Below, piece by piece: positions 1 through 64,000 of a DNA stretch of 64,000 bases (position 1 is the stretch's first letter; each line of letters opens with the position of its first letter). The stretch is from NCBI RefSeq assembly GCF_000814025.1, contig NZ_JWLL01000010.1, positions 1 to 64,000 of the forward strand, written 5' to 3'. The position numbers and the translations under genes were made by a program. The notes under the pieces were generated by a model. The model was not told where the DNA came from. It was given only the letters and a program-made list of their open reading frames with translations, and made no database searches. The DNA comes from Tateyamaria sp. ANG-S1. GTDB taxonomy: Bacteria; Pseudomonadota; Alphaproteobacteria; Rhodobacterales; Rhodobacteraceae.

Positions 1-813
1 AACGGACTTGTCCCCGCGGGGACAACCCGAAAATCCGGCGGCGCAGGTGCGGGTCAAAAACGCACCTCCAACCGCCGCGGCCGCCCCTTGCCCGCGCGCC
101 CCGGACGGCTCGACGGCACGTCTCGCATCGACCTCATCTCAACCCTCCGCGCCGCCGCCCCCTGGCAGCCCCTGCGGCGCCAACAGCAACCCAACCGCAC
201 GAGCCTCCTCATCCGCCCCTCCGACATCCGACTCAAACGCTACGCGGAGCAATCCGACCGCCTGCTGATCTTCGCCGTAGACGCCTCCGGCTCCGCCGCC
301 ATGTCCCGCCTGAACGAAGCCAAAGGCGCCATCGAACTCCTCCTCGCCGACGCCTACGCCAGCCGCGATCACGTCGCCCTCATCGCCTTCCGCGGCAGCG
401 AAGCCGAAACCCTCTTGCCCCCCACCCGCTCGCTCGTGCAGACCAAACGCCGCCTTTCCGCCTTACCCGGCGGGGGCGGCACACCGCTCGCCTCGGGCCT
501 GCAACACGCCCTGCTCCTCGCCCAGCAAAGCGGCACTAAAGGGCTCACACCAACGATCATCCTGATCACCGACGGGCGTAGCAACATCGCCCTCGACGGC
601 AGCGCCAACCGCGCCCAAGCGGCTGAGGACGCCACCGCCATGGGCACCGCGATCCGGGCCTCCGGCACAGCCGCTTTGGTCATCGACATGTCTAACCGCC
701 CACAACGCGCGCTGCAGGATCTCAGCCGCGCTCTGAATGCCCCTTACGTCCCCTTGCCACGTGCCGATGCGCAGCGTCTCAGTGGCGCTGTGACGTCGGC
801 TCTGGATGGCTAA
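1..813 (+). CDS. bchD: Magnesium chelatase subunit D, 3' part (5' truncated by window)
   Basis: This is the C-terminal 270 residues of the D subunit of Mg-chelatase, which works with BchI and BchH to insert Mg2+ into protoporphyrin IX. The frame is open from base 1, so the start lies outside the window. The visible part has a basic, low-complexity linker followed by a von Willebrand A (integrin I) domain with a MIDAS motif (FAVDASGSAAMS) near window positions 271-306. The stop TAA is at 811-813 and bchO starts 3 nt later, so the two are probably co-transcribed. The linker holds one exact copy of the replicon palindrome (9-24), read in frame as V-P-A-G-T. The identity is firm; the missing AAA+ half cannot be checked. 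Confidence 0.95.
   Translation, partial: NGLVPAGTTRKSGGAGAGQKRTSNRRGRPLPARPGRLDGTSRIDLISTLRAAAPWQPLRRQQQPNRTSLLIRPSDIRLKRYAEQSDRLLIFAVDASGSAAMSRLNEAKGAIELLLADAYASRDHVALIAFRGSEAETLLPPTRSLVQTKRRLSALPGGGGTPLASGLQHALLLAQQSGTKGLTPTIILITDGRSNIALDGSANRAQAAEDATAMGTAIRASGTAALVIDMSNRPQRALQDLSRALNAPYVPLPRADAQRLSGAVTSALDG
9..24. repeat. Replicon palindrome copy 1, inside bchD
   Basis: Exact 16-bp palindrome TGTCCCCGCGGGGACA, extended to 18 bp by flanking T and A. It lies in the linker-coding part of bchD. Candidate ParB-binding (parS-like) site; the function is inferred from recurrence around parAB. Confidence 0.75.
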
Positions 814-816
814 AAC

Positions 817-1683
817 ATGGACTGGGCGCAGATCGACACCTGGCCAAACGCCCACCTGTCCCGGCGGGGACAAGGGCCGGTTCACCGCTGGCATATCCAG
901 GAAGCGGGACGAGGCGAAACCTTGCTGTTGCTCCATGGCGCAGGCGCCTCATCGCACAGCTACCGCGACGTGATCCCCCAACTTGCGAAAAACTTCCACG
1001 TGGTGGCCCTCGACCTCCCCGGCCACGGCTTCACCCAACTGGGCGCGCGGCATCGCTGTGGCTTGGACACCATGGCACAGGACATCGCCAAACTGTGCGT
1101 GCATGAAGGATGGAACCCCGCCGCGATCATCGGCCATTCGGCAGGCGGCGCGGTGTCGCTAAGACTCGCCGAAAACGATCTGTCCCCGCGGGGACAAGCA
1201 CCTGTCGTCATCGGAATCAACGCTGCTTTGGAACCGTTCAAGGGGCTCGCCGGGATGATGTTCCCAGCGATGGCGAAGGCTCTAGCCTCGGTGCCATTTA
1301 CTGCTGCGCTTTTCTCTGGCACGTCTTCAAAACCGGACCGGATCCGGGCGCTGATTAGCGCGTCGGGTTCCCAACTGGACACCGAGGGTCTGGACCTGTA
1401 CCGCCGTCTTGTAGCCGATCGAAACCACGTCGACGGCACGCTTTTAATGATGGCGCAATGGCAGTTGAACCCGCTGCTTAAGAGGCTGGGAGATCATCCG
1501 TCGCGGATGCACTTCATCATTGGGGACAGGGACAAGACGGTGCGCCCGGATGTGTCCGTCAAAGCTGCTGCGCTATTACACAGCGCGCAGGTGCATCAAC
1601 TGCCGGGTCTGGGGCATCTAGCGCATGAAGAGCAACCGGCAGAAACCGCCGCGCTGATCCGAGATATTCTGCAGAGAGAATAG
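817..1683 (+). CDS. bchO: Alpha/beta hydrolase BchO (Mg-chelatase accessory)
   Basis: This 288-residue alpha/beta hydrolase is the conserved third gene of bchIDO operons and is regarded as an accessory protein for the Mg-chelatase step; its substrate is not established. A nucleophile elbow G-H-S-A-G-G is present, as are an HGAGASS oxyanion-hole segment near residue 40 and a C-terminal GLGHLAHEE with the catalytic His. It starts 3 nt after the bchD stop. Two replicon palindromes lie inside the reading frame: a one-mismatch copy at 857-872 and an exact copy at 1181-1196, translated L-S-R/P-R-G-Q. The gene is the last photosynthesis gene before the partition genes, which point the other way. Confidence 0.93.
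   Translation: MDWAQIDTWPNAHLSRRGQGPVHRWHIQEAGRGETLLLLHGAGASSHSYRDVIPQLAKNFHVVALDLPGHGFTQLGARHRCGLDTMAQDIAKLCVHEGWNPAAIIGHSAGGAVSLRLAENDLSPRGQAPVVIGINAALEPFKGLAGMMFPAMAKALASVPFTAALFSGTSSKPDRIRALISASGSQLDTEGLDLYRRLVADRNHVDGTLLMMAQWQLNPLLKRLGDHPSRMHFIIGDRDKTVRPDVSVKAAALLHSAQVHQLPGLGHLAHEEQPAETAALIRDILQRE
857..872. repeat. Replicon palindrome, degenerate copy inside bchO
   Basis: Matches the 16-bp palindrome at 15 of 16 positions (G for C at position 7). It is within bchO codons about 14-19. Confidence 0.55.
1181..1196. repeat. Replicon palindrome copy 2, inside bchO
   Basis: Exact copy of TGTCCCCGCGGGGACA in the bchO reading frame. Confidence 0.75.
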
Positions 1684-1697
1684 TGTGAAAGATGGTT

Positions 1698-1713
1698 TGT
1701 CCCCGCGGGGACA
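1698..1713. repeat. Replicon palindrome copy 3, between bchO and parB
   Basis: Exact copy of the palindrome in the 39-bp gap between the convergent stops of bchO (1683) and parB (1723). It could also form a short stem in either transcript. Confidence 0.75.
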
Positions 1714-1722
1714 GACCAGAAT

Positions 1723-2772
1723 TCAGAGGTCGAGTTGGTCCAGCAAGGCACGCACGGCAGCTTCGAGCTTGCGCGGATCGACAGCGCCGAAGTCGCGGTT
1801 CATTTGAAGTTCGATCTTACCCTTCGAGCCGATGACCTTCGCCGCGCCGGACTTGCGATTGAGCTTGATGGTGGTCTTGGAGGACGTAGAGGGAGCGGCC
1901 TGTTCGCTGACAGGCTTGGGAGCGACGACCTTGTTCAGGACGGCAAGCTCGGCGACCGCATCGTTGGGCTTTTGGTGCTCAAGTAGGGCGCTCAGATGTT
2001 GGGCCGCGCGGGGTTGATCTTCGAGCGTCTTGACGAGCTTCAGGCCGAGGGCGCGAGGGATCGCTTCGGGGTATTGGAGCAGATGGCCCAGTTTGTCCAT
2101 TAAGAGACTGAAACTGCCTATGTAGTGACGCTTTTGCCGTCCAGCAGAGGCGAAGAGAACGGCGATGGCGTCATTCACTTCGAGGTCCATCTGGCGGGCG
2201 TAACTGGCGGCGAGTTGGCCCATTTCCGCAAAGGAGATGTCACGGCGGACCATGTTTTCGTCGACCATGCGGCGGTAGAGTTTTTCGAGAGCTTCACCCT
2301 TGGCGACCAGAACGGCGGGGATGGTCGCGTAGCGCTCGTCTCCGGTTTCCTTGAACAGGGACTTGTAGGCACTGAGGCGGCGGAAGCCTTGGATGAGTTC
2401 GTAGCCGTCGCCGGTGTCTTCGACCTGGATCGGGTTCGACAGGCCGAGGTCGCGGATCGAGGTCTTGAGTTCTTCGAGGTCCGGGTCGCGGGTGGTGCTG
2501 CGATCGCGGGTGAGTTTGCGCATGGCCACGTCCCCGAGGGGAACGCGGGCAACGATGGCACCATCCCTTTTTAGAGACACATATTCGTGCGCGAGCCGGT
2601 CGTTTTCGGCGCGGATTTCCGCCTCGGCAGACTGGCGTTCGGTGAGCGCGTCGGCGTTTTCCGAGATGGCGGCGGCCATAGGGCCTCGTCGCGTTTGCTC
2701 CTCGGCTGGGGCAGGGGCTTCGCTGGTTTCTTCGGGCTCGAAATTGATGTCGAATACGCGGCGCTTGCTCAT
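1723..2772 (-). CDS. parB: Plasmid partition protein ParB/RepB-like
   Basis: This 349-residue ParB-family protein is the predicted centromere-binding partner of the ParA encoded immediately upstream. Residues about 75-185 form the ParB/Srx N-terminal domain, with DLEELKTSIRDLGLSNPIQV and an ELIQGFRRLSAYK box. A helix-turn-helix region follows (RRDISFAEMGQLAASYA), then a low-complexity linker and a C-terminal dimerisation-like segment. Its ATG overlaps the parA stop by 4 nt (ATGA), so the two are translationally coupled. The likely targets are the 16-bp palindromes scattered over 1-4210. A degenerate palindrome (2529-2544) lies inside the gene. It belongs to the plasmid RepB/ParB type rather than the chromosomal ParB type. 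Confidence 0.9.
   Translation of the reverse strand: MSKRRVFDINFEPEETSEAPAPAEEQTRRGPMAAAISENADALTERQSAEAEIRAENDRLAHEYVSLKRDGAIVARVPLGDVAMRKLTRDRSTTRDPDLEELKTSIRDLGLSNPIQVEDTGDGYELIQGFRRLSAYKSLFKETGDERYATIPAVLVAKGEALEKLYRRMVDENMVRRDISFAEMGQLAASYARQMDLEVNDAIAVLFASAGRQKRHYIGSFSLLMDKLGHLLQYPEAIPRALGLKLVKTLEDQPRAAQHLSALLEHQKPNDAVAELAVLNKVVAPKPVSEQAAPSTSSKTTIKLNRKSGAAKVIGSKGKIELQMNRDFGAVDPRKLEAAVRALLDQLDL
2529..2544. repeat. Replicon palindrome, strongly degenerate copy inside parB
   Basis: The core GTCCCCGAGGGGAAC resembles the palindrome with several mismatches. It may be a decayed site or chance. Confidence 0.3.
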
Positions 2773-4073
2773 GCCTCATCCTCCAGTTTGTCCCAGGCCT
2801 CGCCCAGATTTGTTTTGAATTCTTCGTAAGCCCGGTCGAAGGACGCGCGGGCGCGGCGCCAGGTTTCACGGGTCATATCTCGGTAATCTATTTCGTAGAT
2901 GCTGCTGAGGAATCGCCCGGATTGTTCGACGGCCCGGGTCATTTCGATGGGGTGTTCGCACACGCGGTCGCCGAAGACTTTTTGGAAGGCGCCCTGCATG
3001 GCGCGGTGCAGGTCATTGCCCGGCTCGAACCGGGTGAGCAGGAAGCGGAGGTCGAGGAAGGACTTGGGAAGCGTCATTGTCCCCGCGGGGACAAGTCCGT
3101 TGAAGCGGCTGAGGTCTTCGAGCGCTTCGGAGAGTTGGCCGATGAAGGACGTGGTCGAGTCGTATTCCCAATAACCGGGGCCGGAGGGGATGTAGAGCAC
3201 GTCGGCGGCAAAGACGGCGTTCATGGACTGGTAGCCGATGGCGGGCGGGCAGTCGAAGAGGATCAGGTCGTAGGTGTCGGGCGCGATCTGGTCAAGGAAG
3301 CGCGAGACGGCGGCGAAGAAGGACCATTCGGGGTTGATGTGCCGGTATTGGGCCGAGGCGAATTCGACAAAGGCGGCATTGGCGCAGCTGGGCACGATGT
3401 CGATGGTGGGCCAGTTCGTGGGCTTGATGAAGTCGCTGGCGCGCAGGTCATTGAGGCCCATGTCGGTGATCGCGGCGGGCAGTTTGCGTTGGGGCAGGGC
3501 GGTGCCGGATTCAGCACCCCGCAGGGCGGAGTTCATACGGTCGGTTTCATGCCCTAGATCGCGGGCCATGATGCCCCAGACGGTGTATTCCTCGGCCACG
3601 TCGGAAAGGCCCATGGAGTGGCTGAGCGTGGCCTGCGGGTCGAAGTCGACGCAGAGGACGCGGTAGCCGTCGAGGGCGGCGGCGTGGGCGAAGTGGAGGG
3701 CGGTGGTGGATTTGCCTGCGCCCCCTTTGAAATTGGCGATGGCGGCGCGGATCGCGCGCTTGTTTGCCGGGCGGTAGGGCATCAGGGACTTGCGGTTCAC
3801 CTTGATGCGGCGGCGCAGCTCGTTGATCTCTTCGAGGGAGTACCAGCGTTGGCGGCCGTCTTCTTCGACCGTGCCCTGGGGCAGGGAAGGATCGGCGGCG
3901 AGGCGGCCGCGCAGGGTGCTTTGGTTGGCTTTGAAGATGAGTTCCGCCACCTCCCAGCTTGAGAAGCGACGGAGCGTCTTTTCGCTTTCGGGGGAGTAGG
4001 TTTGCTGGCGGATGAAGGCCTGCATCTTGAGGGATTGCGCCTGAAGCTGGGCGAGGTCTGTGTGCGTGAACAT
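2769..4073 (-). CDS. parA: Plasmid partition ATPase ParA/RepA-like
   Basis: This 434-residue ParA-type ATPase segregates the plasmid together with ParB. An N-terminal winged-helix/MerR-like region (SSWEVAELIFKANQSTLRGRL, then a WYSLEEINELRRR segment) precedes a deviant Walker A motif, FKGGAGKSTTALHFA, near residue 116. Walker A' (LCVDFDPQATLS) and a D-C-P-P motif (ILFDCPPAIGY) follow. I chose the ATG at 4071-4073. An upstream in-frame ATG at 4143-4145 would add 24 residues, but its codons run through two palindromes (4089-4104 and 4116-4131), which look more like an operator region than protein. One exact palindrome (3078-3093) lies in the gene. The replicase on the other side of the gap is divergent. 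Confidence 0.9.
   Translation of the reverse strand: MFTHTDLAQLQAQSLKMQAFIRQQTYSPESEKTLRRFSSWEVAELIFKANQSTLRGRLAADPSLPQGTVEEDGRQRWYSLEEINELRRRIKVNRKSLMPYRPANKRAIRAAIANFKGGAGKSTTALHFAHAAALDGYRVLCVDFDPQATLSHSMGLSDVAEEYTVWGIMARDLGHETDRMNSALRGAESGTALPQRKLPAAITDMGLNDLRASDFIKPTNWPTIDIVPSCANAAFVEFASAQYRHINPEWSFFAAVSRFLDQIAPDTYDLILFDCPPAIGYQSMNAVFAADVLYIPSGPGYWEYDSTTSFIGQLSEALEDLSRFNGLVPAGTMTLPKSFLDLRFLLTRFEPGNDLHRAMQGAFQKVFGDRVCEHPIEMTRAVEQSGRFLSSIYEIDYRDMTRETWRRARASFDRAYEEFKTNLGEAWDKLEDEA
3078..3093. repeat. Replicon palindrome copy 4, inside parA
   Basis: Exact TGTCCCCGCGGGGACA within parA, read as V-P-A-G-T on the minus strand. Confidence 0.75.
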
Positions 4074-4088
4074 GCGCTGCCTGTGGTT

Positions 4089-4104
4089 TGTCCCCGCGGG
4101 GACA
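4089..4104. repeat. Replicon palindrome copy 5, upstream of parA
   Basis: Exact copy just upstream of the preferred parA start; candidate operator or centromere unit. Confidence 0.78.
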
Positions 4105-4115
4105 GTTGGTGTTTT

Positions 4116-4131
4116 TGTCCCCGCGGGGACG
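4116..4131. repeat. Replicon palindrome copy 6, upstream of parA
   Basis: One-mismatch copy (last base G). Its centre lies 27 bp from copy 5, so the two form a closely spaced pair. Confidence 0.72.
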
Positions 4132-4193
4132 TTAATTCTGCTCATTTCCAGATTTACGCTGATTTTGCGGAAAAAGCAAAAGCGGATTAATGT

Positions 4194-4209
4194 TGTCCCC
4201 GCGGGGACA
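4194..4209. repeat. Replicon palindrome copy 7, in the parA-replicase gap
   Basis: Exact copy in the divergent intergenic region, preceded by an A/T-rich stretch (about 4158-4193). Confidence 0.78.
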
Positions 4210-4518
4210 GATCAGGGTCAGTGGGCGCGATCAGACGTGAATGGTTGTGATTCTGTGAACGCGGTGTGCGTTGAGGCATAGGCCCAGATTTAGGGGGACA
4301 GTTTTTCCGACACCCCCATCTATTGGGTGACAGAACTGCCGAAATAGGGGACACACAAGCTGTCCCCCAATACCATATCTACCTGCTTTTCTTTTGATTT
4401 GGGTTTGGGTCTGGCAGGTTATCCACATCTACCCTTGACAGAATCGCGGCTTGGGACGCAAATCGGGGGCAGAGACGAAAAAGCGGCCAGAACCGCACAA
4501 AACAACCGTCGGCAGGTG
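4210..4518. other. Candidate plasmid origin (oriV) and replicase promoter region
   Basis: No convincing gene lies between the palindrome at 4194-4209 and the replicase. The segment contains a perfect DnaA box (4419-4427), several GGGGGACA-like units (4293-4300, a related TTGGGTGACA at 4323-4332, AGGGGACA at 4346-4353) and the inverse TGTCCCCC at 4361-4368, resembling small iterons. A T-rich run follows at about 4386-4400. A TTGACA hexamer at 4435-4440 could be the -35 of the replicase promoter; no good -10 is seen. Origin function is inferred from these signals and from the position next to the initiator gene. Confidence 0.5.
4419..4427 (+). promoter_or_regulatory. DnaA box
   Basis: TTATCCACA, the strict DnaA-box consensus, 92 bp upstream of the replicase ATG. 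A single perfect box is compatible with a DnaA-assisted origin. Confidence 0.6.
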
Positions 4519-5244
4519 ATGTTCGGACTTCCGGACAGTTTCGAGAAAATGAGGGCAGGGATGCAAACGCTGAGGCCGGTGGGCCGGGGCGCGTCTGCGC
4601 GCAAATACGATATTTTGACAGCCTTGGGTGCGTTCGCTCTGGCGCAGGGCAAGCATGAGCAGCGGCGGGTGCTGCGCCTGATAACGCTGATCACAGCGCG
4701 CTACAATTGGGCGCGGGACGAGCTGGCCGTGGGGCAGCGCGAGATTGCGCGGCTGTGGTCGGTGGATGAACGGACTGTGAAGCGGGAGATGGCGCTGCTG
4801 CGGGCGCGGGGTTGGCTTGTGGTTAAGCGGCAGGGTGCGCGAGGGCGTGTGTCCGAGCATGGGTTGGACCTGGAACGGGTGCTAATCGATACGGAGGCGT
4901 ATTGGGCAGCTGTGGGGCCGGATTTCGAGTTGCGCATGGGGGCCAGTGAGGCGGAGGCGCCGAAGGTCGTGCCTTTGCCAGTGAAGGGGGCTGTTGTCGC
5001 GCCGGATGTGTCCGAGGGGACGGAGTGGGCTTTGGCTCAGGCGATTTTGCATGCTGAGGATGCGGGGATCTATGCGTCTTGGTTGGCTGGGCTGGAGCGC
5101 GTGGAGCGGGCAGGGGGGCGGTTGACGTTGAAGGCGCCGTCGCGGTTTCACGGGGCCTATGTGCAGACGCATCTGGAGCGGCGGGTGCTGGCGGCGTGCC
5201 GTGAGGTAGATGGGGATGTGACCGAGGTGCGGATTGTTGTGTGA
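4519..5244 (+). CDS. DnaA-like plasmid replicase (wHTH plus DnaA N-terminal-like domain)
   Basis: This 241-residue protein is the predicted replication initiator. The first half (about residues 25-120) looks like a winged helix: KYDILTALGAFALAQGKHEQ, then REIARLWSVDERTVKREMALL and a wing-like GWLVVKRQGARGR. The last ~70 residues resemble the N-terminal domain of DnaA (W..L.......G.L.L.AP..FH..YV), and there is no AAA+ ATPase. This layout matches the DnaA-like replicases of Rhodobacterales plasmids. I chose the ATG at 4519; an in-frame TTG at 4399 would run through the DnaA box and is unlikely. It is divergent from parAB, the usual arrangement for this replicon class. Confidence 0.82.
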   Translation: MFGLPDSFEKMRAGMQTLRPVGRGASARKYDILTALGAFALAQGKHEQRRVLRLITLITARYNWARDELAVGQREIARLWSVDERTVKREMALLRARGWLVVKRQGARGRVSEHGLDLERVLIDTEAYWAAVGPDFELRMGASEAEAPKVVPLPVKGAVVAPDVSEGTEWALAQAILHAEDAGIYASWLAGLERVERAGGRLTLKAPSRFHGAYVQTHLERRVLAACREVDGDVTEVRIVV

Positions 5245-5249
5245 GCGCC

Positions 5250-5277
5250 GGTGCGCAGTGAATGCGCACCCTACGGG
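5250..5277. repeat. 28-bp repeat, copy 1 (hairpin GGTGCGCA/TGCGCACC)
   Basis: An 8-bp stem GGTGCGCA with loop GTGAA and TGCGCACC, followed by CTACGGG. The same 28 bases recur in the same orientation at 6375-6402. The TAG stop codon of the YdcF-like gene (5271-5273, minus strand) lies within the repeat. Confidence 0.85.
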
Positions 5278-5906
5278 TCGGTGGGCAGGTGGTCGGTGAA
5301 ACCGGCCTCGACCAGCAGATCGAAGGCGTCCTGGACGGTGTGGGGCAGCGGCACGGCGATTTGAAAGCCGCGGGCGGCGTAGGTGGGCATGCGTGCGATG
5401 TCGGCGACCATTTCGCAGATGAGCGCGCGTGCGTCGTGATGCGTAAGGGGCTGGTCATCGAAAGAGGTGGCCGGGGCAGTGACCAGTGGTTTGATGCCCG
5501 ACCATTGACCGAGGGCCGTGGCCTGGCAGCGGCGTTGGGTCTGGGGTTTTGTGACAAGGATGACCTGTTTCGCGTCCGGCAGGCGGGCGGCGGAGAGGCG
5601 CATGTTTTCGCCGATATTGGTCGCGTGCGGCTCGAGCGTGATGGCGTTTGGGGGGACGCCGTTTTGGATGGCGTGGTCTTTGAACGCTTCGGCTTCGGTG
5701 GTCTGGAACATGTCGCGCGTCCAATTGCCTGACGCGCCGGTGAAGAGGATGCGGGGGGCGAGGCCCCGGTGGTAGAGGTCGGCGCAGTGGCTGGCCACGC
5801 GCAGGTCATAGGAGCCGAGGCCGACGATGGCGTCGGAGGGGCTGAGGTCATCGTAGACGCAGTGAAACTGCCAAAGCGTCAGGGCTGCGTCGCGTGTGTC
5901 GGTCAT
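5271..5906 (-). CDS. YdcF/SanA-like DUF218 family protein
   Basis: This 211-residue protein of the YdcF/ElyC/SanA superfamily (DUF218) is soluble, with no signal peptide or membrane segment. Seen motifs are IVGLGSYDLRVASHCADLY, a small-residue turn ILFTGASGN, and ITLEPHATNIGENMRLS, which matches the family E..A.NT.EN box. The biochemical role of the family is poorly defined. I chose the ATG at 5906 because a GGAGAG ribosome-binding site lies 7 nt upstream and the codon overlaps the stop of the VOC gene (ATGA). The two form a small operon bracketed by the 28-bp repeats. Confidence 0.8.
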   Translation of the reverse strand: MTDTRDAALTLWQFHCVYDDLSPSDAIVGLGSYDLRVASHCADLYHRGLAPRILFTGASGNWTRDMFQTTEAEAFKDHAIQNGVPPNAITLEPHATNIGENMRLSAARLPDAKQVILVTKPQTQRRCQATALGQWSGIKPLVTAPATSFDDQPLTHHDARALICEMVADIARMPTYAARGFQIAVPLPHTVQDAFDLLVEAGFTDHLPTDP

Positions 5907-6271
5907 TGTGGCTCTCCGATTTCGAGGATGTGCCTGTCGGGATCGAAGAGGCGAAAGACGCGCTGGCCCCAGGGTTCGCACCGGATGGGGTGGATCAGAT
6001 CGACCTGGGGTGCGATCCGGGTGAAGGCGGCGTCGAGGTCCACCTCTTCGAAGTAAAGCACGAGGTTTTCGCGTCCGTAGGGCGGTGCGCTGGTGTCGTC
6101 CGTGCCGAAGGTCGTTCGAAAGAGCGATGCGCCGTCGTGGAGCGCGAAGCCGCCGGTGAAGGTGACGAAATTGCCGTGGTCTTCGGTGATCGAGAGGCCC
6201 AGGATCGTGGTGTAGAATGCCTTGGACCGGTTGATGTCGGTCACGAAGGGGAGGGGGTTCACAAATCGCAT
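5903..6271 (-). CDS. VOC (glyoxalase/bleomycin-resistance) superfamily protein
   Basis: This 122-residue single-domain vicinal-oxygen-chelate protein has the beta-alpha-beta-beta-beta fold signature: FVTDINRSKAFYTTILGLSI near the N-terminus and FRLFDPDRHILEIGEP at the C-terminus. The terminal E is a typical metal ligand position. The substrate is unknown; relatives are lactoylglutathione lyases, dioxygenases and resistance proteins. Its stop overlaps the start of the YdcF-like gene by 4 nt. Confidence 0.82.
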   Translation of the reverse strand: MRFVNPLPFVTDINRSKAFYTTILGLSITEDHGNFVTFTGGFALHDGASLFRTTFGTDDTSAPPYGRENLVLYFEEVDLDAAFTRIAPQVDLIHPIRCEPWGQRVFRLFDPDRHILEIGEPQ

Positions 6272-6374
6272 GGGTTTAGGACATCACAGATTTTAGTCGA
6301 TGTCTTGGTGTGGGTGGCCCTCCGGTGGCGGTTTTAGAGCGGTTTGGTTGAGTGCCGGATTTTCGCTTGGGGTT

Positions 6375-6402
6375 GGTGCGCAGTGAATGCGCACCCTACG
6401 GG
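6375..6402. repeat. 28-bp repeat, copy 2
   Basis: Identical, in the same orientation, to 5250-5277. The two copies are 1125 bp apart and enclose exactly the VOC and YdcF-like genes. Confidence 0.85.
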
Positions 6403-6449
6403 CTTTGCCAAGATATGTTGGGCCGCGTTTGGATAGGCGCATGTCGGGT

Positions 6450-6505
6450 GGGGGCGCTGCCCCCGGCCTGCGGCCTCCCCCAAGGTATTTTCAGCCAGAA
6501 GAAAG
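6450..6505 (+). repeat. Dispersed GC-rich palindromic element, copy A
   Basis: A GGGGGCGCTGCCCCC-type palindrome, a second GGCCTGCGGCC stem, then a short tail with TATTTTCAGCCAGAAGAAAG. The architecture matches the elements at 21192-21247 (inverted, in bchB) and 22586-22630. It lies directly downstream of the opgG stop. Confidence 0.6.
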
Positions 6506-6517
6506 AGGGGAGGGGCG

Positions 6518-8086
6518 TCAGGTGGGTGCGGTGTTGCGTAGCCATTGGTAGAGCCAGGTTTCTGACAGCCGGGTCGTGCCGTCGGTGATGTGGGCGGTGA
6601 GTTCGATCAGATCGTGATCGCCGCCGTCGATGTCGATGAAGAGCCGCCAGGTGGGCTTTGCCGCGCCCTCGACCTTGTGGAGGACGTGGCCTGCGATCTC
6701 GCCTGCGGAGTGGGTGATGACGGGGATGAGGTCGGTGTCTGGGTCCATGTCGCCCAAAGCGCCACCTTCGAAGTCGATGACGAATTTGCGCAGGTTGGGG
6801 TTTTCGAGCGGCACGCCCGAGGGGCCGCCGACGCCTGCGAGCGTGCCCTGGACCCATGCCAGATCACCGGAGGGGGGCAGGGCGCCCCAATGCATGCGCC
6901 AGGCGTAGGTGCGGCTTGTCCCCGCTTGTGGCGCGTCTTTGGGCACCCAGAAGGCGACGATGTTGTCGTCGATTTCGAGCTCAGCCGGGATTTCGACCAG
7001 ACGGACGGTGCCGGGGCCCCAGTCGTTCAGCGGCTCGACCATCACCGAGGGGCGGTCGTGGTAGCGCGCGCCTGCGTCGAGGTAATCCTCGTACCGACGA
7101 TCGCGCTGGATCAGGCCGAATTGGGCCATGTTGGGTTCGTTGAAGTACGAGCTTGAGACCCGGTGCGGGTTGTTGAGCGGGCGGAAGAGCGTGTTGCCGT
7201 CCTTGCGGATGATTTGCAGCCCCTCGCTGTCGTGGACCTGGGGGCGGAAGTCGTCGAAATCGCGTTCGGTGTGTTCGGCGAAATAGAACATGGAGGTGAG
7301 CGGGCCGAGCCCCAGTTGCGGAACGCTGTCGCGGAAGAAGAGCGTCGCCTCGACATCCATGGTGGTGTCGTCGCCGGGGGTGATCGTGATCTTGTAGGCC
7401 CCGGTGACGGACGCGCTGTCGAGGGCGGCGTAGAGGGTGAGGGACGTGTCGAGCGCCTGTGGCCGTTCGACCCAGAATGCGGAGAAGCGGGGGAACTCTT
7501 CGGGCCCTTGCAGCCACGTGTTGATGGCAAGGCCGCGGGCCGAGAGGCCGTAGCTGTTGCCGCGCCCAAGCGCGCGGAAGTAGCTGGCGCCGAGGAAGGT
7601 GACGACTTCGTCGAACTTGTCGGGGCGGTTGAGGGGGTGCGTGAGTTTCAGCCCCGCGATGCCCGGCAGTTCCGCATTGTCGGGGACGCGGTCGCCTACA
7701 TCGTTACGGTATTCGAAATCATCCGTGGTGAAGCTGATGGGGGCAGCTTGGCCGTTGTGGACTTCGTGGATCTGGACCGGATCTTTGAACAGCCAGCCAG
7801 GGTGGAAGGGGGAGGCGTGGAAGGGCAGGGTGGTGTCGGACCAGTGCGCTGCGACAGGCCGGAAGTAGATGTTGCGGTAGTCGTCGTAGGTCAGGTTTTG
7901 CAGGAAGCTTTCCAGCGGCGCGGGGGGCGCATCGGGCGACTTGGCGCGGGTTTCCATCGTGGCCTTGAGCCAGTCGAACGAGAACGGTTGCGTGAGGCCT
8001 TGGGCCAGTGCGGTGCGGGGCAGGGCGGCGCTGGCCAGAAGCGTTGCAAGGGCGCTGCGGCGGGTGATGGGGGCGGAGAGGGGCAT
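6518..8086 (-). CDS. opgG: Periplasmic glucan biosynthesis protein OpgG/OpgD-like
   Basis: This 522-residue protein of the MdoG/OpgG family is periplasmic and takes part in branching or trimming of osmoregulated periplasmic glucans. An N-terminal twin-arginine signal is visible (T-R-R-S-A-L-A-T-L, residues 8-16, cleavage near residue 28), which favours Tat export as in OpgD. The mature protein begins FSFDWLKATM..., with the NLTYDDYRNIYFRP motif of the family near residue 70. Length is normal for the family. An AAGGA ribosome-binding site precedes the ATG at 8084-8086. No opgH glucosyltransferase is near, so it is an orphan here. The split between OpgG and OpgD is not resolved from sequence alone. 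Confidence 0.88.
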   Translation of the reverse strand: MPLSAPITRRSALATLLASAALPRTALAQGLTQPFSFDWLKATMETRAKSPDAPPAPLESFLQNLTYDDYRNIYFRPVAAHWSDTTLPFHASPFHPGWLFKDPVQIHEVHNGQAAPISFTTDDFEYRNDVGDRVPDNAELPGIAGLKLTHPLNRPDKFDEVVTFLGASYFRALGRGNSYGLSARGLAINTWLQGPEEFPRFSAFWVERPQALDTSLTLYAALDSASVTGAYKITITPGDDTTMDVEATLFFRDSVPQLGLGPLTSMFYFAEHTERDFDDFRPQVHDSEGLQIIRKDGNTLFRPLNNPHRVSSSYFNEPNMAQFGLIQRDRRYEDYLDAGARYHDRPSVMVEPLNDWGPGTVRLVEIPAELEIDDNIVAFWVPKDAPQAGTSRTYAWRMHWGALPPSGDLAWVQGTLAGVGGPSGVPLENPNLRKFVIDFEGGALGDMDPDTDLIPVITHSAGEIAGHVLHKVEGAAKPTWRLFIDIDGGDHDLIELTAHITDGTTRLSETWLYQWLRNTAPT

Positions 8087-8201
8087 GGGCGTCCTTGGGC
8101 GTGCGTGTCAGCCCCAGAGATGCGGGTTCCGTGCGTGTGCGTCCAGTGCCGGGATGTCACTTTTGCGCTGGAATCTTGACATATTGGGGAGTTGTTCAAC
8201 G

Positions 8202-8229
8202 AAAAAGGCCGCCGGAATGTCCGACGGCC
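8202..8229 (-). terminator. Rho-independent terminator after cycA
   Basis: Downstream of the cycA stop on the minus strand there is a 10-bp GC-rich stem with one G-T-type mismatch (8207-8216 with 8220-8229), a 3-nt loop and five T residues. It marks the probable end of the bchF-to-cycA superoperon. Confidence 0.8.
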
Positions 8230-8254
8230 CTGATCGCGTGTGACTGCGAATGGG

Positions 8255-8701
8255 TTAGCTGCCGCTGTCCGCCTGAAGCGAGGCGAGGTAGGCAAAGAGG
8301 TTCACGGCGTCTTCTTCCTTGCGGACCTTGTAGGTCATCTTGGAGCGGCCGTTGTCGCCTGTCAGCTCACGCAGGTAGCCCGTGGGGTCCTGGACGTAGG
8401 CCACGAACACCTCTTCGGTGATGGTGGTGTCGGCGTCTGCGGCCAGTTGGTTGATGTCGGAATAGCGGAAGTCTTCGACCTGGCCGAACTTGCCGCCCAC
8501 AATACCGTATAGGTTCGGGCCGGTGCGGGCGTTGCGGCCTGCCAGCGTGTCGCCTGCTTCGTTTTGGACGACGTGGCACGAGACGCATTGGCGGAATGCC
8601 TTTTCCCCTTCGGCGGGGTCACCGGAGGCGGCGTGGCCGTCGGCGAATGCGGGCACGGCCAGCGTGGCGGTCGCTGCTGCGATGGCAAATGTGCGGAACA
8701 T
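8255..8701 (-). CDS. cycA: Cytochrome c2
   Basis: This 148-residue soluble periplasmic c-type cytochrome has a Sec signal peptide (MFRTFAIAAATATLAVPAFA), one haem-binding C-V-S-C-H motif near residue 40, and a candidate axial Met in GRSKMTYKV near residue 121. Cytochrome c2 carries electrons from the bc1 complex to the photosynthetic reaction centre and to oxidases. It is last in the superoperon, downstream of hemA, the usual order in Rhodobacterales. An AAGGAG site precedes the ATG. The 114-nt gap to hemA holds a 9-bp inverted repeat (8749-8776), so cycA may also have its own promoter. Confidence 0.93.
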   Translation of the reverse strand: MFRTFAIAAATATLAVPAFADGHAASGDPAEGEKAFRQCVSCHVVQNEAGDTLAGRNARTGPNLYGIVGGKFGQVEDFRYSDINQLAADADTTITEEVFVAYVQDPTGYLRELTGDNGRSKMTYKVRKEEDAVNLFAYLASLQADSGS

Positions 8702-8748
8702 GTGGGTCTCCTTCCTGAGTTCTTGGCACAGAACGTAGTGGGTTCGCG

Positions 8749-8776
8749 GTCAAGTCAACAGTAACTTTGACTTGAC
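8749..8776. promoter_or_regulatory. Inverted repeat upstream of cycA (possible operator)
   Basis: Perfect 9-bp arms GTCAAGTCA and TGACTTGAC are separated by 10 nt, 48 nt upstream of the cycA ATG. Minus-strand TTGACT/TTGACC hexamers within it could serve as a -35. It is neither an FNR-type nor a PpsR-type sequence. Confidence 0.45.
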
Positions 8777-8815
8777 CTGCATGTCGGCGGGAAATGCTTG
8801 GGTGTTTTCCCCTGT

Positions 8816-10030
8816 TCAGGCAACCGCGTGGGCAATAGCGCACTGTTTCCATAGGTCTTTCAGTGCCGTGACGAGGTGCTCGATATCCTCTGTCGTGTGG
8901 AGCGGTGAGGGGGTGAAGCGCAGCCGTTCGGTGCCTTTGGGCACGGTCGGGTAGTTGATCGGTTGGACGTAGATTCCGTATTGCTGCATCAGGTAATCCG
9001 ACAGCATCCGGCATTTGACCGGGTCCTTGATCATCACGGGGATGATGTGGCTGGGGTTGTCCATGTGCGGGATCCCCTCCTGGTCCAGCCGCTTGCGCAG
9101 GTAGGCGACGCGCTCGCGCTGTTGCATCCGTTCCTGGTCCGACTGTTTGAGGTGCCGGATGGAGGTGCGGGCCGCAGCCGCCACTGCCGGGGGCAGGGCG
9201 GTGGTGAAGATGAAGCCGGAGGCGAAGGAGCGGATGAAGTCGCAGAGCGCTTCGGAGCCGGTGACGTAGCCGCCGACGACGCCGTAGGCTTTGCCGAGCG
9301 TCCCTTCGATCAGGGTGATGCGGTCCATCAGACCCAACTCTTCCGCGACGCCGCCGCCGCGGGGGCCATACATTCCGACTGCGTGCACTTCGTCGATATA
9401 GCTCATTGCGCCGTGCTTTTCGCAGACGTCGATGATTTCGGCGATGGGGGCAATGTCGCCGTCCATGGAGTAGACGGATTCAAAGGCCACGATCTTGGGC
9501 GCGTTGGCAGGCAGGGCCGCCAGCTTGCGGTCGAGGTCTTCGGGATCGTTGTGTTTCCAGATGACCTTGGACGCGCGGCTGTGCCGGATGCCTTCGATCA
9601 TGGAGGCATGGTTCAGCTCGTCCGACAGGATCACTGCGTCGGGGAGGCGGGAGCCAAGGGTGGAGAGTGCCGCCCAGTTTGAGACGTAGCCGGAGGTGAA
9701 GAGGAGGGCCGACTCTTTGCCGTGGAGGTCGGCGAGTTCTTGTTCCAGCAGCTTGTGGGCGTGGTTTGTTCCGCTGATGTTGCGCGTGCCGCCTGCACCT
9801 GCGCCGCATTCGTCGATGGTGTCCTTCATCGCCTTGGTCACTGACGGGTGCTGACCCATGCCGAGGTAGTCGTTGGAGCACCAGACCGTCACCTGGTCAG
9901 GGGCGTCGTCGTCATGGCATTTGGCCCGTGGGAAAGCGCCGGATTGGCGTTCCAGTTCGGCGAATATGCGGTAGTTCCCTTCCTCTTTCAGTGCGTCGAG
10001 TTGGGTTTGGAACAAAGCATCAAAGTCCAT
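8816..10030 (-). CDS. hemA: 5-aminolevulinate synthase
   Basis: This 404-residue PLP enzyme condenses glycine and succinyl-CoA to 5-aminolevulinate, the first step of tetrapyrrole synthesis by the Shemin route used in Alphaproteobacteria. The glycine-rich [14 protein letters not shown] segment (residues 76-90) and the PLP-binding Lys in EGTLGKAYG (K247) are present, and the length is normal. The ATG (10028-10030) overlaps the puhE stop by 11 nt and has an AGGGGG ribosome-binding site. Its place in the operon couples precursor supply to bacteriochlorophyll demand. A second, chromosomal copy is possible but cannot be seen here. Confidence 0.96.
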
Positions 10031-10829
10031 GATGTCCCCCTGTTGGTGTCGTGTTCTTGGTTGGTTTTGCTTCTGGCAGCATCCAGCGCCAGAGCCGTTC
10101 GTCGGGGATGGGGAGAACCATCACCCAGTGTTCGAGGGCCGCGAGGGCCGTGAGGGCGGTGAGAAGCGCAAAGCCCGTCACTGCGCCTGCGGTGTCTGCG
10201 GCATAGAGCCGTTCGAGCCAGCAGGCGGCGGCGAAGGTGAGTGCGGTCACGGAGATCGGGAAGAGCCAGTTCATGCCAGCGATGCGGAAGTGGCTGGGCA
10301 GGTGTGCCAGTGCTTCGGGCAGGAAGTCGACATTGATGCGGGGGACGCCGAAGAAGAGGTTCAGCTTGGCCGAGATGCGGGCGAAGAAAAGGACGGCGAA
10401 GGTGTAGAACGCGAAGGGGTTGTCTGCGGTCCAGAGCACGATGCCGAGGATCATCAGTGTCACGGTCAGCAGCATCTCGTGATAGGCGACGGTGCCCCAG
10501 GCGCGGATGAACCGTTCCCATTCGGGGCGGTGGGGCGGCAGGGCGCGGCGGTTGGGGCCGGTGATCATGCCCGTCAGGAATGCCAGTTCGATCCAGCCCC
10601 AGAGGGCGAGAGCGGACAGGAAGGCCACGTAAATGCCCATGATGTCGGTCTGTGTCATGGACCAGTATGTGCCGTAGGCGCCGAGGATTATGAGTGGAAG
10701 GCCCGCCCATGTGGTGGTGCGCCGCGCCCGTTCGCCCGCGCGGTCGGCGTATTTGACCGCCATCAGGATGGTGCCGGTGGAGAACCACCAGATGAAGAGG
10801 GCGATGAGGGCGGCGATCCAGGGGGTCAT
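10020..10829 (-). CDS. puhE: Photosynthetic complex assembly protein PuhE
   Basis: This 269-residue polytopic inner-membrane protein has about seven hydrophobic segments, beginning with [22 protein letters not shown]. It is the PuhE family, which affects bacteriochlorophyll supply and reaction-centre assembly in Rhodobacter capsulatus. I used the ATG at 10827-10829 preceded by a G-rich ribosome-binding site; an in-frame start 66 nt upstream would put a charged extension before the first helix and enter the hairpin array. It sits between acsF and hemA as in other Rhodobacterales clusters. Confidence 0.88.
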
Positions 10830-10845
10830 TTTGGCCCCCCGGTTG

Positions 10846-10959
10846 CCGGAAACCGGCACGGTTTCCGGGGATTTTCCGACGCGGAAAATGGGCACTGTCC
10901 TGAGGACGGTGCCCCTGGACCGCGCGTCGCGGTCCAGACGTTTTCTGCGTCAGAAAACG
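10846..10959. repeat. Array of five consecutive hairpins between acsF and puhE
   Basis: Five adjacent inverted repeats fill the 133-bp gap. Stems are 10846-10855 with 10859-10868 (10 bp); 10871-10878 with 10882-10889 (8 bp); 10890-10900 with 10904-10914 (one mismatch); 10915-10924 with 10928-10937 (10 bp); and 10939-10947 with 10951-10959 (9 bp). All loops are 3 nt. No long T-run follows, so it looks more like an RNA-processing or stability element than a terminator. Confidence 0.85.
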
Positions 10960-10962
10960 GCA

Positions 10963-12075
10963 TCAGTAGGCAGGCTCGAGACGGGTCGAGGCAGGCACCA
11001 CGTGCTTTTTCGCCGGGATTGTGTAGAGCGACACGAAAGCCGCCGCTGCCCGGATTTGAGCGCCGAGCTTTTTCAGCCCCTTCGCCTCTGCCATGTCGAC
11101 ATTGGCCTTTTGCAGCCGTTCCAGCCCGCGCTGCCAGCGGGGGTGGTCGATGTCGAGCGTGATCGGGAAGATCTGTTCCGACAGCTTGGAGGTCTTGGTG
11201 AAGACCTCGTGCGCGTACCAGTCGGGATCAACGCCAAGGGCCTTGTGGAAGGCCGGGCGCTGGTGGTCGCGGACGTACATCGTGGCATAGACCGCCGTGA
11301 GGAAGAACTTGATCCAGTAGACGTTGAGACCGGAGGTCAGTTTCGGATCGGTCTTCATCAGCAAGGCGAAGGCCTCGCCATGGCTGAACTCGTCATTGCA
11401 CCACTCTTCGAACCATTTGAAGATCGGGTGGAAGCGGTGTTCGGGGTTCGCCTCAAGGTGCCGGAAGATGGTGATGTAGCGGGCATAGCCGATCTTTTCC
11501 GACAGGTAGGTCGCGTAGTAGATGAACTTGGGCCGGAAGTAGGTGTATTTCTTTTTCTGTGTCAGGAAGCCGAGGTTCACGCGCAGACCGGCCTCGCGCA
11601 GGGCGTCGTTGATGAAGCCCGCGTGCCGTGCTTCATCCCGTGCCATGAGCTGGAAGAGTTGCGTGATGTCCTTGTTGGCGCCGCGGCGTTTCATTTCCTT
11701 GTAGAGGACGCAGCCCGAGAACTCAGCTGTGCAGGAGCTGATCAGGAAGTCGATGAATTCCTTTTTCAACTCCGGCTCCATCCCGTCCCAATCAACGTGA
11801 TCCCAGTCTTCGTTTTTCTTGAAATGCCCCTTGTTCGGGTCGCTTTCCATCTGGTCGATCAGCTTGTCCCAGTCTTCGCGCACGCTTGAGACGTCGATGG
11901 CGTCAAGCTCGTCAAAGTCGGTGGTGTAGAAGCGCGGGGTCAGCAGAGTGTTCTGCATCGCCGTTTCGGTGGCGAACTCGGACGTGAACTTTTCGTCCTG
12001 GGCCTGGGCGATGGCCAGCCCTTCTTCGACTGATGTTGCGTCTGCCGTGTGTTTGTCTGTGTTCTGGATATTCAT
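10963..12075 (-). CDS. acsF: Mg-protoporphyrin IX monomethyl ester (oxidative) cyclase AcsF
   Basis: This 370-residue di-iron enzyme forms the isocyclic E ring of (bacterio)chlorophyll using O2. Ligand motifs of the ferritin-like fold are visible: CTAEFSGCVLYKE near residue 115, ARDEARHAGF near residue 145 and CNDEFSHGEAF near residue 227. The oxygen-dependent form fits an aerobic phototroph; no anaerobic BchE is seen in the window. The start has a GAGGTG ribosome-binding site and overlaps the stop of the 98-residue gene upstream by 4 nt. It is in the superoperon between that gene and puhE. Confidence 0.96.
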   Translation of the reverse strand: MNIQNTDKHTADATSVEEGLAIAQAQDEKFTSEFATETAMQNTLLTPRFYTTDFDELDAIDVSSVREDWDKLIDQMESDPNKGHFKKNEDWDHVDWDGMEPELKKEFIDFLISSCTAEFSGCVLYKEMKRRGANKDITQLFQLMARDEARHAGFINDALREAGLRVNLGFLTQKKKYTYFRPKFIYYATYLSEKIGYARYITIFRHLEANPEHRFHPIFKWFEEWCNDEFSHGEAFALLMKTDPKLTSGLNVYWIKFFLTAVYATMYVRDHQRPAFHKALGVDPDWYAHEVFTKTSKLSEQIFPITLDIDHPRWQRGLERLQKANVDMAEAKGLKKLGAQIRAAAAFVSLYTIPAKKHVVPASTRLEPAY

Positions 12076-12368
12076 AGCGTCACCTCTTCGGAGAAGGAGA
12101 ATTCGCAGAGTTCCATGACTTCGAAATCGCCGGTGAGGCGGGTCCAGAGCCGTTCGAGTTTCGAGGCGCGGACAATCACGGCCTCGCGGTCTTCGGTCAC
12201 GATTTCACCGAAAGGGGCCATAATTTCGGGGCCCTGTACCTGCACTTCGTCACCCGGATAGACGACGGCGCCGTTGTTGAACCTCACATGCGCGTGCAGG
12301 CTTTCGAACTTGTGGCTTATTTCGACCGTGCAGGGGGCACGTTCGACGTCCTTAGTCAGTAGTCCCAT
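12072..12368 (-). CDS. Conserved small photosynthesis-cluster protein of unknown function (orf98)
   Basis: A 98-residue soluble protein beginning MGLLTKDVERAPCTVEISHK, with a GAVVYPGDEVQVQGPEIMAP stretch that resembles a small beta-barrel. It has no membrane segment or signal peptide. A GGAGG ribosome-binding site precedes the ATG at 12366-12368. The first 17 nt overlap puhC and the stop overlaps the acsF start (ATGA), so it is tightly coupled to both. The slot between puhC and acsF holds a small ORF in other purple-bacterial clusters as I recall, but I know of no assigned function. Coupling to acsF suggests a role near the cyclase or assembly step. Confidence 0.78.
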   Translation of the reverse strand: MGLLTKDVERAPCTVEISHKFESLHAHVRFNNGAVVYPGDEVQVQGPEIMAPFGEIVTEDREAVIVRASKLERLWTRLTGDFEVMELCEFSFSEEVTL

Positions 12369-12879
12369 GGTGGCTTCCTCCCTGGGTCTGGTTGGGGGCC
12401 GAAGTGTTGGCCCGGGGTGGCTCCAGCAACCTGGCGAAGGTGCGGAGATTGTCGGCGCCAAAGCCCATAAGCTCGGCTGACCAATTGGTTTCGGGGTCGT
12501 AGATCGACAGGCGATTGCCTGCGCGCAGGCGCAGGATCACCGGGGCTGTCGCGTCTATGCGCGCCTTGGCCCGTTCGCGGGCGATCACCCGTTCGATGCC
12601 GGCGACAAAGCCGCCCTTGTCGGACGGGAAGTCGGCGAGGATTGCGCCGTTGAGGTCCATCACCCGCGCCGCGCCCGAGGCGTCGCCGGAGAGGAAAATG
12701 GCGCGTTCGGCAATCACTTCGGTTTGTGGTGGCGTGCTTTCCAACGGGCGGTCCGTGAGCGTGGCGATGGTCACAAGCGACAGGACAATCAGCAGGAGGG
12801 CGAGGACCGCGCGGATGAGGACGCGGGGGACGAGCTCGTCTTCCTTGGCGTGGATGCGGGGGCTGTGTGCGTCGGACAT
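12352..12879 (-). CDS. puhC: Photosynthetic complex assembly protein PuhC
   Basis: A 175-residue protein with a single N-terminal transmembrane helix (VLIRAVLALLLIVLSLVTIA, about residues 19-38) and a periplasmic domain; it matches PuhC, which helps reorganise the reaction centre-LH1 core complex. A GGAG site lies 7 nt before the ATG, and the gene starts 4 nt after the puhB stop. The family is defined mainly by position and topology, and both fit. Confidence 0.85.
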   Translation of the reverse strand: MSDAHSPRIHAKEDELVPRVLIRAVLALLLIVLSLVTIATLTDRPLESTPPQTEVIAERAIFLSGDASGAARVMDLNGAILADFPSDKGGFVAGIERVIARERAKARIDATAPVILRLRAGNRLSIYDPETNWSAELMGFGADNLRTFARLLEPPRANTSAPNQTQGGSHHGTTD

Positions 12880-12883
12880 CTGC

Positions 12884-13516
12884 TTACTCCGCCGCCACAG
12901 GGTCGGTTGTGGGCACCCGGGTCACTTCGGGCATGTTGATCCGCGCCTCTGCCGCGTCGGCGAGGATTTGGGCCACGTTTTCGGCGTCCGGGATGCAGCG
13001 CAGAGCCGGTTGGGTTTTGCCGAAGGTCCAGGGGCGGGCATGTGGCCAGAGGACCAGATAGCTGATCTTGGTCTTGCCCGTTGTGTCGAGTGCGATGGTG
13101 CCAGTGCCGTTCTTGCGCAGGTCGAGCGCTGCGTTGCCCAGCTCTTTGTACGGCAGATTGATGGTCATCGTGAGCGCCGCGCCGATCCGCATGGCGATGC
13201 GCGATGTGGTGATCGTGTAGACCGTGGCGCGTGCTTGGATCAGTGCAATGGCGTAGAGCAAGGCGCAGACGACCGCGCCCAGGATGAAGAAGGGAAGGGT
13301 GGCGCCGATCGCTTGCCCGATCGGCATCAGGTCCACCACCGAGATGAAGCGCCACGCGGCCAGGACCGCGAAGTAGCCGATGACCCAATTGATGTTCAGC
13401 GCCTCGCGCGCCAGCGCGCGGGTGTCTGGCCTGCCTTGCCACAGGATCTGTTCGCCCTCGGGCGGGGCTTCGGGGAGCCCTTTGACCGGCTCGACTGCGA
13501 AATCATCATGGGACAT
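12884..13516 (-). CDS. puhB: Reaction-centre assembly protein PuhB
   Basis: A 210-residue membrane protein with a short N-terminal cytoplasmic segment (PPEGEQILWQGRPD, typical of bacterial PH-domain membrane proteins), two hydrophobic segments near residues 45-90 and a C-terminal PH-like domain. PuhB is needed for assembly of the reaction centre, with a secondary effect on LH1. A strong AAGGAAAGGG site precedes the ATG. It lies 68 nt downstream of puhA. Confidence 0.9.
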   Translation of the reverse strand: MSHDDFAVEPVKGLPEAPPEGEQILWQGRPDTRALAREALNINWVIGYFAVLAAWRFISVVDLMPIGQAIGATLPFFILGAVVCALLYAIALIQARATVYTITTSRIAMRIGAALTMTINLPYKELGNAALDLRKNGTGTIALDTTGKTKISYLVLWPHARPWTFGKTQPALRCIPDAENVAQILADAAEARINMPEVTRVPTTDPVAAE

Positions 13517-13584
13517 GGCGCACGTTCCCTTTCCTTCGGTTTCGGATCATGCGGGGCGAACCATTGGGCCCGCCCCGCGGTTCA

Positions 13585-14355
13585 TCAGAGTTTCGGCTCT
13601 TGCCGTTTGCTGTCGGCGTAGAGGACGCCGCCGCCGTAGTAGGCGCTGATCTTTTCCTCTTCGAGCATGGTCACCTGGGTGGCGCTGGCGTGTTGCGGCA
13701 CGGTGGCGAAGTGCTTGCCATAGAGCGTGCGCACCACGACGCGGTCGGATTTGATCCGTGCGAGCGTCAGCGGCACCAGCCGGTTGCCTGTGCCCCATTT
13801 GGCGTCGAGCGTGTATTCTAGGTAGCGGACCAATTGTTCCGGCTCGTCGATCCACATGTCGACGACCTTGCCCACAACTTCCCCGTCACCGGACACCAGC
13901 GGCAGCCCGCGCGGGTCGCGGCCCGTGGCGAAGCGGAAGCTGTCATTGGCCGACATGGGGATGATCTTGGGGTGGCCGTGGCCGTCCAGTTCCGGCACGT
14001 CGCGGCGGGGTGCCCAGCTGGCCGGGCCAACGCCGTCAAGCATCGGATCGCCTGTGGGCTCCAGCGGGTAGCCGTTTCCGGGGCCGGTGCGTTTCATCGG
14101 GATGTCTTCGCGCTCGGGCACCTGGCCGGAGGGCACTGTCACTTCGCCGCGGCCGTGCGGCAGCTTGAACGTCTTGTCCTCGGGCAGCGGGAAGAGGCTG
14201 GGGTTGGACGATTTGTTCCCCTCGTCATCTTCGAGCGGGTAGCCTTCGCGCATGTTCTCGCGCTGGATCCAGACCACGAGGGCGAAGAAAAAGAAGTAGA
14301 ACAACCAGAGCGACAGGGACGCGAGGTCGAATTCGCCAAAGAATGTTGAGGTCAT
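13585..14355 (-). CDS. puhA: Photosynthetic reaction centre H subunit
   Basis: The 256-residue H subunit caps the cytoplasmic face of the reaction centre and is involved in proton delivery to QB. It has one N-terminal transmembrane helix (LASLSLWLFYFFFFALVVWI) followed by QRENMREGYPLE, a hallmark sequence of PuhA, and a PRC-barrel domain (residues about 145-230). I chose the ATG at 14353-14355 with an AAAGGA site. It lies 25 nt downstream of lhaA. The L and M subunit genes are not in the window. Confidence 0.97.
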   Translation of the reverse strand: MTSTFFGEFDLASLSLWLFYFFFFALVVWIQRENMREGYPLEDDEGNKSSNPSLFPLPEDKTFKLPHGRGEVTVPSGQVPEREDIPMKRTGPGNGYPLEPTGDPMLDGVGPASWAPRRDVPELDGHGHPKIIPMSANDSFRFATGRDPRGLPLVSGDGEVVGKVVDMWIDEPEQLVRYLEYTLDAKWGTGNRLVPLTLARIKSDRVVVRTLYGKHFATVPQHASATQVTMLEEEKISAYYGGGVLYADSKRQEPKL

Positions 14356-14380
14356 GACGGGTGTCCTTTCCAAAGAGCGG

Positions 14381-15805
14381 TCATGTGGGGAAATCCGCGA
14401 GGCCCAGAGGCTTCGTTTCTTTCCGTTCGGTGAGAGGACCCGAAGTGCGCACGAGCGGTCCCAGGATGGCGAGAGTGACGAAGAGGAGGCCAATCTCGAG
14501 ATGGTAGACGAAGGAGTATCCGGTGGCGGGCGTGGCGAGCCCTTCGCCCCAGGCCCCGGACATGGCGATGGCATCGACCCAGTCGCGCAACGTACCGCCA
14601 AGGGCGATGGCGACGCCTGCTGCTGTCGCTTGGGCCGCGCCCCACGCCCCGAGGGCCAGCCCGCGCCCGGCGACCCCTTGGGCGGGCATTGCCATCGCGG
14701 CTGTGAGGGTTGAGACGGCGAAGAGGCCGCCGCCGAAGCCGATCAGGGTGGCGCCTGCGTAGAACAGTATGTTGGCTTGCATTGGTGCTGCGAAGATCAC
14801 CAGTGAAAAGGCCCAGATGCCCGCGAGGATGCCGCCCCCTGCGAGGCGGTAGGAGTTGGAGCCTTTGGCGAGGCGGCGGCCAGCCCAGATAAACCCGGCC
14901 AGTGCCCCTGCGGCCCAGAGGGCGGTGAGGACCGTGGTGGCCGAGACAGACAGTCCGAGGATTTCGCCGCCATAGGGTTCCAGCAGCACGTCCTGCATGT
15001 TGAAGGCCATGGTGCCGACAAAGACGCAGGCGAGGAGCCGTCCGGCCTTGCCGCCGCTTGCGTAGTCGTTCCAGGCGTCGCGGAAGAGCGGGCGGGGTGC
15101 CTCGCGTTCTTCGCGGCTCATTGGGGTCACGCTTTCCTGCTTCCAGAGCGCGATGAAAGTGAGGATGGCGCCCACAACGGCGGAGCCTTGCACCACGCGG
15201 ATCAGGGTCAAGCTGCTGTAATTGCTGAGTAAACCGCCAATGATGAGGGCCGAGATGCCCATGCCGACGAGGAACATGACATAGAGCATTGCCACCACGC
15301 GCGGGCGGGTTTCGTCGGTGGCCCGGTCGCTAGCCAGCGCAAGGCCTGCGGTCTGCGTCATGTGGATGCCGAGGCCGGTCATGAGGAAGGCGAGCCCTGC
15401 GAGGACTTCGCCCGCGAAGGGGACGTCGTGGACTGTGTCGCCCGACAGCACGAGCAGGGCGAAGGGCATGATGGCGAGCCCGCCAAACTGCCAGAGCGCG
15501 CCGAACCAGATGTAGGGGATGCGCTTCCACCCGATGGCGGAGCGGTAGGTGTCGGAGCGGAAGCCCAGAAGGGCGCGGAAGGGGGCCGAGAGCACCGGCA
15601 GCGCGATCATCACCGCAACGATCATCGCAGGCACCGACAGTTCCACGATCATCACACGGTTGAGCGTGCCCAAGAGCATGACCGTTGCCATACCGACCGA
15701 TACCTGGAAGAGCGACAGGCGCAGAAGCTGGCCCATGGGCAAGTCTTCGGACGCTGCATCCGAGAAGGGCAACGCCTTCAGCGAGAGATGCTTGAGCGCG
15801 TTCAC
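14381..15805 (-). CDS. lhaA: Light-harvesting complex assembly protein LhaA (PucC family)
   Basis: A 474-residue BCD-family (PucC-like) major-facilitator protein with about 12 membrane segments. LhaA is required for normal LH1 assembly and may deliver bacteriochlorophyll to nascent antenna polypeptides. Family motifs include LLRLSLFQVSVGMATVMLLG, NRVMIVELSVPA and a GFRSDTYRSAIGWKRIPYIW loop. The best start is GTG at 15803-15805, overlapping the bchM stop (GTGA). It lies between bchM and puhA, as in other purple bacteria. Confidence 0.92.
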   Translation of the reverse strand: MNALKHLSLKALPFSDAASEDLPMGQLLRLSLFQVSVGMATVMLLGTLNRVMIVELSVPAMIVAVMIALPVLSAPFRALLGFRSDTYRSAIGWKRIPYIWFGALWQFGGLAIMPFALLVLSGDTVHDVPFAGEVLAGLAFLMTGLGIHMTQTAGLALASDRATDETRPRVVAMLYVMFLVGMGISALIIGGLLSNYSSLTLIRVVQGSAVVGAILTFIALWKQESVTPMSREEREAPRPLFRDAWNDYASGGKAGRLLACVFVGTMAFNMQDVLLEPYGGEILGLSVSATTVLTALWAAGALAGFIWAGRRLAKGSNSYRLAGGGILAGIWAFSLVIFAAPMQANILFYAGATLIGFGGGLFAVSTLTAAMAMPAQGVAGRGLALGAWGAAQATAAGVAIALGGTLRDWVDAIAMSGAWGEGLATPATGYSFVYHLEIGLLFVTLAILGPLVRTSGPLTERKETKPLGLADFPT

Positions 15806-16481
15806 GGGCGCAACTCCATCGCTTCGGAGATGTAGAAACCCGAGGTGATCCGGTCGATGGGGCGCAAGAGGCGGTGCGTGCCTGCGGCTTTGGCGGCTTG
15901 GGCCAGTTTTGGGTGCGCGTGCGGGATCATCACGGGCGAACGGTCGGAGCGGGGGAACGCCTTGCCCGCGTACCACATGGCCATGAGCGCAGGGGTGCGC
16001 GGGGCCACGGTGAAGACGATGGGGCCACCGACACGGGGTTCCAGTTTGGCCAGCGCGTCCCCGATGTCTGGCGCGGTGTAGTAGATCAGGCTGTCCATCG
16101 CGATGACCGCGTCAAAGGTGCCAAGTTCGGGGTCGAGCATATCGCCCGCGTGGAAGGTCACCTGTTTTTGCAGGTCATGCGGCAGGCGCAGTTGCGCGAT
16201 GTCGATCAGTTGGGGCGAGATATCGGCGGCCACGACCTGTGCGCCGCGTTTGGCGAGTTCGATGGTTGCCATGCCCGGCCCGCAGCCCGCGTCGAGGATG
16301 CGTGCGCCGGTCAGGTCATCGGGCAGACGGCTGAGCATCAGGTCACGCATCTGGTCCCGCCCCGCGCGCACGGTTTCCCGAATGCGCGACACCGGCGCGT
16401 CCGAGGTCAGACGCTCCCATGTCTGGGTCGCCGTACGGTCGAAATAGTCTTCGACCCGGGCGCGGGTTTGGTCATATTGCA

Positions 16482-16482
<1 letters not shown>
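15802..16482 (-). CDS. bchM: Mg-protoporphyrin IX O-methyltransferase
   Basis: This 226-residue SAM-dependent methyltransferase makes Mg-protoporphyrin monomethyl ester, the substrate of AcsF. The SAM-binding motif ILDAGCGPGMATIELA lies near residue 62, and DAVIAMDSLIYYT follows near residue 125. The ATG at 16480-16482 shares one base with the bchL stop (TGATG), so the genes are coupled. The stop overlaps the lhaA GTG start. Confidence 0.95.
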
Positions 16483-17417
<935 letters not shown>

Positions 17418-17475
17418 TCATTTCGCAAAGAAAACCGCCGCCGGAGGCTCCTGTCGTATGTGTTTGCGGAACGGA

Positions 17476-20400
17476 TCATTCGGCTGCGATCCCTTCGAGC
17501 TTGTCCTCAAGCGCATCGGCGGCGTCTTGCAGGGCCGCCAGAGTTTCGGCATCGGGCGCCCAGTAGTCGCGGTCCGAGGCTTCCAGCAGGCGGTTGGCCA
17601 TGCGGCTCGAAGCCGTCGGGTTCAGGTCCGCGATGCGCTTGCGCATCTCTTCGTCCAGCACAAAGGTTTCTGAGATGCGCTGGTAGACCCAGTCGTCCAC
17701 CTGGCCGGTCGTGGCCGACCAACCGAGGGTGTTGGTGACAGTTGCCTCGATCTGGCGAACCCCTTCGGCGCCGTGTTTCAGCAGTCCTTCGAAGAACTTG
17801 GGGTTTAGCGCGCGGCTGCGGGTTTCGAGCGCCACCTGGTCCTTGAGCGTGCGCACCTTGGCGTTGCCGCGCGTCTGGTCGCCGATATAGACCGACGCTT
17901 CGGACCCGCGGGCGCGTTTGACGGCGCGGGCGATGCCCCCCAGCGTGTCGAAGTAGTGGTCGACTGTGGTGACACCCAGTTCGACGGATTCGAGGTTCTG
18001 GTAGGCCACCTCCACATCCGCGAGCGCCTTTTGCAGGAGCGCCGGGTTGGCGGCGGACTTGCCATCGACGCCGTAGGCAAAGCTTTTGCGCGTCTCGTAG
18101 GCGTCGGCCAGTTCGTCCTCGTCCCCGAAGGCGGAGCTGTCGACCAGTTGGTTCACGTTTGAGCCATAGGCGCCTTCGGCGTTCGAGAACACGCGCAGGG
18201 CGGCGGTAGCGAGGTCGACGCCTTGCGCGTCGGCATAGGCCAGCGCGTGGGCGCGGATGTAGTTCTGGTCGAGCGGCTCGTCGGCTTCGGCGCATTTGAG
18301 TGCCGCCTCGGCCAGCATGCGGGTTTGCAGGGGCAGGAGGTCGCGGAAGATGCCCGAGAGGGTCATGACCACGTCAATGCGGGGACGACCGAGTTCGGAG
18401 AGCGGGATCAGGTCGGCACCGGCAAGGCGGCCGAAGCTGTCGAAGCGTGGGGTGCAGCCCATGAGAGCGAGCGCCTGGGCGATGGGAACGCCGTCGGATT
18501 TGATGTTGTCCGAGCCCCAGAGCACCAGTGCGATTGAGCGCGGCAGCGTGGGGTGCGTGTCGAGCAGCAGTTGCGCTTGTTTCATCCCGTCGCGGCAGGC
18601 AAAGGCCGTGGGCATGCGGAAGGGGTCAAAGGCGTGGATGTTGCGGCCTGTGGGCAGGATCTCTGTCGACCGGATGAGGTCGCCGCCGGGAACGGGGCGG
18701 ATATAGCGCGCGTCGAGCGCTGTCATCAGGGCGGCGAGTTCGGTTTCATTGCGCAGCAACTCTTCCACGCGGGCCCGCGTGTCATCGTCCGCGTGGGGCA
18801 TGAGGTTCAGGTACTCTTCGCGCGCCGCATCGCTGAGCGGTTGGCCCACGATATGCAGACCGTCGGGGATCAGCGCGTCTTCGGTTTCCAGCAGCTTCAG
18901 CCACAGTGTATCTGGTGGCGTGCCGCCCATATCAACCGCGTCGGCCTGTTCGGCGATCAGCTCTTCGAGGTCGGCCCGTGCCTCATCGCTGTCGTCCATC
19001 TCGCGCCAGCGGGTGAGCGAGTCTTTCAGCTCCGCGAGCCCCTTGTAGAGACCGGATTGCGCCAAGGGCGGCGTCAGGTGCGTGACCGTCACAGCGTTCG
19101 AGCGGCGCTTGGCGAGCGAGGCTTCGGACGGGTTGTTGGCGGCGTAGAGGTAGATGTTCGGCATCTCGCCGATCAGCCGGTCGGGCCAGTCGCGCGCGCC
19201 GAGACCCGCCTGTTTGCCCGGCATGAATTCGAGCGCACCGTGCATGCCGAAGTGGATCACCGCGTCGGCCTGATAGCTGTTGCGGAGCCAGAGGTAGAAG
19301 GTGGTGAAGGCGTGGGTGGGCGCGAAGCCTTTTTCAAAGAGCAGCCGCATCGGGTCGCCTTCGTAGCCGAAGGCGGGTTGGACGCCGATGAAGACATTAC
19401 CCATTTCCTTGCCCAGCACGAACACGCCGCGCCCGTCGGACTGTATGCGACCCGGCGCGGGCCCCCAGACGGCTTCGATGGCGTGAAGCGGAGGGGTGGT
19501 GCGGACGATGGTGTCGGCGTCCACATGGGCCGCCACGTTGGCTTCCTGCCCGTATTGGGAGGCGTTGCCTTGAAGGACTTGTGCGCGCAGGGCGTCGACG
19601 CTTTCGGGCAGATCGACCTGGTAGCCGCGCGCCTGCATTGCTTTCAACGTATTGAAAAGGCTTTCGAAAACAGAGAGATAGGCGGCTGTGCCAACGGCGC
19701 CTGCATTCGGTGGAAAGCCGAAGAGGACGATGGCGACTTTCTTGTCTGCATTCTCCTTCCGGCGAAGGCGACCCAGGCGCAGCGCTTTCTCGGCCAGGCT
19801 GTCGATACGCTCCTGACATGGCACCATCGCTTTTGGCTCACCCGCGGCACAGGTGTGGGCGCAGCCATCGCAGCCTTCTGGCCCAAGCCGACCGCCAAAG
19901 ACAGTGGGGCAGGTGGCGCCGTCAAGTTCGGGCAGGGCTACGAGCATTGTTGTTTCGATGGGGCCGAGGCCACCCGTGCTGCCTGCCCATTGCCCCAGCG
20001 TCTGGAATTCGAGCGCGTGAGCGGCGAGGTAGGGCACGTCGAGGTCGGCCAGTACGTCGATGGCCGCCTCGTTGTCATTATATGCGGGGCCGCCAACGAG
20101 GCTGAAGCCGGTCAGGGACACAAGCGCGTCCACTTGATCCTTGAAGTAAGCGTCAATGGCCGGGCGGGCGTCGAGGCCGCCGGAAAAGGCGGGCAGGACA
20201 CGCATACCGCGCGCCTCGAACGCGCGGATCACGCCATCGTAGTGGGCGGTGTCACCGGCCAAGACGTAAGAGCGCAGCATGACAATGCCGACGGTCATCT
20301 CGGCGCCTTTCGGGCCGGGGATGTCGGCGGCATCTGTGGTGATGCGCTGGGGTAGATCGGGGTGGTAGAGGCCGACATCGGGGTAGTCGATGGGTAGGGC

Positions 20401-21033
20401 TGCTTCGGGCCGCACGCTCCAGTCGGCGGAGGTGGCGTAGCGGTTCAGCAGGAACTGGATCATCGCCCGCACGTTATCGTCCGAGCCACCCAGCCAGTAT
20501 TGCATGACAAGGAACCAGGCGCGCAGGTCTTGCGCCTTGCCGGGAATGAACTTGAGGATCTTGGGCAGGCGGCGCAGCATCGCCATCTTCTTGGCCCCAT
20601 CCTCGGTCGAGGGCTTTGACGATCCGCGCAGGCGCTTCATCAGCTTGCCCATGGTCGAGGGCGGTTGTGCCATGTCGAGCGTGCCCATGCGGGTCAGCTT
20701 GACCACCTCGGCATCAGCTACAACGCCGATCATGGCGTCACAGTCGTCGCGGCGCGCGCGCAGGGCGGGCAGGATGCGAGAGACGTGCTCTTCCAGGAAG
20801 AGGAGGTTTGCAATGATGATGTCGGCGTTCATCACCGCGTCTTCTGCTGCCTCGAAGCTGCCGGGGGTCTCACCCCATTCAGCGGCGGCGTGGATTTGCA
20901 GGTCGAGGCCGGGATAATCGACCGCCAGCGCATCCATGGCCCGCCGAGCGGGGCCGGCGGCGTGGCTGTCCAGCGTGATGATGACCACGCGATAGCCGGG
21001 CAGGCGCCCTTTTATGTGCATATCATCGCGCAT
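17476..21033 (-). CDS. bchH: Magnesium chelatase subunit H
   Basis: The 1185-residue porphyrin-binding subunit of Mg-chelatase. It has the CobN/Mg-chelatase architecture along its whole length, with family motifs such as [20 protein letters not shown] near residue 395, [16 protein letters not shown] in the middle and [15 protein letters not shown] in the C-terminal third. I chose ATG 21031-21033 (MRDD...), preceded by AAGG and overlapping the bchB stop by 11 nt; a second ATG at 21021 is possible. Length is normal for BchH. BchD and BchO, its partners, are encoded on the opposite strand across the replicon. Confidence 0.97.
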
Positions 21034-22576
21034 AGTGGGCCTTGGCTTCATAGAGGGTGTCGACCGAGATTTCGGCCACGCCACGTTCGGCGGCAAAGGT
21101 TTCGGTGTTTCGGCGCGCCTTGCCGCGGACAAAGAATGGGATCTTCTTCAGCTCTTTCTCAGCATCTGCGAGCCAGATCACTGATCCTTCATTCATCTTG
21201 CCAGATAAACTCCGGGGGGAAGCCGCAGGCTGGGGGGCTGGCCCCCCTCCGTCCTCGGGTTTGGGCGCGTGGCCGCCGTGGTGGGAGGGGCCGGCGGCAT
21301 CGTGGAATTCGAAATCCTCGCGGAACATGTGCAAGAGGTGCTCTTCGAGCCCCATGACCAGCGGGTGAACCCAGGTGTCGAAGATGACGTTGGCGCCCTC
21401 GATCCCCATCTGGGGGGAGTAGCGCGCCGGGAAGTCCTGCACGTGCACCGGCGCTGAGATCACGGCGCAGGGGATGCCGAGGCGTTTGCCGATATGGCGT
21501 TCCATCTGGGTGCCGAGGATCATTTCGGGTTGGAGCTGTTCGATCACCCGTTCAACTTCGAGGTAGTCGTCGGTGATCGTGGCTGTGAGGTCCATTTCCT
21601 TGGCCTTGGCCCGGATGGGGCGGGCCATTTCGCGGTTGTAGCAGCCGAGGCCCACCACTTCGAAGCCCATCTCGTCCTGCGCGATGCGCGCGGCGGCCAG
21701 CACGTGGGTGCCGTCGCCGAAGAGGAAGACGCGCTTGCCCGTGAGATACGTGCTGTCGACGGATTTGGAGTACCAGGGCAGGCGGAGGCGAGAGGTGTCG
21801 AGATATGCCTCATTGCCGCTGATCGCGGCCACTTCGGCGATGAAGTCGCGGGTGGCGCCGACGCCGATGGGCACGGTTCTGGTGTAGGGCTGGCCCAGTT
21901 CGCGTTCCATCCAGCGCGCGGCGCTTTCGGCGGTTTCGGGATACATGAGTACGTTGAAATGGGCAGCCCCCATCTGGGCAATGTCTTGGGGAGACGATGT
22001 CATGGGGGCCACCACATTGACGCTGATGCCCATATCAGACAGCAGCGTTGTCACTTCCTGGATGTCGTCGCGATGACGGAAACCCAGGGCAGTAGGACCG
22101 ATCAGATTGGCGGTTACTTGTTTCGTGCGCTCCATCGGTTTCGCCAGCGCTTTGACGATCTGGAAGAACGTCTCGTCCGCGCCGAAGTTTTCCTTGCGCT
22201 GGTAGCTGGGCAGTTCGAGCGGGATGGTCGGCACCGGCAGGCCCATGGTTTCGGCCATGCCGCCGGGGTCGTCCTGGATCAGTTCGGCGGTGCAGGAGGC
22301 ACCCACGATGATCGCCTGCGGTTTGAACCGGTCGTAGGCGTCCTGTGCCGCTGTCTTGAACAGATTGGCTGTGTCTGCGCCCAGATCGCGGGCCTGGAAG
22401 GTGGTGTAGGTCACCGGCGGGCGGTGGTCGCGCCGTTCGATCATGGTGAAGAGCAGGTCGGCGTAGGTGTCGCCTTGGGGGGCGTGCAGCACGTAGTGCA
22501 GGTCGCGCATGCCTGTGGCGACGCGCATGGCGCCGACATGGGGCGGGCCCTCATATGTCCAGACGGTGAGCTTCAT
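21023..22576 (-). CDS. bchB: Protochlorophyllide reductase subunit B
   Basis: The 517-residue NifK-like subunit of dark-operative protochlorophyllide reductase. The unusual [4Fe-4S] ligand D36 ([10 protein letters not shown]) is present, as is [16 protein letters not shown] near residue 92. A C-terminal PCP_red domain (about 465-517) is joined by a Gly/Pro-rich linker. That linker is encoded by a copy of the dispersed GC-rich element (21192-21247), so the repeat is part of the reading frame. No clear ribosome-binding site is seen; another copy of the element fills the gap before the ATG. Confidence 0.96.
21192..21247 (-). repeat. Dispersed GC-rich palindromic element, copy B, within bchB
   Basis: On the minus strand it reads a GGGGGCCAGCCCCCC palindrome, a GCCTGCGGCTT stem and a tail GAGTTTATCTGGCAAGATGA. 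The tail is almost the same as that of copy C (22609-22630), and the layout matches copy A (6450-6505). Confidence 0.65.
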
Positions 22577-22585
22577 GGCTGGCCG

Positions 22586-22630
22586 CTGGGGCTCTGCCCC
22601 AGACCCTGGAGTTTAGTTGGCAAGATGAAG
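22586..22630 (+). repeat. Dispersed GC-rich palindromic element, copy C, between bchN and bchB
   Basis: A TGGGGCTCTGCCCCA hairpin (22587-22601) followed by a GGAGTTTAGTTGGCAAGATG tail. It occupies most of the 61-nt gap between the bchN stop and the bchB start. Confidence 0.65.
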
Positions 22631-22637
22631 GGGATCT

Positions 22638-24421
<1,784 letters not shown>

Positions 24422-24457
24422 GTGCCTGAGCCTCTCCCTTTTGCTGTCCATGACCAG

Positions 24458-24485
24458 CGTATCGGTTGCAGGTAAAAAGTGTCAA
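24458..24485 (-). promoter_or_regulatory. Predicted promoter of the bchF superoperon
   Basis: Minus-strand TTGACA (24485-24480) lies 16-17 nt from a weak -10 (GATACG region, 24463-24458). The -35 is embedded in a PpsR palindrome, the typical arrangement for aerobic repression. Confidence 0.5.
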
Positions 24486-24497
24486 TTAGAACTTACA
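24480..24497. promoter_or_regulatory. PpsR/CrtJ-type operator upstream of bchF
   Basis: Perfect TGT-N12-ACA site (TGTCAATT...TTACA) about 60 nt upstream of the bchF start. Confidence 0.75.
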
Positions 24498-24620
24498 CTA
24501 TGCCTGTCAGCCGGAGAGGCGTTGATTTGAATCAAGTGCTCAAAAAATCCCATAAACGTTTTGTATACGGCAAGAATTTGCGGGATATGCCTTGGATTGT
24601 TGGCTGTGGCCTCTTTAAAG

Positions 24621-24638
24621 TGTCAAACAGAGTTGACA
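24621..24638. promoter_or_regulatory. PpsR/CrtJ-type operator upstream of ppaA
   Basis: Perfect TGT-N12-ACA site whose right half TTGACA (24633-24638) could be the -35 for ppaA, with a weak GACACT at -10. Its centre is 141 bp from the bchF site, so two bound tetramers could cooperate by looping. Confidence 0.78.
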
Positions 24639-24725
24639 TATTTGCTGTTCGCGCCGACACTTTGGCATCCCACGGCTCTGACGCGCCAGAACCGTTCAAT
24701 GCGTTTTCACGGATCGAGGTAATCC

Positions 24726-25508
24726 ATGACGCAGGACGACCCATTTGGCCCGACCCGCCACCCGTCCGGGCGCGCATGCGAGCATGCCGCGCTTGCCAGT
24801 GAGGTGATTTCGATTCTGAACGATCGCCAGGGTGTCAGTTCCTCTGGCGCGCGACAGGTGGCCTTGGACTATCTGGTGCGTGCGGTGATCAAGCGTGTGG
24901 AGTTTGATGCGCGCCTTGTTCTGGATGAGATGGGCGCTTATCGGCTAACCCATGATGCCTTGATCGACATCTATATCCCGAAGGCGGCTGAGCATTTGGG
25001 CGCGTTGTGGATGACGTCGGACCTCGACTTTGCTGCCGTGACCATTGGCGCGCTGCGATTGCAGGCCTTGTTGGGAGAAGCGGCGCAGTCCGTATCCCGC
25101 GGTCAGGTTGATATGACAAATATCCTGCACGCGCTGGTCGTCGTTCCAGAATCCGAGCAGCATTTTCTGGGGGCGAGCGTCGTGGCTGCGCAACTTCGGC
25201 GTCTGGGTTGCGATGTGCGTGTCAGTATCAACGAGTCGCAACAGCAGGTTGTAGATCGTGTGGTGCATGACCATCCCGATATGGTGCTGTTTTCCTGCGC
25301 GCGTGCCGTGGGCCTTGAAACCGTATGCGGAACAGTTAAAAAGATCAGGCATAATGGTGATCCGGTACCTGTGCTTGCCCTGGGGGGCGCATTTTCCGGT
25401 TTGACCGACGGTATAAAAAAACAAACAGGCGTCGATCTGGTGACGAATACGGCCAAGGATGTTGTCGGTTTTACGACAAAGCGCCAGAAGGCGTTGGGCC
25501 CTAGATGA
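24726..25508 (+). CDS. ppaA: PpaA/AerR-type cobalamin-binding photosynthesis regulator
   Basis: A 260-residue cytoplasmic regulator with a B12-binding-like domain, the PpaA/AerR family, which modulates PpsR/CrtJ in response to light or oxygen. The segment VVVPESEQHFLGASVVAAQL (near residues 139-158) contains the conserved E-x-H cobalamin ligand region, and VLALGGAFSGL near residue 220 closes the Rossmann-like fold. A GAGG site lies before the ATG. The stop overlaps the ppsR start (ATGA), so the antirepressor-type protein and repressor are made together. A PpsR site lies upstream, indicating feedback. Confidence 0.9.
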   Translation: MTQDDPFGPTRHPSGRACEHAALASEVISILNDRQGVSSSGARQVALDYLVRAVIKRVEFDARLVLDEMGAYRLTHDALIDIYIPKAAEHLGALWMTSDLDFAAVTIGALRLQALLGEAAQSVSRGQVDMTNILHALVVVPESEQHFLGASVVAAQLRRLGCDVRVSINESQQQVVDRVVHDHPDMVLFSCARAVGLETVCGTVKKIRHNGDPVPVLALGGAFSGLTDGIKKQTGVDLVTNTAKDVVGFTTKRQKALGPR

Positions 25509-26920
25509 CAACTGGTGGCAGCAGTTTCTGGACAAGCGGCGCTGTTCCGCTCATTGAGCCTGAGTTTCTAAGCAGCATTATCGCGGCCGCATCTGACATC
25601 GCGCTTGTGGTGTCGGCCGAAGGCATGATCCTGTCGGTGTTGTTGAACACCCAGGATGACAGTTTTGGCAATCTCAAGCACTGGGAAGGGCGCCCGGTCG
25701 TCGAGTTTCTGACCGACGAGAGCATTGAGAAGTTTCAGGTTGCTCATGATGCCTATATGGCCGGGCAGCTGCCCAAGAAGCCGCTGGAGCTGAACCACTC
25801 TGACAATGCTGTCTGGCAGTATCCCGTGCGCTACACCTTTCACCGCTTCGGGCAGGAGAATGCCGTTCTGCTGCTGGGTCGTGATCTGCGCCCGATTGCC
25901 GAGACGCAGCAGCAGCTTGTGCAGGCGCAGATCGCGCTGGAGCAGGGGTATGAGGCGCGGCGGGAGTTTGATGCGCGCTACCGCGTGGTCATGTCAAATG
26001 TCGATGATGCTGTCGTGTTCGTTTCGGTCCAGAGTGGCCGGATTGAGGATGCCAACAAGCAAGCGGCGGCGCTGCTGGGTTTGAAGCCCGACGCCTTGAC
26101 TGGTGTTGCGCTGGCCAGCCTGTTTTCCGACCGGTCCGTGGCCGAGCTGACCGAGAGCCTGATGAACGCGACCCTGTCGGATGACAGCGCGCCGGTGAAT
26201 GTTGTCACGTCACGCACCCGTCAGGAGATCGGGCTTTATCCTGTCCTGTTCCGGGCGTCCGGTCAGCGTGTGTTGATGTGTCGGTTGATCGGGTCGGGTG
26301 CGGTGCCTGTTTCGGACGGGGCCAACAATCATGCGTCGGCGCTGTTCCGGGCGACGACCGATGCCATCGTATTTATGGACCCGCGAGGCACCACGCTGTC
26401 GGTCAATGATGCTTTTCTGGATCTCGTGGGCGCCACGCATTTGTCGGACGTGGTGGGTCAGTCCTTGGCCGAGTATCTGGCCCGCGGTCAGATTGATCTG
26501 GGTGTACTGCTCGAAAACGCGGCCCGGAGCGGTCAGATGCGTGTCTATGCGACCCGCCTGGTGAATGACCTTGGCACCCGTGTCCCGGTTGAGGTGTCCG
26601 CGACTGCGTTGCAGGATGTGGACAACCCCGCCGTGGCCTTGATCATCCGCGATGTCAGCCGGTTGGAAGGTGTGCGCAAGGCCGAGAACGGCAGCGCCAG
26701 CAAGCCAGAGCCCGGACGCAATGTGATGGACTTGGTTGGGTCGGCGTCGCTGAAGGAAATTGTGGCCGAGACCACCGATGTGGTTGAGAAGATGTGTATT
26801 GAGACGGCTGTCAACTTGACCCGCAACAATCGCGTTGCAGCCGCCGAGATGTTGGGTCTATCGCGGCAGTCGCTTTACGTTAAGCTGCGCAAGTACGGGC
26901 TGCTGAGCAAGAACGGGTAG
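25505..26920 (+). CDS. ppsR: Transcriptional repressor PpsR/CrtJ
   Basis: A 471-residue regulator that represses bch, crt and puc genes under aerobic or high-light conditions by binding TGT-N12-ACA pairs. An N-terminal domain, a Q-rich coiled-coil linker (ETQQQLVQAQIALEQ near residue 140) and two PAS domains (about 160-270 and 280-395) precede a FIS-type HTH (NRVAAAEMLGLSRQSLYVKL). Two Cys match the redox-active positions of the family: C259 between the PAS domains and C431 just before the HTH. Three candidate target sites lie within the window. Confidence 0.95.
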   Translation: MTTGGSSFWTSGAVPLIEPEFLSSIIAAASDIALVVSAEGMILSVLLNTQDDSFGNLKHWEGRPVVEFLTDESIEKFQVAHDAYMAGQLPKKPLELNHSDNAVWQYPVRYTFHRFGQENAVLLLGRDLRPIAETQQQLVQAQIALEQGYEARREFDARYRVVMSNVDDAVVFVSVQSGRIEDANKQAAALLGLKPDALTGVALASLFSDRSVAELTESLMNATLSDDSAPVNVVTSRTRQEIGLYPVLFRASGQRVLMCRLIGSGAVPVSDGANNHASALFRATTDAIVFMDPRGTTLSVNDAFLDLVGATHLSDVVGQSLAEYLARGQIDLGVLLENAARSGQMRVYATRLVNDLGTRVPVEVSATALQDVDNPAVALIIRDVSRLEGVRKAENGSASKPEPGRNVMDLVGSASLKEIVAETTDVVEKMCIETAVNLTRNNRVAAAEMLGLSRQSLYVKLRKYGLLSKNG

Positions 26921-26952
26921 CGACATCGCGCCACCCTTGCGCCGACTCAAAG

Positions 26953-26970
26953 TGTCAGCCATAGTTGACA
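26953..26970. promoter_or_regulatory. PpsR/CrtJ-type operator abutting the bchG start
   Basis: Perfect TGT-N12-ACA site ending one base before the bchG ATG (26972). It occupies the place of the ribosome-binding site. Confidence 0.7.
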
Positions 26971-26971
26971 C

Positions 26972-27871
26972 ATGGATGTCAGCCCTTCTTTACCTGCGCG
27001 CCGATTTCCCGAGCCTGCCGCCGCCCTGCGCCTGATCAAACCGATCACGTGGTTCCCGCCGATGTGGGCCTACGTCTGCGGCGTCATTTCGTCCGGCGCG
27101 TCGCCTGCGGGCCAATGGCATCTGGTGCTTTTGGGTGTGCTGTTGGCCGGTCCCATCGTGTGTGGGATGAGCCAGGCCGCCAATGATTGGTGCGACCGGC
27201 ATGTGGATGCCATCAACGAGCCTGACCGTCCGATCCCGTCGGGCCGCATTCCGGGCCGGTGGGGGTTGTGGATTGCGCTGGCGATGTCTGCCCTGTCCCT
27301 GTTTGTCGGTTGGCAGCTTGGCCCTTGGGGTTTTGCCGCGACCATTGCGGGTGTCTTGGCGGCTTGGGCCTATTCCGCCGAGCCGGTTCGTCTGAAGCGG
27401 TCGGGCTGGTGGGGTCCGGGGCTGGTTGGTCTGAGTTACGAGACGTTGCCGTGGATCACAGGCGCTGCCGTGCTGGCTGCCGGTGCGCCGCGGTGGGAGG
27501 TGCTGCTGGTAGCGCTGCTCTACGGTTTGGGCGCGCATGGCATTATGACATTGAATGATTTCAAGGCTTTGGAGGGCGACCGGAAGATGGGTGTGAACTC
27601 ACTGCCGGTCACTCTTGGTCCATGTCGGGCGGCGCAGGTGGCCTGTGTTGTCATGGCGGTGCCTCAGGCGCTTGTGATCGCCTTGCTGGCCCTGTGGGAC
27701 CGGCCCGCGCATGCGGCAGGCGTTGCGATTGTTCTGCTGCTGCAGTTCTGGGCCATGACGATCATGTTCCGTGATCCGAAGGCGAAGGCGCCGTGGTACA
27801 ACGGCACGGGCGTGCTGCTTTACGTATCTGGCATGATGGTCGCCGCCTTTGCGCTGAGGGGGCTGGCATGA
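26972..27871 (+). CDS. bchG: Bacteriochlorophyll synthase (geranylgeranyl transferase)
   Basis: A 299-residue UbiA-family membrane prenyltransferase that esterifies bacteriochlorophyllide a with geranylgeranyl diphosphate. The Mg-binding motif CGMSQAANDWCDRHVDAINE is near residue 63, the second motif LNDFKALEGDRKMG near residue 193, and about eight membrane segments are present. No ribosome-binding site is visible before the ATG; the preceding bases form a PpsR-type palindrome. The N-terminus aligns with other BchG proteins from memory, so the start is kept. The stop overlaps the bch2 start. Confidence 0.94.
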   Translation: MDVSPSLPARRFPEPAAALRLIKPITWFPPMWAYVCGVISSGASPAGQWHLVLLGVLLAGPIVCGMSQAANDWCDRHVDAINEPDRPIPSGRIPGRWGLWIALAMSALSLFVGWQLGPWGFAATIAGVLAAWAYSAEPVRLKRSGWWGPGLVGLSYETLPWITGAAVLAAGAPRWEVLLVALLYGLGAHGIMTLNDFKALEGDRKMGVNSLPVTLGPCRAAQVACVVMAVPQALVIALLALWDRPAHAAGVAIVLLLQFWAMTIMFRDPKAKAPWYNGTGVLLYVSGMMVAAFALRGLA

Positions 27872-29124
27872 CGGCGGGGTGGGGCATGTTGGTGCGCCTG
27901 TGCCTAGTGAATGCTGCCATCGGGGGCCTCGCGGCCTTGCCCGTGAACCTGTTCAACCGGTTGATGACGGTCGAGCTGGCCTTGCCTGCGTTGCTGCCCG
28001 GTTTGCTGGTGGCGCTGCACTACGGTGTGCAGTTGACACGGCCCGTTTGGGGGCATCGGTCGGATGTGAAGGGTGGGCGGACACCTTTTATCCTCGGTGG
28101 TATAGCGCTGGTGGGCCTTGGTGTTCTAGGCGCGGCCTGGGGCATTTTGCTGGCCGAGACGTCTGTGACAATGGCACTGACCGTTTGGCTGTTTGCCTAT
28201 ATCGCCATCGGGCTGGGCATTGGGGCTGCCGGCACCTCGTTCCTGGCCTTGCTCGCCTGCGTGACTGGTCCGCGCAAGGGTGCCGCGGCGACGCTGGCGT
28301 GGCTTTTGCTGATTGCGGGTGCGATCTTTGCTTCCGTTGGCACGGGTATCGCGCTTGAACCCTACAGCCCGGAGCGGCTCGTGTGGGTGGTGGCCGCAGT
28401 GTGCTGCATTGCGTTCCTGCTGTGTGTCATCGCGACGGTGGGTGTGGAAAGCCATGCGGAGTTTGAGCATGTCGTTGATGACACACCGCTGGTGGCGGCG
28501 TTGAAGCATACATGGGCCGATCCAGTCGCATGGCGGTTCACAGGATTTGTTTTCCTGTCGATCCTCGCTTTCTACCTGTCAGAACTGATTTTCGAGCCCT
28601 TTGCGGGGCACGTCCACGGGCTGAGCCCCGAGGACAGCACCAAGCTTTCGGGGGGCAAAGATGGCGCGGCGCTGATGGGTATGATCGGGGCCGGGGTGCT
28701 ATCGCATCTGCGGATCGGCAGCCTGCGGTTCTGGGCGGTGACGGGTTGTGTGATTTCTGCGCTTGGGCTGCTCGGCCTTGGGGCCGGGATGCCGCTGGTG
28801 CCCTCCACGGTCGCCCTCGGTCTGGGCAACGGGCTGTTTGTGGTCGGCGCTGTCGGTTCGATGATGCAGCTTGCGGCGGCGCATGCACGCTCCACCGGCG
28901 TGCGCATGGGTGTCTTTGGCGCAGCACAGGCGATTGCGGCCGGTCTGGCCGGTCTGGTCGCCACTGGCATGCTTGATGTGACCCGTATGATCCTGCCCGA
29001 CGCGGCCGCCTATGGCACCGTATTTACGATCGAGGCGGCGCTGTTTCTATGCGCGGCATTCGTTGCTTCCCGCGTGATGCGGGCGGCTGAGACTTCTGAT
29101 GCAACCCTGGTTCCGGGAGAATGA
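27868..29124 (+). CDS. PucC-family (BCD) transporter, bch2-type
   Basis: A 418-residue, 12-segment major-facilitator protein of the BCD/PucC family, a paralogue of LhaA encoded on the other strand (shared features include NRLMTVELALPALLPG and the HRSDVKGGRTPFILGG loop). In Rhodobacter a gene at this position between bchG and bchP is called bch2 or ORF428, and a role in pigment or antenna assembly is assumed. The ATG overlaps the bchG stop by 4 nt. Confidence 0.88.
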   Translation: MTAGWGMLVRLCLVNAAIGGLAALPVNLFNRLMTVELALPALLPGLLVALHYGVQLTRPVWGHRSDVKGGRTPFILGGIALVGLGVLGAAWGILLAETSVTMALTVWLFAYIAIGLGIGAAGTSFLALLACVTGPRKGAAATLAWLLLIAGAIFASVGTGIALEPYSPERLVWVVAAVCCIAFLLCVIATVGVESHAEFEHVVDDTPLVAALKHTWADPVAWRFTGFVFLSILAFYLSELIFEPFAGHVHGLSPEDSTKLSGGKDGAALMGMIGAGVLSHLRIGSLRFWAVTGCVISALGLLGLGAGMPLVPSTVALGLGNGLFVVGAVGSMMQLAAAHARSTGVRMGVFGAAQAIAAGLAGLVATGMLDVTRMILPDAAAYGTVFTIEAALFLCAAFVASRVMRAAETSDATLVPGE

Positions 29125-29128
29125 TCTG

Positions 29129-30310
29129 ATGATGTATGACGTCGTTGTTGTGGGCGGGGGGCCGTCCGGCGCCACCGCTGCCGAAGATCTGGTGCGGTCG
29201 GGCCATAATGTCGCCCTGTTGGACCGCGAGGGGCGGATCAAGCCCTGTGGCGGAGCGATCCCGCCGCGGCTGATGCGGGACTTTCACATCGGTGAAGAGC
29301 AGTTGCTGACCAAGGTCACGACCGCCCGCATGATCTCGCCCACCGGGCGGCGCGTCGATATTCCAATTGAGAACGGCTATGTCGGGATGGTGGATCGCAA
29401 GGACTTTGACCCGTTCCTACGCCAGCGCGCGGTCGATGCGGGGGCTGCGTATTTCACCGGTACATTCGTGCGGATCGAGCGGCCCGATGGGCATCCGGTG
29501 GTGATCTACCGCGATAAGGCCACGCAAGAGGAACGCGAACTGCCCTGCAAGCTGTTGATTGGGGCCGACGGGGCGAAGTCTCGCGTCGGGCAGGCCGAGG
29601 TTGAGGGTGCGGACAAGGTGCCGCTCGTCTTTGCCTATCACGAGATCATCAAGGCGCCCGAGGCCACCGATACCTACGATCCGATGCGCTGTGACGTGAT
29701 CTATGACGGCGCGATCTCGCCCGATTTCTATGGCTGGGTGTTCCCGCATGGGGGTACGACGAGTGTTGGGATGGGGTCTGAGCAATCTTCGGTGAATTTG
29801 AAGGAGGCGACGGCGGCCTTGCGCGTAGCCTCGGGCCTGAGCGAGTGTGAAACGCTGCGGAAAGAGGGCGCTCCTATTCCGCTGAAGCCCATGGATCGCT
29901 GGGACAACGGCAAGGATGTCGTGCTGGCCGGTGATGCGGCCGGTGTTGTGGCGCCATCCTCGGGCGAAGGTATTTATTATGCCATGGTCGGGGGCCGTGT
30001 GGCGGCGACCGCATGTGCGGCAACGTTGGCGTCGGGCCGGGTCAAGGACCTGAAACTGGCCCGCAAGCTGTTCATGCGCGAGCACAAGACGGTGTTCCGG
30101 GTGCTCGCCTCGATGCAGAACGCCTATTACCGCAGCGACGACCGGCGCGAACGCTTTGTGTCACTATGTCACGACATTGATGTGCAGCGTCTGACCTTCG
30201 AGGCGTATATGAACAAGAAGTTGGTCAAGGCGCGGCCCATGGCGCACCTCAAGATCGGCATCAAGAACCTGGCGCATCTGACCGGGTTGGTGAAGGCGGA
30301 ACACGTATGA
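29129..30310 (+). CDS. bchP: Geranylgeranyl reductase
   Basis: This 393-residue FAD-dependent enzyme reduces the geranylgeranyl tail to phytyl on bacteriochlorophyll. The FAD-binding VVVGGGPSGATAAEDLVRSG is at the N-terminus, with CGGAIPPRLMRDF and LLIGADGAKSRVGQ following. The start ATG (29129) is chosen for the GGGAGA site 8 nt upstream; an in-frame start 30 nt earlier lies inside bch2. The stop overlaps the idi start (ATGA). Confidence 0.95.
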   Translation: MMYDVVVVGGGPSGATAAEDLVRSGHNVALLDREGRIKPCGGAIPPRLMRDFHIGEEQLLTKVTTARMISPTGRRVDIPIENGYVGMVDRKDFDPFLRQRAVDAGAAYFTGTFVRIERPDGHPVVIYRDKATQEERELPCKLLIGADGAKSRVGQAEVEGADKVPLVFAYHEIIKAPEATDTYDPMRCDVIYDGAISPDFYGWVFPHGGTTSVGMGSEQSSVNLKEATAALRVASGLSECETLRKEGAPIPLKPMDRWDNGKDVVLAGDAAGVVAPSSGEGIYYAMVGGRVAATACAATLASGRVKDLKLARKLFMREHKTVFRVLASMQNAYYRSDDRRERFVSLCHDIDVQRLTFEAYMNKKLVKARPMAHLKIGIKNLAHLTGLVKAEHV

Positions 30311-30849
30311 GTATCATGATCCCCGCCTGGGTCGACGGTGAGTTGACCCCGGTGGAAAAGCTGGAAGCGCATCAGCGCGGGCTGAAGCACAAGGCGGTGT
30401 CCGTCTTTCTCATTCGGGGCACAGAGGTGCTGATGCAGCAGCGCGCGATGGGCAAGTACCATACGCCCGGTCTGTGGGCGAACACCTGCTGCACGCATCC
30501 GGACTGGGACGAAGCGCCATCCGTTTGCGCGGCCCGGCGTTTGAATGAAGAGCTTGGGATCACCGGTGTGCCGCTTGAGCATCGTCACCACCTGGAATAC
30601 CGCGCTGATGTCGGCAACGACCTGATCGAACACGAGGTGGTTGATGTCTATCTGGGCCACGTACGCGGGACGCTGTCCATCACGCCGAACCCGGATGAGG
30701 TGATGGCCCATGAATGGGTCGATTATCATGACCTGATGGCGACGGTGCAGCGGCATCCCAAACGCTTTACGCCGTGGCTGCGTATCTATCTAGCTGAGCA
30801 TTCCGGCACGATCTTTGGCGCCGATCTGGCGCAGGCCGCGCGCGTGTGA
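30307..30849 (+). CDS. idi: Isopentenyl-diphosphate delta-isomerase, type 1
   Basis: A 180-residue Nudix-fold enzyme that interconverts IPP and DMAPP, feeding geranylgeranyl and carotenoid synthesis. The active Cys lies in TPGLWANTCCTHP near residue 60 and the Nudix-like CAARRLNEELGI box near residue 77. It is coupled to bchP upstream and to the LysE-family gene downstream (GTGA). The bchP-idi order is common in Rhodobacterales. Confidence 0.95.
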   Translation: MSIMIPAWVDGELTPVEKLEAHQRGLKHKAVSVFLIRGTEVLMQQRAMGKYHTPGLWANTCCTHPDWDEAPSVCAARRLNEELGITGVPLEHRHHLEYRADVGNDLIEHEVVDVYLGHVRGTLSITPNPDEVMAHEWVDYHDLMATVQRHPKRFTPWLRIYLAEHSGTIFGADLAQAARV

Positions 30850-31469
30850 CGACCGAGATCTATCTTGTCTATCTGGCCGCCGTTGCAGTGTTCTTTGCAA
30901 CACCACCAGATACCAGCCAGCTTTTGATCATTGCAAATTCCATGAGACACGGGCTGCGCCGCAGCCTGTGGGTGGTCGCGGGTGATCTGAGTGCCAACGT
31001 GCTGCAAATGACTGCGGCGGCGTTTGGGTTGGCCGCCGTGATTGCCACATCTGCTACTGCGTTCAGTGTCATCAAGTGGCTGGGCGTCGCCTATCTGGTC
31101 TGGATCGGGCTGCGGATGATGATGTCAAAAGGCACTTCGGGGCGCGGACAGACAGCGGCCGGGCGGCCTGCGCGTTTGTTCCGTCTTGGTTTTGTCACCT
31201 CGATGACCAATCCGTTCGCTGTCGTGTTCTTTGCCGCGCTGTTCCCGCAGTTCATCGTGGTGGATGCGGCTTTTCTGCCGCAACTTCTGATCCTCGGAGC
31301 GACATATCTGGTTGTGGATGGCGCGACCCTGCTGCTTTGGGGCTGGACGGGGGACCGGGTGGCCGCGCGGTTGAACGCGTCGCTGGCCACCATCAATAGG
31401 ATCTGTGGCGGGCTGATGATCGGTGCCGCCGCGCTGCTGGGCCTCAAGGACATCACGCCGCAACGTTAA
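30846..31469 (+). CDS. LysE/RhtB-family exporter
   Basis: A 207-residue membrane protein with six hydrophobic segments and the LysE-family signature: an N-terminal FFATPPDTSQLLIIANSMRHG, then WLGVAYLVWIGLRMM. The family exports amino acids or related small molecules; the substrate here is unknown. It starts with GTG overlapping the idi stop, so it is translated as part of the bchG-bchP-idi run although it has no recognised role in photosynthesis. Confidence 0.85.
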   Translation: MTTEIYLVYLAAVAVFFATPPDTSQLLIIANSMRHGLRRSLWVVAGDLSANVLQMTAAAFGLAAVIATSATAFSVIKWLGVAYLVWIGLRMMMSKGTSGRGQTAAGRPARLFRLGFVTSMTNPFAVVFFAALFPQFIVVDAAFLPQLLILGATYLVVDGATLLLWGWTGDRVAARLNASLATINRICGGLMIGAAALLGLKDITPQR

Positions 31470-31537
31470 CGCTAACGATTGATATGCTGCTACTATGCTT
31501 TTAAGACGTCCACATATTGAACGCGGAGGACGCTGTA

Positions 31538-33069
31538 TTGGCCGACGAAAAAGTCTTTGATCTGTTCGTGATTGGCGGCGGGATCAACGGTGCAGGGATT
31601 GCCCGCGATGCGTCTGGCCGGGGCCTGAGTGTTGCCATGGCCGAGGCTGGCGATCTGGGTGGCGCGACTTCCAGCGCGTCAACCAAGCTGTTCCATGGCG
31701 GATTGCGCTATCTTGAGTTCTTTGAATTCGGCCTTGTGAAATCGGCGCTCAAAGAGCGTGAGGTGCTGCTCAAGGCCATGCCGCATATCAGCTGGCCTAT
31801 GCGCTTTGTCCTACCCTACGCCCCCGACATGCGGTTCGACAGTGATACGCCGACGTCGCGTCTGCTGCGCGTGACCATGCCCTGGATCGAAAAGGGGCGG
31901 CGGCCTGCATGGCTCGTCCGTCTTGGTCTGTTTCTTTATGACAATCTGGGTGGGCGCGAGATACTGCCCGGGACCAAGACGCTGGATTTGACCAAAGCAC
32001 CCGAAGGTGCGGGCCTTAAATCGCGTTTCAAGATGGCCTATGAATACAGTGACGCCTGGGTCGAGGACTCACGGCTTGTGATGCTGAACGCCCGCGATGC
32101 TGAGGCGCGTGGTGCGACGATCCTGACCCGCTGTGCCGTGAAGGAGGCGGCGCGGGATGGCGACACCTGGCGGATTGAAACCGAGAAGGGGACGTTCCGG
32201 GCCAAGGCGCTGGTGAATGCAGGCGGCCCTTGGGTGGCGGATATCCTGACCGGGGTGATGCGCCAGAACTCGCAACACAACATCCGGCTGGTGCGTGGCT
32301 CGCATATCGTGACCAAGCGGCTTTACGATCACGATAAGGCGTATTTCTTTCAAGGTACGGATGGGCGCATCATCTTTGCTATTCCGTACGAGCAGGATTT
32401 CACCCTGATCGGGACCACGGATGCCGAACATACGGATGCGGATACAAAGCCCGCGATCACGGATGAAGAGCGGGATTATCTCTGCGCTTTTGCGTCTGAG
32501 TATTTCGAAAAGCCGGTGACGGCTGAGGACGTGGTCTGGACCTATTCCGGGGTGCGCCCGCTTTATGACGATGGTGCGTCCTCGGCGACGGCTGCGACGC
32601 GCGACTATGTGCTGGCGCTGGATGAGAACGGCCCGCCGGTGCTGAGCGTCTTTGGCGGCAAGATCACGACCTATCGGAAGCTGGCAGAACAAGCGCTGGC
32701 AAAGATGGGCTTGGGCGAGGCGTGGACCGCGGGAGTTGCGCTGCCCGGCGGGGATTTCAAAGTGTGCGAGGTGGCGTCGCTGACTAAGAAGCTGGAGGCG
32801 GACTACCCGTTTCTGGATGCAAAGTGGGCCGGTCGCATGATCCGGGCATACGGTACCGAAGCGTGGGATGTGCTGGGCGATGCCAAGACGGCCGATGACC
32901 TCGGCCCGGATTTTGGCGCCACATTGACCGGCGCGGAACTCAAATGGATGATGGCGCGAGAATACGCGGTGGCGGGCGATGACGCGCTGTGGCGGCGGAC
33001 CAAACTTGGTCTGCGCCTCAGTGCGGAAGAGCGTGCGGCCGTGGATACTTGGATGAAGGAACACGCCGC

Positions 33070-33073
<4 letters not shown>
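31538..33073 (+). CDS. glpD: Glycerol-3-phosphate dehydrogenase (FAD, respiratory)
   Basis: A 511-residue membrane-associated flavoenzyme oxidising glycerol 3-phosphate to dihydroxyacetone phosphate and passing electrons to quinone. The FAD motif [20 protein letters not shown] is at the N-terminus, and [20 protein letters not shown] matches GlpD. The start is the TTG at 31538-31540, 7 nt after a GGAGGA site; another TTG at 31517 has no such site. The stop overlaps the glpK start. Confidence 0.92.
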
Positions 33074-34538
<1,465 letters not shown>

Positions 34539-34542
<4 letters not shown>

Positions 34543-35234
34543 CCGCGGTCGCTGATCGTCACCTCGATCTCTCCGATCCCGTCCACGCCCCCGGTCATCA
34601 CGTCACCGGGCCGCACCGCGCCGACACCGGCGGGTGTACCGGTCATGATCAGGTCTCCGGGCGCGAGGGTCATGGCTCGCGAGAGATAGGCCACGTGATC
34701 GCGTACCGGCCAGATCAGGTCCGCGATGTCCGCGTCCTGCCGTATTTCGTCATTCACGGCCAGCCAAATGCGCCCGGTCTCAAGACTGGGCACATCGATC
34801 AGCGGCACAATCGGGGACATGGGTGCGGAGAGGTCGAACGCTTTGGCCCAGTCCCAGGGACGGCCCATCTTCTTGGCCTCGGCCTGTAGGTCGCGGCGGG
34901 TGAGATCGATCCCGACACCCGCACCCCAGATGTGATCCATGACTGCATCCGGGGCGATATCCGCGCCGCCCTTGCCGATGGCGACAACCAGCTCGATTTC
35001 ATAGTGCAGGTCCTGAGTGAGCGGGGGATAGGGTACGGTGCAGGGGCTGTCGATCACAGCGTCTGCGGGTTTGGTAAAGAAGAACGGGGGTTCGCGATCC
35101 GGGTCATTTCCCATCTCCCGCGCATGGGCTGCATAGTTGCGGCCGACGCAGAAGATGCGGCGTACGGGAAAGCGGACGGAGGATTGGGCAACGGCAACGC
35201 TTGCCTGTGGTGGTGGGTCGAAGACAAACGACAT
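34539..35234 (-). CDS. Fumarylacetoacetate hydrolase family protein
   Basis: A 231-residue FAH-family protein. The metal-binding and fold motifs are clear: [16 protein letters not shown] near residue 27, [16 protein letters not shown] near residue 75, and [16 protein letters not shown] near residue 192. Members include fumarylpyruvate hydrolases, acylpyruvases and oxaloacetate decarboxylases; the exact substrate cannot be told. An AAAGG site precedes the ATG at 35232-35234. Confidence 0.88.
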
Positions 35235-35375
35235 CGGTTGAGCCTTTCTGCGTGTTTTGCGCAGATCACAGGAGATATGGGGCAAGGTCCAGCGCTTTTG
35301 TATGCTCCTAACGGCGCGAGACTTGTATGAAAGGTTTGGATGGACTAACTTAGCTAAGTAGACTTGGAGATTGCC

Positions 35376-35621
35376 ATGCAATTCAGCGTTCACGCCGCGA
35401 AAACTCAGTTGAGCAAGTTGATTGATGCGGCTTTGTCCGGTGAGGAGGTCGTGATCGCCAAGGGCGCGCGCCCGGTTGTGCGCCTGGTGCCGATCCGCCA
35501 GTCGGGTTTCGCCCTTGGAACGCATCGAGGTGCGTTGGGTGATGTGCCGGACTTTCTGGAACCGGTCGAGGACGCGGATCTTGATCTGTGGGAGGGACGC
35601 GGACCTGCGCCTGCCGAATGA
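35376..35621 (+). CDS. Antitoxin, Phd/YefM family
   Basis: An 81-residue protein with the Phd/YefM N-terminal DNA-binding fold (FSVHAAKTQLSKLIDAALSG, EEVVIAKGARPVVRLVP) and an acidic C-terminal tail suited to toxin neutralisation. The ATG at 35376 follows a GGAG site. Its stop overlaps the ATG of the PIN-domain toxin (ATGA). Such pairs usually autorepress; no clear operator was identified in the short upstream gap. Confidence 0.88.
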   Translation: MQFSVHAAKTQLSKLIDAALSGEEVVIAKGARPVVRLVPIRQSGFALGTHRGALGDVPDFLEPVEDADLDLWEGRGPAPAE

Positions 35622-36007
35622 CTGCGGTTCTGCTAGATACCCATGCGTGGGTTTGGTCATTTGCCGACGATCATTTGCTGTCCGATCCGGCTCGGAAAGC
35701 CATCGGGGCCGCCGATGCCGTCTTTGTCAGTCCGATCAGTTTTTTCGAGATCGGGCAAAAGGTGCGCATCGGTAAATGGCCGGAAATGGCGCCGATGATT
35801 GATGATCTGCCGCGCATCCTATCGGATCAAGGTGGTCTGGTCGCGCCAATGACCCCACAGATCTGTTTACGCGCGGCAACCTGGGAGTGGACGCATCGCG
35901 ATCCGTTTGACCGATTGATCGCCGCAACGGCAGAGCAATCAGAACTGACGCTTGTAACGGTTGATGCAGCCTTTGATCAGCTGCCCGGCATTCGTATCGC
36001 TTGGTAA
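35618..36007 (+). CDS. vapC: Toxin, PIN-domain ribonuclease (VapC-like)
   Basis: A 129-residue PIN-domain protein: D-T-H-A-W at the N-terminus (VLLDTHAWVWSF), E in SPISFFEIGQK near residue 48, a HRDPFDRLIAATA motif near residue 93 and a final acidic VTVDAAF near residue 113. These are the metal-binding acids of the PIN nuclease. It is translationally coupled to the Phd-type antitoxin. On a plasmid such a pair often aids stable inheritance. Confidence 0.9.
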   Translation: MTAVLLDTHAWVWSFADDHLLSDPARKAIGAADAVFVSPISFFEIGQKVRIGKWPEMAPMIDDLPRILSDQGGLVAPMTPQICLRAATWEWTHRDPFDRLIAATAEQSELTLVTVDAAFDQLPGIRIAW

Positions 36008-36129
36008 AATATTACATAATACAGATTATAATTTCTCTGTGTGGTAGGCTATCAGAGACGTCTCGCTTAAATGATACTCGGTTCGCTGACTTGATTGCGA
36101 CGCCAGTATTCATGCGCGCCCCTTAAACT

Positions 36130-38238
36130 CTACTGCACTTTCGAAAGCTCGCTGCGACACAAGGCTTCGACGGCCGGGATAGCGTGCCGACGGTCCGGAA
36201 ACCGCGCGGCGATTGCAATATGACGCGCCAGAGATATCCAGCGAAACGAATTCACACGCTGCATGTCCGGCAGCGAGGCAAGGTCGCTGTATCCCTGTAG
36301 GAATGCGTCCTGCAGTGCTGCAAAATGGCTCGGGTCCTCCCCGTGCCTCAATGCAAGCTCGTCCAAATGCGCCAGAAAATTTCCAAGGTCGATTGCGGCG
36401 TCACCTACTGCATACAGATCCAGATCCACGAGCCAGATCGTATCCGGCGTGACCAGGACCTGATCGAAGTAAAAGTCACGGTGTAGGCCAACATGAGGCG
36501 CTCTTGGAAGCCCGTCCAAGCGCGCCTTTGCAAGCGACAACAGATCATCATGGGGACCGCCGGAGAGCGCCTTTTCAAGGACCGCCCATTCATCTGCGTG
36601 GGTCCATTGCCGCGTCGTTTGGACTGGCGTGCCATGAAGTTTCGCCAGCGCACGCCCGGTGCGCCGCATCGCGTCCCGCTTCGCAGGTGCTGAACCATCT
36701 TGCACATCGATAAGTGCATGCCCCGGGACCTGCTCCTGCAACCAGATTGCAGGGTCATCTACCGTGCCCGTGACAGCGGCTACCCCTACTCCGTCACACC
36801 CATCAAGGCCCGCAGCTCGCAGCTTCGACTGAAAGTGTGGCGCGTTTCGATCAGCCCCTTTTGCTCGCAACTTGCCCAACAAGACTTGGCCATCCGGAAG
36901 GACATACTGCACCATCGCGCGGCGCCCGGGCTTCAGCCTTGTGAGCGTGATCGCTTTCGGCTTCTTCCCGAAACCCGTACGCATGTGTTCCGGTTCCAAC
37001 GCCTTGGCCAGACCGGGAATGGTGCCCTTTGTCGCCGGTATCGGTGGGTTTTGACAGATTTCTTCAACCCGACCGAGGACAGAGCGCATCTGTTGGTCCC
37101 AGTCAGCACTGCGGGCACGAAATGCCTCAACGGCCAGAGCAAAAAGTGCGTGTGCGCGATGTGCGGCGATGACCTTGCCCGGCGGAAGTGTTCTGACGGC
37201 CCCGTATCCTTCCAAGAGCGCTGTGCGGGCCTCTCCCGTCTCGAAACCCTCAATTTCGTCCAGATCAAGCCGTGCCAGCGCGCTGCCAAGATCGCGGGCA
37301 GCGGGACCTCTTGCTGCGCGGTCCCAATCCAGGATCACGGTGACGTGCCCGTCGCGTATCACTTGGTCAGCTGAAAAATCACCGTGAAGCGCCACCAGCT
37401 CGGACGCGTCCAACTCAGGCAATTGGCTGGCCAGGCGCTGTGCCTGTGTCTCAAGCTCGGGCATGAGGGTAGAGACCGTCTGGACTGTCTGGTGCAAAGC
37501 GGGCGGCTTCCAGTCGGACAGCTTGTCTTTGGGGCCCATCACGTGGTGTTGCGCGAGCATTGCGCCAGCCAAGTTGAAGTCACGTGGCGCGGATTGCGGT
37601 GACAGGGCGTGACCTGGGGTCCATGCCGTGGCAATGGCCAGATCATCCGGTGCTGTTCCGATCACCGCGGGGCCGCCCATGGCATTTGCATAGACAGCCC
37701 CGGCAAAAGCGCGGTCATACGTGGCCCGATCGGCATGCATCTTGATGACAGCAATGGGCCCATGCGGCCCATCGGCGCGCAATACAATCCTGCGACCGGG
37801 TTTGTACCTGAGGATTCGAAGGGGGTGATTGGCAAGTCCAAGGCGGCTCAGCAATGCCGTCCGGGATGTGTCGTCAGACAACTGGCGCGCCTTCCGCAAG
37901 CGCCGCTCCAAGGCCAGCGGCACAAAAACGGTACAAGCATCGTCGAGATAGACCGCTTTCTGTGGACCATTGTTCCATTTCGGCCGGTTCCGGATTTCGG
38001 GCCAACGCGAACGCGGGTATGTCATCGCGACCCACGCGCCAAGGCTGCCGTCCACAGGAACAAGTCCGGCGACGCAGTTCGTCCTGGGTTTGTAGTTCAG
38101 GTAGCTGTGGCGGAAGTTACCCAGATCGATTGTTCGGGAGACGGACGACGCATTTAAAACCGCGCCAAGACCCGGCAGATCGGTATCCCGCGCGCACAGT
38201 GCTGCATCAGCTGGCACTAGATCACCTGTCGAAGGCAT
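36130..38238 (-). CDS. Tandem APH-type phosphotransferase (two kinase domains)
   Basis: This 702-residue protein has two aminoglycoside-phosphotransferase/choline-kinase-like domains in series. Domain 1 (about 135-400) has an N-lobe RYKPGRRIVL with K166, catalytic HGDFSADQ (H285, D287) and metal-binding DWDRAA (D304). Domain 2 (about 425-702) repeats this with RLKPGRRAMVQY, K456, HRDFYFDQV (H586, D588) and DLDLYAVGD (D605). A third, partial N-lobe-like motif (NYKPRTNCVAGL) lies near residue 48. Both active sites look intact. The start follows an AGGAG site 16 nt after the exporter gene. The substrate is unknown; the context points to a sugar or glycolipid phosphorylated in a glycoconjugate pathway rather than antibiotic resistance. 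Confidence 0.8.
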   Translation of the reverse strand: MPSTGDLVPADAALCARDTDLPGLGAVLNASSVSRTIDLGNFRHSYLNYKPRTNCVAGLVPVDGSLGAWVAMTYPRSRWPEIRNRPKWNNGPQKAVYLDDACTVFVPLALERRLRKARQLSDDTSRTALLSRLGLANHPLRILRYKPGRRIVLRADGPHGPIAVIKMHADRATYDRAFAGAVYANAMGGPAVIGTAPDDLAIATAWTPGHALSPQSAPRDFNLAGAMLAQHHVMGPKDKLSDWKPPALHQTVQTVSTLMPELETQAQRLASQLPELDASELVALHGDFSADQVIRDGHVTVILDWDRAARGPAARDLGSALARLDLDEIEGFETGEARTALLEGYGAVRTLPPGKVIAAHRAHALFALAVEAFRARSADWDQQMRSVLGRVEEICQNPPIPATKGTIPGLAKALEPEHMRTGFGKKPKAITLTRLKPGRRAMVQYVLPDGQVLLGKLRAKGADRNAPHFQSKLRAAGLDGCDGVGVAAVTGTVDDPAIWLQEQVPGHALIDVQDGSAPAKRDAMRRTGRALAKLHGTPVQTTRQWTHADEWAVLEKALSGGPHDDLLSLAKARLDGLPRAPHVGLHRDFYFDQVLVTPDTIWLVDLDLYAVGDAAIDLGNFLAHLDELALRHGEDPSHFAALQDAFLQGYSDLASLPDMQRVNSFRWISLARHIAIAARFPDRRHAIPAVEALCRSELSKVQ

Positions 38239-38254
38239 AATTGGCCGCTCCTGG

Positions 38255-40045
38255 TTAACTTGCTTCAGCCGTCGCGAGCCATCCGCCCGCCGCGCGCAGA
38301 GATGATGCGTTTCCGGTTTCTGCAACGGCGCCGCCGGAAATCGTGGCAATGCGATCACATCGCGCTGCCAGCTCCAGGTCGTGCGTGATCAACAGGGTCG
38401 TACGGCCCTCGGACACTGAATCGATGGCTGCGATCACCGATGCGGCGCTTTCACGGTCCAGCCCGGTGGTTGGCTCGTCCAGGATCAGCACCGGCGTGCG
38501 CCGCAGAAAGGCCCGCGCAAGTGAAAGGCGCTGACGCTGACCGCCCGACAGGGTGGCACCACGCTCGGCAAGATGCGTGTCGTAGCCGTCCGGCAGAGAC
38601 GTGATGAAGTCATGCAAAACCGCACGGCGGGCCGCCTCCTCCAGTTCGTCATCGCTTGCATCTCGATCCAGGCCGAGGGCGAGGTTGTCGCGGATCGTGC
38701 CTGACATGATCAACGGTTCTTGGGGCACGAATGCGACGCTGGCGCGCAGGGATTGAAGCGTGAGGTCGCGGATGTCCATGCCGTCCAGCTTGATCTGGCC
38801 CTTCTCAACGTCGTGAAGACGTAAGGCGAGCGCGGCGAGTGTGGATTTGCCTGCGCCGGACGGCCCGATCACTGCGACGCGCTCTTCTTCATAAACCGTC
38901 AGATCGAGCCCATCGAAAACCTTGGCCCCGTCCTGATGAGCAAAGTGGACGTTCTCGAATGTCAGGCGGCCTTGCAGATCGGCCGGAGCAGGCTGCGCAC
39001 CGGGCCGGTCGCGCACGGCATCGTCCCGGTCGAGCAGGTCAACGACCCGTTCTGCCGCTGCCAACGCCTTGGCCAGCCGTGCGGCGTATTTGGCGTAGCC
39101 GCGAATGGGCCGATAGGTGTGCTTGAGATAGCTGACAAAGATCAGCAGGTCGCCCGGGGTGATCCGCGCGTCGAGCACTTGGAGCGTGCCATAGAACAGC
39201 ACTCCGACCAGGCCGAGACCCGCCAGCACATCGACGGATCGTTCAAGCCCCGCGGTCAGCCGGGCGCCTTTGACACCCTCGCGCATCTCTTTTTCGTTGG
39301 CACCGGAAAAGGCCTTGTTCGTGTGCTCTTCCAGACCGAGCGTCTGCACCGATGCGATCCCGGCCAGCACCTCGGACGAGGTGGAGGCGAGCGCCCCCTG
39401 CCGTTTGCGTTGTGTGCGGCTGACCTTGCGGATGCGCAGGGTCAACAGGCGCGACAGGATCCAGAGCACAGGCAGCGGTGCCAAAGCGACCAGCGCCAAT
39501 CGCCAGTCGAGCCAAAGCATGACGCCGATCATGCCCCCGAAGATCAGCACATTGGCAAGAAGCGGCATCGCGGCGGTGACCAGCGCGTCCTTCAGCATGC
39601 CGACGTCGCTGACCAGCCTGATGGTTAGATCGCCAGTGCGTGATTTGGCATGAAAGCCGATGGAAAGCGATTGAAGATGCCGGAAAAGGTCGGACCGCAC
39701 GCGCGCCAGCATCCGATTGCCGACCCCTGCAAAGACAACCGTTGCAATGTAGTGGAACGCCGCCCGAAGAAGGACAGCAAGCAACAGTCCCCCGGCGCAG
39801 AGCGCGAGTAACAGCATCGGGTCGATCTGCGTGGCCGCCGGAGCCTGCGCGTCCGGCACGGGGACAACAGCGTCAATGACAAATTTCAATGGCCAGGGTT
39901 CGGCCAGACGCATGAGCGTCGACAGGATGAGGGCGCACACCGCGCCACAGAGCGCCAGGATGTGTCCCCGCACATAGGGCCGGAAGCGGCGCAAGACCGC
40001 AATGAGGCCGAGCCCCGTCTGCGCAGGTTCTGCTGGGGTGCTCAT
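38255..40045 (-). CDS. ABC exporter, fused permease and ATPase (lipid/glycan type)
   Basis: A 596-residue half-transporter. Six membrane segments (about 25-320) are followed by an ATPase domain with Walker A GPSGAGKST near residue 393, Q-loop FVPQEP, signature LSGGQRQR near residue 500 and Walker B VLILDEPTTG. This ABCB/MsbA-like layout exports lipids, lipid-linked glycans or peptides and works as a dimer. The ATG overlaps the stop of the GT4 gene upstream. Its place among three glycosyltransferases suggests it moves a glycolipid or glycan across the inner membrane. Confidence 0.88.
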   Translation of the reverse strand: MSTPAEPAQTGLGLIAVLRRFRPYVRGHILALCGAVCALILSTLMRLAEPWPLKFVIDAVVPVPDAQAPAATQIDPMLLLALCAGGLLLAVLLRAAFHYIATVVFAGVGNRMLARVRSDLFRHLQSLSIGFHAKSRTGDLTIRLVSDVGMLKDALVTAAMPLLANVLIFGGMIGVMLWLDWRLALVALAPLPVLWILSRLLTLRIRKVSRTQRKRQGALASTSSEVLAGIASVQTLGLEEHTNKAFSGANEKEMREGVKGARLTAGLERSVDVLAGLGLVGVLFYGTLQVLDARITPGDLLIFVSYLKHTYRPIRGYAKYAARLAKALAAAERVVDLLDRDDAVRDRPGAQPAPADLQGRLTFENVHFAHQDGAKVFDGLDLTVYEEERVAVIGPSGAGKSTLAALALRLHDVEKGQIKLDGMDIRDLTLQSLRASVAFVPQEPLIMSGTIRDNLALGLDRDASDDELEEAARRAVLHDFITSLPDGYDTHLAERGATLSGGQRQRLSLARAFLRRTPVLILDEPTTGLDRESAASVIAAIDSVSEGRTTLLITHDLELAARCDRIATISGGAVAETGNASSLRAAGGWLATAEAS

Positions 40046-41190
40046 GCGGCACGCACTTTGCGGCTAAGTGCGCGGGTCAGGACACGCTCCGCCGTCGCAT
40101 CCCATGTGTGATGCGCCAGAACATGGGCGCGTCCGGCTGCCCCCATCGCCTGCGCCCGTGGCAGGTCCGAAGACAATTGAGCAAGGGCCCGGGTCAGGGC
40201 ATCGGCGTCGCCGGGCGACGTGACAAGACCTGTTTTACCATCGTGCACAAGCTCGTTGAGGTTGCCGGTTCGCGTGGTAACGACAGGCAACGCCGCAGCC
40301 ATGTATTCGTAGATCTTGAGCGGCGAGAAATAGAAATCAGCCATAGCGTGATAGGGGGCTGTTCCTACATCCATCCGCGCGAGGGCCTCGGGCACAGCGG
40401 CGGCGGGCAAGAGCCCGGTGATTTCAAGTGCGTCTGACAGGCCGCTCTTTGCGAACTCTTCTTCGATCCGCGCGCGTTCCGGGCCGTCCCCCACGATCAA
40501 GAGCCTCGCGTCGGGTACCGCGCGCCTTAGTTGGAAGAAGGCCTGAACAAGTGTCGGCAAGCCGTGCCATGGTTTCATCGAACCCAGGAAACCTACCGTA
40601 AAGGGGCGATCAGGGCGCGGCTCTGGCGCGGGAAAACGCGCCGGGTTCACGGCATTTGGCACAACGATCACGTTCTTGCCCCCGATGGTCCGCGCGTATT
40701 GCGCAACCGGTCCGGTGACTGCGCAAACCAGCCCCGCGGCGCGCATGGACCGCCGGGCAGCGTTATCTGCCTCGTGCGGCAAGGCGAGCTTTCGGTGCGC
40801 TGCCTGTTCGGCAATGAGCGGTGCATTGATTTCCAGAACGGCGGGTCGGTCCGCCTGAGTTGCCCATTCCATGGCGGCGTAGGACATCAGCGCGTGGCGT
40901 TCGTAGACAAGATCGGGTTGCAGGTCATCCAGAGCCTTCGTCAGCGCGTCATTTGCCGCCAAAAGCGCCCGTGCCCGGCGTGTTGGTTCGCCTTTGGGTG
41001 CGGGCGGCAACGGGTGGACCTGAACCTGCGTCAGGTCGGAGGGACGCTCACCTTCAGGACGCGGTGTCAGTAGCGTGACTTGTGCCCCTCGCTTCACAAA
41101 AGCGCGCAGGATTTCCTGAACGTGGATCGATGCGCCCTTGGCGCCCCAGACGGGAATGCCGGGATCGGTACAGACATAGGCAATATGCAT
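40042..41190 (-). CDS. Glycosyltransferase family 4 (GT-B) A
   Basis: A 382-residue GT-B glycosyltransferase. The N-terminal MHIAYVCTDPGIPVWGAKGAS loop, the hinge segment FTVGFLGSMKPWHGLPTLV near residue 195 and the GT4 donor-site E-x7-E region (SPLKIYEYMAAALPVV near residue 288) are visible. The donor and acceptor are unknown. Its start shares one base with the stop of the next GT4 gene (TAATG), so they are coupled. Confidence 0.85.
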   Translation of the reverse strand: MHIAYVCTDPGIPVWGAKGASIHVQEILRAFVKRGAQVTLLTPRPEGERPSDLTQVQVHPLPPAPKGEPTRRARALLAANDALTKALDDLQPDLVYERHALMSYAAMEWATQADRPAVLEINAPLIAEQAAHRKLALPHEADNAARRSMRAAGLVCAVTGPVAQYARTIGGKNVIVVPNAVNPARFPAPEPRPDRPFTVGFLGSMKPWHGLPTLVQAFFQLRRAVPDARLLIVGDGPERARIEEEFAKSGLSDALEITGLLPAAAVPEALARMDVGTAPYHAMADFYFSPLKIYEYMAAALPVVTTRTGNLNELVHDGKTGLVTSPGDADALTRALAQLSSDLPRAQAMGAAGRAHVLAHHTWDATAERVLTRALSRKVRAA

Positions 41191-42431
41191 TATGCCACCT
41201 GCTTGCGGTTCCGCCGTTCGATCGACTTGGCAAAGATGGCGCGCAGAGCCCCTGCACTTTTGGTGATATCGAAATCACGTTCAATCAATGCGCGGGCACG
41301 CTGCGACAGATCTTGCCGAAGGTCGGGATCACCAATCACCTCAACCAGGGCGGTTGCCAGCGCGTCTGCATCCCCTTCGGGAACAAGAAGACCGGTATCC
41401 CGATTCCGGACCAGTTCTGGAATGCCAACAACGTCGGTCGAGATAACTGGCAGACCGATCGCCATTGCCTCAAGCAAGACGGTTGGCAAGCCATCGCGAT
41501 TTCCATCAGAGCCAACCACGCAGGGACACGCAAGAACGGCCGCGTTGCGCATCAATTCGATGACTTCAGCCTGCGGGCGCGGACCTTCCAGCTGGATGTA
41601 ATCGGCCAAATCGGACTCCGCGATCTGGGCGCGCAGATGATCTTCTTCGTCACCGGCGCCCACGATACGGCAGGTCACATCCCGCCCTTCACTGCGCATG
41701 ATACGCAGTGCTTCGATTAGGAAATGGAAGCCCTTCTTTTCTACCAGCCTGCCGACGGCGAGGATTTCTGCCGCATGTGCTTTGGGCGGGGTCCAGGAAA
41801 ACCGTTCAAGGTCCAATCCGTTATACACCCGGACAGCGCGCGGGGCAGCGAAGGTGTCGCGCAAATACTTCAGGTTATAGTCCGACACAGTAACGGCCAT
41901 ATCGGCATCCCTGAATTTCAGGTCGAGATGCTGTGGCGCGCTATATTCGTGGTAGATGTCCTTTGCATGCGCCGTAAAGGAATAGCCTATCCCAGCCATG
42001 GCAGCAGCCAGCCGCGCGACCGACGTCGCAACTGTCCCGAAATGGGCATGCAAGTGCGTCACACCGCGCTGCCGGACCTCGACGGCCAAATCTAGCGCTT
42101 GGGCGACATCCTGGCCCGACACAATCCCGTCAAGCTTGGACAGGACATTCAGCGCTGCAGGCTGTTCCTCGCACGCTGCCGACAATCGTTGCCAGAACGG
42201 TTCTGGCCCTGAAAACCTGTCGCGCAAGCGTGTGACGGGCGCGCGCACTTTTCCGAGCTGATCCTGAAAATGCGTTTCTTCGACCGGCCGCAGGGCAAAG
42301 ATTTCAATCTCTTGGCCCACCGCTTCATGCGCTAGAATTTCGTTCACAATAAAGGTTTCCGAATACCGCGGATAGCGTTTCAGCACATACCCAACACGCG
42401 ACGTAGGTGGATAGTTTGATGTCAATGACAT
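41190..42431 (-). CDS. Glycosyltransferase family 4 (GT-B) B
   Basis: A 413-residue GT4 enzyme of the exopolysaccharide type. Motifs include RYPRYSETFIVNEILAHEA near residue 20, HLHAHFGTVATSVARLAA near residue 126, AVGRLVEKKGFHFLIEAL near residue 225 and the donor-site E-x7-E LPTVLLEAMAIGLPVIST near residue 315. A GGAGAAAGGAT site precedes the ATG. It lies 30 nt downstream of the MurG-like gene. Confidence 0.85.
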   Translation of the reverse strand: MSLTSNYPPTSRVGYVLKRYPRYSETFIVNEILAHEAVGQEIEIFALRPVEETHFQDQLGKVRAPVTRLRDRFSGPEPFWQRLSAACEEQPAALNVLSKLDGIVSGQDVAQALDLAVEVRQRGVTHLHAHFGTVATSVARLAAAMAGIGYSFTAHAKDIYHEYSAPQHLDLKFRDADMAVTVSDYNLKYLRDTFAAPRAVRVYNGLDLERFSWTPPKAHAAEILAVGRLVEKKGFHFLIEALRIMRSEGRDVTCRIVGAGDEEDHLRAQIAESDLADYIQLEGPRPQAEVIELMRNAAVLACPCVVGSDGNRDGLPTVLLEAMAIGLPVISTDVVGIPELVRNRDTGLLVPEGDADALATALVEVIGDPDLRQDLSQRARALIERDFDITKSAGALRAIFAKSIERRNRKQVA

Positions 42432-42461
42432 TGCAGTGATCCTTTCTCCGAGGTTTTGATG

Positions 42462-43718
42462 TCAGGCGGCCGAAATGAAATGCTCGGCCTCGGGCTTGTG
42501 GTTGCGCTGTATGGCCGCGTCTATCGGTCTGTCGAAAAGGGCTGCGTGCGCCATGTCCTGAACACGAGCCAGTCCGGCCATGTCCGGCATTGTTCCAGTT
42601 TGTGACACTGGTTTGGCGAGCCAGTCACCGATGGAGGCCGGGGACAGTTCTTCGGGTTTCAACATTGATACCAACCCGCGGGCAGCGAGGCGCGTTGTGC
42701 GCATGACCTGCTCCCGACGAGGCTTGCAGCGCGGGACGATCAAAGCGGGTGCTTCTATTGCCAGAAATTCCATGGTGGTGTTGTAGCCACCCATCCCGAC
42801 AAGGCGCGTTGCTCCGGCCATGACACCGAAAGGTTCGTGCACAAATGGCAGAACGACCATGTCTTCGCGCGCTTCAGCGTGTTTCAGAACGCTGTCGCGC
42901 AACGTTTCCGGCATTTGTGTCCCGGTCACCAGCACACCGCGGTGACCTTTAGGCATCGGTGCGCGCGCAAATGCCTCGCATAGATCGGCACCGTCTCGTC
43001 CCCCGCCCACTGCACAAAACACGTAGGGGCGCTGGTCATTCCCGGCGATCGTTTCCAGATCCAACGCGGCTTGCTTTGTCTCACCACGTGCCGTGGGGTC
43101 GAGCAGGCCCAGATAGTGCGCACGGGATCCGAACCGCTCGCCCATGCTGCAATCGCTGAGAATGTCGTAGAGTTGCGGATCGCCGTAGATCCAAACCTGA
43201 TCGTAGTACCTGCGCACGGTTTCGAAGTTGCGCTGCCGCAGCCACTGCCGCCGTACGACCTGACTGTCGTCAATCACGTCACGTAGGCCCAGTACGATCC
43301 GGCAGTTCCCTCGGCGTGACAAAGCCGCCAGCGTGTCGTCCAGTTCGAACTGTGCACCGCGTGGGACGTTGTCGACAATCAGCAGATCAGGGTCAAAACC
43401 CGCGGCGACGCTTTTGATGATGCGGCTGCGCATGCGTGCGAGTCGGGCAATATCGTCTCCCAACTCACGGGGCCGGTAGCTGCCGTCGCTCTGTTTGGCG
43501 TAGGCGGGCAGTGTCACACAATCGGTGCCGGAAGGAAGAGCAAAGGCTCCTGCTTCGCGCATACCGCCAATCAGCAGGATCTCGGGTTTCGGATCAAGCT
43601 CGGACAGAGCTTTTGCGATCAGCAAATTGCGGCGCAGGTGTCCGTAGCCCAGCGTGTCGTGCGAATACAGCATGATACGCGGCGCACGTTTGGACAGAGT
43701 TTTGATTGATCGCGGCAT
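42462..43718 (-). CDS. MurG-like glycosyltransferase (COG4671 type)
   Basis: A 418-residue GT-B fold protein resembling MurG and COG4671 predicted glycosyltransferases. An N-terminal YSHDTLGYGHLRRNLLIAKA near residue 18, a central FCAVGGGRDGADL and a C-terminal GGYNTTMEFLAIEAPALIVPR-type nucleotide-sugar site are visible. It is first in the five-gene minus-strand run and is divergent from the histidine kinase gene, with a 215-bp gap between them. An AAGGAT site precedes the ATG. The sugar added is unknown. Confidence 0.82.
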   Translation of the reverse strand: MPRSIKTLSKRAPRIMLYSHDTLGYGHLRRNLLIAKALSELDPKPEILLIGGMREAGAFALPSGTDCVTLPAYAKQSDGSYRPRELGDDIARLARMRSRIIKSVAAGFDPDLLIVDNVPRGAQFELDDTLAALSRRGNCRIVLGLRDVIDDSQVVRRQWLRQRNFETVRRYYDQVWIYGDPQLYDILSDCSMGERFGSRAHYLGLLDPTARGETKQAALDLETIAGNDQRPYVFCAVGGGRDGADLCEAFARAPMPKGHRGVLVTGTQMPETLRDSVLKHAEAREDMVVLPFVHEPFGVMAGATRLVGMGGYNTTMEFLAIEAPALIVPRCKPRREQVMRTTRLAARGLVSMLKPEELSPASIGDWLAKPVSQTGTMPDMAGLARVQDMAHAALFDRPIDAAIQRNHKPEAEHFISAA

Positions 43719-43933
43719 GCTCAGATCCTTCCAGTAAACGGTGGAGATTCGCCCCGGTTGCGGAGAAAACCAAGGTTCGGCAGACGTCTTTTGAAGCGCG
43801 GTTTTTCGCCGGGCCCCGTCACAAAACCTTCACGGTGGTAGCTATGTCCGCACCCCCGTTCCGTAAAATTAGAATTCACTAAGAGAGCCCTGAAGGCGGT
43901 GGTTTTGGCAGTTTTTAGCCATAAACTAATGGT

Positions 43934-45622
43934 ATGCTAACCAGAACCAGCCCGACCGATGTGGCGACCGATGACATTCTAACCAATTGCGAGCGCCAAC
44001 TGCGCATGAGGTTTGGCACAAAGCTGGCTTTGAGCCTCGCCGTCGTTGTCCTGTCAGCAGGAATTGTTGCGCTGAGCCTTCTCGCATTCCTGCGCATCAA
44101 TGATGCGGCCCTCACGGAAATGCGTGCGTCCTATGATCAGACGCTTGCCATCAAGACAATTGAGAGTGCTGCGAATGATTATTCGGAGCAGATCGCCGAG
44201 TTGTTGATCCTTGGCCCTGAGCTGTCGTCGGTTGAAGCTTCCCGCGATGCTCTGCTTGACGCCATCGGCACGATGGAGGCGTCCATTGAAGCCGAGATGG
44301 AAGCATTCATGCAGGTCGGCGACCTTGCCGAAGTACGCGACGAAGAGACCGAGCTTTTGGTCATGGCTGATTTGCGCAGCATCATCGAAAAGATCGAGCG
44401 GATGCGTATCAAGGTGGGTATCGCGTTGTTCAATGATGACCGGGAGGAAGCGCGACGTATTTATCGCGACGATGTCGAGCATCGTTTGGATGACGCGCTG
44501 GACTATCTCCTAGCAACCAGCGTTCAGCGAGAGATTCAGGAAGTCGGTGGTGCCATTGCATCCATGGATGTCCTGATCGAACGGATGCGCGTGTCTGCTT
44601 ACGGTCTGGTTGCGGTGATGGCCGTACTGGTCATCTTGCTTGGGGTCTTTTTCTTCCGCAGTGTTCTGCGTCCGGTCGAAGCATTGTCCAAGGGGACAGA
44701 CGCGGTTGCGAATGGCGACCTTGGGTATCGTGTGCAAATCAAGCAACGGGACGAACTTGGTCGATTGGCTGATCAGTTCAATGCCATGACGGCCAAGATC
44801 GCGCAGCAAAGACACGCATTGCTCACTGCAAAATCTGGTCTCGAGGCAGAAGTGGCGGCCCGGACTGTTGAGCTGGAGGAAGCGGCCACACGGCATAAAG
44901 AGCTTGCCGAAGGCCGCGCGCGGGTCCTGGCTGACCTGAGCCACGAACTGCGTACACCTTTGACCGTGATACGCGGAAAGGCGGAAATTGCACTCACCGA
45001 CCCGGACACGACCGCGGAATATATGCGCACCGCATTGGAGCGCGTCCGGGTTAAGGCTGAGCAGATGAGCCGGTTGGTGGATGACATGCTGTTTGTCGCC
45101 CGCACCGAGGCCGGCGCCATACCCATCGAAAGGCAACGCATCAACATGCAGGACGTTTTGGCCGACACCCTTCTGGACAGCGAAGAGCTTTCTCGCCGCA
45201 AGGACATTACAATACGTCCCCATCAACCGACTGAACCTATCGTGGTGCAAGGCGATGCAGAGCGGTTGAGGCAAGCCATCCTAATCCCGCTCGACAATGC
45301 TGTTCGGATCGCACCCGCTGGAAGTGTGGTGCATGTGGATCTGACCTGCGAACAAGGTCGGGCTGTCGTCAAGGTGTCCGATTGCGGGCCCGGATTTGCA
45401 GCCGAGGAAACCGAACGCGCATTCAGCCGCTTTTGGCGGGGGCCAGCGCGCAGCGGAAAGTCAGCACGTGGCAGTGGTCTGGGCCTGGCGATCGCACGCT
45501 GGATCATGGAGCAGCACGACGGCACCATCACAATCGAAAACCATACCGAAGGTGGTGCCACAGTACGATTGGACATGCCTGTCGATGCCGAAGGTATGCA
45601 AAGCAAAGAGGTGACGCCATGA
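43934..45622 (+). CDS. Sensor histidine kinase
   Basis: A 562-residue membrane kinase with TM1 at about 31-53, a helical periplasmic sensor of about 165 residues, TM2 at about 223-242 and HAMP (RSVLRPVEALSKGTDAVANG). The DHp domain has phospho-acceptor H337 (ADLSHELRTPLTV), and the ATPase domain has an N box (LDNAVRIAP), G1 (DCGPGF) and G2 (GSGLGLAIARW). No good ribosome-binding site supports the ATG at 43934; another in-frame ATG lies at 44006. The stop overlaps the response regulator start. The signal is unknown; divergence from the glycosyltransferase operon suggests it may control it. Confidence 0.9.
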   Translation: MLTRTSPTDVATDDILTNCERQLRMRFGTKLALSLAVVVLSAGIVALSLLAFLRINDAALTEMRASYDQTLAIKTIESAANDYSEQIAELLILGPELSSVEASRDALLDAIGTMEASIEAEMEAFMQVGDLAEVRDEETELLVMADLRSIIEKIERMRIKVGIALFNDDREEARRIYRDDVEHRLDDALDYLLATSVQREIQEVGGAIASMDVLIERMRVSAYGLVAVMAVLVILLGVFFFRSVLRPVEALSKGTDAVANGDLGYRVQIKQRDELGRLADQFNAMTAKIAQQRHALLTAKSGLEAEVAARTVELEEAATRHKELAEGRARVLADLSHELRTPLTVIRGKAEIALTDPDTTAEYMRTALERVRVKAEQMSRLVDDMLFVARTEAGAIPIERQRINMQDVLADTLLDSEELSRRKDITIRPHQPTEPIVVQGDAERLRQAILIPLDNAVRIAPAGSVVHVDLTCEQGRAVVKVSDCGPGFAAEETERAFSRFWRGPARSGKSARGSGLGLAIARWIMEQHDGTITIENHTEGGATVRLDMPVDAEGMQSKEVTP

Positions 45623-46335
45623 GCGCTGCACGTATTTTGGTTGTCGAGGATGATCCGGAGATCAGCGAAATGATTGCTGATACGTTGCAACGGCGGGGTC
45701 ATACAATTGATGTGACCCACTCGGGCGCGGAATTTGCACAGCAACTCAAGACCGAGGACTACGCGCTTGTCATACTTGACCGGCTTTTACCCGATGCCGA
45801 GGGCGCGGAGTTGTGCAGATCTTTGCGTCAGACAGGCGATGACATCCTCGTGTTCATGATCACGGCACAAGATGCGTTGGAGGACAAGCTCGAAGGGCTT
45901 GAAGCCGGGGCGGACGACTATTTGACCAAACCCTTTGCTTTTGCGGAAATGGCCATGCGGGTCGAGACATTGTTGCGGCGCGCGGATCGCACCGCCGGAA
46001 CACAAGAAGAAGAGCTTTGCACTGGGCCACTGCGCCTGGATCGCGCGCGGAAGAAAGTCACCGTCGACGGGGCGCCAATTGCGCTTACTGCAACAGAGTT
46101 TTCCTTGCTTGCACACTTGATGCAACACACAGATCGGCCTGTCGACCGGATGGAACTTCTCAACGCAGTATGGGGGTACGACTTCGACCCCGAAACCAAT
46201 GTGGTAGAGGTCTACATCCTATATCTTCGGCGCAAGCTGTCCCAAGCGACAACGGATGTCACGCTAAGGAATGTCCGAGGCTTCGGCTATCTTTTGGAAA
46301 CCACGGACAATGTGCTGGAGGAACAGTCGACTTAG
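45619..46335 (+). CDS. OmpR-family response regulator
   Basis: A 238-residue regulator with a receiver domain (VVEDDPE acidic pocket, phospho-acceptor D54 in LVILDRLLPD, K in LTKPF) and a C-terminal winged helix (LTATEFSLLAHLM, VEVYILYLRRKL, VRGFGYLLE). Coupled to the kinase gene by ATGA. The targets are unknown; the adjacent divergent glycosyltransferase promoter is a reasonable candidate. Confidence 0.92.
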   Translation: MSAARILVVEDDPEISEMIADTLQRRGHTIDVTHSGAEFAQQLKTEDYALVILDRLLPDAEGAELCRSLRQTGDDILVFMITAQDALEDKLEGLEAGADDYLTKPFAFAEMAMRVETLLRRADRTAGTQEEELCTGPLRLDRARKKVTVDGAPIALTATEFSLLAHLMQHTDRPVDRMELLNAVWGYDFDPETNVVEVYILYLRRKLSQATTDVTLRNVRGFGYLLETTDNVLEEQST

Positions 46336-46410
46336 GTGGCAAGGCTGTTTTCCGTTGCTTGACGCAAACAAAGGATCGGACGCGATACGGGACAAGCAAC
46401 GAACGGATCG

Positions 46411-47553
46411 TCACCGCAATCCCAGCTTGATAAGCAACCGATCCCGCTTCATCAACCACCAGCCCGCTTCGATTGGCCAGAGGCTGTGATTGTCTGTGGC
46501 CCCAAGTTGCGCGGCCGCGTGTAAGGGCCAGTTCGGATCATCAAGCAACTCGCGTGCCAGCGCGATCATATCCGCCTGTTGCGACCCAAGCAGATCTTCG
46601 CAGAACCTCGCATCCCACAGAAAACCGACGGCCATCGTCGCGATATCGGCATGCGTCCGGACTTCAGCAGCAAACGGCGTTTGAAACCCTTCGGTGATTG
46701 TCATGCGCTTCGGTCGTTCCTTTCCTCCGATCCCGCCAGACGAACAGTCGATCATATCCACGCCTTCCGCCTTGAGCCGCCGGGCAATCTCAACTGTATC
46801 GTGGACCTCCAGTCCGCCGTCCACCCAATCAGTGGCAGACAGCCGGAAGGCCAGCGGGTAAGCCTCCGGCCAATGTGCGCGAATGGATTTCGCGACTTCG
46901 ACGGCGAACCGCATGCGGTTTTTAAACGAACCACCCCACCGATCCGTGCGCGTGTTCGACAACGGCGACAGGAACTGATGCACAAGGAACCCGTGCGCTG
47001 CATAGACCTCGATAATCTTGAACCCGGCTTGAGCAGCGCGCCGTGCGGATGCACCAAAGCTATCGACGACACGCAGAATGTCCGCTTCGGACATTTCCAT
47101 AGGCGTGGGCCAGCCATCAGCATATGGAATGGCGGACGGCGCGCATGCAGGCCAAGGCGCTTCATCGCGCGTTGCCATATCTTCGGCATCCACTGGCGTT
47201 TCGCCATGCCAAGGCCTCCGTTCAGAGGCTTTGCGTCCGGCGTGGCTGAGTTGAATGCCGGGCACCGCACCCTCATCCTCCAGAAATGCCGTGATGCGTT
47301 TTAGATCGTCGATCTGTCCATCTTCCCAAAGACCGAGGTCGCCATGGGTGCGGCGCCCATGTTCCTCAACCGCCGTTGCTTCGATGTAGACGAGCCCGGC
47401 ACCCCCCATGGCGAAACGACCAAGATGCACGAGGTGCCAGTCATTTGCATAGCCATCACGTGCCCGATATTGGCTCATGGGTGAAACGGCGATGCGATTT
47501 TTGAATGTGATCCCCCGCAGGGTGAAGGGCGTAGACAGGGTCGACACGGTCAT
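46411..47553 (-). CDS. NADH:flavin oxidoreductase, Old Yellow Enzyme family
   Basis: A 380-residue FMN-dependent ene-reductase of the YqjM/thermophilic-like OYE group. The N-terminal LRGITFKNRIAVSPMSQY, the YAAHGFLVHQFLSPLSNTRTD active-site segment near residue 175 and the C-terminal DMIALARELLDDPNWP FMN-phosphate region are present. The preferred ATG (47551-47553) has an AAGGA site. The substrate is unknown; the family reduces activated alkenes and xenobiotics. The flanking genes offer no clear link. Confidence 0.88.
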   Translation of the reverse strand: MTVSTLSTPFTLRGITFKNRIAVSPMSQYRARDGYANDWHLVHLGRFAMGGAGLVYIEATAVEEHGRRTHGDLGLWEDGQIDDLKRITAFLEDEGAVPGIQLSHAGRKASERRPWHGETPVDAEDMATRDEAPWPACAPSAIPYADGWPTPMEMSEADILRVVDSFGASARRAAQAGFKIIEVYAAHGFLVHQFLSPLSNTRTDRWGGSFKNRMRFAVEVAKSIRAHWPEAYPLAFRLSATDWVDGGLEVHDTVEIARRLKAEGVDMIDCSSGGIGGKERPKRMTITEGFQTPFAAEVRTHADIATMAVGFLWDARFCEDLLGSQQADMIALARELLDDPNWPLHAAAQLGATDNHSLWPIEAGWWLMKRDRLLIKLGLR

Positions 47554-47643
47554 GTGGTCCTTGCGTTTGGTCTGCACCGAGACCTATCAAGCGGGTCCGA
47601 AAGCATGAAGGTTTTTGTTCCAACGGTTATTGTTGGCGCAAAT

Positions 47644-47674
47644 GTTTGAGACCAAAGAGCGCAGTGTCTCAAAC
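47644..47674. repeat. Inverted repeat at the end of thiX
   Basis: Perfect 9-bp arms GTTTGAGAC and GTCTCAAAC with a 13-nt loop; the right arm overlaps the thiX stop codon. Terminator-like position but without a T-run. Confidence 0.45.
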
Positions 47675-48412
47675 CACCTCGGGCCGATCCAGCGTCTTTT
47701 CGCAAAGCTTGTTTACACCAGTGTGCAACAGCACTGTCAGCACAGCAAGCACAATGAGGGCCGCAAACATAAGGTCAGTTTTGGCGCGGCCATTGGCAAG
47801 AAGCATAAGGTAGCCGAGCCCTTTGGACGCACCGACCCATTCCCCGATGATGGCCCCGATGGGCGCATAGACCGCGGCCAGACGCAGGCCAGACGCAAAA
47901 CCGGGCAGAGCCGCCGGCACGCGGATATGCCACATGATGCGCGCAGGGCTCGCCCCCATGACGCGGGCCATCCCCAGCCAATCGCGATTGGTCCGCATCA
48001 ATGCGTCAAAGAAGGACGATGTAACCGGAAAGTAGATGATGATCAGTGCCATGGCGATCTTGGACCACAGCCCAAAGCCCAGCCACAACGTCAGGATCGG
48101 CGCCAGCGCAAAGACCGGTATCGCCTGACTGAACACCAGCATCGGGCGCACCAGCGCCCGCGCCATGGGCGACGCAACGAGTGCGATGGCCGACACGAAG
48201 CCAAGAGCGGCGCCAAGTGCGAGGCCAATCAGCACTTCGGCCATCGTGATCGCGGCGTGTTCGGCCAAGAGCGCGCGGCTGTCCCAGATGGTCTGCGCGA
48301 CCAGCGCAGGCGGCGGCAGGATGAAGCGGGCCACGCCAGTGGTCCAGATCACCATCTGCCATAGCGTCACCGCCAGAAGCGCAGCCGCGATCCCTGCCCG
48401 CCATCCTGTCAT
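47669..48412 (-). CDS. thiX: ABC permease of pyrimidine precursor transporter (ThiX)
   Basis: A 247-residue SsuC/TauC-type permease with five to six membrane segments and the EAA loop (MARVMGASPARIMWHIRVPAALPG near residue 155). With ThiY and ThiZ it imports a thiamine pyrimidine precursor such as formylaminopyrimidine. I prefer the ATG at 48410-48412 because it overlaps the tenA stop (ATGA); an ATG at 48436 would overlap by 28 nt. It is the last gene of the riboswitch-controlled operon. Confidence 0.88.
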   Translation of the reverse strand: MTGWRAGIAAALLAVTLWQMVIWTTGVARFILPPPALVAQTIWDSRALLAEHAAITMAEVLIGLALGAALGFVSAIALVASPMARALVRPMLVFSQAIPVFALAPILTLWLGFGLWSKIAMALIIIYFPVTSSFFDALMRTNRDWLGMARVMGASPARIMWHIRVPAALPGFASGLRLAAVYAPIGAIIGEWVGASKGLGYLMLLANGRAKTDLMFAALIVLAVLTVLLHTGVNKLCEKTLDRPEVV

Positions 48413-49062
48413 CTGGCGACTGGAAAGCCGGACCATGCCGCATCGAAAAAGGCGCGTTCGAACGCTACTGCGCGGCTGAAGGTTTCTTTCACCTCCATTC
48501 GGGCCGCATCATCCAGGGTTTCCCACGTCGCGTCGAGCTGTCCGCGCAAGTAAGCAACGACACCGGCAAAACCCGCGCCGGAATGGAGCGTAATCCATTC
48601 CCCCAACCAAAACGGCAGATCATCCGCGCGGTCCTCAAACGGTGTAGCCCAGTCGAGGTAGAGCCATTCGGCGACCACCAGCACGGACAGCATGATCTCG
48701 TATCGGCCCGAATGGCGTGCATCGTCCATGAGTTGCTGGAACGCTTGCGTTTCTGGCGCCGCTTCATCCGCCTGCGGCACTTCGAGTGCCTCGAGCGCAC
48801 GCAGGAAATAGGTGTTCTCTGCCCCACAGATCAGTCCCAGAAATTGTGCGCCCGGTACGGCGTCTGCCAAAGTTGGCGCATGCGCCACGGCGGATGCCAG
48901 AAGCCTGACAAAGCTTTCGACAAACAGGTAGTCCTGCTGCAGATAGCCGGCCATTTTGTCTTTGCTGAGCGTGCCATCTGCCAGCGCGTCAGTGAAGGCG
49001 TGGGTGGTCGCAGCATGCCAGTCGTCAGCGACATGCGCCTTGAGGTGTTCGGTTGCACTCAT
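48409..49062 (-). CDS. TenA-family protein lacking the catalytic Cys (TenA_E-like)
   Basis: A 217-residue haem-oxygenase-fold protein of the TENA/THI-4 family. The region that carries the nucleophilic Cys in aminopyrimidine aminohydrolases reads LSVLVVAEWLYLDWA here, with Ala131-Glu132 in place of Cys. Such Glu-containing members (TenA_E) have been linked to salvage steps other than the classic TenA_C reaction. It lies between thiZ and thiX, with 4-nt overlaps on both sides. A Cys-containing TenA is encoded two genes upstream. Confidence 0.85.
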   Translation of the reverse strand: MSATEHLKAHVADDWHAATTHAFTDALADGTLSKDKMAGYLQQDYLFVESFVRLLASAVAHAPTLADAVPGAQFLGLICGAENTYFLRALEALEVPQADEAAPETQAFQQLMDDARHSGRYEIMLSVLVVAEWLYLDWATPFEDRADDLPFWLGEWITLHSGAGFAGVVAYLRGQLDATWETLDDAARMEVKETFSRAVAFERAFFDAAWSGFPVAR

Positions 49063-49760
49063 CTTGGTCTCCGCAGTTGGTTGAGAAGGCTGGCTTGGGT
49101 GTGCAAAACATCCCTCGCGTCAATCGGACGTGGGATCGGACCATCAGGTGCAGCGACCTTGATAAGTTCCGAACGGGTCATAATGAGGATCGTCTGACCT
49201 AGCCTTGCGGCTTCGCCCGGATCGTGGGTCACCAAAAGCACGGTGCGATCCTTGAGAAGCTCTGCTGTCAGATCCTGCATCTGCGCGCGGGTCAGTGCGT
49301 CGAGAGCGGAGAAGGGTTCGTCCAGTAGAACGACTGGACGGTCCTCCATCAAGGTACGAGCAAGTGCGACCCTCTGGCGTTGCCCGCCCGACAGAGCTGT
49401 TGGGTGTTTGGTCGCATGGTCTGCAAGACCGACCTGCGCAAGTGTCTCTTCGGCGCGCGCTTTATCAGGGGTCTCCCCCCGCAACCGGGCGCCGACCGAT
49501 ACGTTATCAATCACGCTGAGCCACGGCAACAAAAGGTCCTGTTGCGCCATCAAGGCCACGCCGCCCGTATCGGTCATTTGGCCCTTAAAGCTAACCTCTT
49601 CCGCAAGTCCGGCGAAAAGCCGCAGGACGGTGGATTTCCCCACACCGCTCGCCCCAAGCAGGCAGGTCCAGGTGCCGGGCTCCAGCGTCAAATCAAGCTC
49701 AGAGAAGATCGGCGTACTCTGGATCATCGCCGACCCGGTGAGGCGCAGGGCCTTGGTCAC
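49059..49760 (-). CDS. thiZ: ABC ATPase of pyrimidine precursor transporter (ThiZ)
   Basis: A 233-residue ABC ATPase of the nitrate/sulfonate/taurine type. Walker A LLGASGVGKSTVLRL is near residue 37, signature LSGGQRQRVALART near residue 122 and Walker B VVLLDEPFSALDAL near residue 143. Overlaps tenA genes on both sides by 4 nt. Energises import through ThiX. Confidence 0.88.
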   Translation of the reverse strand: MTKALRLTGSAMIQSTPIFSELDLTLEPGTWTCLLGASGVGKSTVLRLFAGLAEEVSFKGQMTDTGGVALMAQQDLLLPWLSVIDNVSVGARLRGETPDKARAEETLAQVGLADHATKHPTALSGGQRQRVALARTLMEDRPVVLLDEPFSALDALTRAQMQDLTAELLKDRTVLLVTHDPGEAARLGQTILIMTRSELIKVAAPDGPIPRPIDARDVLHTQASLLNQLRRPR

Positions 49761-50425
49761 GGATCAAGCCCCATGTCCCAAAACCCAACCTCCAACCGCG
49801 TGGCTGTGGCGAAGCGTGTCTGAAGTTTATCCCAACGTGGGCTGGACATTGGGTCATCCCCAATTCGGCGTGCGACGGCCCCGTCGATCAGTGCGCCGAC
49901 ATCGTGGCACACTTTCTGATAGTCGGGCCCGGCATAGGTGCCGATCCAATCGGCGTATGTGTCCGATGTTTGCTTAGCTTCCAGATGCGCCCCGATCTCA
50001 CCATAGCCCAGCACGCACGGTGCCAATGCAGCCAGCAAGTCGAGCAGATCGCCCGAATGGCCAGCATCCAGCACATAACGCGTATAGGCGAGGTTTGCCT
50101 GCTGTTCCTCCGTCGCGAAAACCGTGGCTTCGTCAATTCCGGCCTCTGCACAGGTCTTGATATGCAGCGCGATCTCTTCGTTGATCAGGCCGTTTACGGT
50201 GCCCGCAGCCAGCCGCATTTCATCGACCGTGTCCGCCTTGGTCACCGCCAGCGCCCAAGCGCGGGAGAAGTGGATCAGGAAGACATAGTCCTGTTTGAGA
50301 TAATGCAGGAACGCTGCGCGCGGCAGGCTGCCGTCCCCGAGACCTTGGACAAATCTGTGGCCCGTGTAGGCAGGCCAGGCGGGTGTCGCATCCCGCCAAG
50401 CCGTGAATGTGTCCCCGTAGCTCAT
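49757..50425 (-). CDS. tenA: Aminopyrimidine aminohydrolase TenA (Cys type)
   Basis: A 222-residue TenA with the catalytic Cys at C137 in LAALAPCVLGYGEIG, and conserved HYLKQDYVFLIHFSRAWALA near residue 41. TenA_C enzymes hydrolyse 4-amino-5-aminomethyl-2-methylpyrimidine to HMP, salvaging degraded thiamine. The ATG (50423-50425) overlaps the thiY stop. Together with ThiXYZ this supports uptake and reuse of the pyrimidine half of thiamine. Confidence 0.92.
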   Translation of the reverse strand: MSYGDTFTAWRDATPAWPAYTGHRFVQGLGDGSLPRAAFLHYLKQDYVFLIHFSRAWALAVTKADTVDEMRLAAGTVNGLINEEIALHIKTCAEAGIDEATVFATEEQQANLAYTRYVLDAGHSGDLLDLLAALAPCVLGYGEIGAHLEAKQTSDTYADWIGTYAGPDYQKVCHDVGALIDGAVARRIGDDPMSSPRWDKLQTRFATATRLEVGFWDMGLDP

Positions 50426-51360
50426 TCCGCCCCCAGATCCACGGCCAGTGCCGACACGGGGCGCGTCCCTTCGACCAGACCACTTTCGGCCAGGAATTGT
50501 TCGAACCGGGTGTAGCGGCCTTCGTCCAAGGCTTCGGGGCGCAGAGCAAAGCGGGGCAATGTGTCGACCCATGCCTTTGCATTCAGGGCATCGTCCAGTT
50601 CAGGCGAATACCCTTTGAACAGCTCCCACGAGGCCTCTGGGTTGTTGACAATGTACTGCGTTGCCAACTCCGTTGCGCGTAGGAAGCGGCGGATTTGGTC
50701 CTTGTCCATCCGTTCGGGGTTCGCGACATAGATCAATTCGTCATAGGTCGGCACGCCCTCTTCCTCGACATAGAAACAGCGGCCTTCGACGCCTTCGATC
50801 TCCATCTGGTTCAGCTCGAAATTGCGGTAGGCGCCGATAACGGCATCGACCTGACCAGACATCAACGACGGGCTGAGCGAGAAGTTCACGTTCACCATCT
50901 CGACGTCGTCAAGGCTGACACCATGCTTGCCAAGCATCGCCGTTAGAACCGCCTCTTCCACGCCTGCAACGGAAAATCCGATCTTGGCGCCTTTGAGTTG
51001 GCTGATCTCTTGAATGGGACCGTCTTTGAGCACCAGAAGGCAGTTCAGCGGTGTAGCCACCAGCGTGCCCACTCGGATCAGCGGCAGACCTTCGGCCACC
51101 TGCAAGTGCTGGTTCGGCTGGTAGCTGACTGCGATGTCACCCTGTCCGGCTGCAACCAGCTTGGGCGGCGCGGAGGGATCGGCAGGCGGAATGATTTCGA
51201 TCTCCAGCCCTTGGTCGGCGAAGTAACCAAGCTCTTCGGCCACGATGATCGGCCCGTGGTCAGGGTTTATGAACCAGTCCAGAAGCAGGGTCATCTTGTC
51301 CTGCGCCATGGCCTGCGTGCCGATCAGCAGGGCAGCGGCAGTTGTCATTAGAAATTTCAT
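50422..51360 (-). CDS. thiY: Pyrimidine precursor-binding protein (ThiY, NMT1 family)
   Basis: A 312-residue periplasmic substrate-binding protein with a signal peptide (MKFLMTTAAALLIGTQAMAQ) and the NMT1/THI5-like fold: LLLDWFINPDHGPIIVAEEL after the signal and VSYQPNQHLQVAEGLPL near residue 80. It delivers formylaminopyrimidine or a related pyrimidine to ThiXZ. A GAGGAG site precedes the ATG at 51358-51360; it begins 10 nt after the thiF stop. Confidence 0.9.
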   Translation of the reverse strand: MKFLMTTAAALLIGTQAMAQDKMTLLLDWFINPDHGPIIVAEELGYFADQGLEIEIIPPADPSAPPKLVAAGQGDIAVSYQPNQHLQVAEGLPLIRVGTLVATPLNCLLVLKDGPIQEISQLKGAKIGFSVAGVEEAVLTAMLGKHGVSLDDVEMVNVNFSLSPSLMSGQVDAVIGAYRNFELNQMEIEGVEGRCFYVEEEGVPTYDELIYVANPERMDKDQIRRFLRATELATQYIVNNPEASWELFKGYSPELDDALNAKAWVDTLPRFALRPEALDEGRYTRFEQFLAESGLVEGTRPVSALAVDLGAE

Positions 51361-51370
51361 AGGGGTCTCC

Positions 51371-52327
51371 TCAGTCTCCCAGGGCAAGGAGTTTGATCTC
51401 GCCTGCCCAGTGTTGTGAAAGCCGCTCTGCCGCCTGCCAGGCCCGAAGGCCCGACCGGCAGGCCAGAACGGCGCGTTGATCTTGTTTTGGTTGCGGGCCG
51501 TTCGGCCCGAAATCGGTAACCGAGTGGCGCAGGGCGTGTGGCAACGCCGGGCCCTGTTCGGCGGCCGCCCGCAGGTCGATCAGAAAATCACTCGGCTTGA
51601 TGTCCATGGGCGCGATGAAGCCCGGATCTGGCGCTGGATCGCGTGCTGTGTCGAAGCGGAACCCGCCAAAGCGCAGCGTCTGTGCGTCATAGGTGACCAA
51701 CTGGCCGAGGGATGTGTCGTCTCCGGTCAGGATCGCCATTGCCATCTGTACCTGAAGGCTGCCGATCACCCCGACGCTTGGGCCCAGGACACCGTCCGCA
51801 TCGCAAGAGCCAAGCTGGTCCGGCAGATCGGGAAAGACCGCCCTAAGCCCGGGCTGGCCGCCACAGAACCCGCCGACATACCCGGCGGTGCCCACAACGC
51901 TCGCGCTGACAAGTGGCTGGCCGGTTTTGAGGCAGTAATCCGACGCCATATAGCTAGCCGCAAAGCTGTCAGCACAATCAAGGATCAGATCCATACCACG
52001 ACACAATACCACAAGGTTGGCCGGATCAAGCCGCTGACGTATGGGCTCCAAGGTCGTTTCAGGATTGAGTGCTGCCATGGTGCGTGCCGCTACATCGACT
52101 TTGGGTTGCCCGATGTCCGCCTCGCGAAAAAGCGTCTGGCGGTGCAGGTTCGACAGGCTGACCACATCCTTGTCTACGAGACGGATATGACCCACACCTG
52201 CGCCGACAAGGTATTGTAGCACCGGTGCCGCCAATCCACCGGCTCCGATGATCAGAACCGATGCCTCGCCAAGGTGCGCTTGTGCACCGTCGCCCAGAAC
52301 GGCAATCTGGCGGGCATACCTGCTCAT
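51371..52327 (-). CDS. thiF: ThiF-like adenylyltransferase with C-terminal rhodanese-like domain
   Basis: A 318-residue E1-like enzyme that adenylates the C-terminus of ThiS. The nucleotide-binding [19 protein letters not shown] (26-44), [18 protein letters not shown] and [13 protein letters not shown] motifs are intact. C175 in [12 protein letters not shown] matches the family Cys. The zinc-binding CxxC seen in many ThiF/MoeB proteins is missing ([12 protein letters not shown]). Residues about 242-318 resemble a rhodanese domain with an active loop CRSGLRA (C290), so activation and sulfur transfer may be fused. The ATG overlaps the thiE stop. Confidence 0.87.
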
Positions 52328-52920
52328 GCGCAGGCCTCCAACCATTGCCGCACGCGCTCTTCCGGGTTGTCATGCAAGGTGATGTCCGTAACCGCTGAGA
52401 CGATGTCGGCGCCCGCCGCGAATGCGCCTTCGGCGCGAGCGACGCTCATGCCACCGATGGCAACCAGAGGAATGTCGCCAATCCGCCCTTTCCAGATCGT
52501 CAGCTTTTCGACGCCCTGCTGGTGCCACTTCATCTTTTTCAGAATAGTGGGGTAGACCGGGCCAAGCGCAATGTAGTCGGGCGCAAGCGCTAGGGCGCGC
52601 TCAAGCTCTGCATCATCATGGGTCGAAATCCCCAGCTTGAGGCCCGCCGCGCGGATCGCGTCCACATCGGCTGCGTCCAGGTCTTCTTGTCCCAAATGAA
52701 GCCAGTCGCATCCCAGTTCTATGGCCAGCTTCCAGTGATCGTTGACCACCAGAACCGCGCCGTGCGCGCGACACAGATCGCGCGCTTCGGTCAGCTGCGA
52801 CCGCAGAATGTCTTCGGGCTGCTCCTTGATCCGAAGCTGCACGAGCTTGACGCCCAGGGGCAGCATCCGATGCAGCCATGCGACGTCGTCAAAGATCGGG
52901 TAGAACGGGTGCAATGTCAT
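52324..52920 (-). CDS. thiE: Thiamine-phosphate synthase
   Basis: A 198-residue TIM-barrel enzyme that joins HMP-PP and thiazole phosphate. Visible motifs are [11 protein letters not shown] near residue 25, [25 protein letters not shown] (substrate loop) near residue 57, IALGPVYPT near residue 117 and [11 protein letters not shown] near residue 150. It is shorter at the N-terminus than Escherichia coli ThiE but all core strands are present. Overlaps thiG and thiF by 4 nt. Confidence 0.92.
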
Positions 52921-53687
52921 AGGAATGCCTTTCCGAACACGGGCGTGGAAGGGGCAGCCATATCGCGTGCCTCCATCGGGTCGGCCTTGTACGCGAGGGC
53001 ACCCGCCTCGACCGCGCAAGCGAACCCTTTGGCCATTGCAACAGGGTCGCCCGCCTTGGCCACGGCGGTGTTTAACAGCACGGCGTCGTAGCCCAATTCA
53101 ATCGCGTGAGCGGCCTGCGATGGCAGGCCAAGGCCGGCATCAATCACCAGCGGGATATCCGGGAAGTGCGCGCGCAGACTGCGCAGCCCGTAGATGTTGT
53201 TAAGCCCAAGACCCGTGCCGATGGGCGCGCCCCAGGGCATCAGCACTTTGCAGCCCACTTCGATCAGTCGTTCGCACAGAACCAGATCTTCGGTGCAATA
53301 GGGAAAGACCTCGAACCCGTCTTCGGTCAGTTGCGCGGCGGCGTCGACTAGACCGAAAGGGTCCGGTTGCAGGGTGTCTGCGTGGCCGATGACTTCAAGC
53401 TTGATCCAGTTGGTATCGAAAAGCTCGCGCGCCATCTGCGCTGTTGTTATCGCCTCCCGGACCGAATGACAGCCAGCCGTATTGGGCAAGACGGCGACAC
53501 CCAGCTCCTGAATCAGCGCCCAGAAATCCTGCCCTGCCTGATCGCCGCCTGCCTCGCGGCGTACCGAGACTGTTGCGATACCCGCGCCTGACTGGCGGAA
53601 CGCCTCGGCGAGAATGGCAGGCGATGGGTATTGCGCGGTGCCAAGCATCAGACGCGATTCAATCTCTGTGCCGTAAAATGTCGGCAT
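52917..53687 (-). CDS. thiG: Thiazole synthase
   Basis: A 256-residue TIM-barrel enzyme that forms thiazole phosphate from DXP, dehydroglycine and ThiS-thiocarboxylate. The imine-forming Lys lies in [11 protein letters not shown] near residue 92; [30 protein letters not shown] and the phosphate site [18 protein letters not shown] follow. The ATG at 53685-53687 is one base from the thiS stop. Confidence 0.95.
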
Positions 53688-53688
53688 C

Positions 53689-53886
53689 TCACCCTCCCTG
53701 CCGGGGGGCGACGATTTCGATCCGGTCGCCATCATGCAGGGCGTGGCCACTGCGCATGGTCTTGGGCACGAACGCCTCATTCACCGAGGTGGCGACTTTG
53801 GCCTCGCTTTTGCCAAGCTCGACGAGCAGCGCGGCCAGATCAGGCGCGTCGCTGATCACTGTCTCACCGTTCACGATGATCTTCAT
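53689..53886 (-). CDS. thiS: Sulfur carrier protein ThiS
   Basis: A 65-residue ubiquitin-like carrier starting [10 protein letters not shown] and ending in the essential Gly-Gly. ThiF adenylates the terminal Gly and sulfur is added to make the thiocarboxylate used by ThiG. It overlaps the end of thiO by 23 nt and is followed directly by thiG. Confidence 0.95.
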
Positions 53887-54844
53887 ACCAAACCTCCGGT
53901 GTTTTGCCCTCCAGCACCAGATCCGCCGTCATCCGCGCAAGGGCGGGAGCCAGCAGAAATCCGTGCCGAAAAAGTCCATTTGCATAGATCCGTTCGCCGA
54001 TCTGGCGGATGCGCGGCTGGTTGTCCGGGAACGCGGGACGCGCATCGACGCCGATTTCCAGCAGCTCTGCCTCACCAAATGCAGGATGCAGGGCGTAGGC
54101 CGCGTTCATCAATTCCATCACCGAGCGCAGGGTAGCGCGACGGCGCTCCCCACTTTCGATCTGGGTGGCCCCCAGCATGTAAACACCAGCCCCGCGTGGA
54201 ACGATGTACAGGGGAAATCGGGGGTGCAGGAGGCGAACAGGTCGCGACAAGGCCACGTCAGGGCAACGCACAACCAGCATTTCACCTTTGACCCCGCGTA
54301 GATCGGAAAGCGTATCGCGCGCCGCAAGACCACGGCAGTCAATGATCTGTCCCTTCGGATCATCACCAAAGATCACACCGTTTTGCCCAAGGCGTTTATG
54401 CAGTTCCGTCAGCGTAGCGCGTGGATCAAGATGTGCTTCCTCCTCGAGGTACAGGGCCTTTGAAAACTGCTCTGCCAAGTGCGGTTCAAGTTCTGCCAAC
54501 GCTGCGCGGTCCAGCGTTGCCGTTGTCGGCGCACGTCTGGCAAAGGTCGTCAACTCGCTCTGATCACGACCAAGGGCAACGACCAGCGTGCCGCGTCGTG
54601 TCAATGCTGCGCCATGATTTTCCCACCATGCAGCGGCTTTACGACCTTGAACAACCACTTCCTGTTCGGCACTCACGCCTTCGCATTCCGGTGCCAACAT
54701 GCCACCCGCCCACCACGAACACGCATGTTCACCGGGTGCCCCATTGCGCTCGATGACTATGACCTGCGCGCCACGGGCTGAAAGCTCTGCCGCCATCGCA
54801 AGGCCGCAGACGCCACCGCCAATAATCGAAAACAAACTGCTCAT
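53864..54844 (-). CDS. thiO: Glycine oxidase ThiO
   Basis: A 326-residue FAD-dependent D-amino-acid/glycine oxidase that supplies dehydroglycine for ThiG under aerobic conditions. The FAD-binding FSIIGGGVCGLAMAAELSAR is at the N-terminus, SWWAGGMLAPECEG near residue 50, and a C-terminal NGLFRHGFLLAPALA segment near residue 292. It is the first recognised gene after the TPP riboswitch. Its ATG overlaps the stop of a 27-codon leader ORF. Confidence 0.92.
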   Translation of the reverse strand: MSSLFSIIGGGVCGLAMAAELSARGAQVIVIERNGAPGEHACSWWAGGMLAPECEGVSAEQEVVVQGRKAAAWWENHGAALTRRGTLVVALGRDQSELTTFARRAPTTATLDRAALAELEPHLAEQFSKALYLEEEAHLDPRATLTELHKRLGQNGVIFGDDPKGQIIDCRGLAARDTLSDLRGVKGEMLVVRCPDVALSRPVRLLHPRFPLYIVPRGAGVYMLGATQIESGERRRATLRSVMELMNAAYALHPAFGEAELLEIGVDARPAFPDNQPRIRQIGERIYANGLFRHGFLLAPALARMTADLVLEGKTPEVWYEDHRER

Positions 54845-54924
54845 CTTGATAATCCACCGCGCACTCGCGTCGACCAACCAACAGCGCCAAAATCATCGAC
54901 CAGCAAAACGTGTGCGCGCCGCAT
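54841..54924 (-). CDS. Possible leader peptide ORF upstream of thiO (27 codons)
   Basis: A short ORF starts with ATG at 54922-54924, preceded by AAAGGGGG at a good distance, and encodes MRRAHVLLVDDFGAVGWSTR plus seven more residues. Its TGA overlaps the thiO ATG (ATGA). It lies between the riboswitch and thiO, while thiO itself lacks a strong ribosome-binding site. It may serve translational coupling; I recognise no family. It could also be chance. Confidence 0.4.
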   Translation of the reverse strand: MRRAHVLLVDDFGAVGWSTRVRGGLSR

Positions 54925-54997
54925 GTCTATGCCCCCTTTCATAAGGAACAAGACAGCGAACGGGGGGCAAGCAGAGACGGCGTGCGTCTTCATGAAC

Positions 54998-55083
54998 TGT
55001 TTCCTCCGCCGGTCCTAACCGGTTCAGGTTCAATGGGTTCACGCGCAGCGCATCTCAGCCCCAAAGGGGCACCCCAACAGGTG
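54998..55083 (-). promoter_or_regulatory. TPP (THI-box) riboswitch
   Basis: On the minus strand the conserved TPP aptamer elements appear in order: GGGGTGCCCC with the GGGGCTGAGA core, an extra stem, the AACCCATTGAACCTGAA segment, a CCGGTTAGGACCGG stem and the closing GCGGAGGAAA. This controls thiO-S-G-E-F-Y-tenA-Z-tenA-X. The distance of about 155 nt to thiO leaves room for an expression platform; I did not resolve whether it acts on transcription or translation. Confidence 0.95.
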
Positions 55084-55275
55084 TTGCTGGATGATTACGA
55101 TCTTCGCGCCGGTTCGTCAAACAGATGTGCGAAGGTCACCTCTGATTGAATGAACGATGTCTTTTGACGCTCTGAAGGGGATGTCGGTCATCGAACGGCG
55201 ACATAATGCTTAGCTCGGTGTCTCAACCAGCCTGAATGACCATTGCGGTGCGATTTCAACGCATTGCGTTTCACC

Positions 55276-55343
55276 GAAGTTCAAGGCACAAGCTTTACCA
55301 AGGCAGCTCTGAACTTCGTCTAGCCACCTGATAAGCTAGACGA
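55276..55343. promoter_or_regulatory. Two overlapping inverted repeats upstream of the TonB receptor
   Basis: GAAGTTCA (55276-55283) pairs with TGAACTTC (55310-55317), and TCGTCTAGC (55316-55324) pairs with GCTAGACGA (55335-55343). The two share bases 55316-55317, and the second ends beside the GAGGGA ribosome-binding site. The stretch 55084-55275 shows nothing else recognisable. Confidence 0.5.
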
Positions 55344-55353
55344 GGGAACTAAA

Positions 55354-57366
55354 ATGCCATCCACCTTTACAAAGGTGTGCTTCACCTTTGCGTTGATACC
55401 AACCGCGACCATTGCACAAAATCAGTCAGAACCAAACACGCCACCAGAAACGGGCGATGAAGCCTTTCTTGGAACAATTGTTTTGTCCGCGCCGGACAAT
55501 CCGATGGCGGAGGACGGGATTTCCGTCACCAGCGAAGGGCTGGCGCTGAGCAATCCGGCGGATTTGTCAGAGCTGTTCGTGGCCGAGCCCACAATCGCGG
55601 TCGGCGGGTCCATCCCAATGTCGCAGAAGGTTTATGTGAACGGGATTGAGGAGAACAATCTGGCCATCTCGATCGATGGGGCGCGGCAAAACAACAAAGT
55701 GTTTCATCACAATACGACGACGCTGATTGATCCCGCTTTGCTCAAGGCGGTGCGGATTGAACCTGGCGTCGCGTCAGCGGATGCAGGACCGGGCGCACTC
55801 GCCGGTGCGCTGGCTTATGAGACAAAGGACGTAGATGATTTACTGGATCCCGGAGACACCTTTGGCGGGCGCTATAAGCTTGAGTATGACAGCAACGGCG
55901 ATTTGTTTTCGAACAGCCTGAGCCTGTACGGACGCGACGGCGGTTTCGAGTATTTGCTGTTCGGAAAGTCTGCCACCGGCAACAACCGAGAAGACGGCGA
56001 CAGCAATGACATCCTTGCTTCCGGCACCGATTTGAACAGCTTCTTGGGCAAGATCGCATATGAAACCGAAGGCGGACATCGTTTTGAGTTTTCTGCTGAG
56101 AACGTGTCCGATGATGAAGTGCGCCCATTCCGTGCCAATATCGGTCTGGTTATCCCTGAGGAGGGGCGGCTGCCGTCGCCATTGACGCGCCCCTACGAGC
56201 TAGAGCGGGAAAACTACTCATTCACATACACCCGTGCCAATCCAACTGGCGCGTGGAACCCGACCATCCGCCTGAGTTATAGCGGGACCGAAGTGTTTGT
56301 TGATGACACAGACACAAGACTTCGAGAACTCAATACCGGTGAAACAACCAGCATAAGCGGAGAAATCTCGAACCGCTTTACACTGAGTTGGGGTGAAGTG
56401 AATGCCGGGATCGATTTTTACAAAGACGAAGCAGAAATCGATAGCTTCAGCGTCGCGACGTCATCGCCTCTGTATAGCCTTAAGGAAGATTTGCGTAACG
56501 TTGGTGTCTTTGCCCAGGTCCGGATGGAACCAACCGCTAGTACTCGTCTGTCGTTCGGCGCCAGAGCAGACTTTCAGCAGCTCGAAGCCCAAAATGGCTT
56601 CAAGCAATCTGAAAGTGGCTTGTCTGGCAATGTATCGGGCGAGTGGGATGTCACAGATCGGTTCACGGTAGGTGCAGGCTACTCGCATGTTTGGGGTGGG
56701 CTTGAACTGGCCGAGAATTTCATCATGTCACCAATATGGATCTACCCAACCGGTGGTTTGGGCACAGTTACCGCCGACAACGCCTACATTGCCGCAAGCT
56801 ATGATACCGGTACGTGGATGATTGACGGTAAAGTGTTCGGCACTGACATCAACGACGCGCGTGCGGGCAGTTTTCGCGGGGGGCCAAATGGACGGGCAGA
56901 CGTTGCATCCCGCGGGTTTGAACTTGGCTTCTCAACCACGTGGGAGCGCGGTTTCTTCCGCATCGGCTATGCAAACATTGATACCGAAGTGAACGGCGTC
57001 GCAGCGAATTCCTTCACAGGCAACTACCTAGCGATACCGCTTGGTGAATTCATTACATTCCAGACCGCGCATCGCTTTGACAATGGTGTTTTGATAGGCG
57101 GCGATGCACAAATCGCTCTGGACTATGACGACACCCTTGATGACGATGGCCGCTCACCCACAATCCAAGGCTATACCGTTTTCAATACATTTTTGGAGTA
57201 CTCCCCACAGCGTATGGATAACCTGACGCTTCGGATGGAGATCAACAACATCTTCGATCAGCAATACGCCGCCAGGGCAACATATGGCCAGGAGTTTATC
57301 GGCCAGGTCGAGCCGTTGAACGAACCCGGACGCTCCATTCGTCTGAGCGCTGAAATCGTATTCTGA
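55354..57366 (+). CDS. TonB-dependent outer-membrane receptor
   Basis: A 670-residue outer-membrane receptor with a signal peptide (MPSTFTKVCFTFALIPTATIAQ), an N-terminal plug domain (VYVNGIEENNLAISIDGARQ near residue 93, GVASADAGPGALAGALAYET near residue 138) and a 22-strand barrel ending in the terminal aromatic (RLSAEIVF). The plug resembles haem and siderophore receptors. It converges with a siderophore-type ABC transporter, so iron-complex uptake is the likely role; the ligand is not determinable. A GAGGGA site lies before the ATG. Confidence 0.87.
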   Translation: MPSTFTKVCFTFALIPTATIAQNQSEPNTPPETGDEAFLGTIVLSAPDNPMAEDGISVTSEGLALSNPADLSELFVAEPTIAVGGSIPMSQKVYVNGIEENNLAISIDGARQNNKVFHHNTTTLIDPALLKAVRIEPGVASADAGPGALAGALAYETKDVDDLLDPGDTFGGRYKLEYDSNGDLFSNSLSLYGRDGGFEYLLFGKSATGNNREDGDSNDILASGTDLNSFLGKIAYETEGGHRFEFSAENVSDDEVRPFRANIGLVIPEEGRLPSPLTRPYELERENYSFTYTRANPTGAWNPTIRLSYSGTEVFVDDTDTRLRELNTGETTSISGEISNRFTLSWGEVNAGIDFYKDEAEIDSFSVATSSPLYSLKEDLRNVGVFAQVRMEPTASTRLSFGARADFQQLEAQNGFKQSESGLSGNVSGEWDVTDRFTVGAGYSHVWGGLELAENFIMSPIWIYPTGGLGTVTADNAYIAASYDTGTWMIDGKVFGTDINDARAGSFRGGPNGRADVASRGFELGFSTTWERGFFRIGYANIDTEVNGVAANSFTGNYLAIPLGEFITFQTAHRFDNGVLIGGDAQIALDYDDTLDDDGRSPTIQGYTVFNTFLEYSPQRMDNLTLRMEINNIFDQQYAARATYGQEFIGQVEPLNEPGRSIRLSAEIVF

Positions 57367-57372
57367 CGGTGC

Positions 57373-57388
57373 GGGGCCTCAAGGCCCC
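57373..57388. terminator. Hairpin between convergent receptor and ABC genes
   Basis: GGGGCCT/AGGCCCC with a 2-nt loop lies between the receptor stop (57366) and the ABC ATPase stop (57379-57381), overlapping the latter. It could serve both transcripts, although no T-run is present. Confidence 0.45.
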
Positions 57389-58137
57389 ACATCCACGATG
57401 CGGCGGTTGTTATGGTTTATGACCGCCGCATCTGTACCATAGATTCTATTGATCAAGTCGTCGGTCACGACCTCTTCAGGGTTGCCCATGGCCGCAACAC
57501 GCCCCTCAGCCAGCACGACCAGATGATCGGCATAAGCCAGTGCATAGTTGATATCATGCAGTACAATCACGACAGTCCGCCCCTGTTCGTCTGCCAGACC
57601 GCGAAGCTGCGCCATCAACCGGCGAGACGCGGCGATATCGAGGTTGTTGAGTGGCTCGTCAAGCAACAGGTAGTCCGTGCCCTGGGCAAAGATCATCGCC
57701 AACAGCGCGTTCTGCCGTTGCCCGCCCGAAAGCGTATCCAATGCACGGTTGCGCAGATCGGTTAGCTGAAAGGCAGCCAGCGCTGCATCAATGATCGCGC
57801 CATCCTGATCTGTCAGGCGCCCGCGTGAGTGCGGATACCGCCCAAACGCGACAAGGTCAGACACGCTTAACCGGGGTGCCGCATCCTGGATCTGTGGCAG
57901 GATGGCCAGAATCCGCGCCAACGCCGCGGTGTCGCAGGTCGCAATGTCGTGCCCGTCGACGGTCACGCGCCCATGCTGCAGCGGCAAGAGCCGCGCGATC
58001 AGTGACAAAAGCGTCGACTTGCCAGCGCCGTTTGGTCCGATCAGGGCTGTGACGCCATGCTTTGGCATATCAAGCGACACATCCCGCAGGATGGCTTTGC
58101 CCGCGATATCGTAGTCTATATTGCGGATCGAGATCAT
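57379..58137 (-). CDS. Iron-siderophore ABC transporter ATPase (CeuD/FepC-like)
   Basis: A 252-residue ATPase with Walker A GPNGAGKSTLLSL near residue 34, signature LSGGQRQNALLAM near residue 137, Walker B YLLLDEPLNNLD and switch His (VLHDINYALAYADH), the typical FecE/CeuD-type order. It is last in the four-gene transporter operon and overlaps the permease upstream by 4 nt. It energises uptake of a ferric complex brought in by the outer-membrane receptor next door. Confidence 0.92.
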   Translation of the reverse strand: MISIRNIDYDIAGKAILRDVSLDMPKHGVTALIGPNGAGKSTLLSLIARLLPLQHGRVTVDGHDIATCDTAALARILAILPQIQDAAPRLSVSDLVAFGRYPHSRGRLTDQDGAIIDAALAAFQLTDLRNRALDTLSGGQRQNALLAMIFAQGTDYLLLDEPLNNLDIAASRRLMAQLRGLADEQGRTVVIVLHDINYALAYADHLVVLAEGRVAAMGNPEEVVTDDLINRIYGTDAAVINHNNRRIVDVGP

Positions 58138-59078
58138 CTGGATCGGCCTTTGAGCAAGAGGAAGAAGAAAAACAGCCCGCCTAGCAGATCGACAACGACC
58201 GACAAAGGTGTGGACAGGGCAAACACCCGTTCCAGTGCCAATTGCCCGCCTACAAGAGTGATGCCAGAGATCAATGCGGCAATCGGTAAAAGCCGCGCAT
58301 GGGTTTCAGAGCCATCGACCAACCGGGCAAGGCTGACCACCAAAAGGCCAAGAAAGGCGACCGGCCCAACCAAGGCTGTTGATACTGAAACCAGCACCGC
58401 GACCAGCAGAAGCGCAAACACCGTTTCTAATCGAACCCGCAGACCGAGATTTGTGGCTGCATCATGGCCAAGAGCCAGTACATCCCACTGCCTTCGCCTG
58501 TGCCAGACCAGTGCGATGGCTCCGAGGCAGAGGACTGAGGCGAGCGGCAGCAAGTCGGTATCGATCCGGTTGAAACGGGCATAGGAGGCCACTTGGATCA
58601 CCTGGAACTCGTTCGGATCGATCATCCGCTGCCAGAATGCCGTCAGTGATCGAAACAGCGTCGCAAAGATAATCCCCGTCAGGATCATGCGCAGCAGATC
58701 GCCGCGTGTCTGCGCGATCAGCGTTCCAAACAACAGCACAGCGCCAAGCATCAAAAGCCCGGTGTTCAGACCAAACAGCGCCATCGGCGGCAACTGGATC
58801 GTCGCTTGCGCCCCCAGAAAAAACACCAACCCCGTCAGAAGTAGGCTGTAGAGCGCGTCAAATCCCATGATCGATGGTGTCAGGATCCGGTTGCCTGACA
58901 CGGTCTGGAACAGCACGGTCGCCGTCGAAATGGCCACAGCAACCAACACCAACCCCGCCAGCTTGCCCGCGCGAAATGGGATCACAAAGCTCCACGCACC
59001 TTTTGCGCCGAGGGTCATGTACAGGACTGCGCACAGCAACAGCACCACACACAAGACAGCGACGGGCCTAGAGCGCAT
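58134..59078 (-). CDS. Iron-siderophore ABC permease (CeuC-like)
   Basis: A 314-residue FecCD-family permease with about eight to ten membrane segments. The segment TATVLFQTVSGNRILTPSIMG near residue 52 is typical of CeuC/VctG-type permeases. I chose the ATG at 59076-59078, overlapping the stop of the partner permease by 11 nt. Together they form the heterodimeric channel. Confidence 0.9.
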   Translation of the reverse strand: MRSRPVAVLCVVLLLCAVLYMTLGAKGAWSFVIPFRAGKLAGLVLVAVAISTATVLFQTVSGNRILTPSIMGFDALYSLLLTGLVFFLGAQATIQLPPMALFGLNTGLLMLGAVLLFGTLIAQTRGDLLRMILTGIIFATLFRSLTAFWQRMIDPNEFQVIQVASYARFNRIDTDLLPLASVLCLGAIALVWHRRRQWDVLALGHDAATNLGLRVRLETVFALLLVAVLVSVSTALVGPVAFLGLLVVSLARLVDGSETHARLLPIAALISGITLVGGQLALERVFALSTPLSVVVDLLGGLFFFFLLLKGRSR

Positions 59079-60021
59079 GAGACTTTGGTCTGTAGAGCAG
59101 CCACAGGAACAGTGCGGCACCCAGAATGCCCATCACTGTGCCCACCGGTATCTCAAACGGATGCCGCAGCAAACGCCCAAGGATATCGGAGAGCAGAACG
59201 AGTGCGGCCCCACCGCCAGCGATCATGGGCAGTGTGCGGCGCAGATTGTCACCGGCATAGCGTGCCACGACGTTCGGCACGACAAGCCCAAGAAAGGGAA
59301 TGGCACCCACGGTGACGACAACCAGTGCCGTCACGATCGAAATTGCGAGCAGGCCAATGATCATCACCTGCTGGTAGTTCAGGCCCAGATTGATGCTTGC
59401 GGTCCGCCCCAAACCGAGGATCGCAAACTGGTCTGCCGCGGCGTAGGTCAGCGCAGCCACCAGAGCTGCGATCCAAAGCAACTCATACCGCCCGCGCAGC
59501 ACGCCGGAGAATTCTCCGTTCATCCATACGTCGATGTATTGAAGCATGTCGCCCTGATAGGCGATGAAGGTCACCGCCGCCCCGAGGACGCCGCCATAGA
59601 TCAGTCCCACCAAGGGGATCAGCAACGGTTGTGTCGGTGGCAATCTCTGCACGATGGTCAGAAAGCCTGCACTGGCCAGCAAGGCTGCGGCGGACGCAAG
59701 TGCCATCTTTGCGAGCAATCCCGCCTCCGGCAAAGCCCACGTGGTGAGCAGAATACCCAGTGCGGCCCCCTGTCCTGTTCCCGTCGTCATCGGCTCGACA
59801 AAACGATTGCGCACCATGCTTTGCAAAAGCGCGCCGCAGACGGCCAACGTGCCTCCCGCGATCACAACGGCAAGCGTGCGTGGCACACGGCTGTCGCGCA
59901 GTAGTTCCCATGCCGCCCGGTCGTGTAGCACATCTATTGGCGTAACTGGGATGACGCCCACGAAAAGCGAAAGAAGGCAAAGGGCCGCCAGCCCCCCGCC
60001 TAAGCACAGCGACGCACGCAT
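59068..60021 (-). CDS. Iron-siderophore ABC permease (CeuB-like)
   Basis: A 317-residue FecCD-family permease. VIAGGTLAVCGALLQSMVRNRFVEP near residue 55 is the conserved loop, and LGLVVPNVVARYAGDNLRRTLP near residue 240 is the coupling region. The ATG is 4 nt after the stop of the binding-protein gene. Confidence 0.9.
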   Translation of the reverse strand: MRASLCLGGGLAALCLLSLFVGVIPVTPIDVLHDRAAWELLRDSRVPRTLAVVIAGGTLAVCGALLQSMVRNRFVEPMTTGTGQGAALGILLTTWALPEAGLLAKMALASAAALLASAGFLTIVQRLPPTQPLLIPLVGLIYGGVLGAAVTFIAYQGDMLQYIDVWMNGEFSGVLRGRYELLWIAALVAALTYAAADQFAILGLGRTASINLGLNYQQVMIIGLLAISIVTALVVVTVGAIPFLGLVVPNVVARYAGDNLRRTLPMIAGGGAALVLLSDILGRLLRHPFEIPVGTVMGILGAALFLWLLYRPKSHAL

Positions 60022-60025
60022 CAGG

Positions 60026-60934
60026 TTATTGATCCGTCAGAGCCGCCGCAATTTCATCGAGCGTGAGCATCATCGACTGTATGCCGCCCCCAGCCAGATA
60101 GATGGGCGCCGAACTCAAGTAGACGACCTTGCCGTTTTTCCATGCGCTTGTCTCGTGAACAAGCGGATTGTCCAACGTGGCCCGCGCGCTGGCACCGTCC
60201 TGACCAATGGCCGACATCCTATCTACAACCAGCAGGATGTCCGGATTGGCATCGCGGATGAACTCGAAACTGATCGCTTCGCCATGGGTGCTTTCCTCGA
60301 CATTGTCGATTGTAGCTGGAAGGCCAATATCCGTGTGCAACCAGCCAAAGCGGCTGTCAGCACCATAGGCAGATATCTTAGGCCCATTGGTCATCACAAT
60401 GAGGGCGCTTCCCTGCCCCTCCAGATCCGTCTTCAACGTATCAAGCCGCGCATCAAATCTGGCAGCGAGTGCGGCGGCTTCGTCCTGCTTACCGAAGATG
60501 GTCCCGTAGACCGCAAGCCGGTCTAGGCCCTGGCCCACAACATCTTCCCAGATTGTCATGTCGATGGTGGGGGCAACACGTGCCAGATCCGGCACCACCC
60601 TCGACGACCGCCCACCGGCAAGGATCAGATCGGGATCCATCGCGGCGATGGCCTCGTAATCCGGTTCAAACAGCGTCCCCAATGGGGCCGCTCCGTCCAT
60701 GGCATCCGCCAGATAGTCCAGCATCGGCGGGCCAACGACCCCGTCGGCCGCGACGCCAAGTGCGTCTAACGTGTCGAGAATGGCAAAATCCATCACGGCA
60801 ATCGTGTCTGGAAAGGGGGTCACCTCCACCTGGCCAGCATAGGTATCAATTGTCTTGGTTTGGGCGTTGGCGGCGGGGCTCAGTGCAAAAACGATCGCAC
60901 AGAAGGTGGCAAAGCGAAGCATTGGTGTCCTCAT
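60026..60934 (-). CDS. Iron-siderophore periplasmic binding protein (CeuA/YclQ-like)
   Basis: A 302-residue FecB-type binding protein with a signal peptide (FATFCAIVFALSPAANAQ). The segment IDTYAGQVEVTPFPDTIAVMD resembles CeuA/YclQ/FatB proteins, which bind catecholate or petrobactin-type siderophores; EPDYEAIAAMDPDLILAGGRSS follows. First gene of the transporter operon proper; 92 nt separate it from the DUF2218 gene. Confidence 0.9.
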   Translation of the reverse strand: MRTPMLRFATFCAIVFALSPAANAQTKTIDTYAGQVEVTPFPDTIAVMDFAILDTLDALGVAADGVVGPPMLDYLADAMDGAAPLGTLFEPDYEAIAAMDPDLILAGGRSSRVVPDLARVAPTIDMTIWEDVVGQGLDRLAVYGTIFGKQDEAAALAARFDARLDTLKTDLEGQGSALIVMTNGPKISAYGADSRFGWLHTDIGLPATIDNVEESTHGEAISFEFIRDANPDILLVVDRMSAIGQDGASARATLDNPLVHETSAWKNGKVVYLSSAPIYLAGGGIQSMMLTLDEIAAALTDQ

Positions 60935-61026
60935 GCAGGCGTGTACGCATGGCTAAGGACTGGCTGTGCGCTTTCAGTGATGGGCCCCGGTTACGGCATC
61001 GGGGCAAATAGGTAAATCGATCAGTC

Positions 61027-61326
61027 TTACGCTGCCTGTGCGCCCACCCTCCACGACATCGTTTCAAACGCTTCGCGGAACGCAAATCGTGCCAGATGCG
61101 CATCAATCATGCGCTGTGCGTCCTGCGGGTCTTCGCCATCGTTCAAGGCGATGGTAACGGTCAGTGCTGTCTCAGACGCGGCAAAGGTCGTGTCGCCGAA
61201 ACCCAGTGCTGCAAAGCCACTGGCATCGGTGTACTCGGCTTGAACTTTATGGCCGAAATGCTTGCACAACTGTTGTAGGTATCGCGATCCGTTCGAGGTA
61301 TCAAAAGTGCCGATCAAAGAGGTCAT
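61027..61326 (-). CDS. DUF2218 family protein
   Basis: A 99-residue cytoplasmic protein with the DUF2218 signature: SRYLQQLCKHFGHKVQ near residue 14 and the C-terminal HLARFAFREAFETMSW. Function is unknown; members often lie next to iron-uptake genes, as here. The ATG at 61324-61326 has an AGGAAAA site. An AT-rich inverted repeat (61338-61352) lies just upstream, a plausible iron-regulator site. Confidence 0.82.
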   Translation of the reverse strand: MTSLIGTFDTSNGSRYLQQLCKHFGHKVQAEYTDASGFAALGFGDTTFAASETALTVTIALNDGEDPQDAQRMIDAHLARFAFREAFETMSWRVGAQAA

Positions 61327-61337
61327 AAGCATTTTCC

Positions 61338-61352
61338 TGATTATTTTTATCA
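61338..61352. promoter_or_regulatory. AT-rich inverted repeat upstream of the DUF2218/iron operon
   Basis: TGAT-N7-ATCA, 12 nt upstream of the DUF2218 start, within an AT-rich stretch. It resembles iron-responsive operators of the RirA/Fur type in Alphaproteobacteria, but spacing differs slightly from the RirA box as I recall it. Confidence 0.4.
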
Positions 61353-61546
61353 GAAATATGTAGATCAGGTGATTATTCAAGTTAGTAAATAGCTTAGACG
61401 CCGCTTCGGTGGATTCTTGCGCGTCGAATTTTTTTCACTACGTCCCCCTTGCGCAATCTGAGATTGAAGTCTAGGCCATAGCCAAATACGCCCGGTAGGC
61501 TCAACCGCACACCCTTGCGCCGGTGACCACCAAGCAGTTTCTGAAC

Positions 61547-63502
61547 ATGAGACGGCGTATGAAATCCCTTACTATTGCTTCCGGTGACGTGACCCCAGTA
61601 ACGGTCGGTCAGTCAAAATCAGATGCTGCTGCGCTCTATGGCATCGACCGTTGGGCGGACGATCTCCTGTGTGTGACGCCAGCCGGAGAGCTGGCGTTCA
61701 AAACTCCTGAAGCGCCGGACGCACTGCCTGTATCCCTGCCGCGGATCATTCAGGCCCTCAAACAGCGCGGTATCCCGGCACCGGTCCTTTTGCGGGTCCA
61801 ACCGTTTCTGGATCGTTCGCTGGTGCGTTTGCAGGATGCCTTTGCGTGTGCCATTCGCGATTGCTGGTACAAGGGCGCGTATCGCGGCGTGTTTCCGATC
61901 AAGGTGAACCAACAGCCCGAAATTGTCGAACGAGTGGTCGATATGGGCCGTCCCCACCACTTCGGGCTCGAGGTTGGGTCAAAACCCGAGCTTCTGATCG
62001 CGCTGGCGCAATCCATGTCCCCGGATGCTCTGCTGATCTGCAACGGGGCCAAGGACGCGGCCTTTATCCATCTTGCCCTCCTGTCCCTGAAACTGGGGTT
62101 CAACACCGTCATCGTGCTTGAAAGCCTGCATGAGTTCGAGACGGTCCATCGCATTGCAACGGACCTCAACATACGCCCGCGTTTGGGTGTCCGTGTGAAG
62201 CTGATGGAGACCGTTGGCGGCAAATGGCAAGCCTCGTCGGGTGACCGTTCCGTCTTTGGCCTCGGCGCGCTGGATCTGGTGGAGCTGGCGGAACGGCTCG
62301 ATGACACGGGGATGATGGATTGCCTCGTTCTGCAACACACCCATGTCGGGTCACAAGTGCCCCACATCATGGATGTGCGTCGCGCGACAACTGAGGCGTG
62401 CCGCTTCTATGCCGAACTGTCGCGTATGGGCGCGCCCCTGCAATACCTGGACCTCGGCGGCGGTCTTGGCGTCGACTACACCGGCGCCCGGCGCGCAGAC
62501 GATAACTCGGTCAACTACACGGTTCAGGAATACTGTACTAACCTCGTGGAAAGCGTCTTTTACGCCATGGAAGAGGCTGATCTGCCCCACCCCACTATCG
62601 TTACAGAAAGCGGACGGTTCATTGCGGCGCAATCGGCGATCTTTGTTTTCGATATTCTGGATGCGACACTCTACGACACGCCGGAACGCCCAGCAATCGT
62701 CGCCGGTGATCATCACTTACTCAGCGACCTGCTTGCCATAGAAACCTACATCAACGGCGACAGACTGCAGGAAGCGCTGAACGACGCGATTTACTACCGC
62801 GACGAGATCCGCACCCTCTTTCGACACGGTCAGATCGGACTGCCGCTGATGGCGCGTGCGGAACAAGCGTTTCTATTTCTGCTGTCGCGCTTCAAAAAGG
62901 TTGCCGGACAAGACGGGTGTTCCGGGCTGATCGACCGGCAATTGTCGCGCTTCGTGGACTATTACCACGGCAACTTCTCTGTCTTTCAGTCCTTGCCAGA
63001 TGTTTGGGCCATTGATCAGATGCACCCGGTCATGCCGCTTAGCCGGCTGAACGAGGCACCGACGCGACAGGCAATCCTCACAGACCTGACCTGCGACAGC
63101 GATGGTAAGATCGACCGTTTTGTGCTGCGTGACGGAATTGCAAATGCCTTGCCCGTCCATGACCTGCGCCCTGACGAAGACTACAACATCGGCGTCTTCT
63201 TCGTCGGTGCCTACCAAGAGACTTTAGGCGATTTACACAACCTGTTTGGCGACCCGAATGTGGTGACAATATCACTCGATGCAACGGGCGGTTTCACTAT
63301 TGAAAACGAGACCGAAGGCGACAGGATTGCCGAGGTTCTGACATATGTCGAATACGATCCTCAGGCCTGCCTTGCCACCTTCCGCAAGACGGTCGAACGG
63401 GCAGTAAAAGCCGGACGTGTCGACGCGACCGAGCGGCGCACAATGATCGCCGCCTACAAGGAGAGCCTGGCTGGCTCCACCTATTTTTCCACTGACCGCT
63501 AA
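61547..63502 (+). CDS. speA: Biosynthetic arginine decarboxylase
   Basis: A 651-residue PLP enzyme of the alanine-racemase fold, converting arginine to agmatine. The PLP-binding Lys lies in GVFPIKVNQQPEIVE near residue 115, the glycine-rich YLDLGGGLGVDYTG near residue 305 and the C-terminal catalytic Cys segment LTCDSDGKID near residue 518. The start is uncertain: no ribosome-binding site supports GTG 61523, ATG 61547 or ATG 61559; I use 61547. It is followed 21 nt later by a saccharopine-dehydrogenase-like gene, indicating a polyamine operon. Confidence 0.93.
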   Translation: MRRRMKSLTIASGDVTPVTVGQSKSDAAALYGIDRWADDLLCVTPAGELAFKTPEAPDALPVSLPRIIQALKQRGIPAPVLLRVQPFLDRSLVRLQDAFACAIRDCWYKGAYRGVFPIKVNQQPEIVERVVDMGRPHHFGLEVGSKPELLIALAQSMSPDALLICNGAKDAAFIHLALLSLKLGFNTVIVLESLHEFETVHRIATDLNIRPRLGVRVKLMETVGGKWQASSGDRSVFGLGALDLVELAERLDDTGMMDCLVLQHTHVGSQVPHIMDVRRATTEACRFYAELSRMGAPLQYLDLGGGLGVDYTGARRADDNSVNYTVQEYCTNLVESVFYAMEEADLPHPTIVTESGRFIAAQSAIFVFDILDATLYDTPERPAIVAGDHHLLSDLLAIETYINGDRLQEALNDAIYYRDEIRTLFRHGQIGLPLMARAEQAFLFLLSRFKKVAGQDGCSGLIDRQLSRFVDYYHGNFSVFQSLPDVWAIDQMHPVMPLSRLNEAPTRQAILTDLTCDSDGKIDRFVLRDGIANALPVHDLRPDEDYNIGVFFVGAYQETLGDLHNLFGDPNVVTISLDATGGFTIENETEGDRIAEVLTYVEYDPQACLATFRKTVERAVKAGRVDATERRTMIAAYKESLAGSTYFSTDR

Positions 63503-63523
63503 CTGCAAAGCGAGGATTCAATT

Positions 63524-64000
63524 ATGGGACGTGTTTTGGTCATCGGGGCTGGCGGTGTAGGGGCCGTTGCCGTCGTGAAGATGGCGATGAATCCGGAGGT
63601 TTTCACGGACATAACCCTCGCCAGCCGCACCCTGTCAAAATGTGAGGACATTGCCGCAAACGTGCTAAAACGCACCGGCGTCACCATCAAGACCGCGCAA
63701 GTGGACGCGATGGATGTGGCCGCAACCGTGGCCCTGATCCGCGAAACCCAGGCAGAGCTGCTGGTCAACCTCGCCCTGCCCTATCAGGATCTCGTCCTCA
63801 TGGACGCCTGCCTTGAGGCGGGGATCCACTACCTCGACACCGCCAACTACGAACCCGAGGACGAGGCCAAGTTCGAATACAGCTGGCAATGGGCCTATCA
63901 GGACAAGTTCAAGGCCGCCGGTCTCAGCGCAGTCCTCGGCTCCGGGTTCGATCCCGGTGTCACCTCGATCTTCGCCACATGGGTCCGCAAACACAGGCTG
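63524..64000 (+). CDS. Carboxynorspermidine dehydrogenase-type (saccharopine dehydrogenase family), 3' truncated by window
   Basis: The first 159 residues of a saccharopine-dehydrogenase family protein. The Rossmann motif VLVIGAGGVGAVAVVKMAMN is at the N-terminus, ITLASRTLSKCEDIA follows, and LDTANYEPEDEAKFEYSWQW is typical of the carboxynorspermidine/carboxyspermidine synthase group. A GAGGA site precedes the ATG at 63524. In many Proteobacteria this enzyme, with a carboxynorspermidine decarboxylase, makes spermidine-type polyamines without S-adenosylmethionine decarboxylase. The rest of the gene lies outside the window. Confidence 0.88.
   Translation, partial: MGRVLVIGAGGVGAVAVVKMAMNPEVFTDITLASRTLSKCEDIAANVLKRTGVTIKTAQVDAMDVAATVALIRETQAELLVNLALPYQDLVLMDACLEAGIHYLDTANYEPEDEAKFEYSWQWAYQDKFKAAGLSAVLGSGFDPGVTSIFATWVRKHRL

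Follow-up and report, generated by a model that had tools for sequence, protein, structure and literature searches.

In Tateyamaria sp. ANG-S1, genes for plasmid replication and partition lie within the photosynthesis gene cluster, which raises the question of how far the photosynthesis genes themselves take part in keeping the plasmid. The DNA analysed here (the window; 64,000 nucleotides) is the start of contig NZ_JWLL01000010.1 (C2; 139,830 bp), and window position 1 is an end of that contig.

The replication module and its replicon

The original prediction placed parAB and a DnaA-like replicase between bchO and cycA. This arrangement was recovered, with the order bchO-parB-parA-rep-cycA-hemA at the following coordinates:

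1..813, + strand: C-terminal part of bchD (residues 278-547), VWA domain; the gene crosses the contig ends
817..1683, + strand: bchO (TIGR03056, 321.8 bits, above cut-off)
1723..2772, - strand: parB, 349 aa, with a ParB_N domain and a GFRRLSA motif
2769..4073, - strand: parA (AAA_31/CbiA); open frame to 4145, start taken from the match to pDOK1-4-3 ParA
4290..4372, no strand: candidate origin between parA and rep, with GGGGGACA-type repeats
4561..5244, + strand: rep, DnaA-like replicase (DnaA_N, under its cut-off); open frame from 4399, start 4561 taken from the annotated length in pDOK1-4-3
5271..8086, - strand: rep-cycA interval, with DUF218, VOC/glyoxalase and MdoG-like genes
8255-8701, - strand: cycA (cytochrome c), where the puh-bch superoperon side begins
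8816-10030, - strand: hemA, PLP-dependent aminotransferase-fold protein, also on that side; name assigned from gene position and pDOK1-4-3 order

As had been predicted, no transposase was found among the 10 proteins scanned over 1-10030. The proteins of a ParABS system are present, namely a ParA ATPase and a ParB with the ParB_N fold, the latter matched by the Spo0J structure 1vz0 (2.8e-7). The parAB genes are divergent from rep with the repeat-bearing putative origin between them, a layout shared by relatives.

Residues 1-155 of BchD are encoded by the last 465 bases of C2 (139366-139830) and residues 278-547 by its first 810 bases, so that both ends belong to a single bchD gene and are separated by about 122 codons. 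The same palindrome lies at both ends, each of which stops there. One bchD split in this way, with the same palindrome at either end, points to a circle of ~140 kb with a gap of ~0.37 kb in bchD. For the circularity check proposed with the original prediction, both ends lie in a single gene and ~0.37 kb of bchD is absent from the draft assembly. The cumulative GC skew minimum falls at the C2 join, which is consistent with an origin there, gene direction also affecting the skew.

The same gene order (bchI-bchD-bchO-parB-parA-rep-...-cycA-hemA) is found on the closed 77.6-kb T. omphalii plasmid pDOK1-4-3, which likewise has a glucan biosynthesis protein G gene between rep and cycA, and the module order recurs on plasmids of Roseobacter litoralis, Thalassococcus sp. 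S3 and R. ponti. Synteny around bchO and cycA is therefore shared with four closed plasmids, in agreement with the predicted plasmid module inside a photosynthesis cluster and with the precedent drawn from R. litoralis. The window Rep is 90.1% identical over 86% to that of pDOK1-4-3, and a Rep search matched 289 plasmid records, the best 60 of the 289 all from roseobacters. Our replicase tree covers close Rep relatives, the type I label being that given to this strain in PMC6052148 and PMC6739100. A single origin of photosynthesis-linked modules was rejected: the quick Rep tree, whose root is unsure because of the long branch of locus L024, needs 6 label changes, 3 of them forced by well-supported branches, so that capture or exchange of modules took place on more than one occasion.

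Could C2 instead be chromosomal, or an integrated plasmid? The assembly is a draft and circularity is read from the split bchD, yet we give this very little credence. Besides one gene spanning both ends, neither tRNA nor rRNA genes were found on C2 (16S rRNA was found nowhere in the assembly), and the genome's single DnaA match is on contig C28 rather than C2, a dnaA origin and rRNA operons being the chromosomal marks named with the original prediction. Closed plasmid relatives exist, the ANG-S1 photosynthesis plasmid, with which C2 agrees in size, is already listed in PMC6052148, and replication modules inside photosynthesis clusters were in print in 2018-2019 (PMC6052148; PMC6739100). Because of the plasmid's gene content, losing the replicon would mean losing phototrophy, as had been anticipated.

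A palindrome around parAB and within bchO and bchD

The palindrome TGTCCCCGCGGGGACA clusters around parAB and within bchO and bchD, read in all three frames. Its 14-bp core occurs 9 times on C2 (0.002 expected per contig), 8 of these around the circle join in one ~4.6-kb cluster covering the region upstream of parA, parA itself, the parB-bchO gap, bchO and bchD. Chance was rejected as the origin of the 16-mer, the expectation being 0.0001 copies for the contig and 0.004 for the genome (the latter computed from the contig's base composition) and no match for a reversed control. The sites in the window, given without strand, are:

8..25: candidate parS TTGTCCCCGCGGGGACAA in bchD, read LVPAGT; conserved bchD position in relatives (nt ~840)
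856..873: imperfect copy CTGTCCCGGCGGGGACAA in bchO, 2 mismatches
1181..1196: candidate parS in bchO, read LSPRGQ; conserved bchO position (nt ~365)
1698..1713: candidate parS, bchO-parB gap
3077..3094: candidate parS in parA (VPAGT); position shared by the majority of the examined DnaA-like I parA genes
4089..4104: candidate parS, 5' of parA
4117..4130: 14-bp palindrome 5' of parA, candidate parS
4194..4209: candidate parS, 5' of parA

We did not find this clustering in print, the scope for the string "palindrom" being the main text of PMC6052148, from which it is absent.

Since 8 of the 9 copies form one cluster that reaches into bchO and bchD, the sites there would be a part of the centromere lying in coding sequence. 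It is highly probable, in our judgement, that the maintenance functions of a ~140-kb circular DnaA-like I photosynthesis plasmid have their core in this segment, with TGTCCCCGCGGGGACA most likely its parS and the bchO and bchD sites a part of its centromere. Replication would be started by Rep with the repeat-bearing origin, ParB would bind TGTCCCCGCGGGGACA as parS, and plasmid copies would be segregated by ParA and ParB. What we observed is the location of the sites, their clustering, their independence of frame, their association with the par module among relatives, a site variant that changes in a coordinated way and, in a few module-less clusters, decayed copies; we infer from sequence that ParB binds these sites and that they serve in segregation.

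Distribution of the palindrome in the family and the genome

Among 295 family genomes, the exact 16-mer was present in 26 and the reversed control in none. It occurred in 23 of the 28 genomes with Rep at E<1e-83 versus 3 of the 267 others, and the five remaining Rep genomes carried GTTCCCCGCGGGGAAC near Rep (n=3), the 14-bp core in parA (n=1) or CTGTCCCTGCAGGGACAG in parB (n=1). Across these genomes, TGTCCCCGCGGGGACA marks DnaA-like I partition loci, some with a variant. Among the 33 loci where parB adjoins bchO, 30 had a site of either type in bchD or bchO, in all three frames; such sites are thus not required, given the three loci without one (L024, L100 and L260). A Fisher test of par versus 'no par' rows (21/22 vs 3/53) gave p 2e-14, the latter rows including a duplicate (L175 = L073) and an orphan-parB locus (L172). 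Loci and genomes are related by descent, so all such counts overstate independence.

The clustered palindromic sites beside parB vary with ParB lineage. Of 47 loci, 38 were C-type, 7 T-type and 2 other, type needing 5 changes on the tree, and the GGGGGACA-type repeats between parA and rep were present in loci of both types. In Cognatishimia MH4019 the T variant appears in bchD, bchO, parB and upstream of parA alike. One ParB column (229, in a loosely aligned stretch) differs in 7/7 T-type rows and three further columns in 6/7; none of these four is a clear DNA contact, and two ParA columns also switch with the variant. Genome G106 has a single T-variant copy, located where a contig ends, and the 4.7 kb retrieved there contain no par gene.

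Photosynthesis clusters without the module retain a few traces. Of 56 loci with a near-complete bchD and no ParB match, one has the exact site, and decayed copies lie at the same places in that locus and two others. Near-sites in loci without parB number five in bchD. In bchO, the near-site of L073 is at the usual position and that of L045 (3 mismatches) at an unrelated one. Two decayed sites occur in the genome taken as R. denitrificans, in agreement with the prediction of the published re-integration model. Loci with decayed copies and no parB look as if they had once been plasmid-borne.

The ANG-S1 genome holds 52 exact sites, 44 of them off C2 in varied coding and intergenic places on contigs of which C28 alone has an established chromosomal standing. 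Five related genomes of the T. omphalii clade have 65-73 sites each, plasmid included. Genomes G063 and G247 have 62-79 dispersed sites with a ParB of the window-ParB family outside a DnaA-like I module: in G063 this ParB is alone beside bchO, without ParA or Rep, and in G247 it lies beside a divergent ParA/RepA-like gene. We rejected a long mobile repeat, as no long flank was shared among the 42 copies examined out of the 44 off C2. Against G300, a Tateyamaria that lacks the par module, alignments cross the site at eight places, with the ANG-S1 or T. omphalii row ungapped over 60 bases at seven and two small gaps at locus L143. At other places, including the ubiB-ubiE pair, L129, L147 and L149, the alignment ends at the site and insertion may have occurred. 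The paired ubiB-ubiE site was also considered as common to G063 and G247 and rejected, since neither UbiB nor UbiE matches the loci of those two genomes. Of the 14 T. omphalii sites on its C1 among the matches listed, 8 have an ANG-S1 site at the same place (P 3e-6, control rate 0.079). This is a fairer count than the 8 of 9 ANG-S1 sites kept in T. omphalii, a figure biased because most of the T. omphalii tiles were chosen around its listed sites.

These off-plasmid copies are what would favour a dispersed Rhodobacterales repeat, common here by happenstance and without tie to partition. We hold this to be very unlikely, as 269 of the 295 genomes lack the site and each of the 26 with the site encodes a ParB of the window-ParB family (at least 45% identical to that of the window or of T. 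omphalii in 24, and 42-43% in G063 and G247). No copy was found in L031, L033 and L048, which are Tateyamaria without parB beside bchO, nor in G240, a Tateyamaria without a Rep match; the copies' flanks have no long common unit, and those alignable to module-less Tateyamaria are base replacements in place. Somewhat more plausible, while still unlikely, are operators through which ParB or Rep would control parAB, bchO and bchD rather than segregation. Copies between parA and rep, as well as 5' of parA, suit such a role, but sites deep within bchD, bchO, parA and parB, or 3' of parB on plasmids without photosynthesis genes, are in places untypical of operators. Least credible of all, and scarcely worth entertaining, is that VPAGT, LSPRGQ and CPRGD are kept as linker peptides with the palindrome as by-product. 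VPAGT does stand at two bchD places in most loci with the par module, yet the identical DNA occurs in each of the three reading frames, and VPAGT in bchD/bchO of the loci with parB next to bchO has the palindrome-making spelling GTCCCCGCGGGGAC in 55 of 60 cases, where codon use predicts 0.64.

Implications and known systems

With the palindrome taken as parS, the candidate segregation sites spelled inside bchO and bchD would make the cargo physically part of the plasmid-keeping machinery, and a centromere part in these genes could explain why the module is fixed at one place in the photosynthesis cluster. More tentatively, and with somewhat less than even confidence, we suggest that ParB-parS escaped to the host chromosome and took on a Noc-like second role, and that bch sites in module-less clusters are fossils. 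The ParB of the photosynthesis plasmid in the T. omphalii clade would then bind at least some 44 sites on the chromosome, which would have evolved in place both within host genes and between them. It might organise or tether the chromosome, leaving host and photosynthesis plasmid mutually dependent. Exact or decayed bchD and bchO sites in module-less clusters would date former plasmid residence. As decayed centromere sites at fixed codons would mark such residence, whether present chromosomal photosynthesis clusters once travelled on plasmids could become a sequence test. If ParB does bind the chromosomal sites, a plasmid segregation system would have been caught becoming chromosome-wide.

Chromosomal ParABS systems have parS TGTTTCACGTGAAACA near oriC, and in Bacillus subtilis parS sites lie within genes. 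Like these, the candidate sites are 16-bp perfect palindromes clustered near parB, some in coding sequence; here, however, the sequence differs, ParB is plasmid-borne and the genes that contain sites are photosynthesis cargo. Noc of Bacillus is a ParB relative with chromosome-wide NBS sites, and its dozens of palindromic chromosome sites would be comparable to the dispersed ones of the T. omphalii clade, G063 and G247. In contrast to Noc, the window ParB keeps its ParA partner and is not of the Noc family (31.2 bits to TIGR04285, whose cut-off is 315). The repABC plasmids also have compatibility-type-specific palindromes beside their replication genes (PMC9044938), as in the window, but are another replicon type, and dispersal into cargo genes goes unmentioned in the excerpted text of PMC9044938. 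Closest are the DnaA-like I photosynthesis plasmids (R. litoralis pRLO149_94 and T. omphalii pDOK1-4-3), which share the replicase family, bchO-cycA position and gene order with ANG-S1; to what has been published on them, the present analysis adds the bchD and bchO sites, the decayed copies and the chromosomal spread.

Gene layout and palindrome copies on contig C2

We compared the predicted arrangement, a plasmid replication module lying between bchO and cycA, with gene calls and domain searches over the first 10 kb of the window, and found the description correct. The order is bchD (C-terminal part), bchO, parB(-), parA(-), rep(+), DUF218, VOC, MdoG, cycA and hemA, where rep is DnaA-like, DUF218, VOC and MdoG are three accessory genes between rep and cycA, and hemA was named from its position and from pDOK1-4-3, the closed photosynthesis plasmid of T. 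omphalii. Contig C2, whose first 64,000 bases are the window, is 139,830 bases long and one of 32 contigs in an assembly totalling 4,425,579 bases. Its ends face one another in bchD across a gap of ~122 codons: BchD residues 278–547 lie at bases 1–810 (window position 1 is a contig end) and residues 1–155 at bases 139,366–139,830. Searches for tRNA and rRNA on C2 found none, no 16S rRNA turned up anywhere in the assembly either, and the genome's single DnaA match is on contig C28. Table 1 of PMC6739100 lists a 139.0 kb plasmid for Tateyamaria sp. ANG-S1, in a genome of 4.43 Mb and 33 contigs, and a passage of its text gives up to 139.8 kb; from the agreement in plasmid size and genome length we infer that C2 is this plasmid, with 32 contigs here versus 33 published.

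The window also holds the following features:
5249–5278, 6369–6401 and 17408–17451, short genome-repeated sequences
6446–6509, repeat unit with ~20 genome copies on several contigs
8816–10030, hemA, to which two stretches of contig C29 are related (DNA identity 72% and 68%)
36130–43718, glycosyltransferase and ABC-transporter cluster adjoining the photosynthesis genes
43934–45622, histidine kinase gene after that cluster
53864–54877 (-), FAD oxidoreductase gene
54984–55086 (-), TPP riboswitch (73.1 bits) upstream of the FAD oxidoreductase gene
55354, start of a TonB-dependent receptor gene near the riboswitch, on the strand opposite to the FAD oxidoreductase gene

A perfect-palindrome search of the module loci returned one recurrent motif, TGTCCCCGCGGGGACA. 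C2 carries nine copies of it or its 14-bp core, for which chance would give ~0.002 copies, and the same palindrome terminates both contig ends.

Copies of the palindrome on C2 and pDOK1-4-3
C2: bchD at both contig ends; bchO; bchO-parB gap; parA; three upstream of parA; 108,525 (distant)
pDOK1-4-3: four in bchD; one in bchO; two in the bchO-parB gap; one in parA; two upstream of parA

Linkage of the palindrome to the partition module

Among the 295 genomes of the family sample, the exact 16-mer is present in 26 and its reversed control in none. It occurs in 23 of the 28 genomes with a match to the window's Rep at E<1e-83, and in 3/267 lacking such a match (G063, G222 and G247). The five remaining Rep genomes have the T variant GTTCCCCGCGGGGAAC near Rep (three), the 14-bp core in parA (one) or CTGTCCCTGCAGGGACAG in parB (one). 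ParB was searched for in the 26 palindrome-bearing genomes, and all have a ParB of the window's family. In plasmids without photosynthesis genes, sites fall within parA or parB, upstream of the former or downstream of the latter, and Leisingera methylohalidivorans has an array of sites. The palindrome is most simply read as parS. The T variant is found in five of the 295 genomes: in three it lies near Rep, in G161 the Rep nearby is a more distant one, and G106 has a lone copy (locus L268 2515, contig C20); the 4.7 kb examined there contain no par gene, a case that the parS reading does not explain. Repeats of the GGGGGACA type in the parA-rep gap, common to loci of both site types, are probably the origin.

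Sites within the photosynthesis genes were assessed in bchI loci comprising the best 80 of one scan, plasmid loci and family-sample loci. Counting rows that share descent without regard to kinship, exact sites of either type lie in bchD or bchO at 30 of the 33 loci with parB beside bchO (L172, with parB alone, included) and at none of the other three (L024, L100, L260), the usual places being bchD codons ~150 and ~280 and bchO codon ~122. Loci without a ParB match have an exact site in only one of 56 near-complete bchD genes (L073, from an uncultured Rhodobacteraceae), a set that omits the duplicates L175 and L283 and includes a few loci cut off close to bchD or bchO. Within Roseobacter, 17 of 19 genomes have a bchD match; exact sites in bchD or bchO occur in 13/13 of these with an adjacent ParB match and in 0/4 without one. 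Because translation runs through the palindrome in frame 0, 1 or 2, it is the DNA that is kept and not the peptide. VPAGT is spelled GTCCCCGCGGGGAC 55 times out of 60 in bchD and bchO, where codon use in the rest of these genes predicts 0.64. Cognatishimia MH4019 has the T variant in all of bchD, bchO and parB and also upstream of parA. In the Sulfitobacter sp. S190 plasmid (L024 39208) the module is divergent, a different palindrome, CAGGGTTACCCGCGGGTAACCCTG, lies between parB and bchO, and neither main site type is present in bchO or in the part of bchD read.

On the partition tree, photosynthesis-linked modules do not group as one clade, indicating exchange or capture of modules on more than one occasion.

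Copies outside the plasmid

The ANG-S1 genome has 52 exact copies, 44 of them outside C2. Across the 48 named-locus genomes counted, copies number 65–73 (plasmid ones included) in each of five related, plasmid-bearing Tateyamaria and zero in three Tateyamaria whose bchO has no adjacent parB. T. pelophila has the module and two copies; thus, plasmid presence does not force dispersal. Other module-bearing genomes hold 1–6 (Roseobacter-type), 14 (Nereida) and 10 (S. sediminilitoris), and Cognatishimia MH4019, with the T variant, has no exact C-type 16-mer. Where the cluster lacks the par module, 1/29 genomes has a copy (that of L073).

The 42 off-C2 copies examined (of 44) are spread over genes and intergenic stretches, and their flanks differ. 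In alignments with G300, a Tateyamaria without the module, ordinary sequence stands opposite the palindrome at eight places with no or small gaps, so the palindrome there arose by substitution; at other places the alignment ends at the site. Among the T. omphalii C1 sites listed, 8/14 have an ANG-S1 site at the same place, a random 16-mer being identical 7.9% of the time. A palindrome pair between ubiB and ubiE (L168 2411–2463; C28 309911–309959), ~4 kb from dnaA, is retained in T. omphalii with changed flanks.

Genome G063 has 79 copies and parB alone beside bchO: L172 10750–13433 (its contig C17) reads bchD, bchO, then a 28-bp palindrome and parB without parA or rep, and no ParA or Rep match was found in the 40 kb searched of the contig's 47.9 kb. 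G247, without a DnaA-like Rep match, has 62 dispersed copies and, on its contig C13 (L122 and L174), a same-family parB divergent from an adjacent ParA/RepA-like gene. We hypothesize that ParB may bind chromosomal sites.

Decayed copies and comparison with known plasmids

L073, without parB, has copies with one and zero mismatches at the two bchD places, the latter the sole exact copy in its genome, and a two-mismatch copy at the usual bchO place. Genome G343, taken to be R. denitrificans, shares 90% BchD identity with R. litoralis; its cluster is on contig 1, has no ParB match and carries decayed copies (three and two mismatches) at the two bchD places; L088 has one (three mismatches) at the second. 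In codon-shuffled bchD, near-sites fall at random places at a rate of 0.014 per gene, or ~0.8 for the set of 56; the five observed in bchD without the module are all at the two usual places. Decayed or exact bchD palindromes in the module-less clusters L270, L073 and L088 are placed as in plasmid copies. The nesting of the R. denitrificans cluster among plasmid ones is presented, in the relevant passage of PMC6052148, as evidence of later chromosomal re-integration, with which the bchD traces fit.

Our literature searches turned up no paper that deals with this palindrome or with parS sites inside photosynthesis genes. For the 12-mer CCCCGCGGGGAC the only hits were two unrelated papers, about human and mouse sequences; the full palindrome may be described in the 2011/2012 papers defining DnaA-like plasmids. 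The module's placement within the photosynthesis cluster is already published. The synteny comparison recovered the window's gene order on the closed plasmids pDOK1-4-3 of T. omphalii and pRLO149_94 of R. litoralis, and on those of Thalassococcus sp. S3 and R. ponti.
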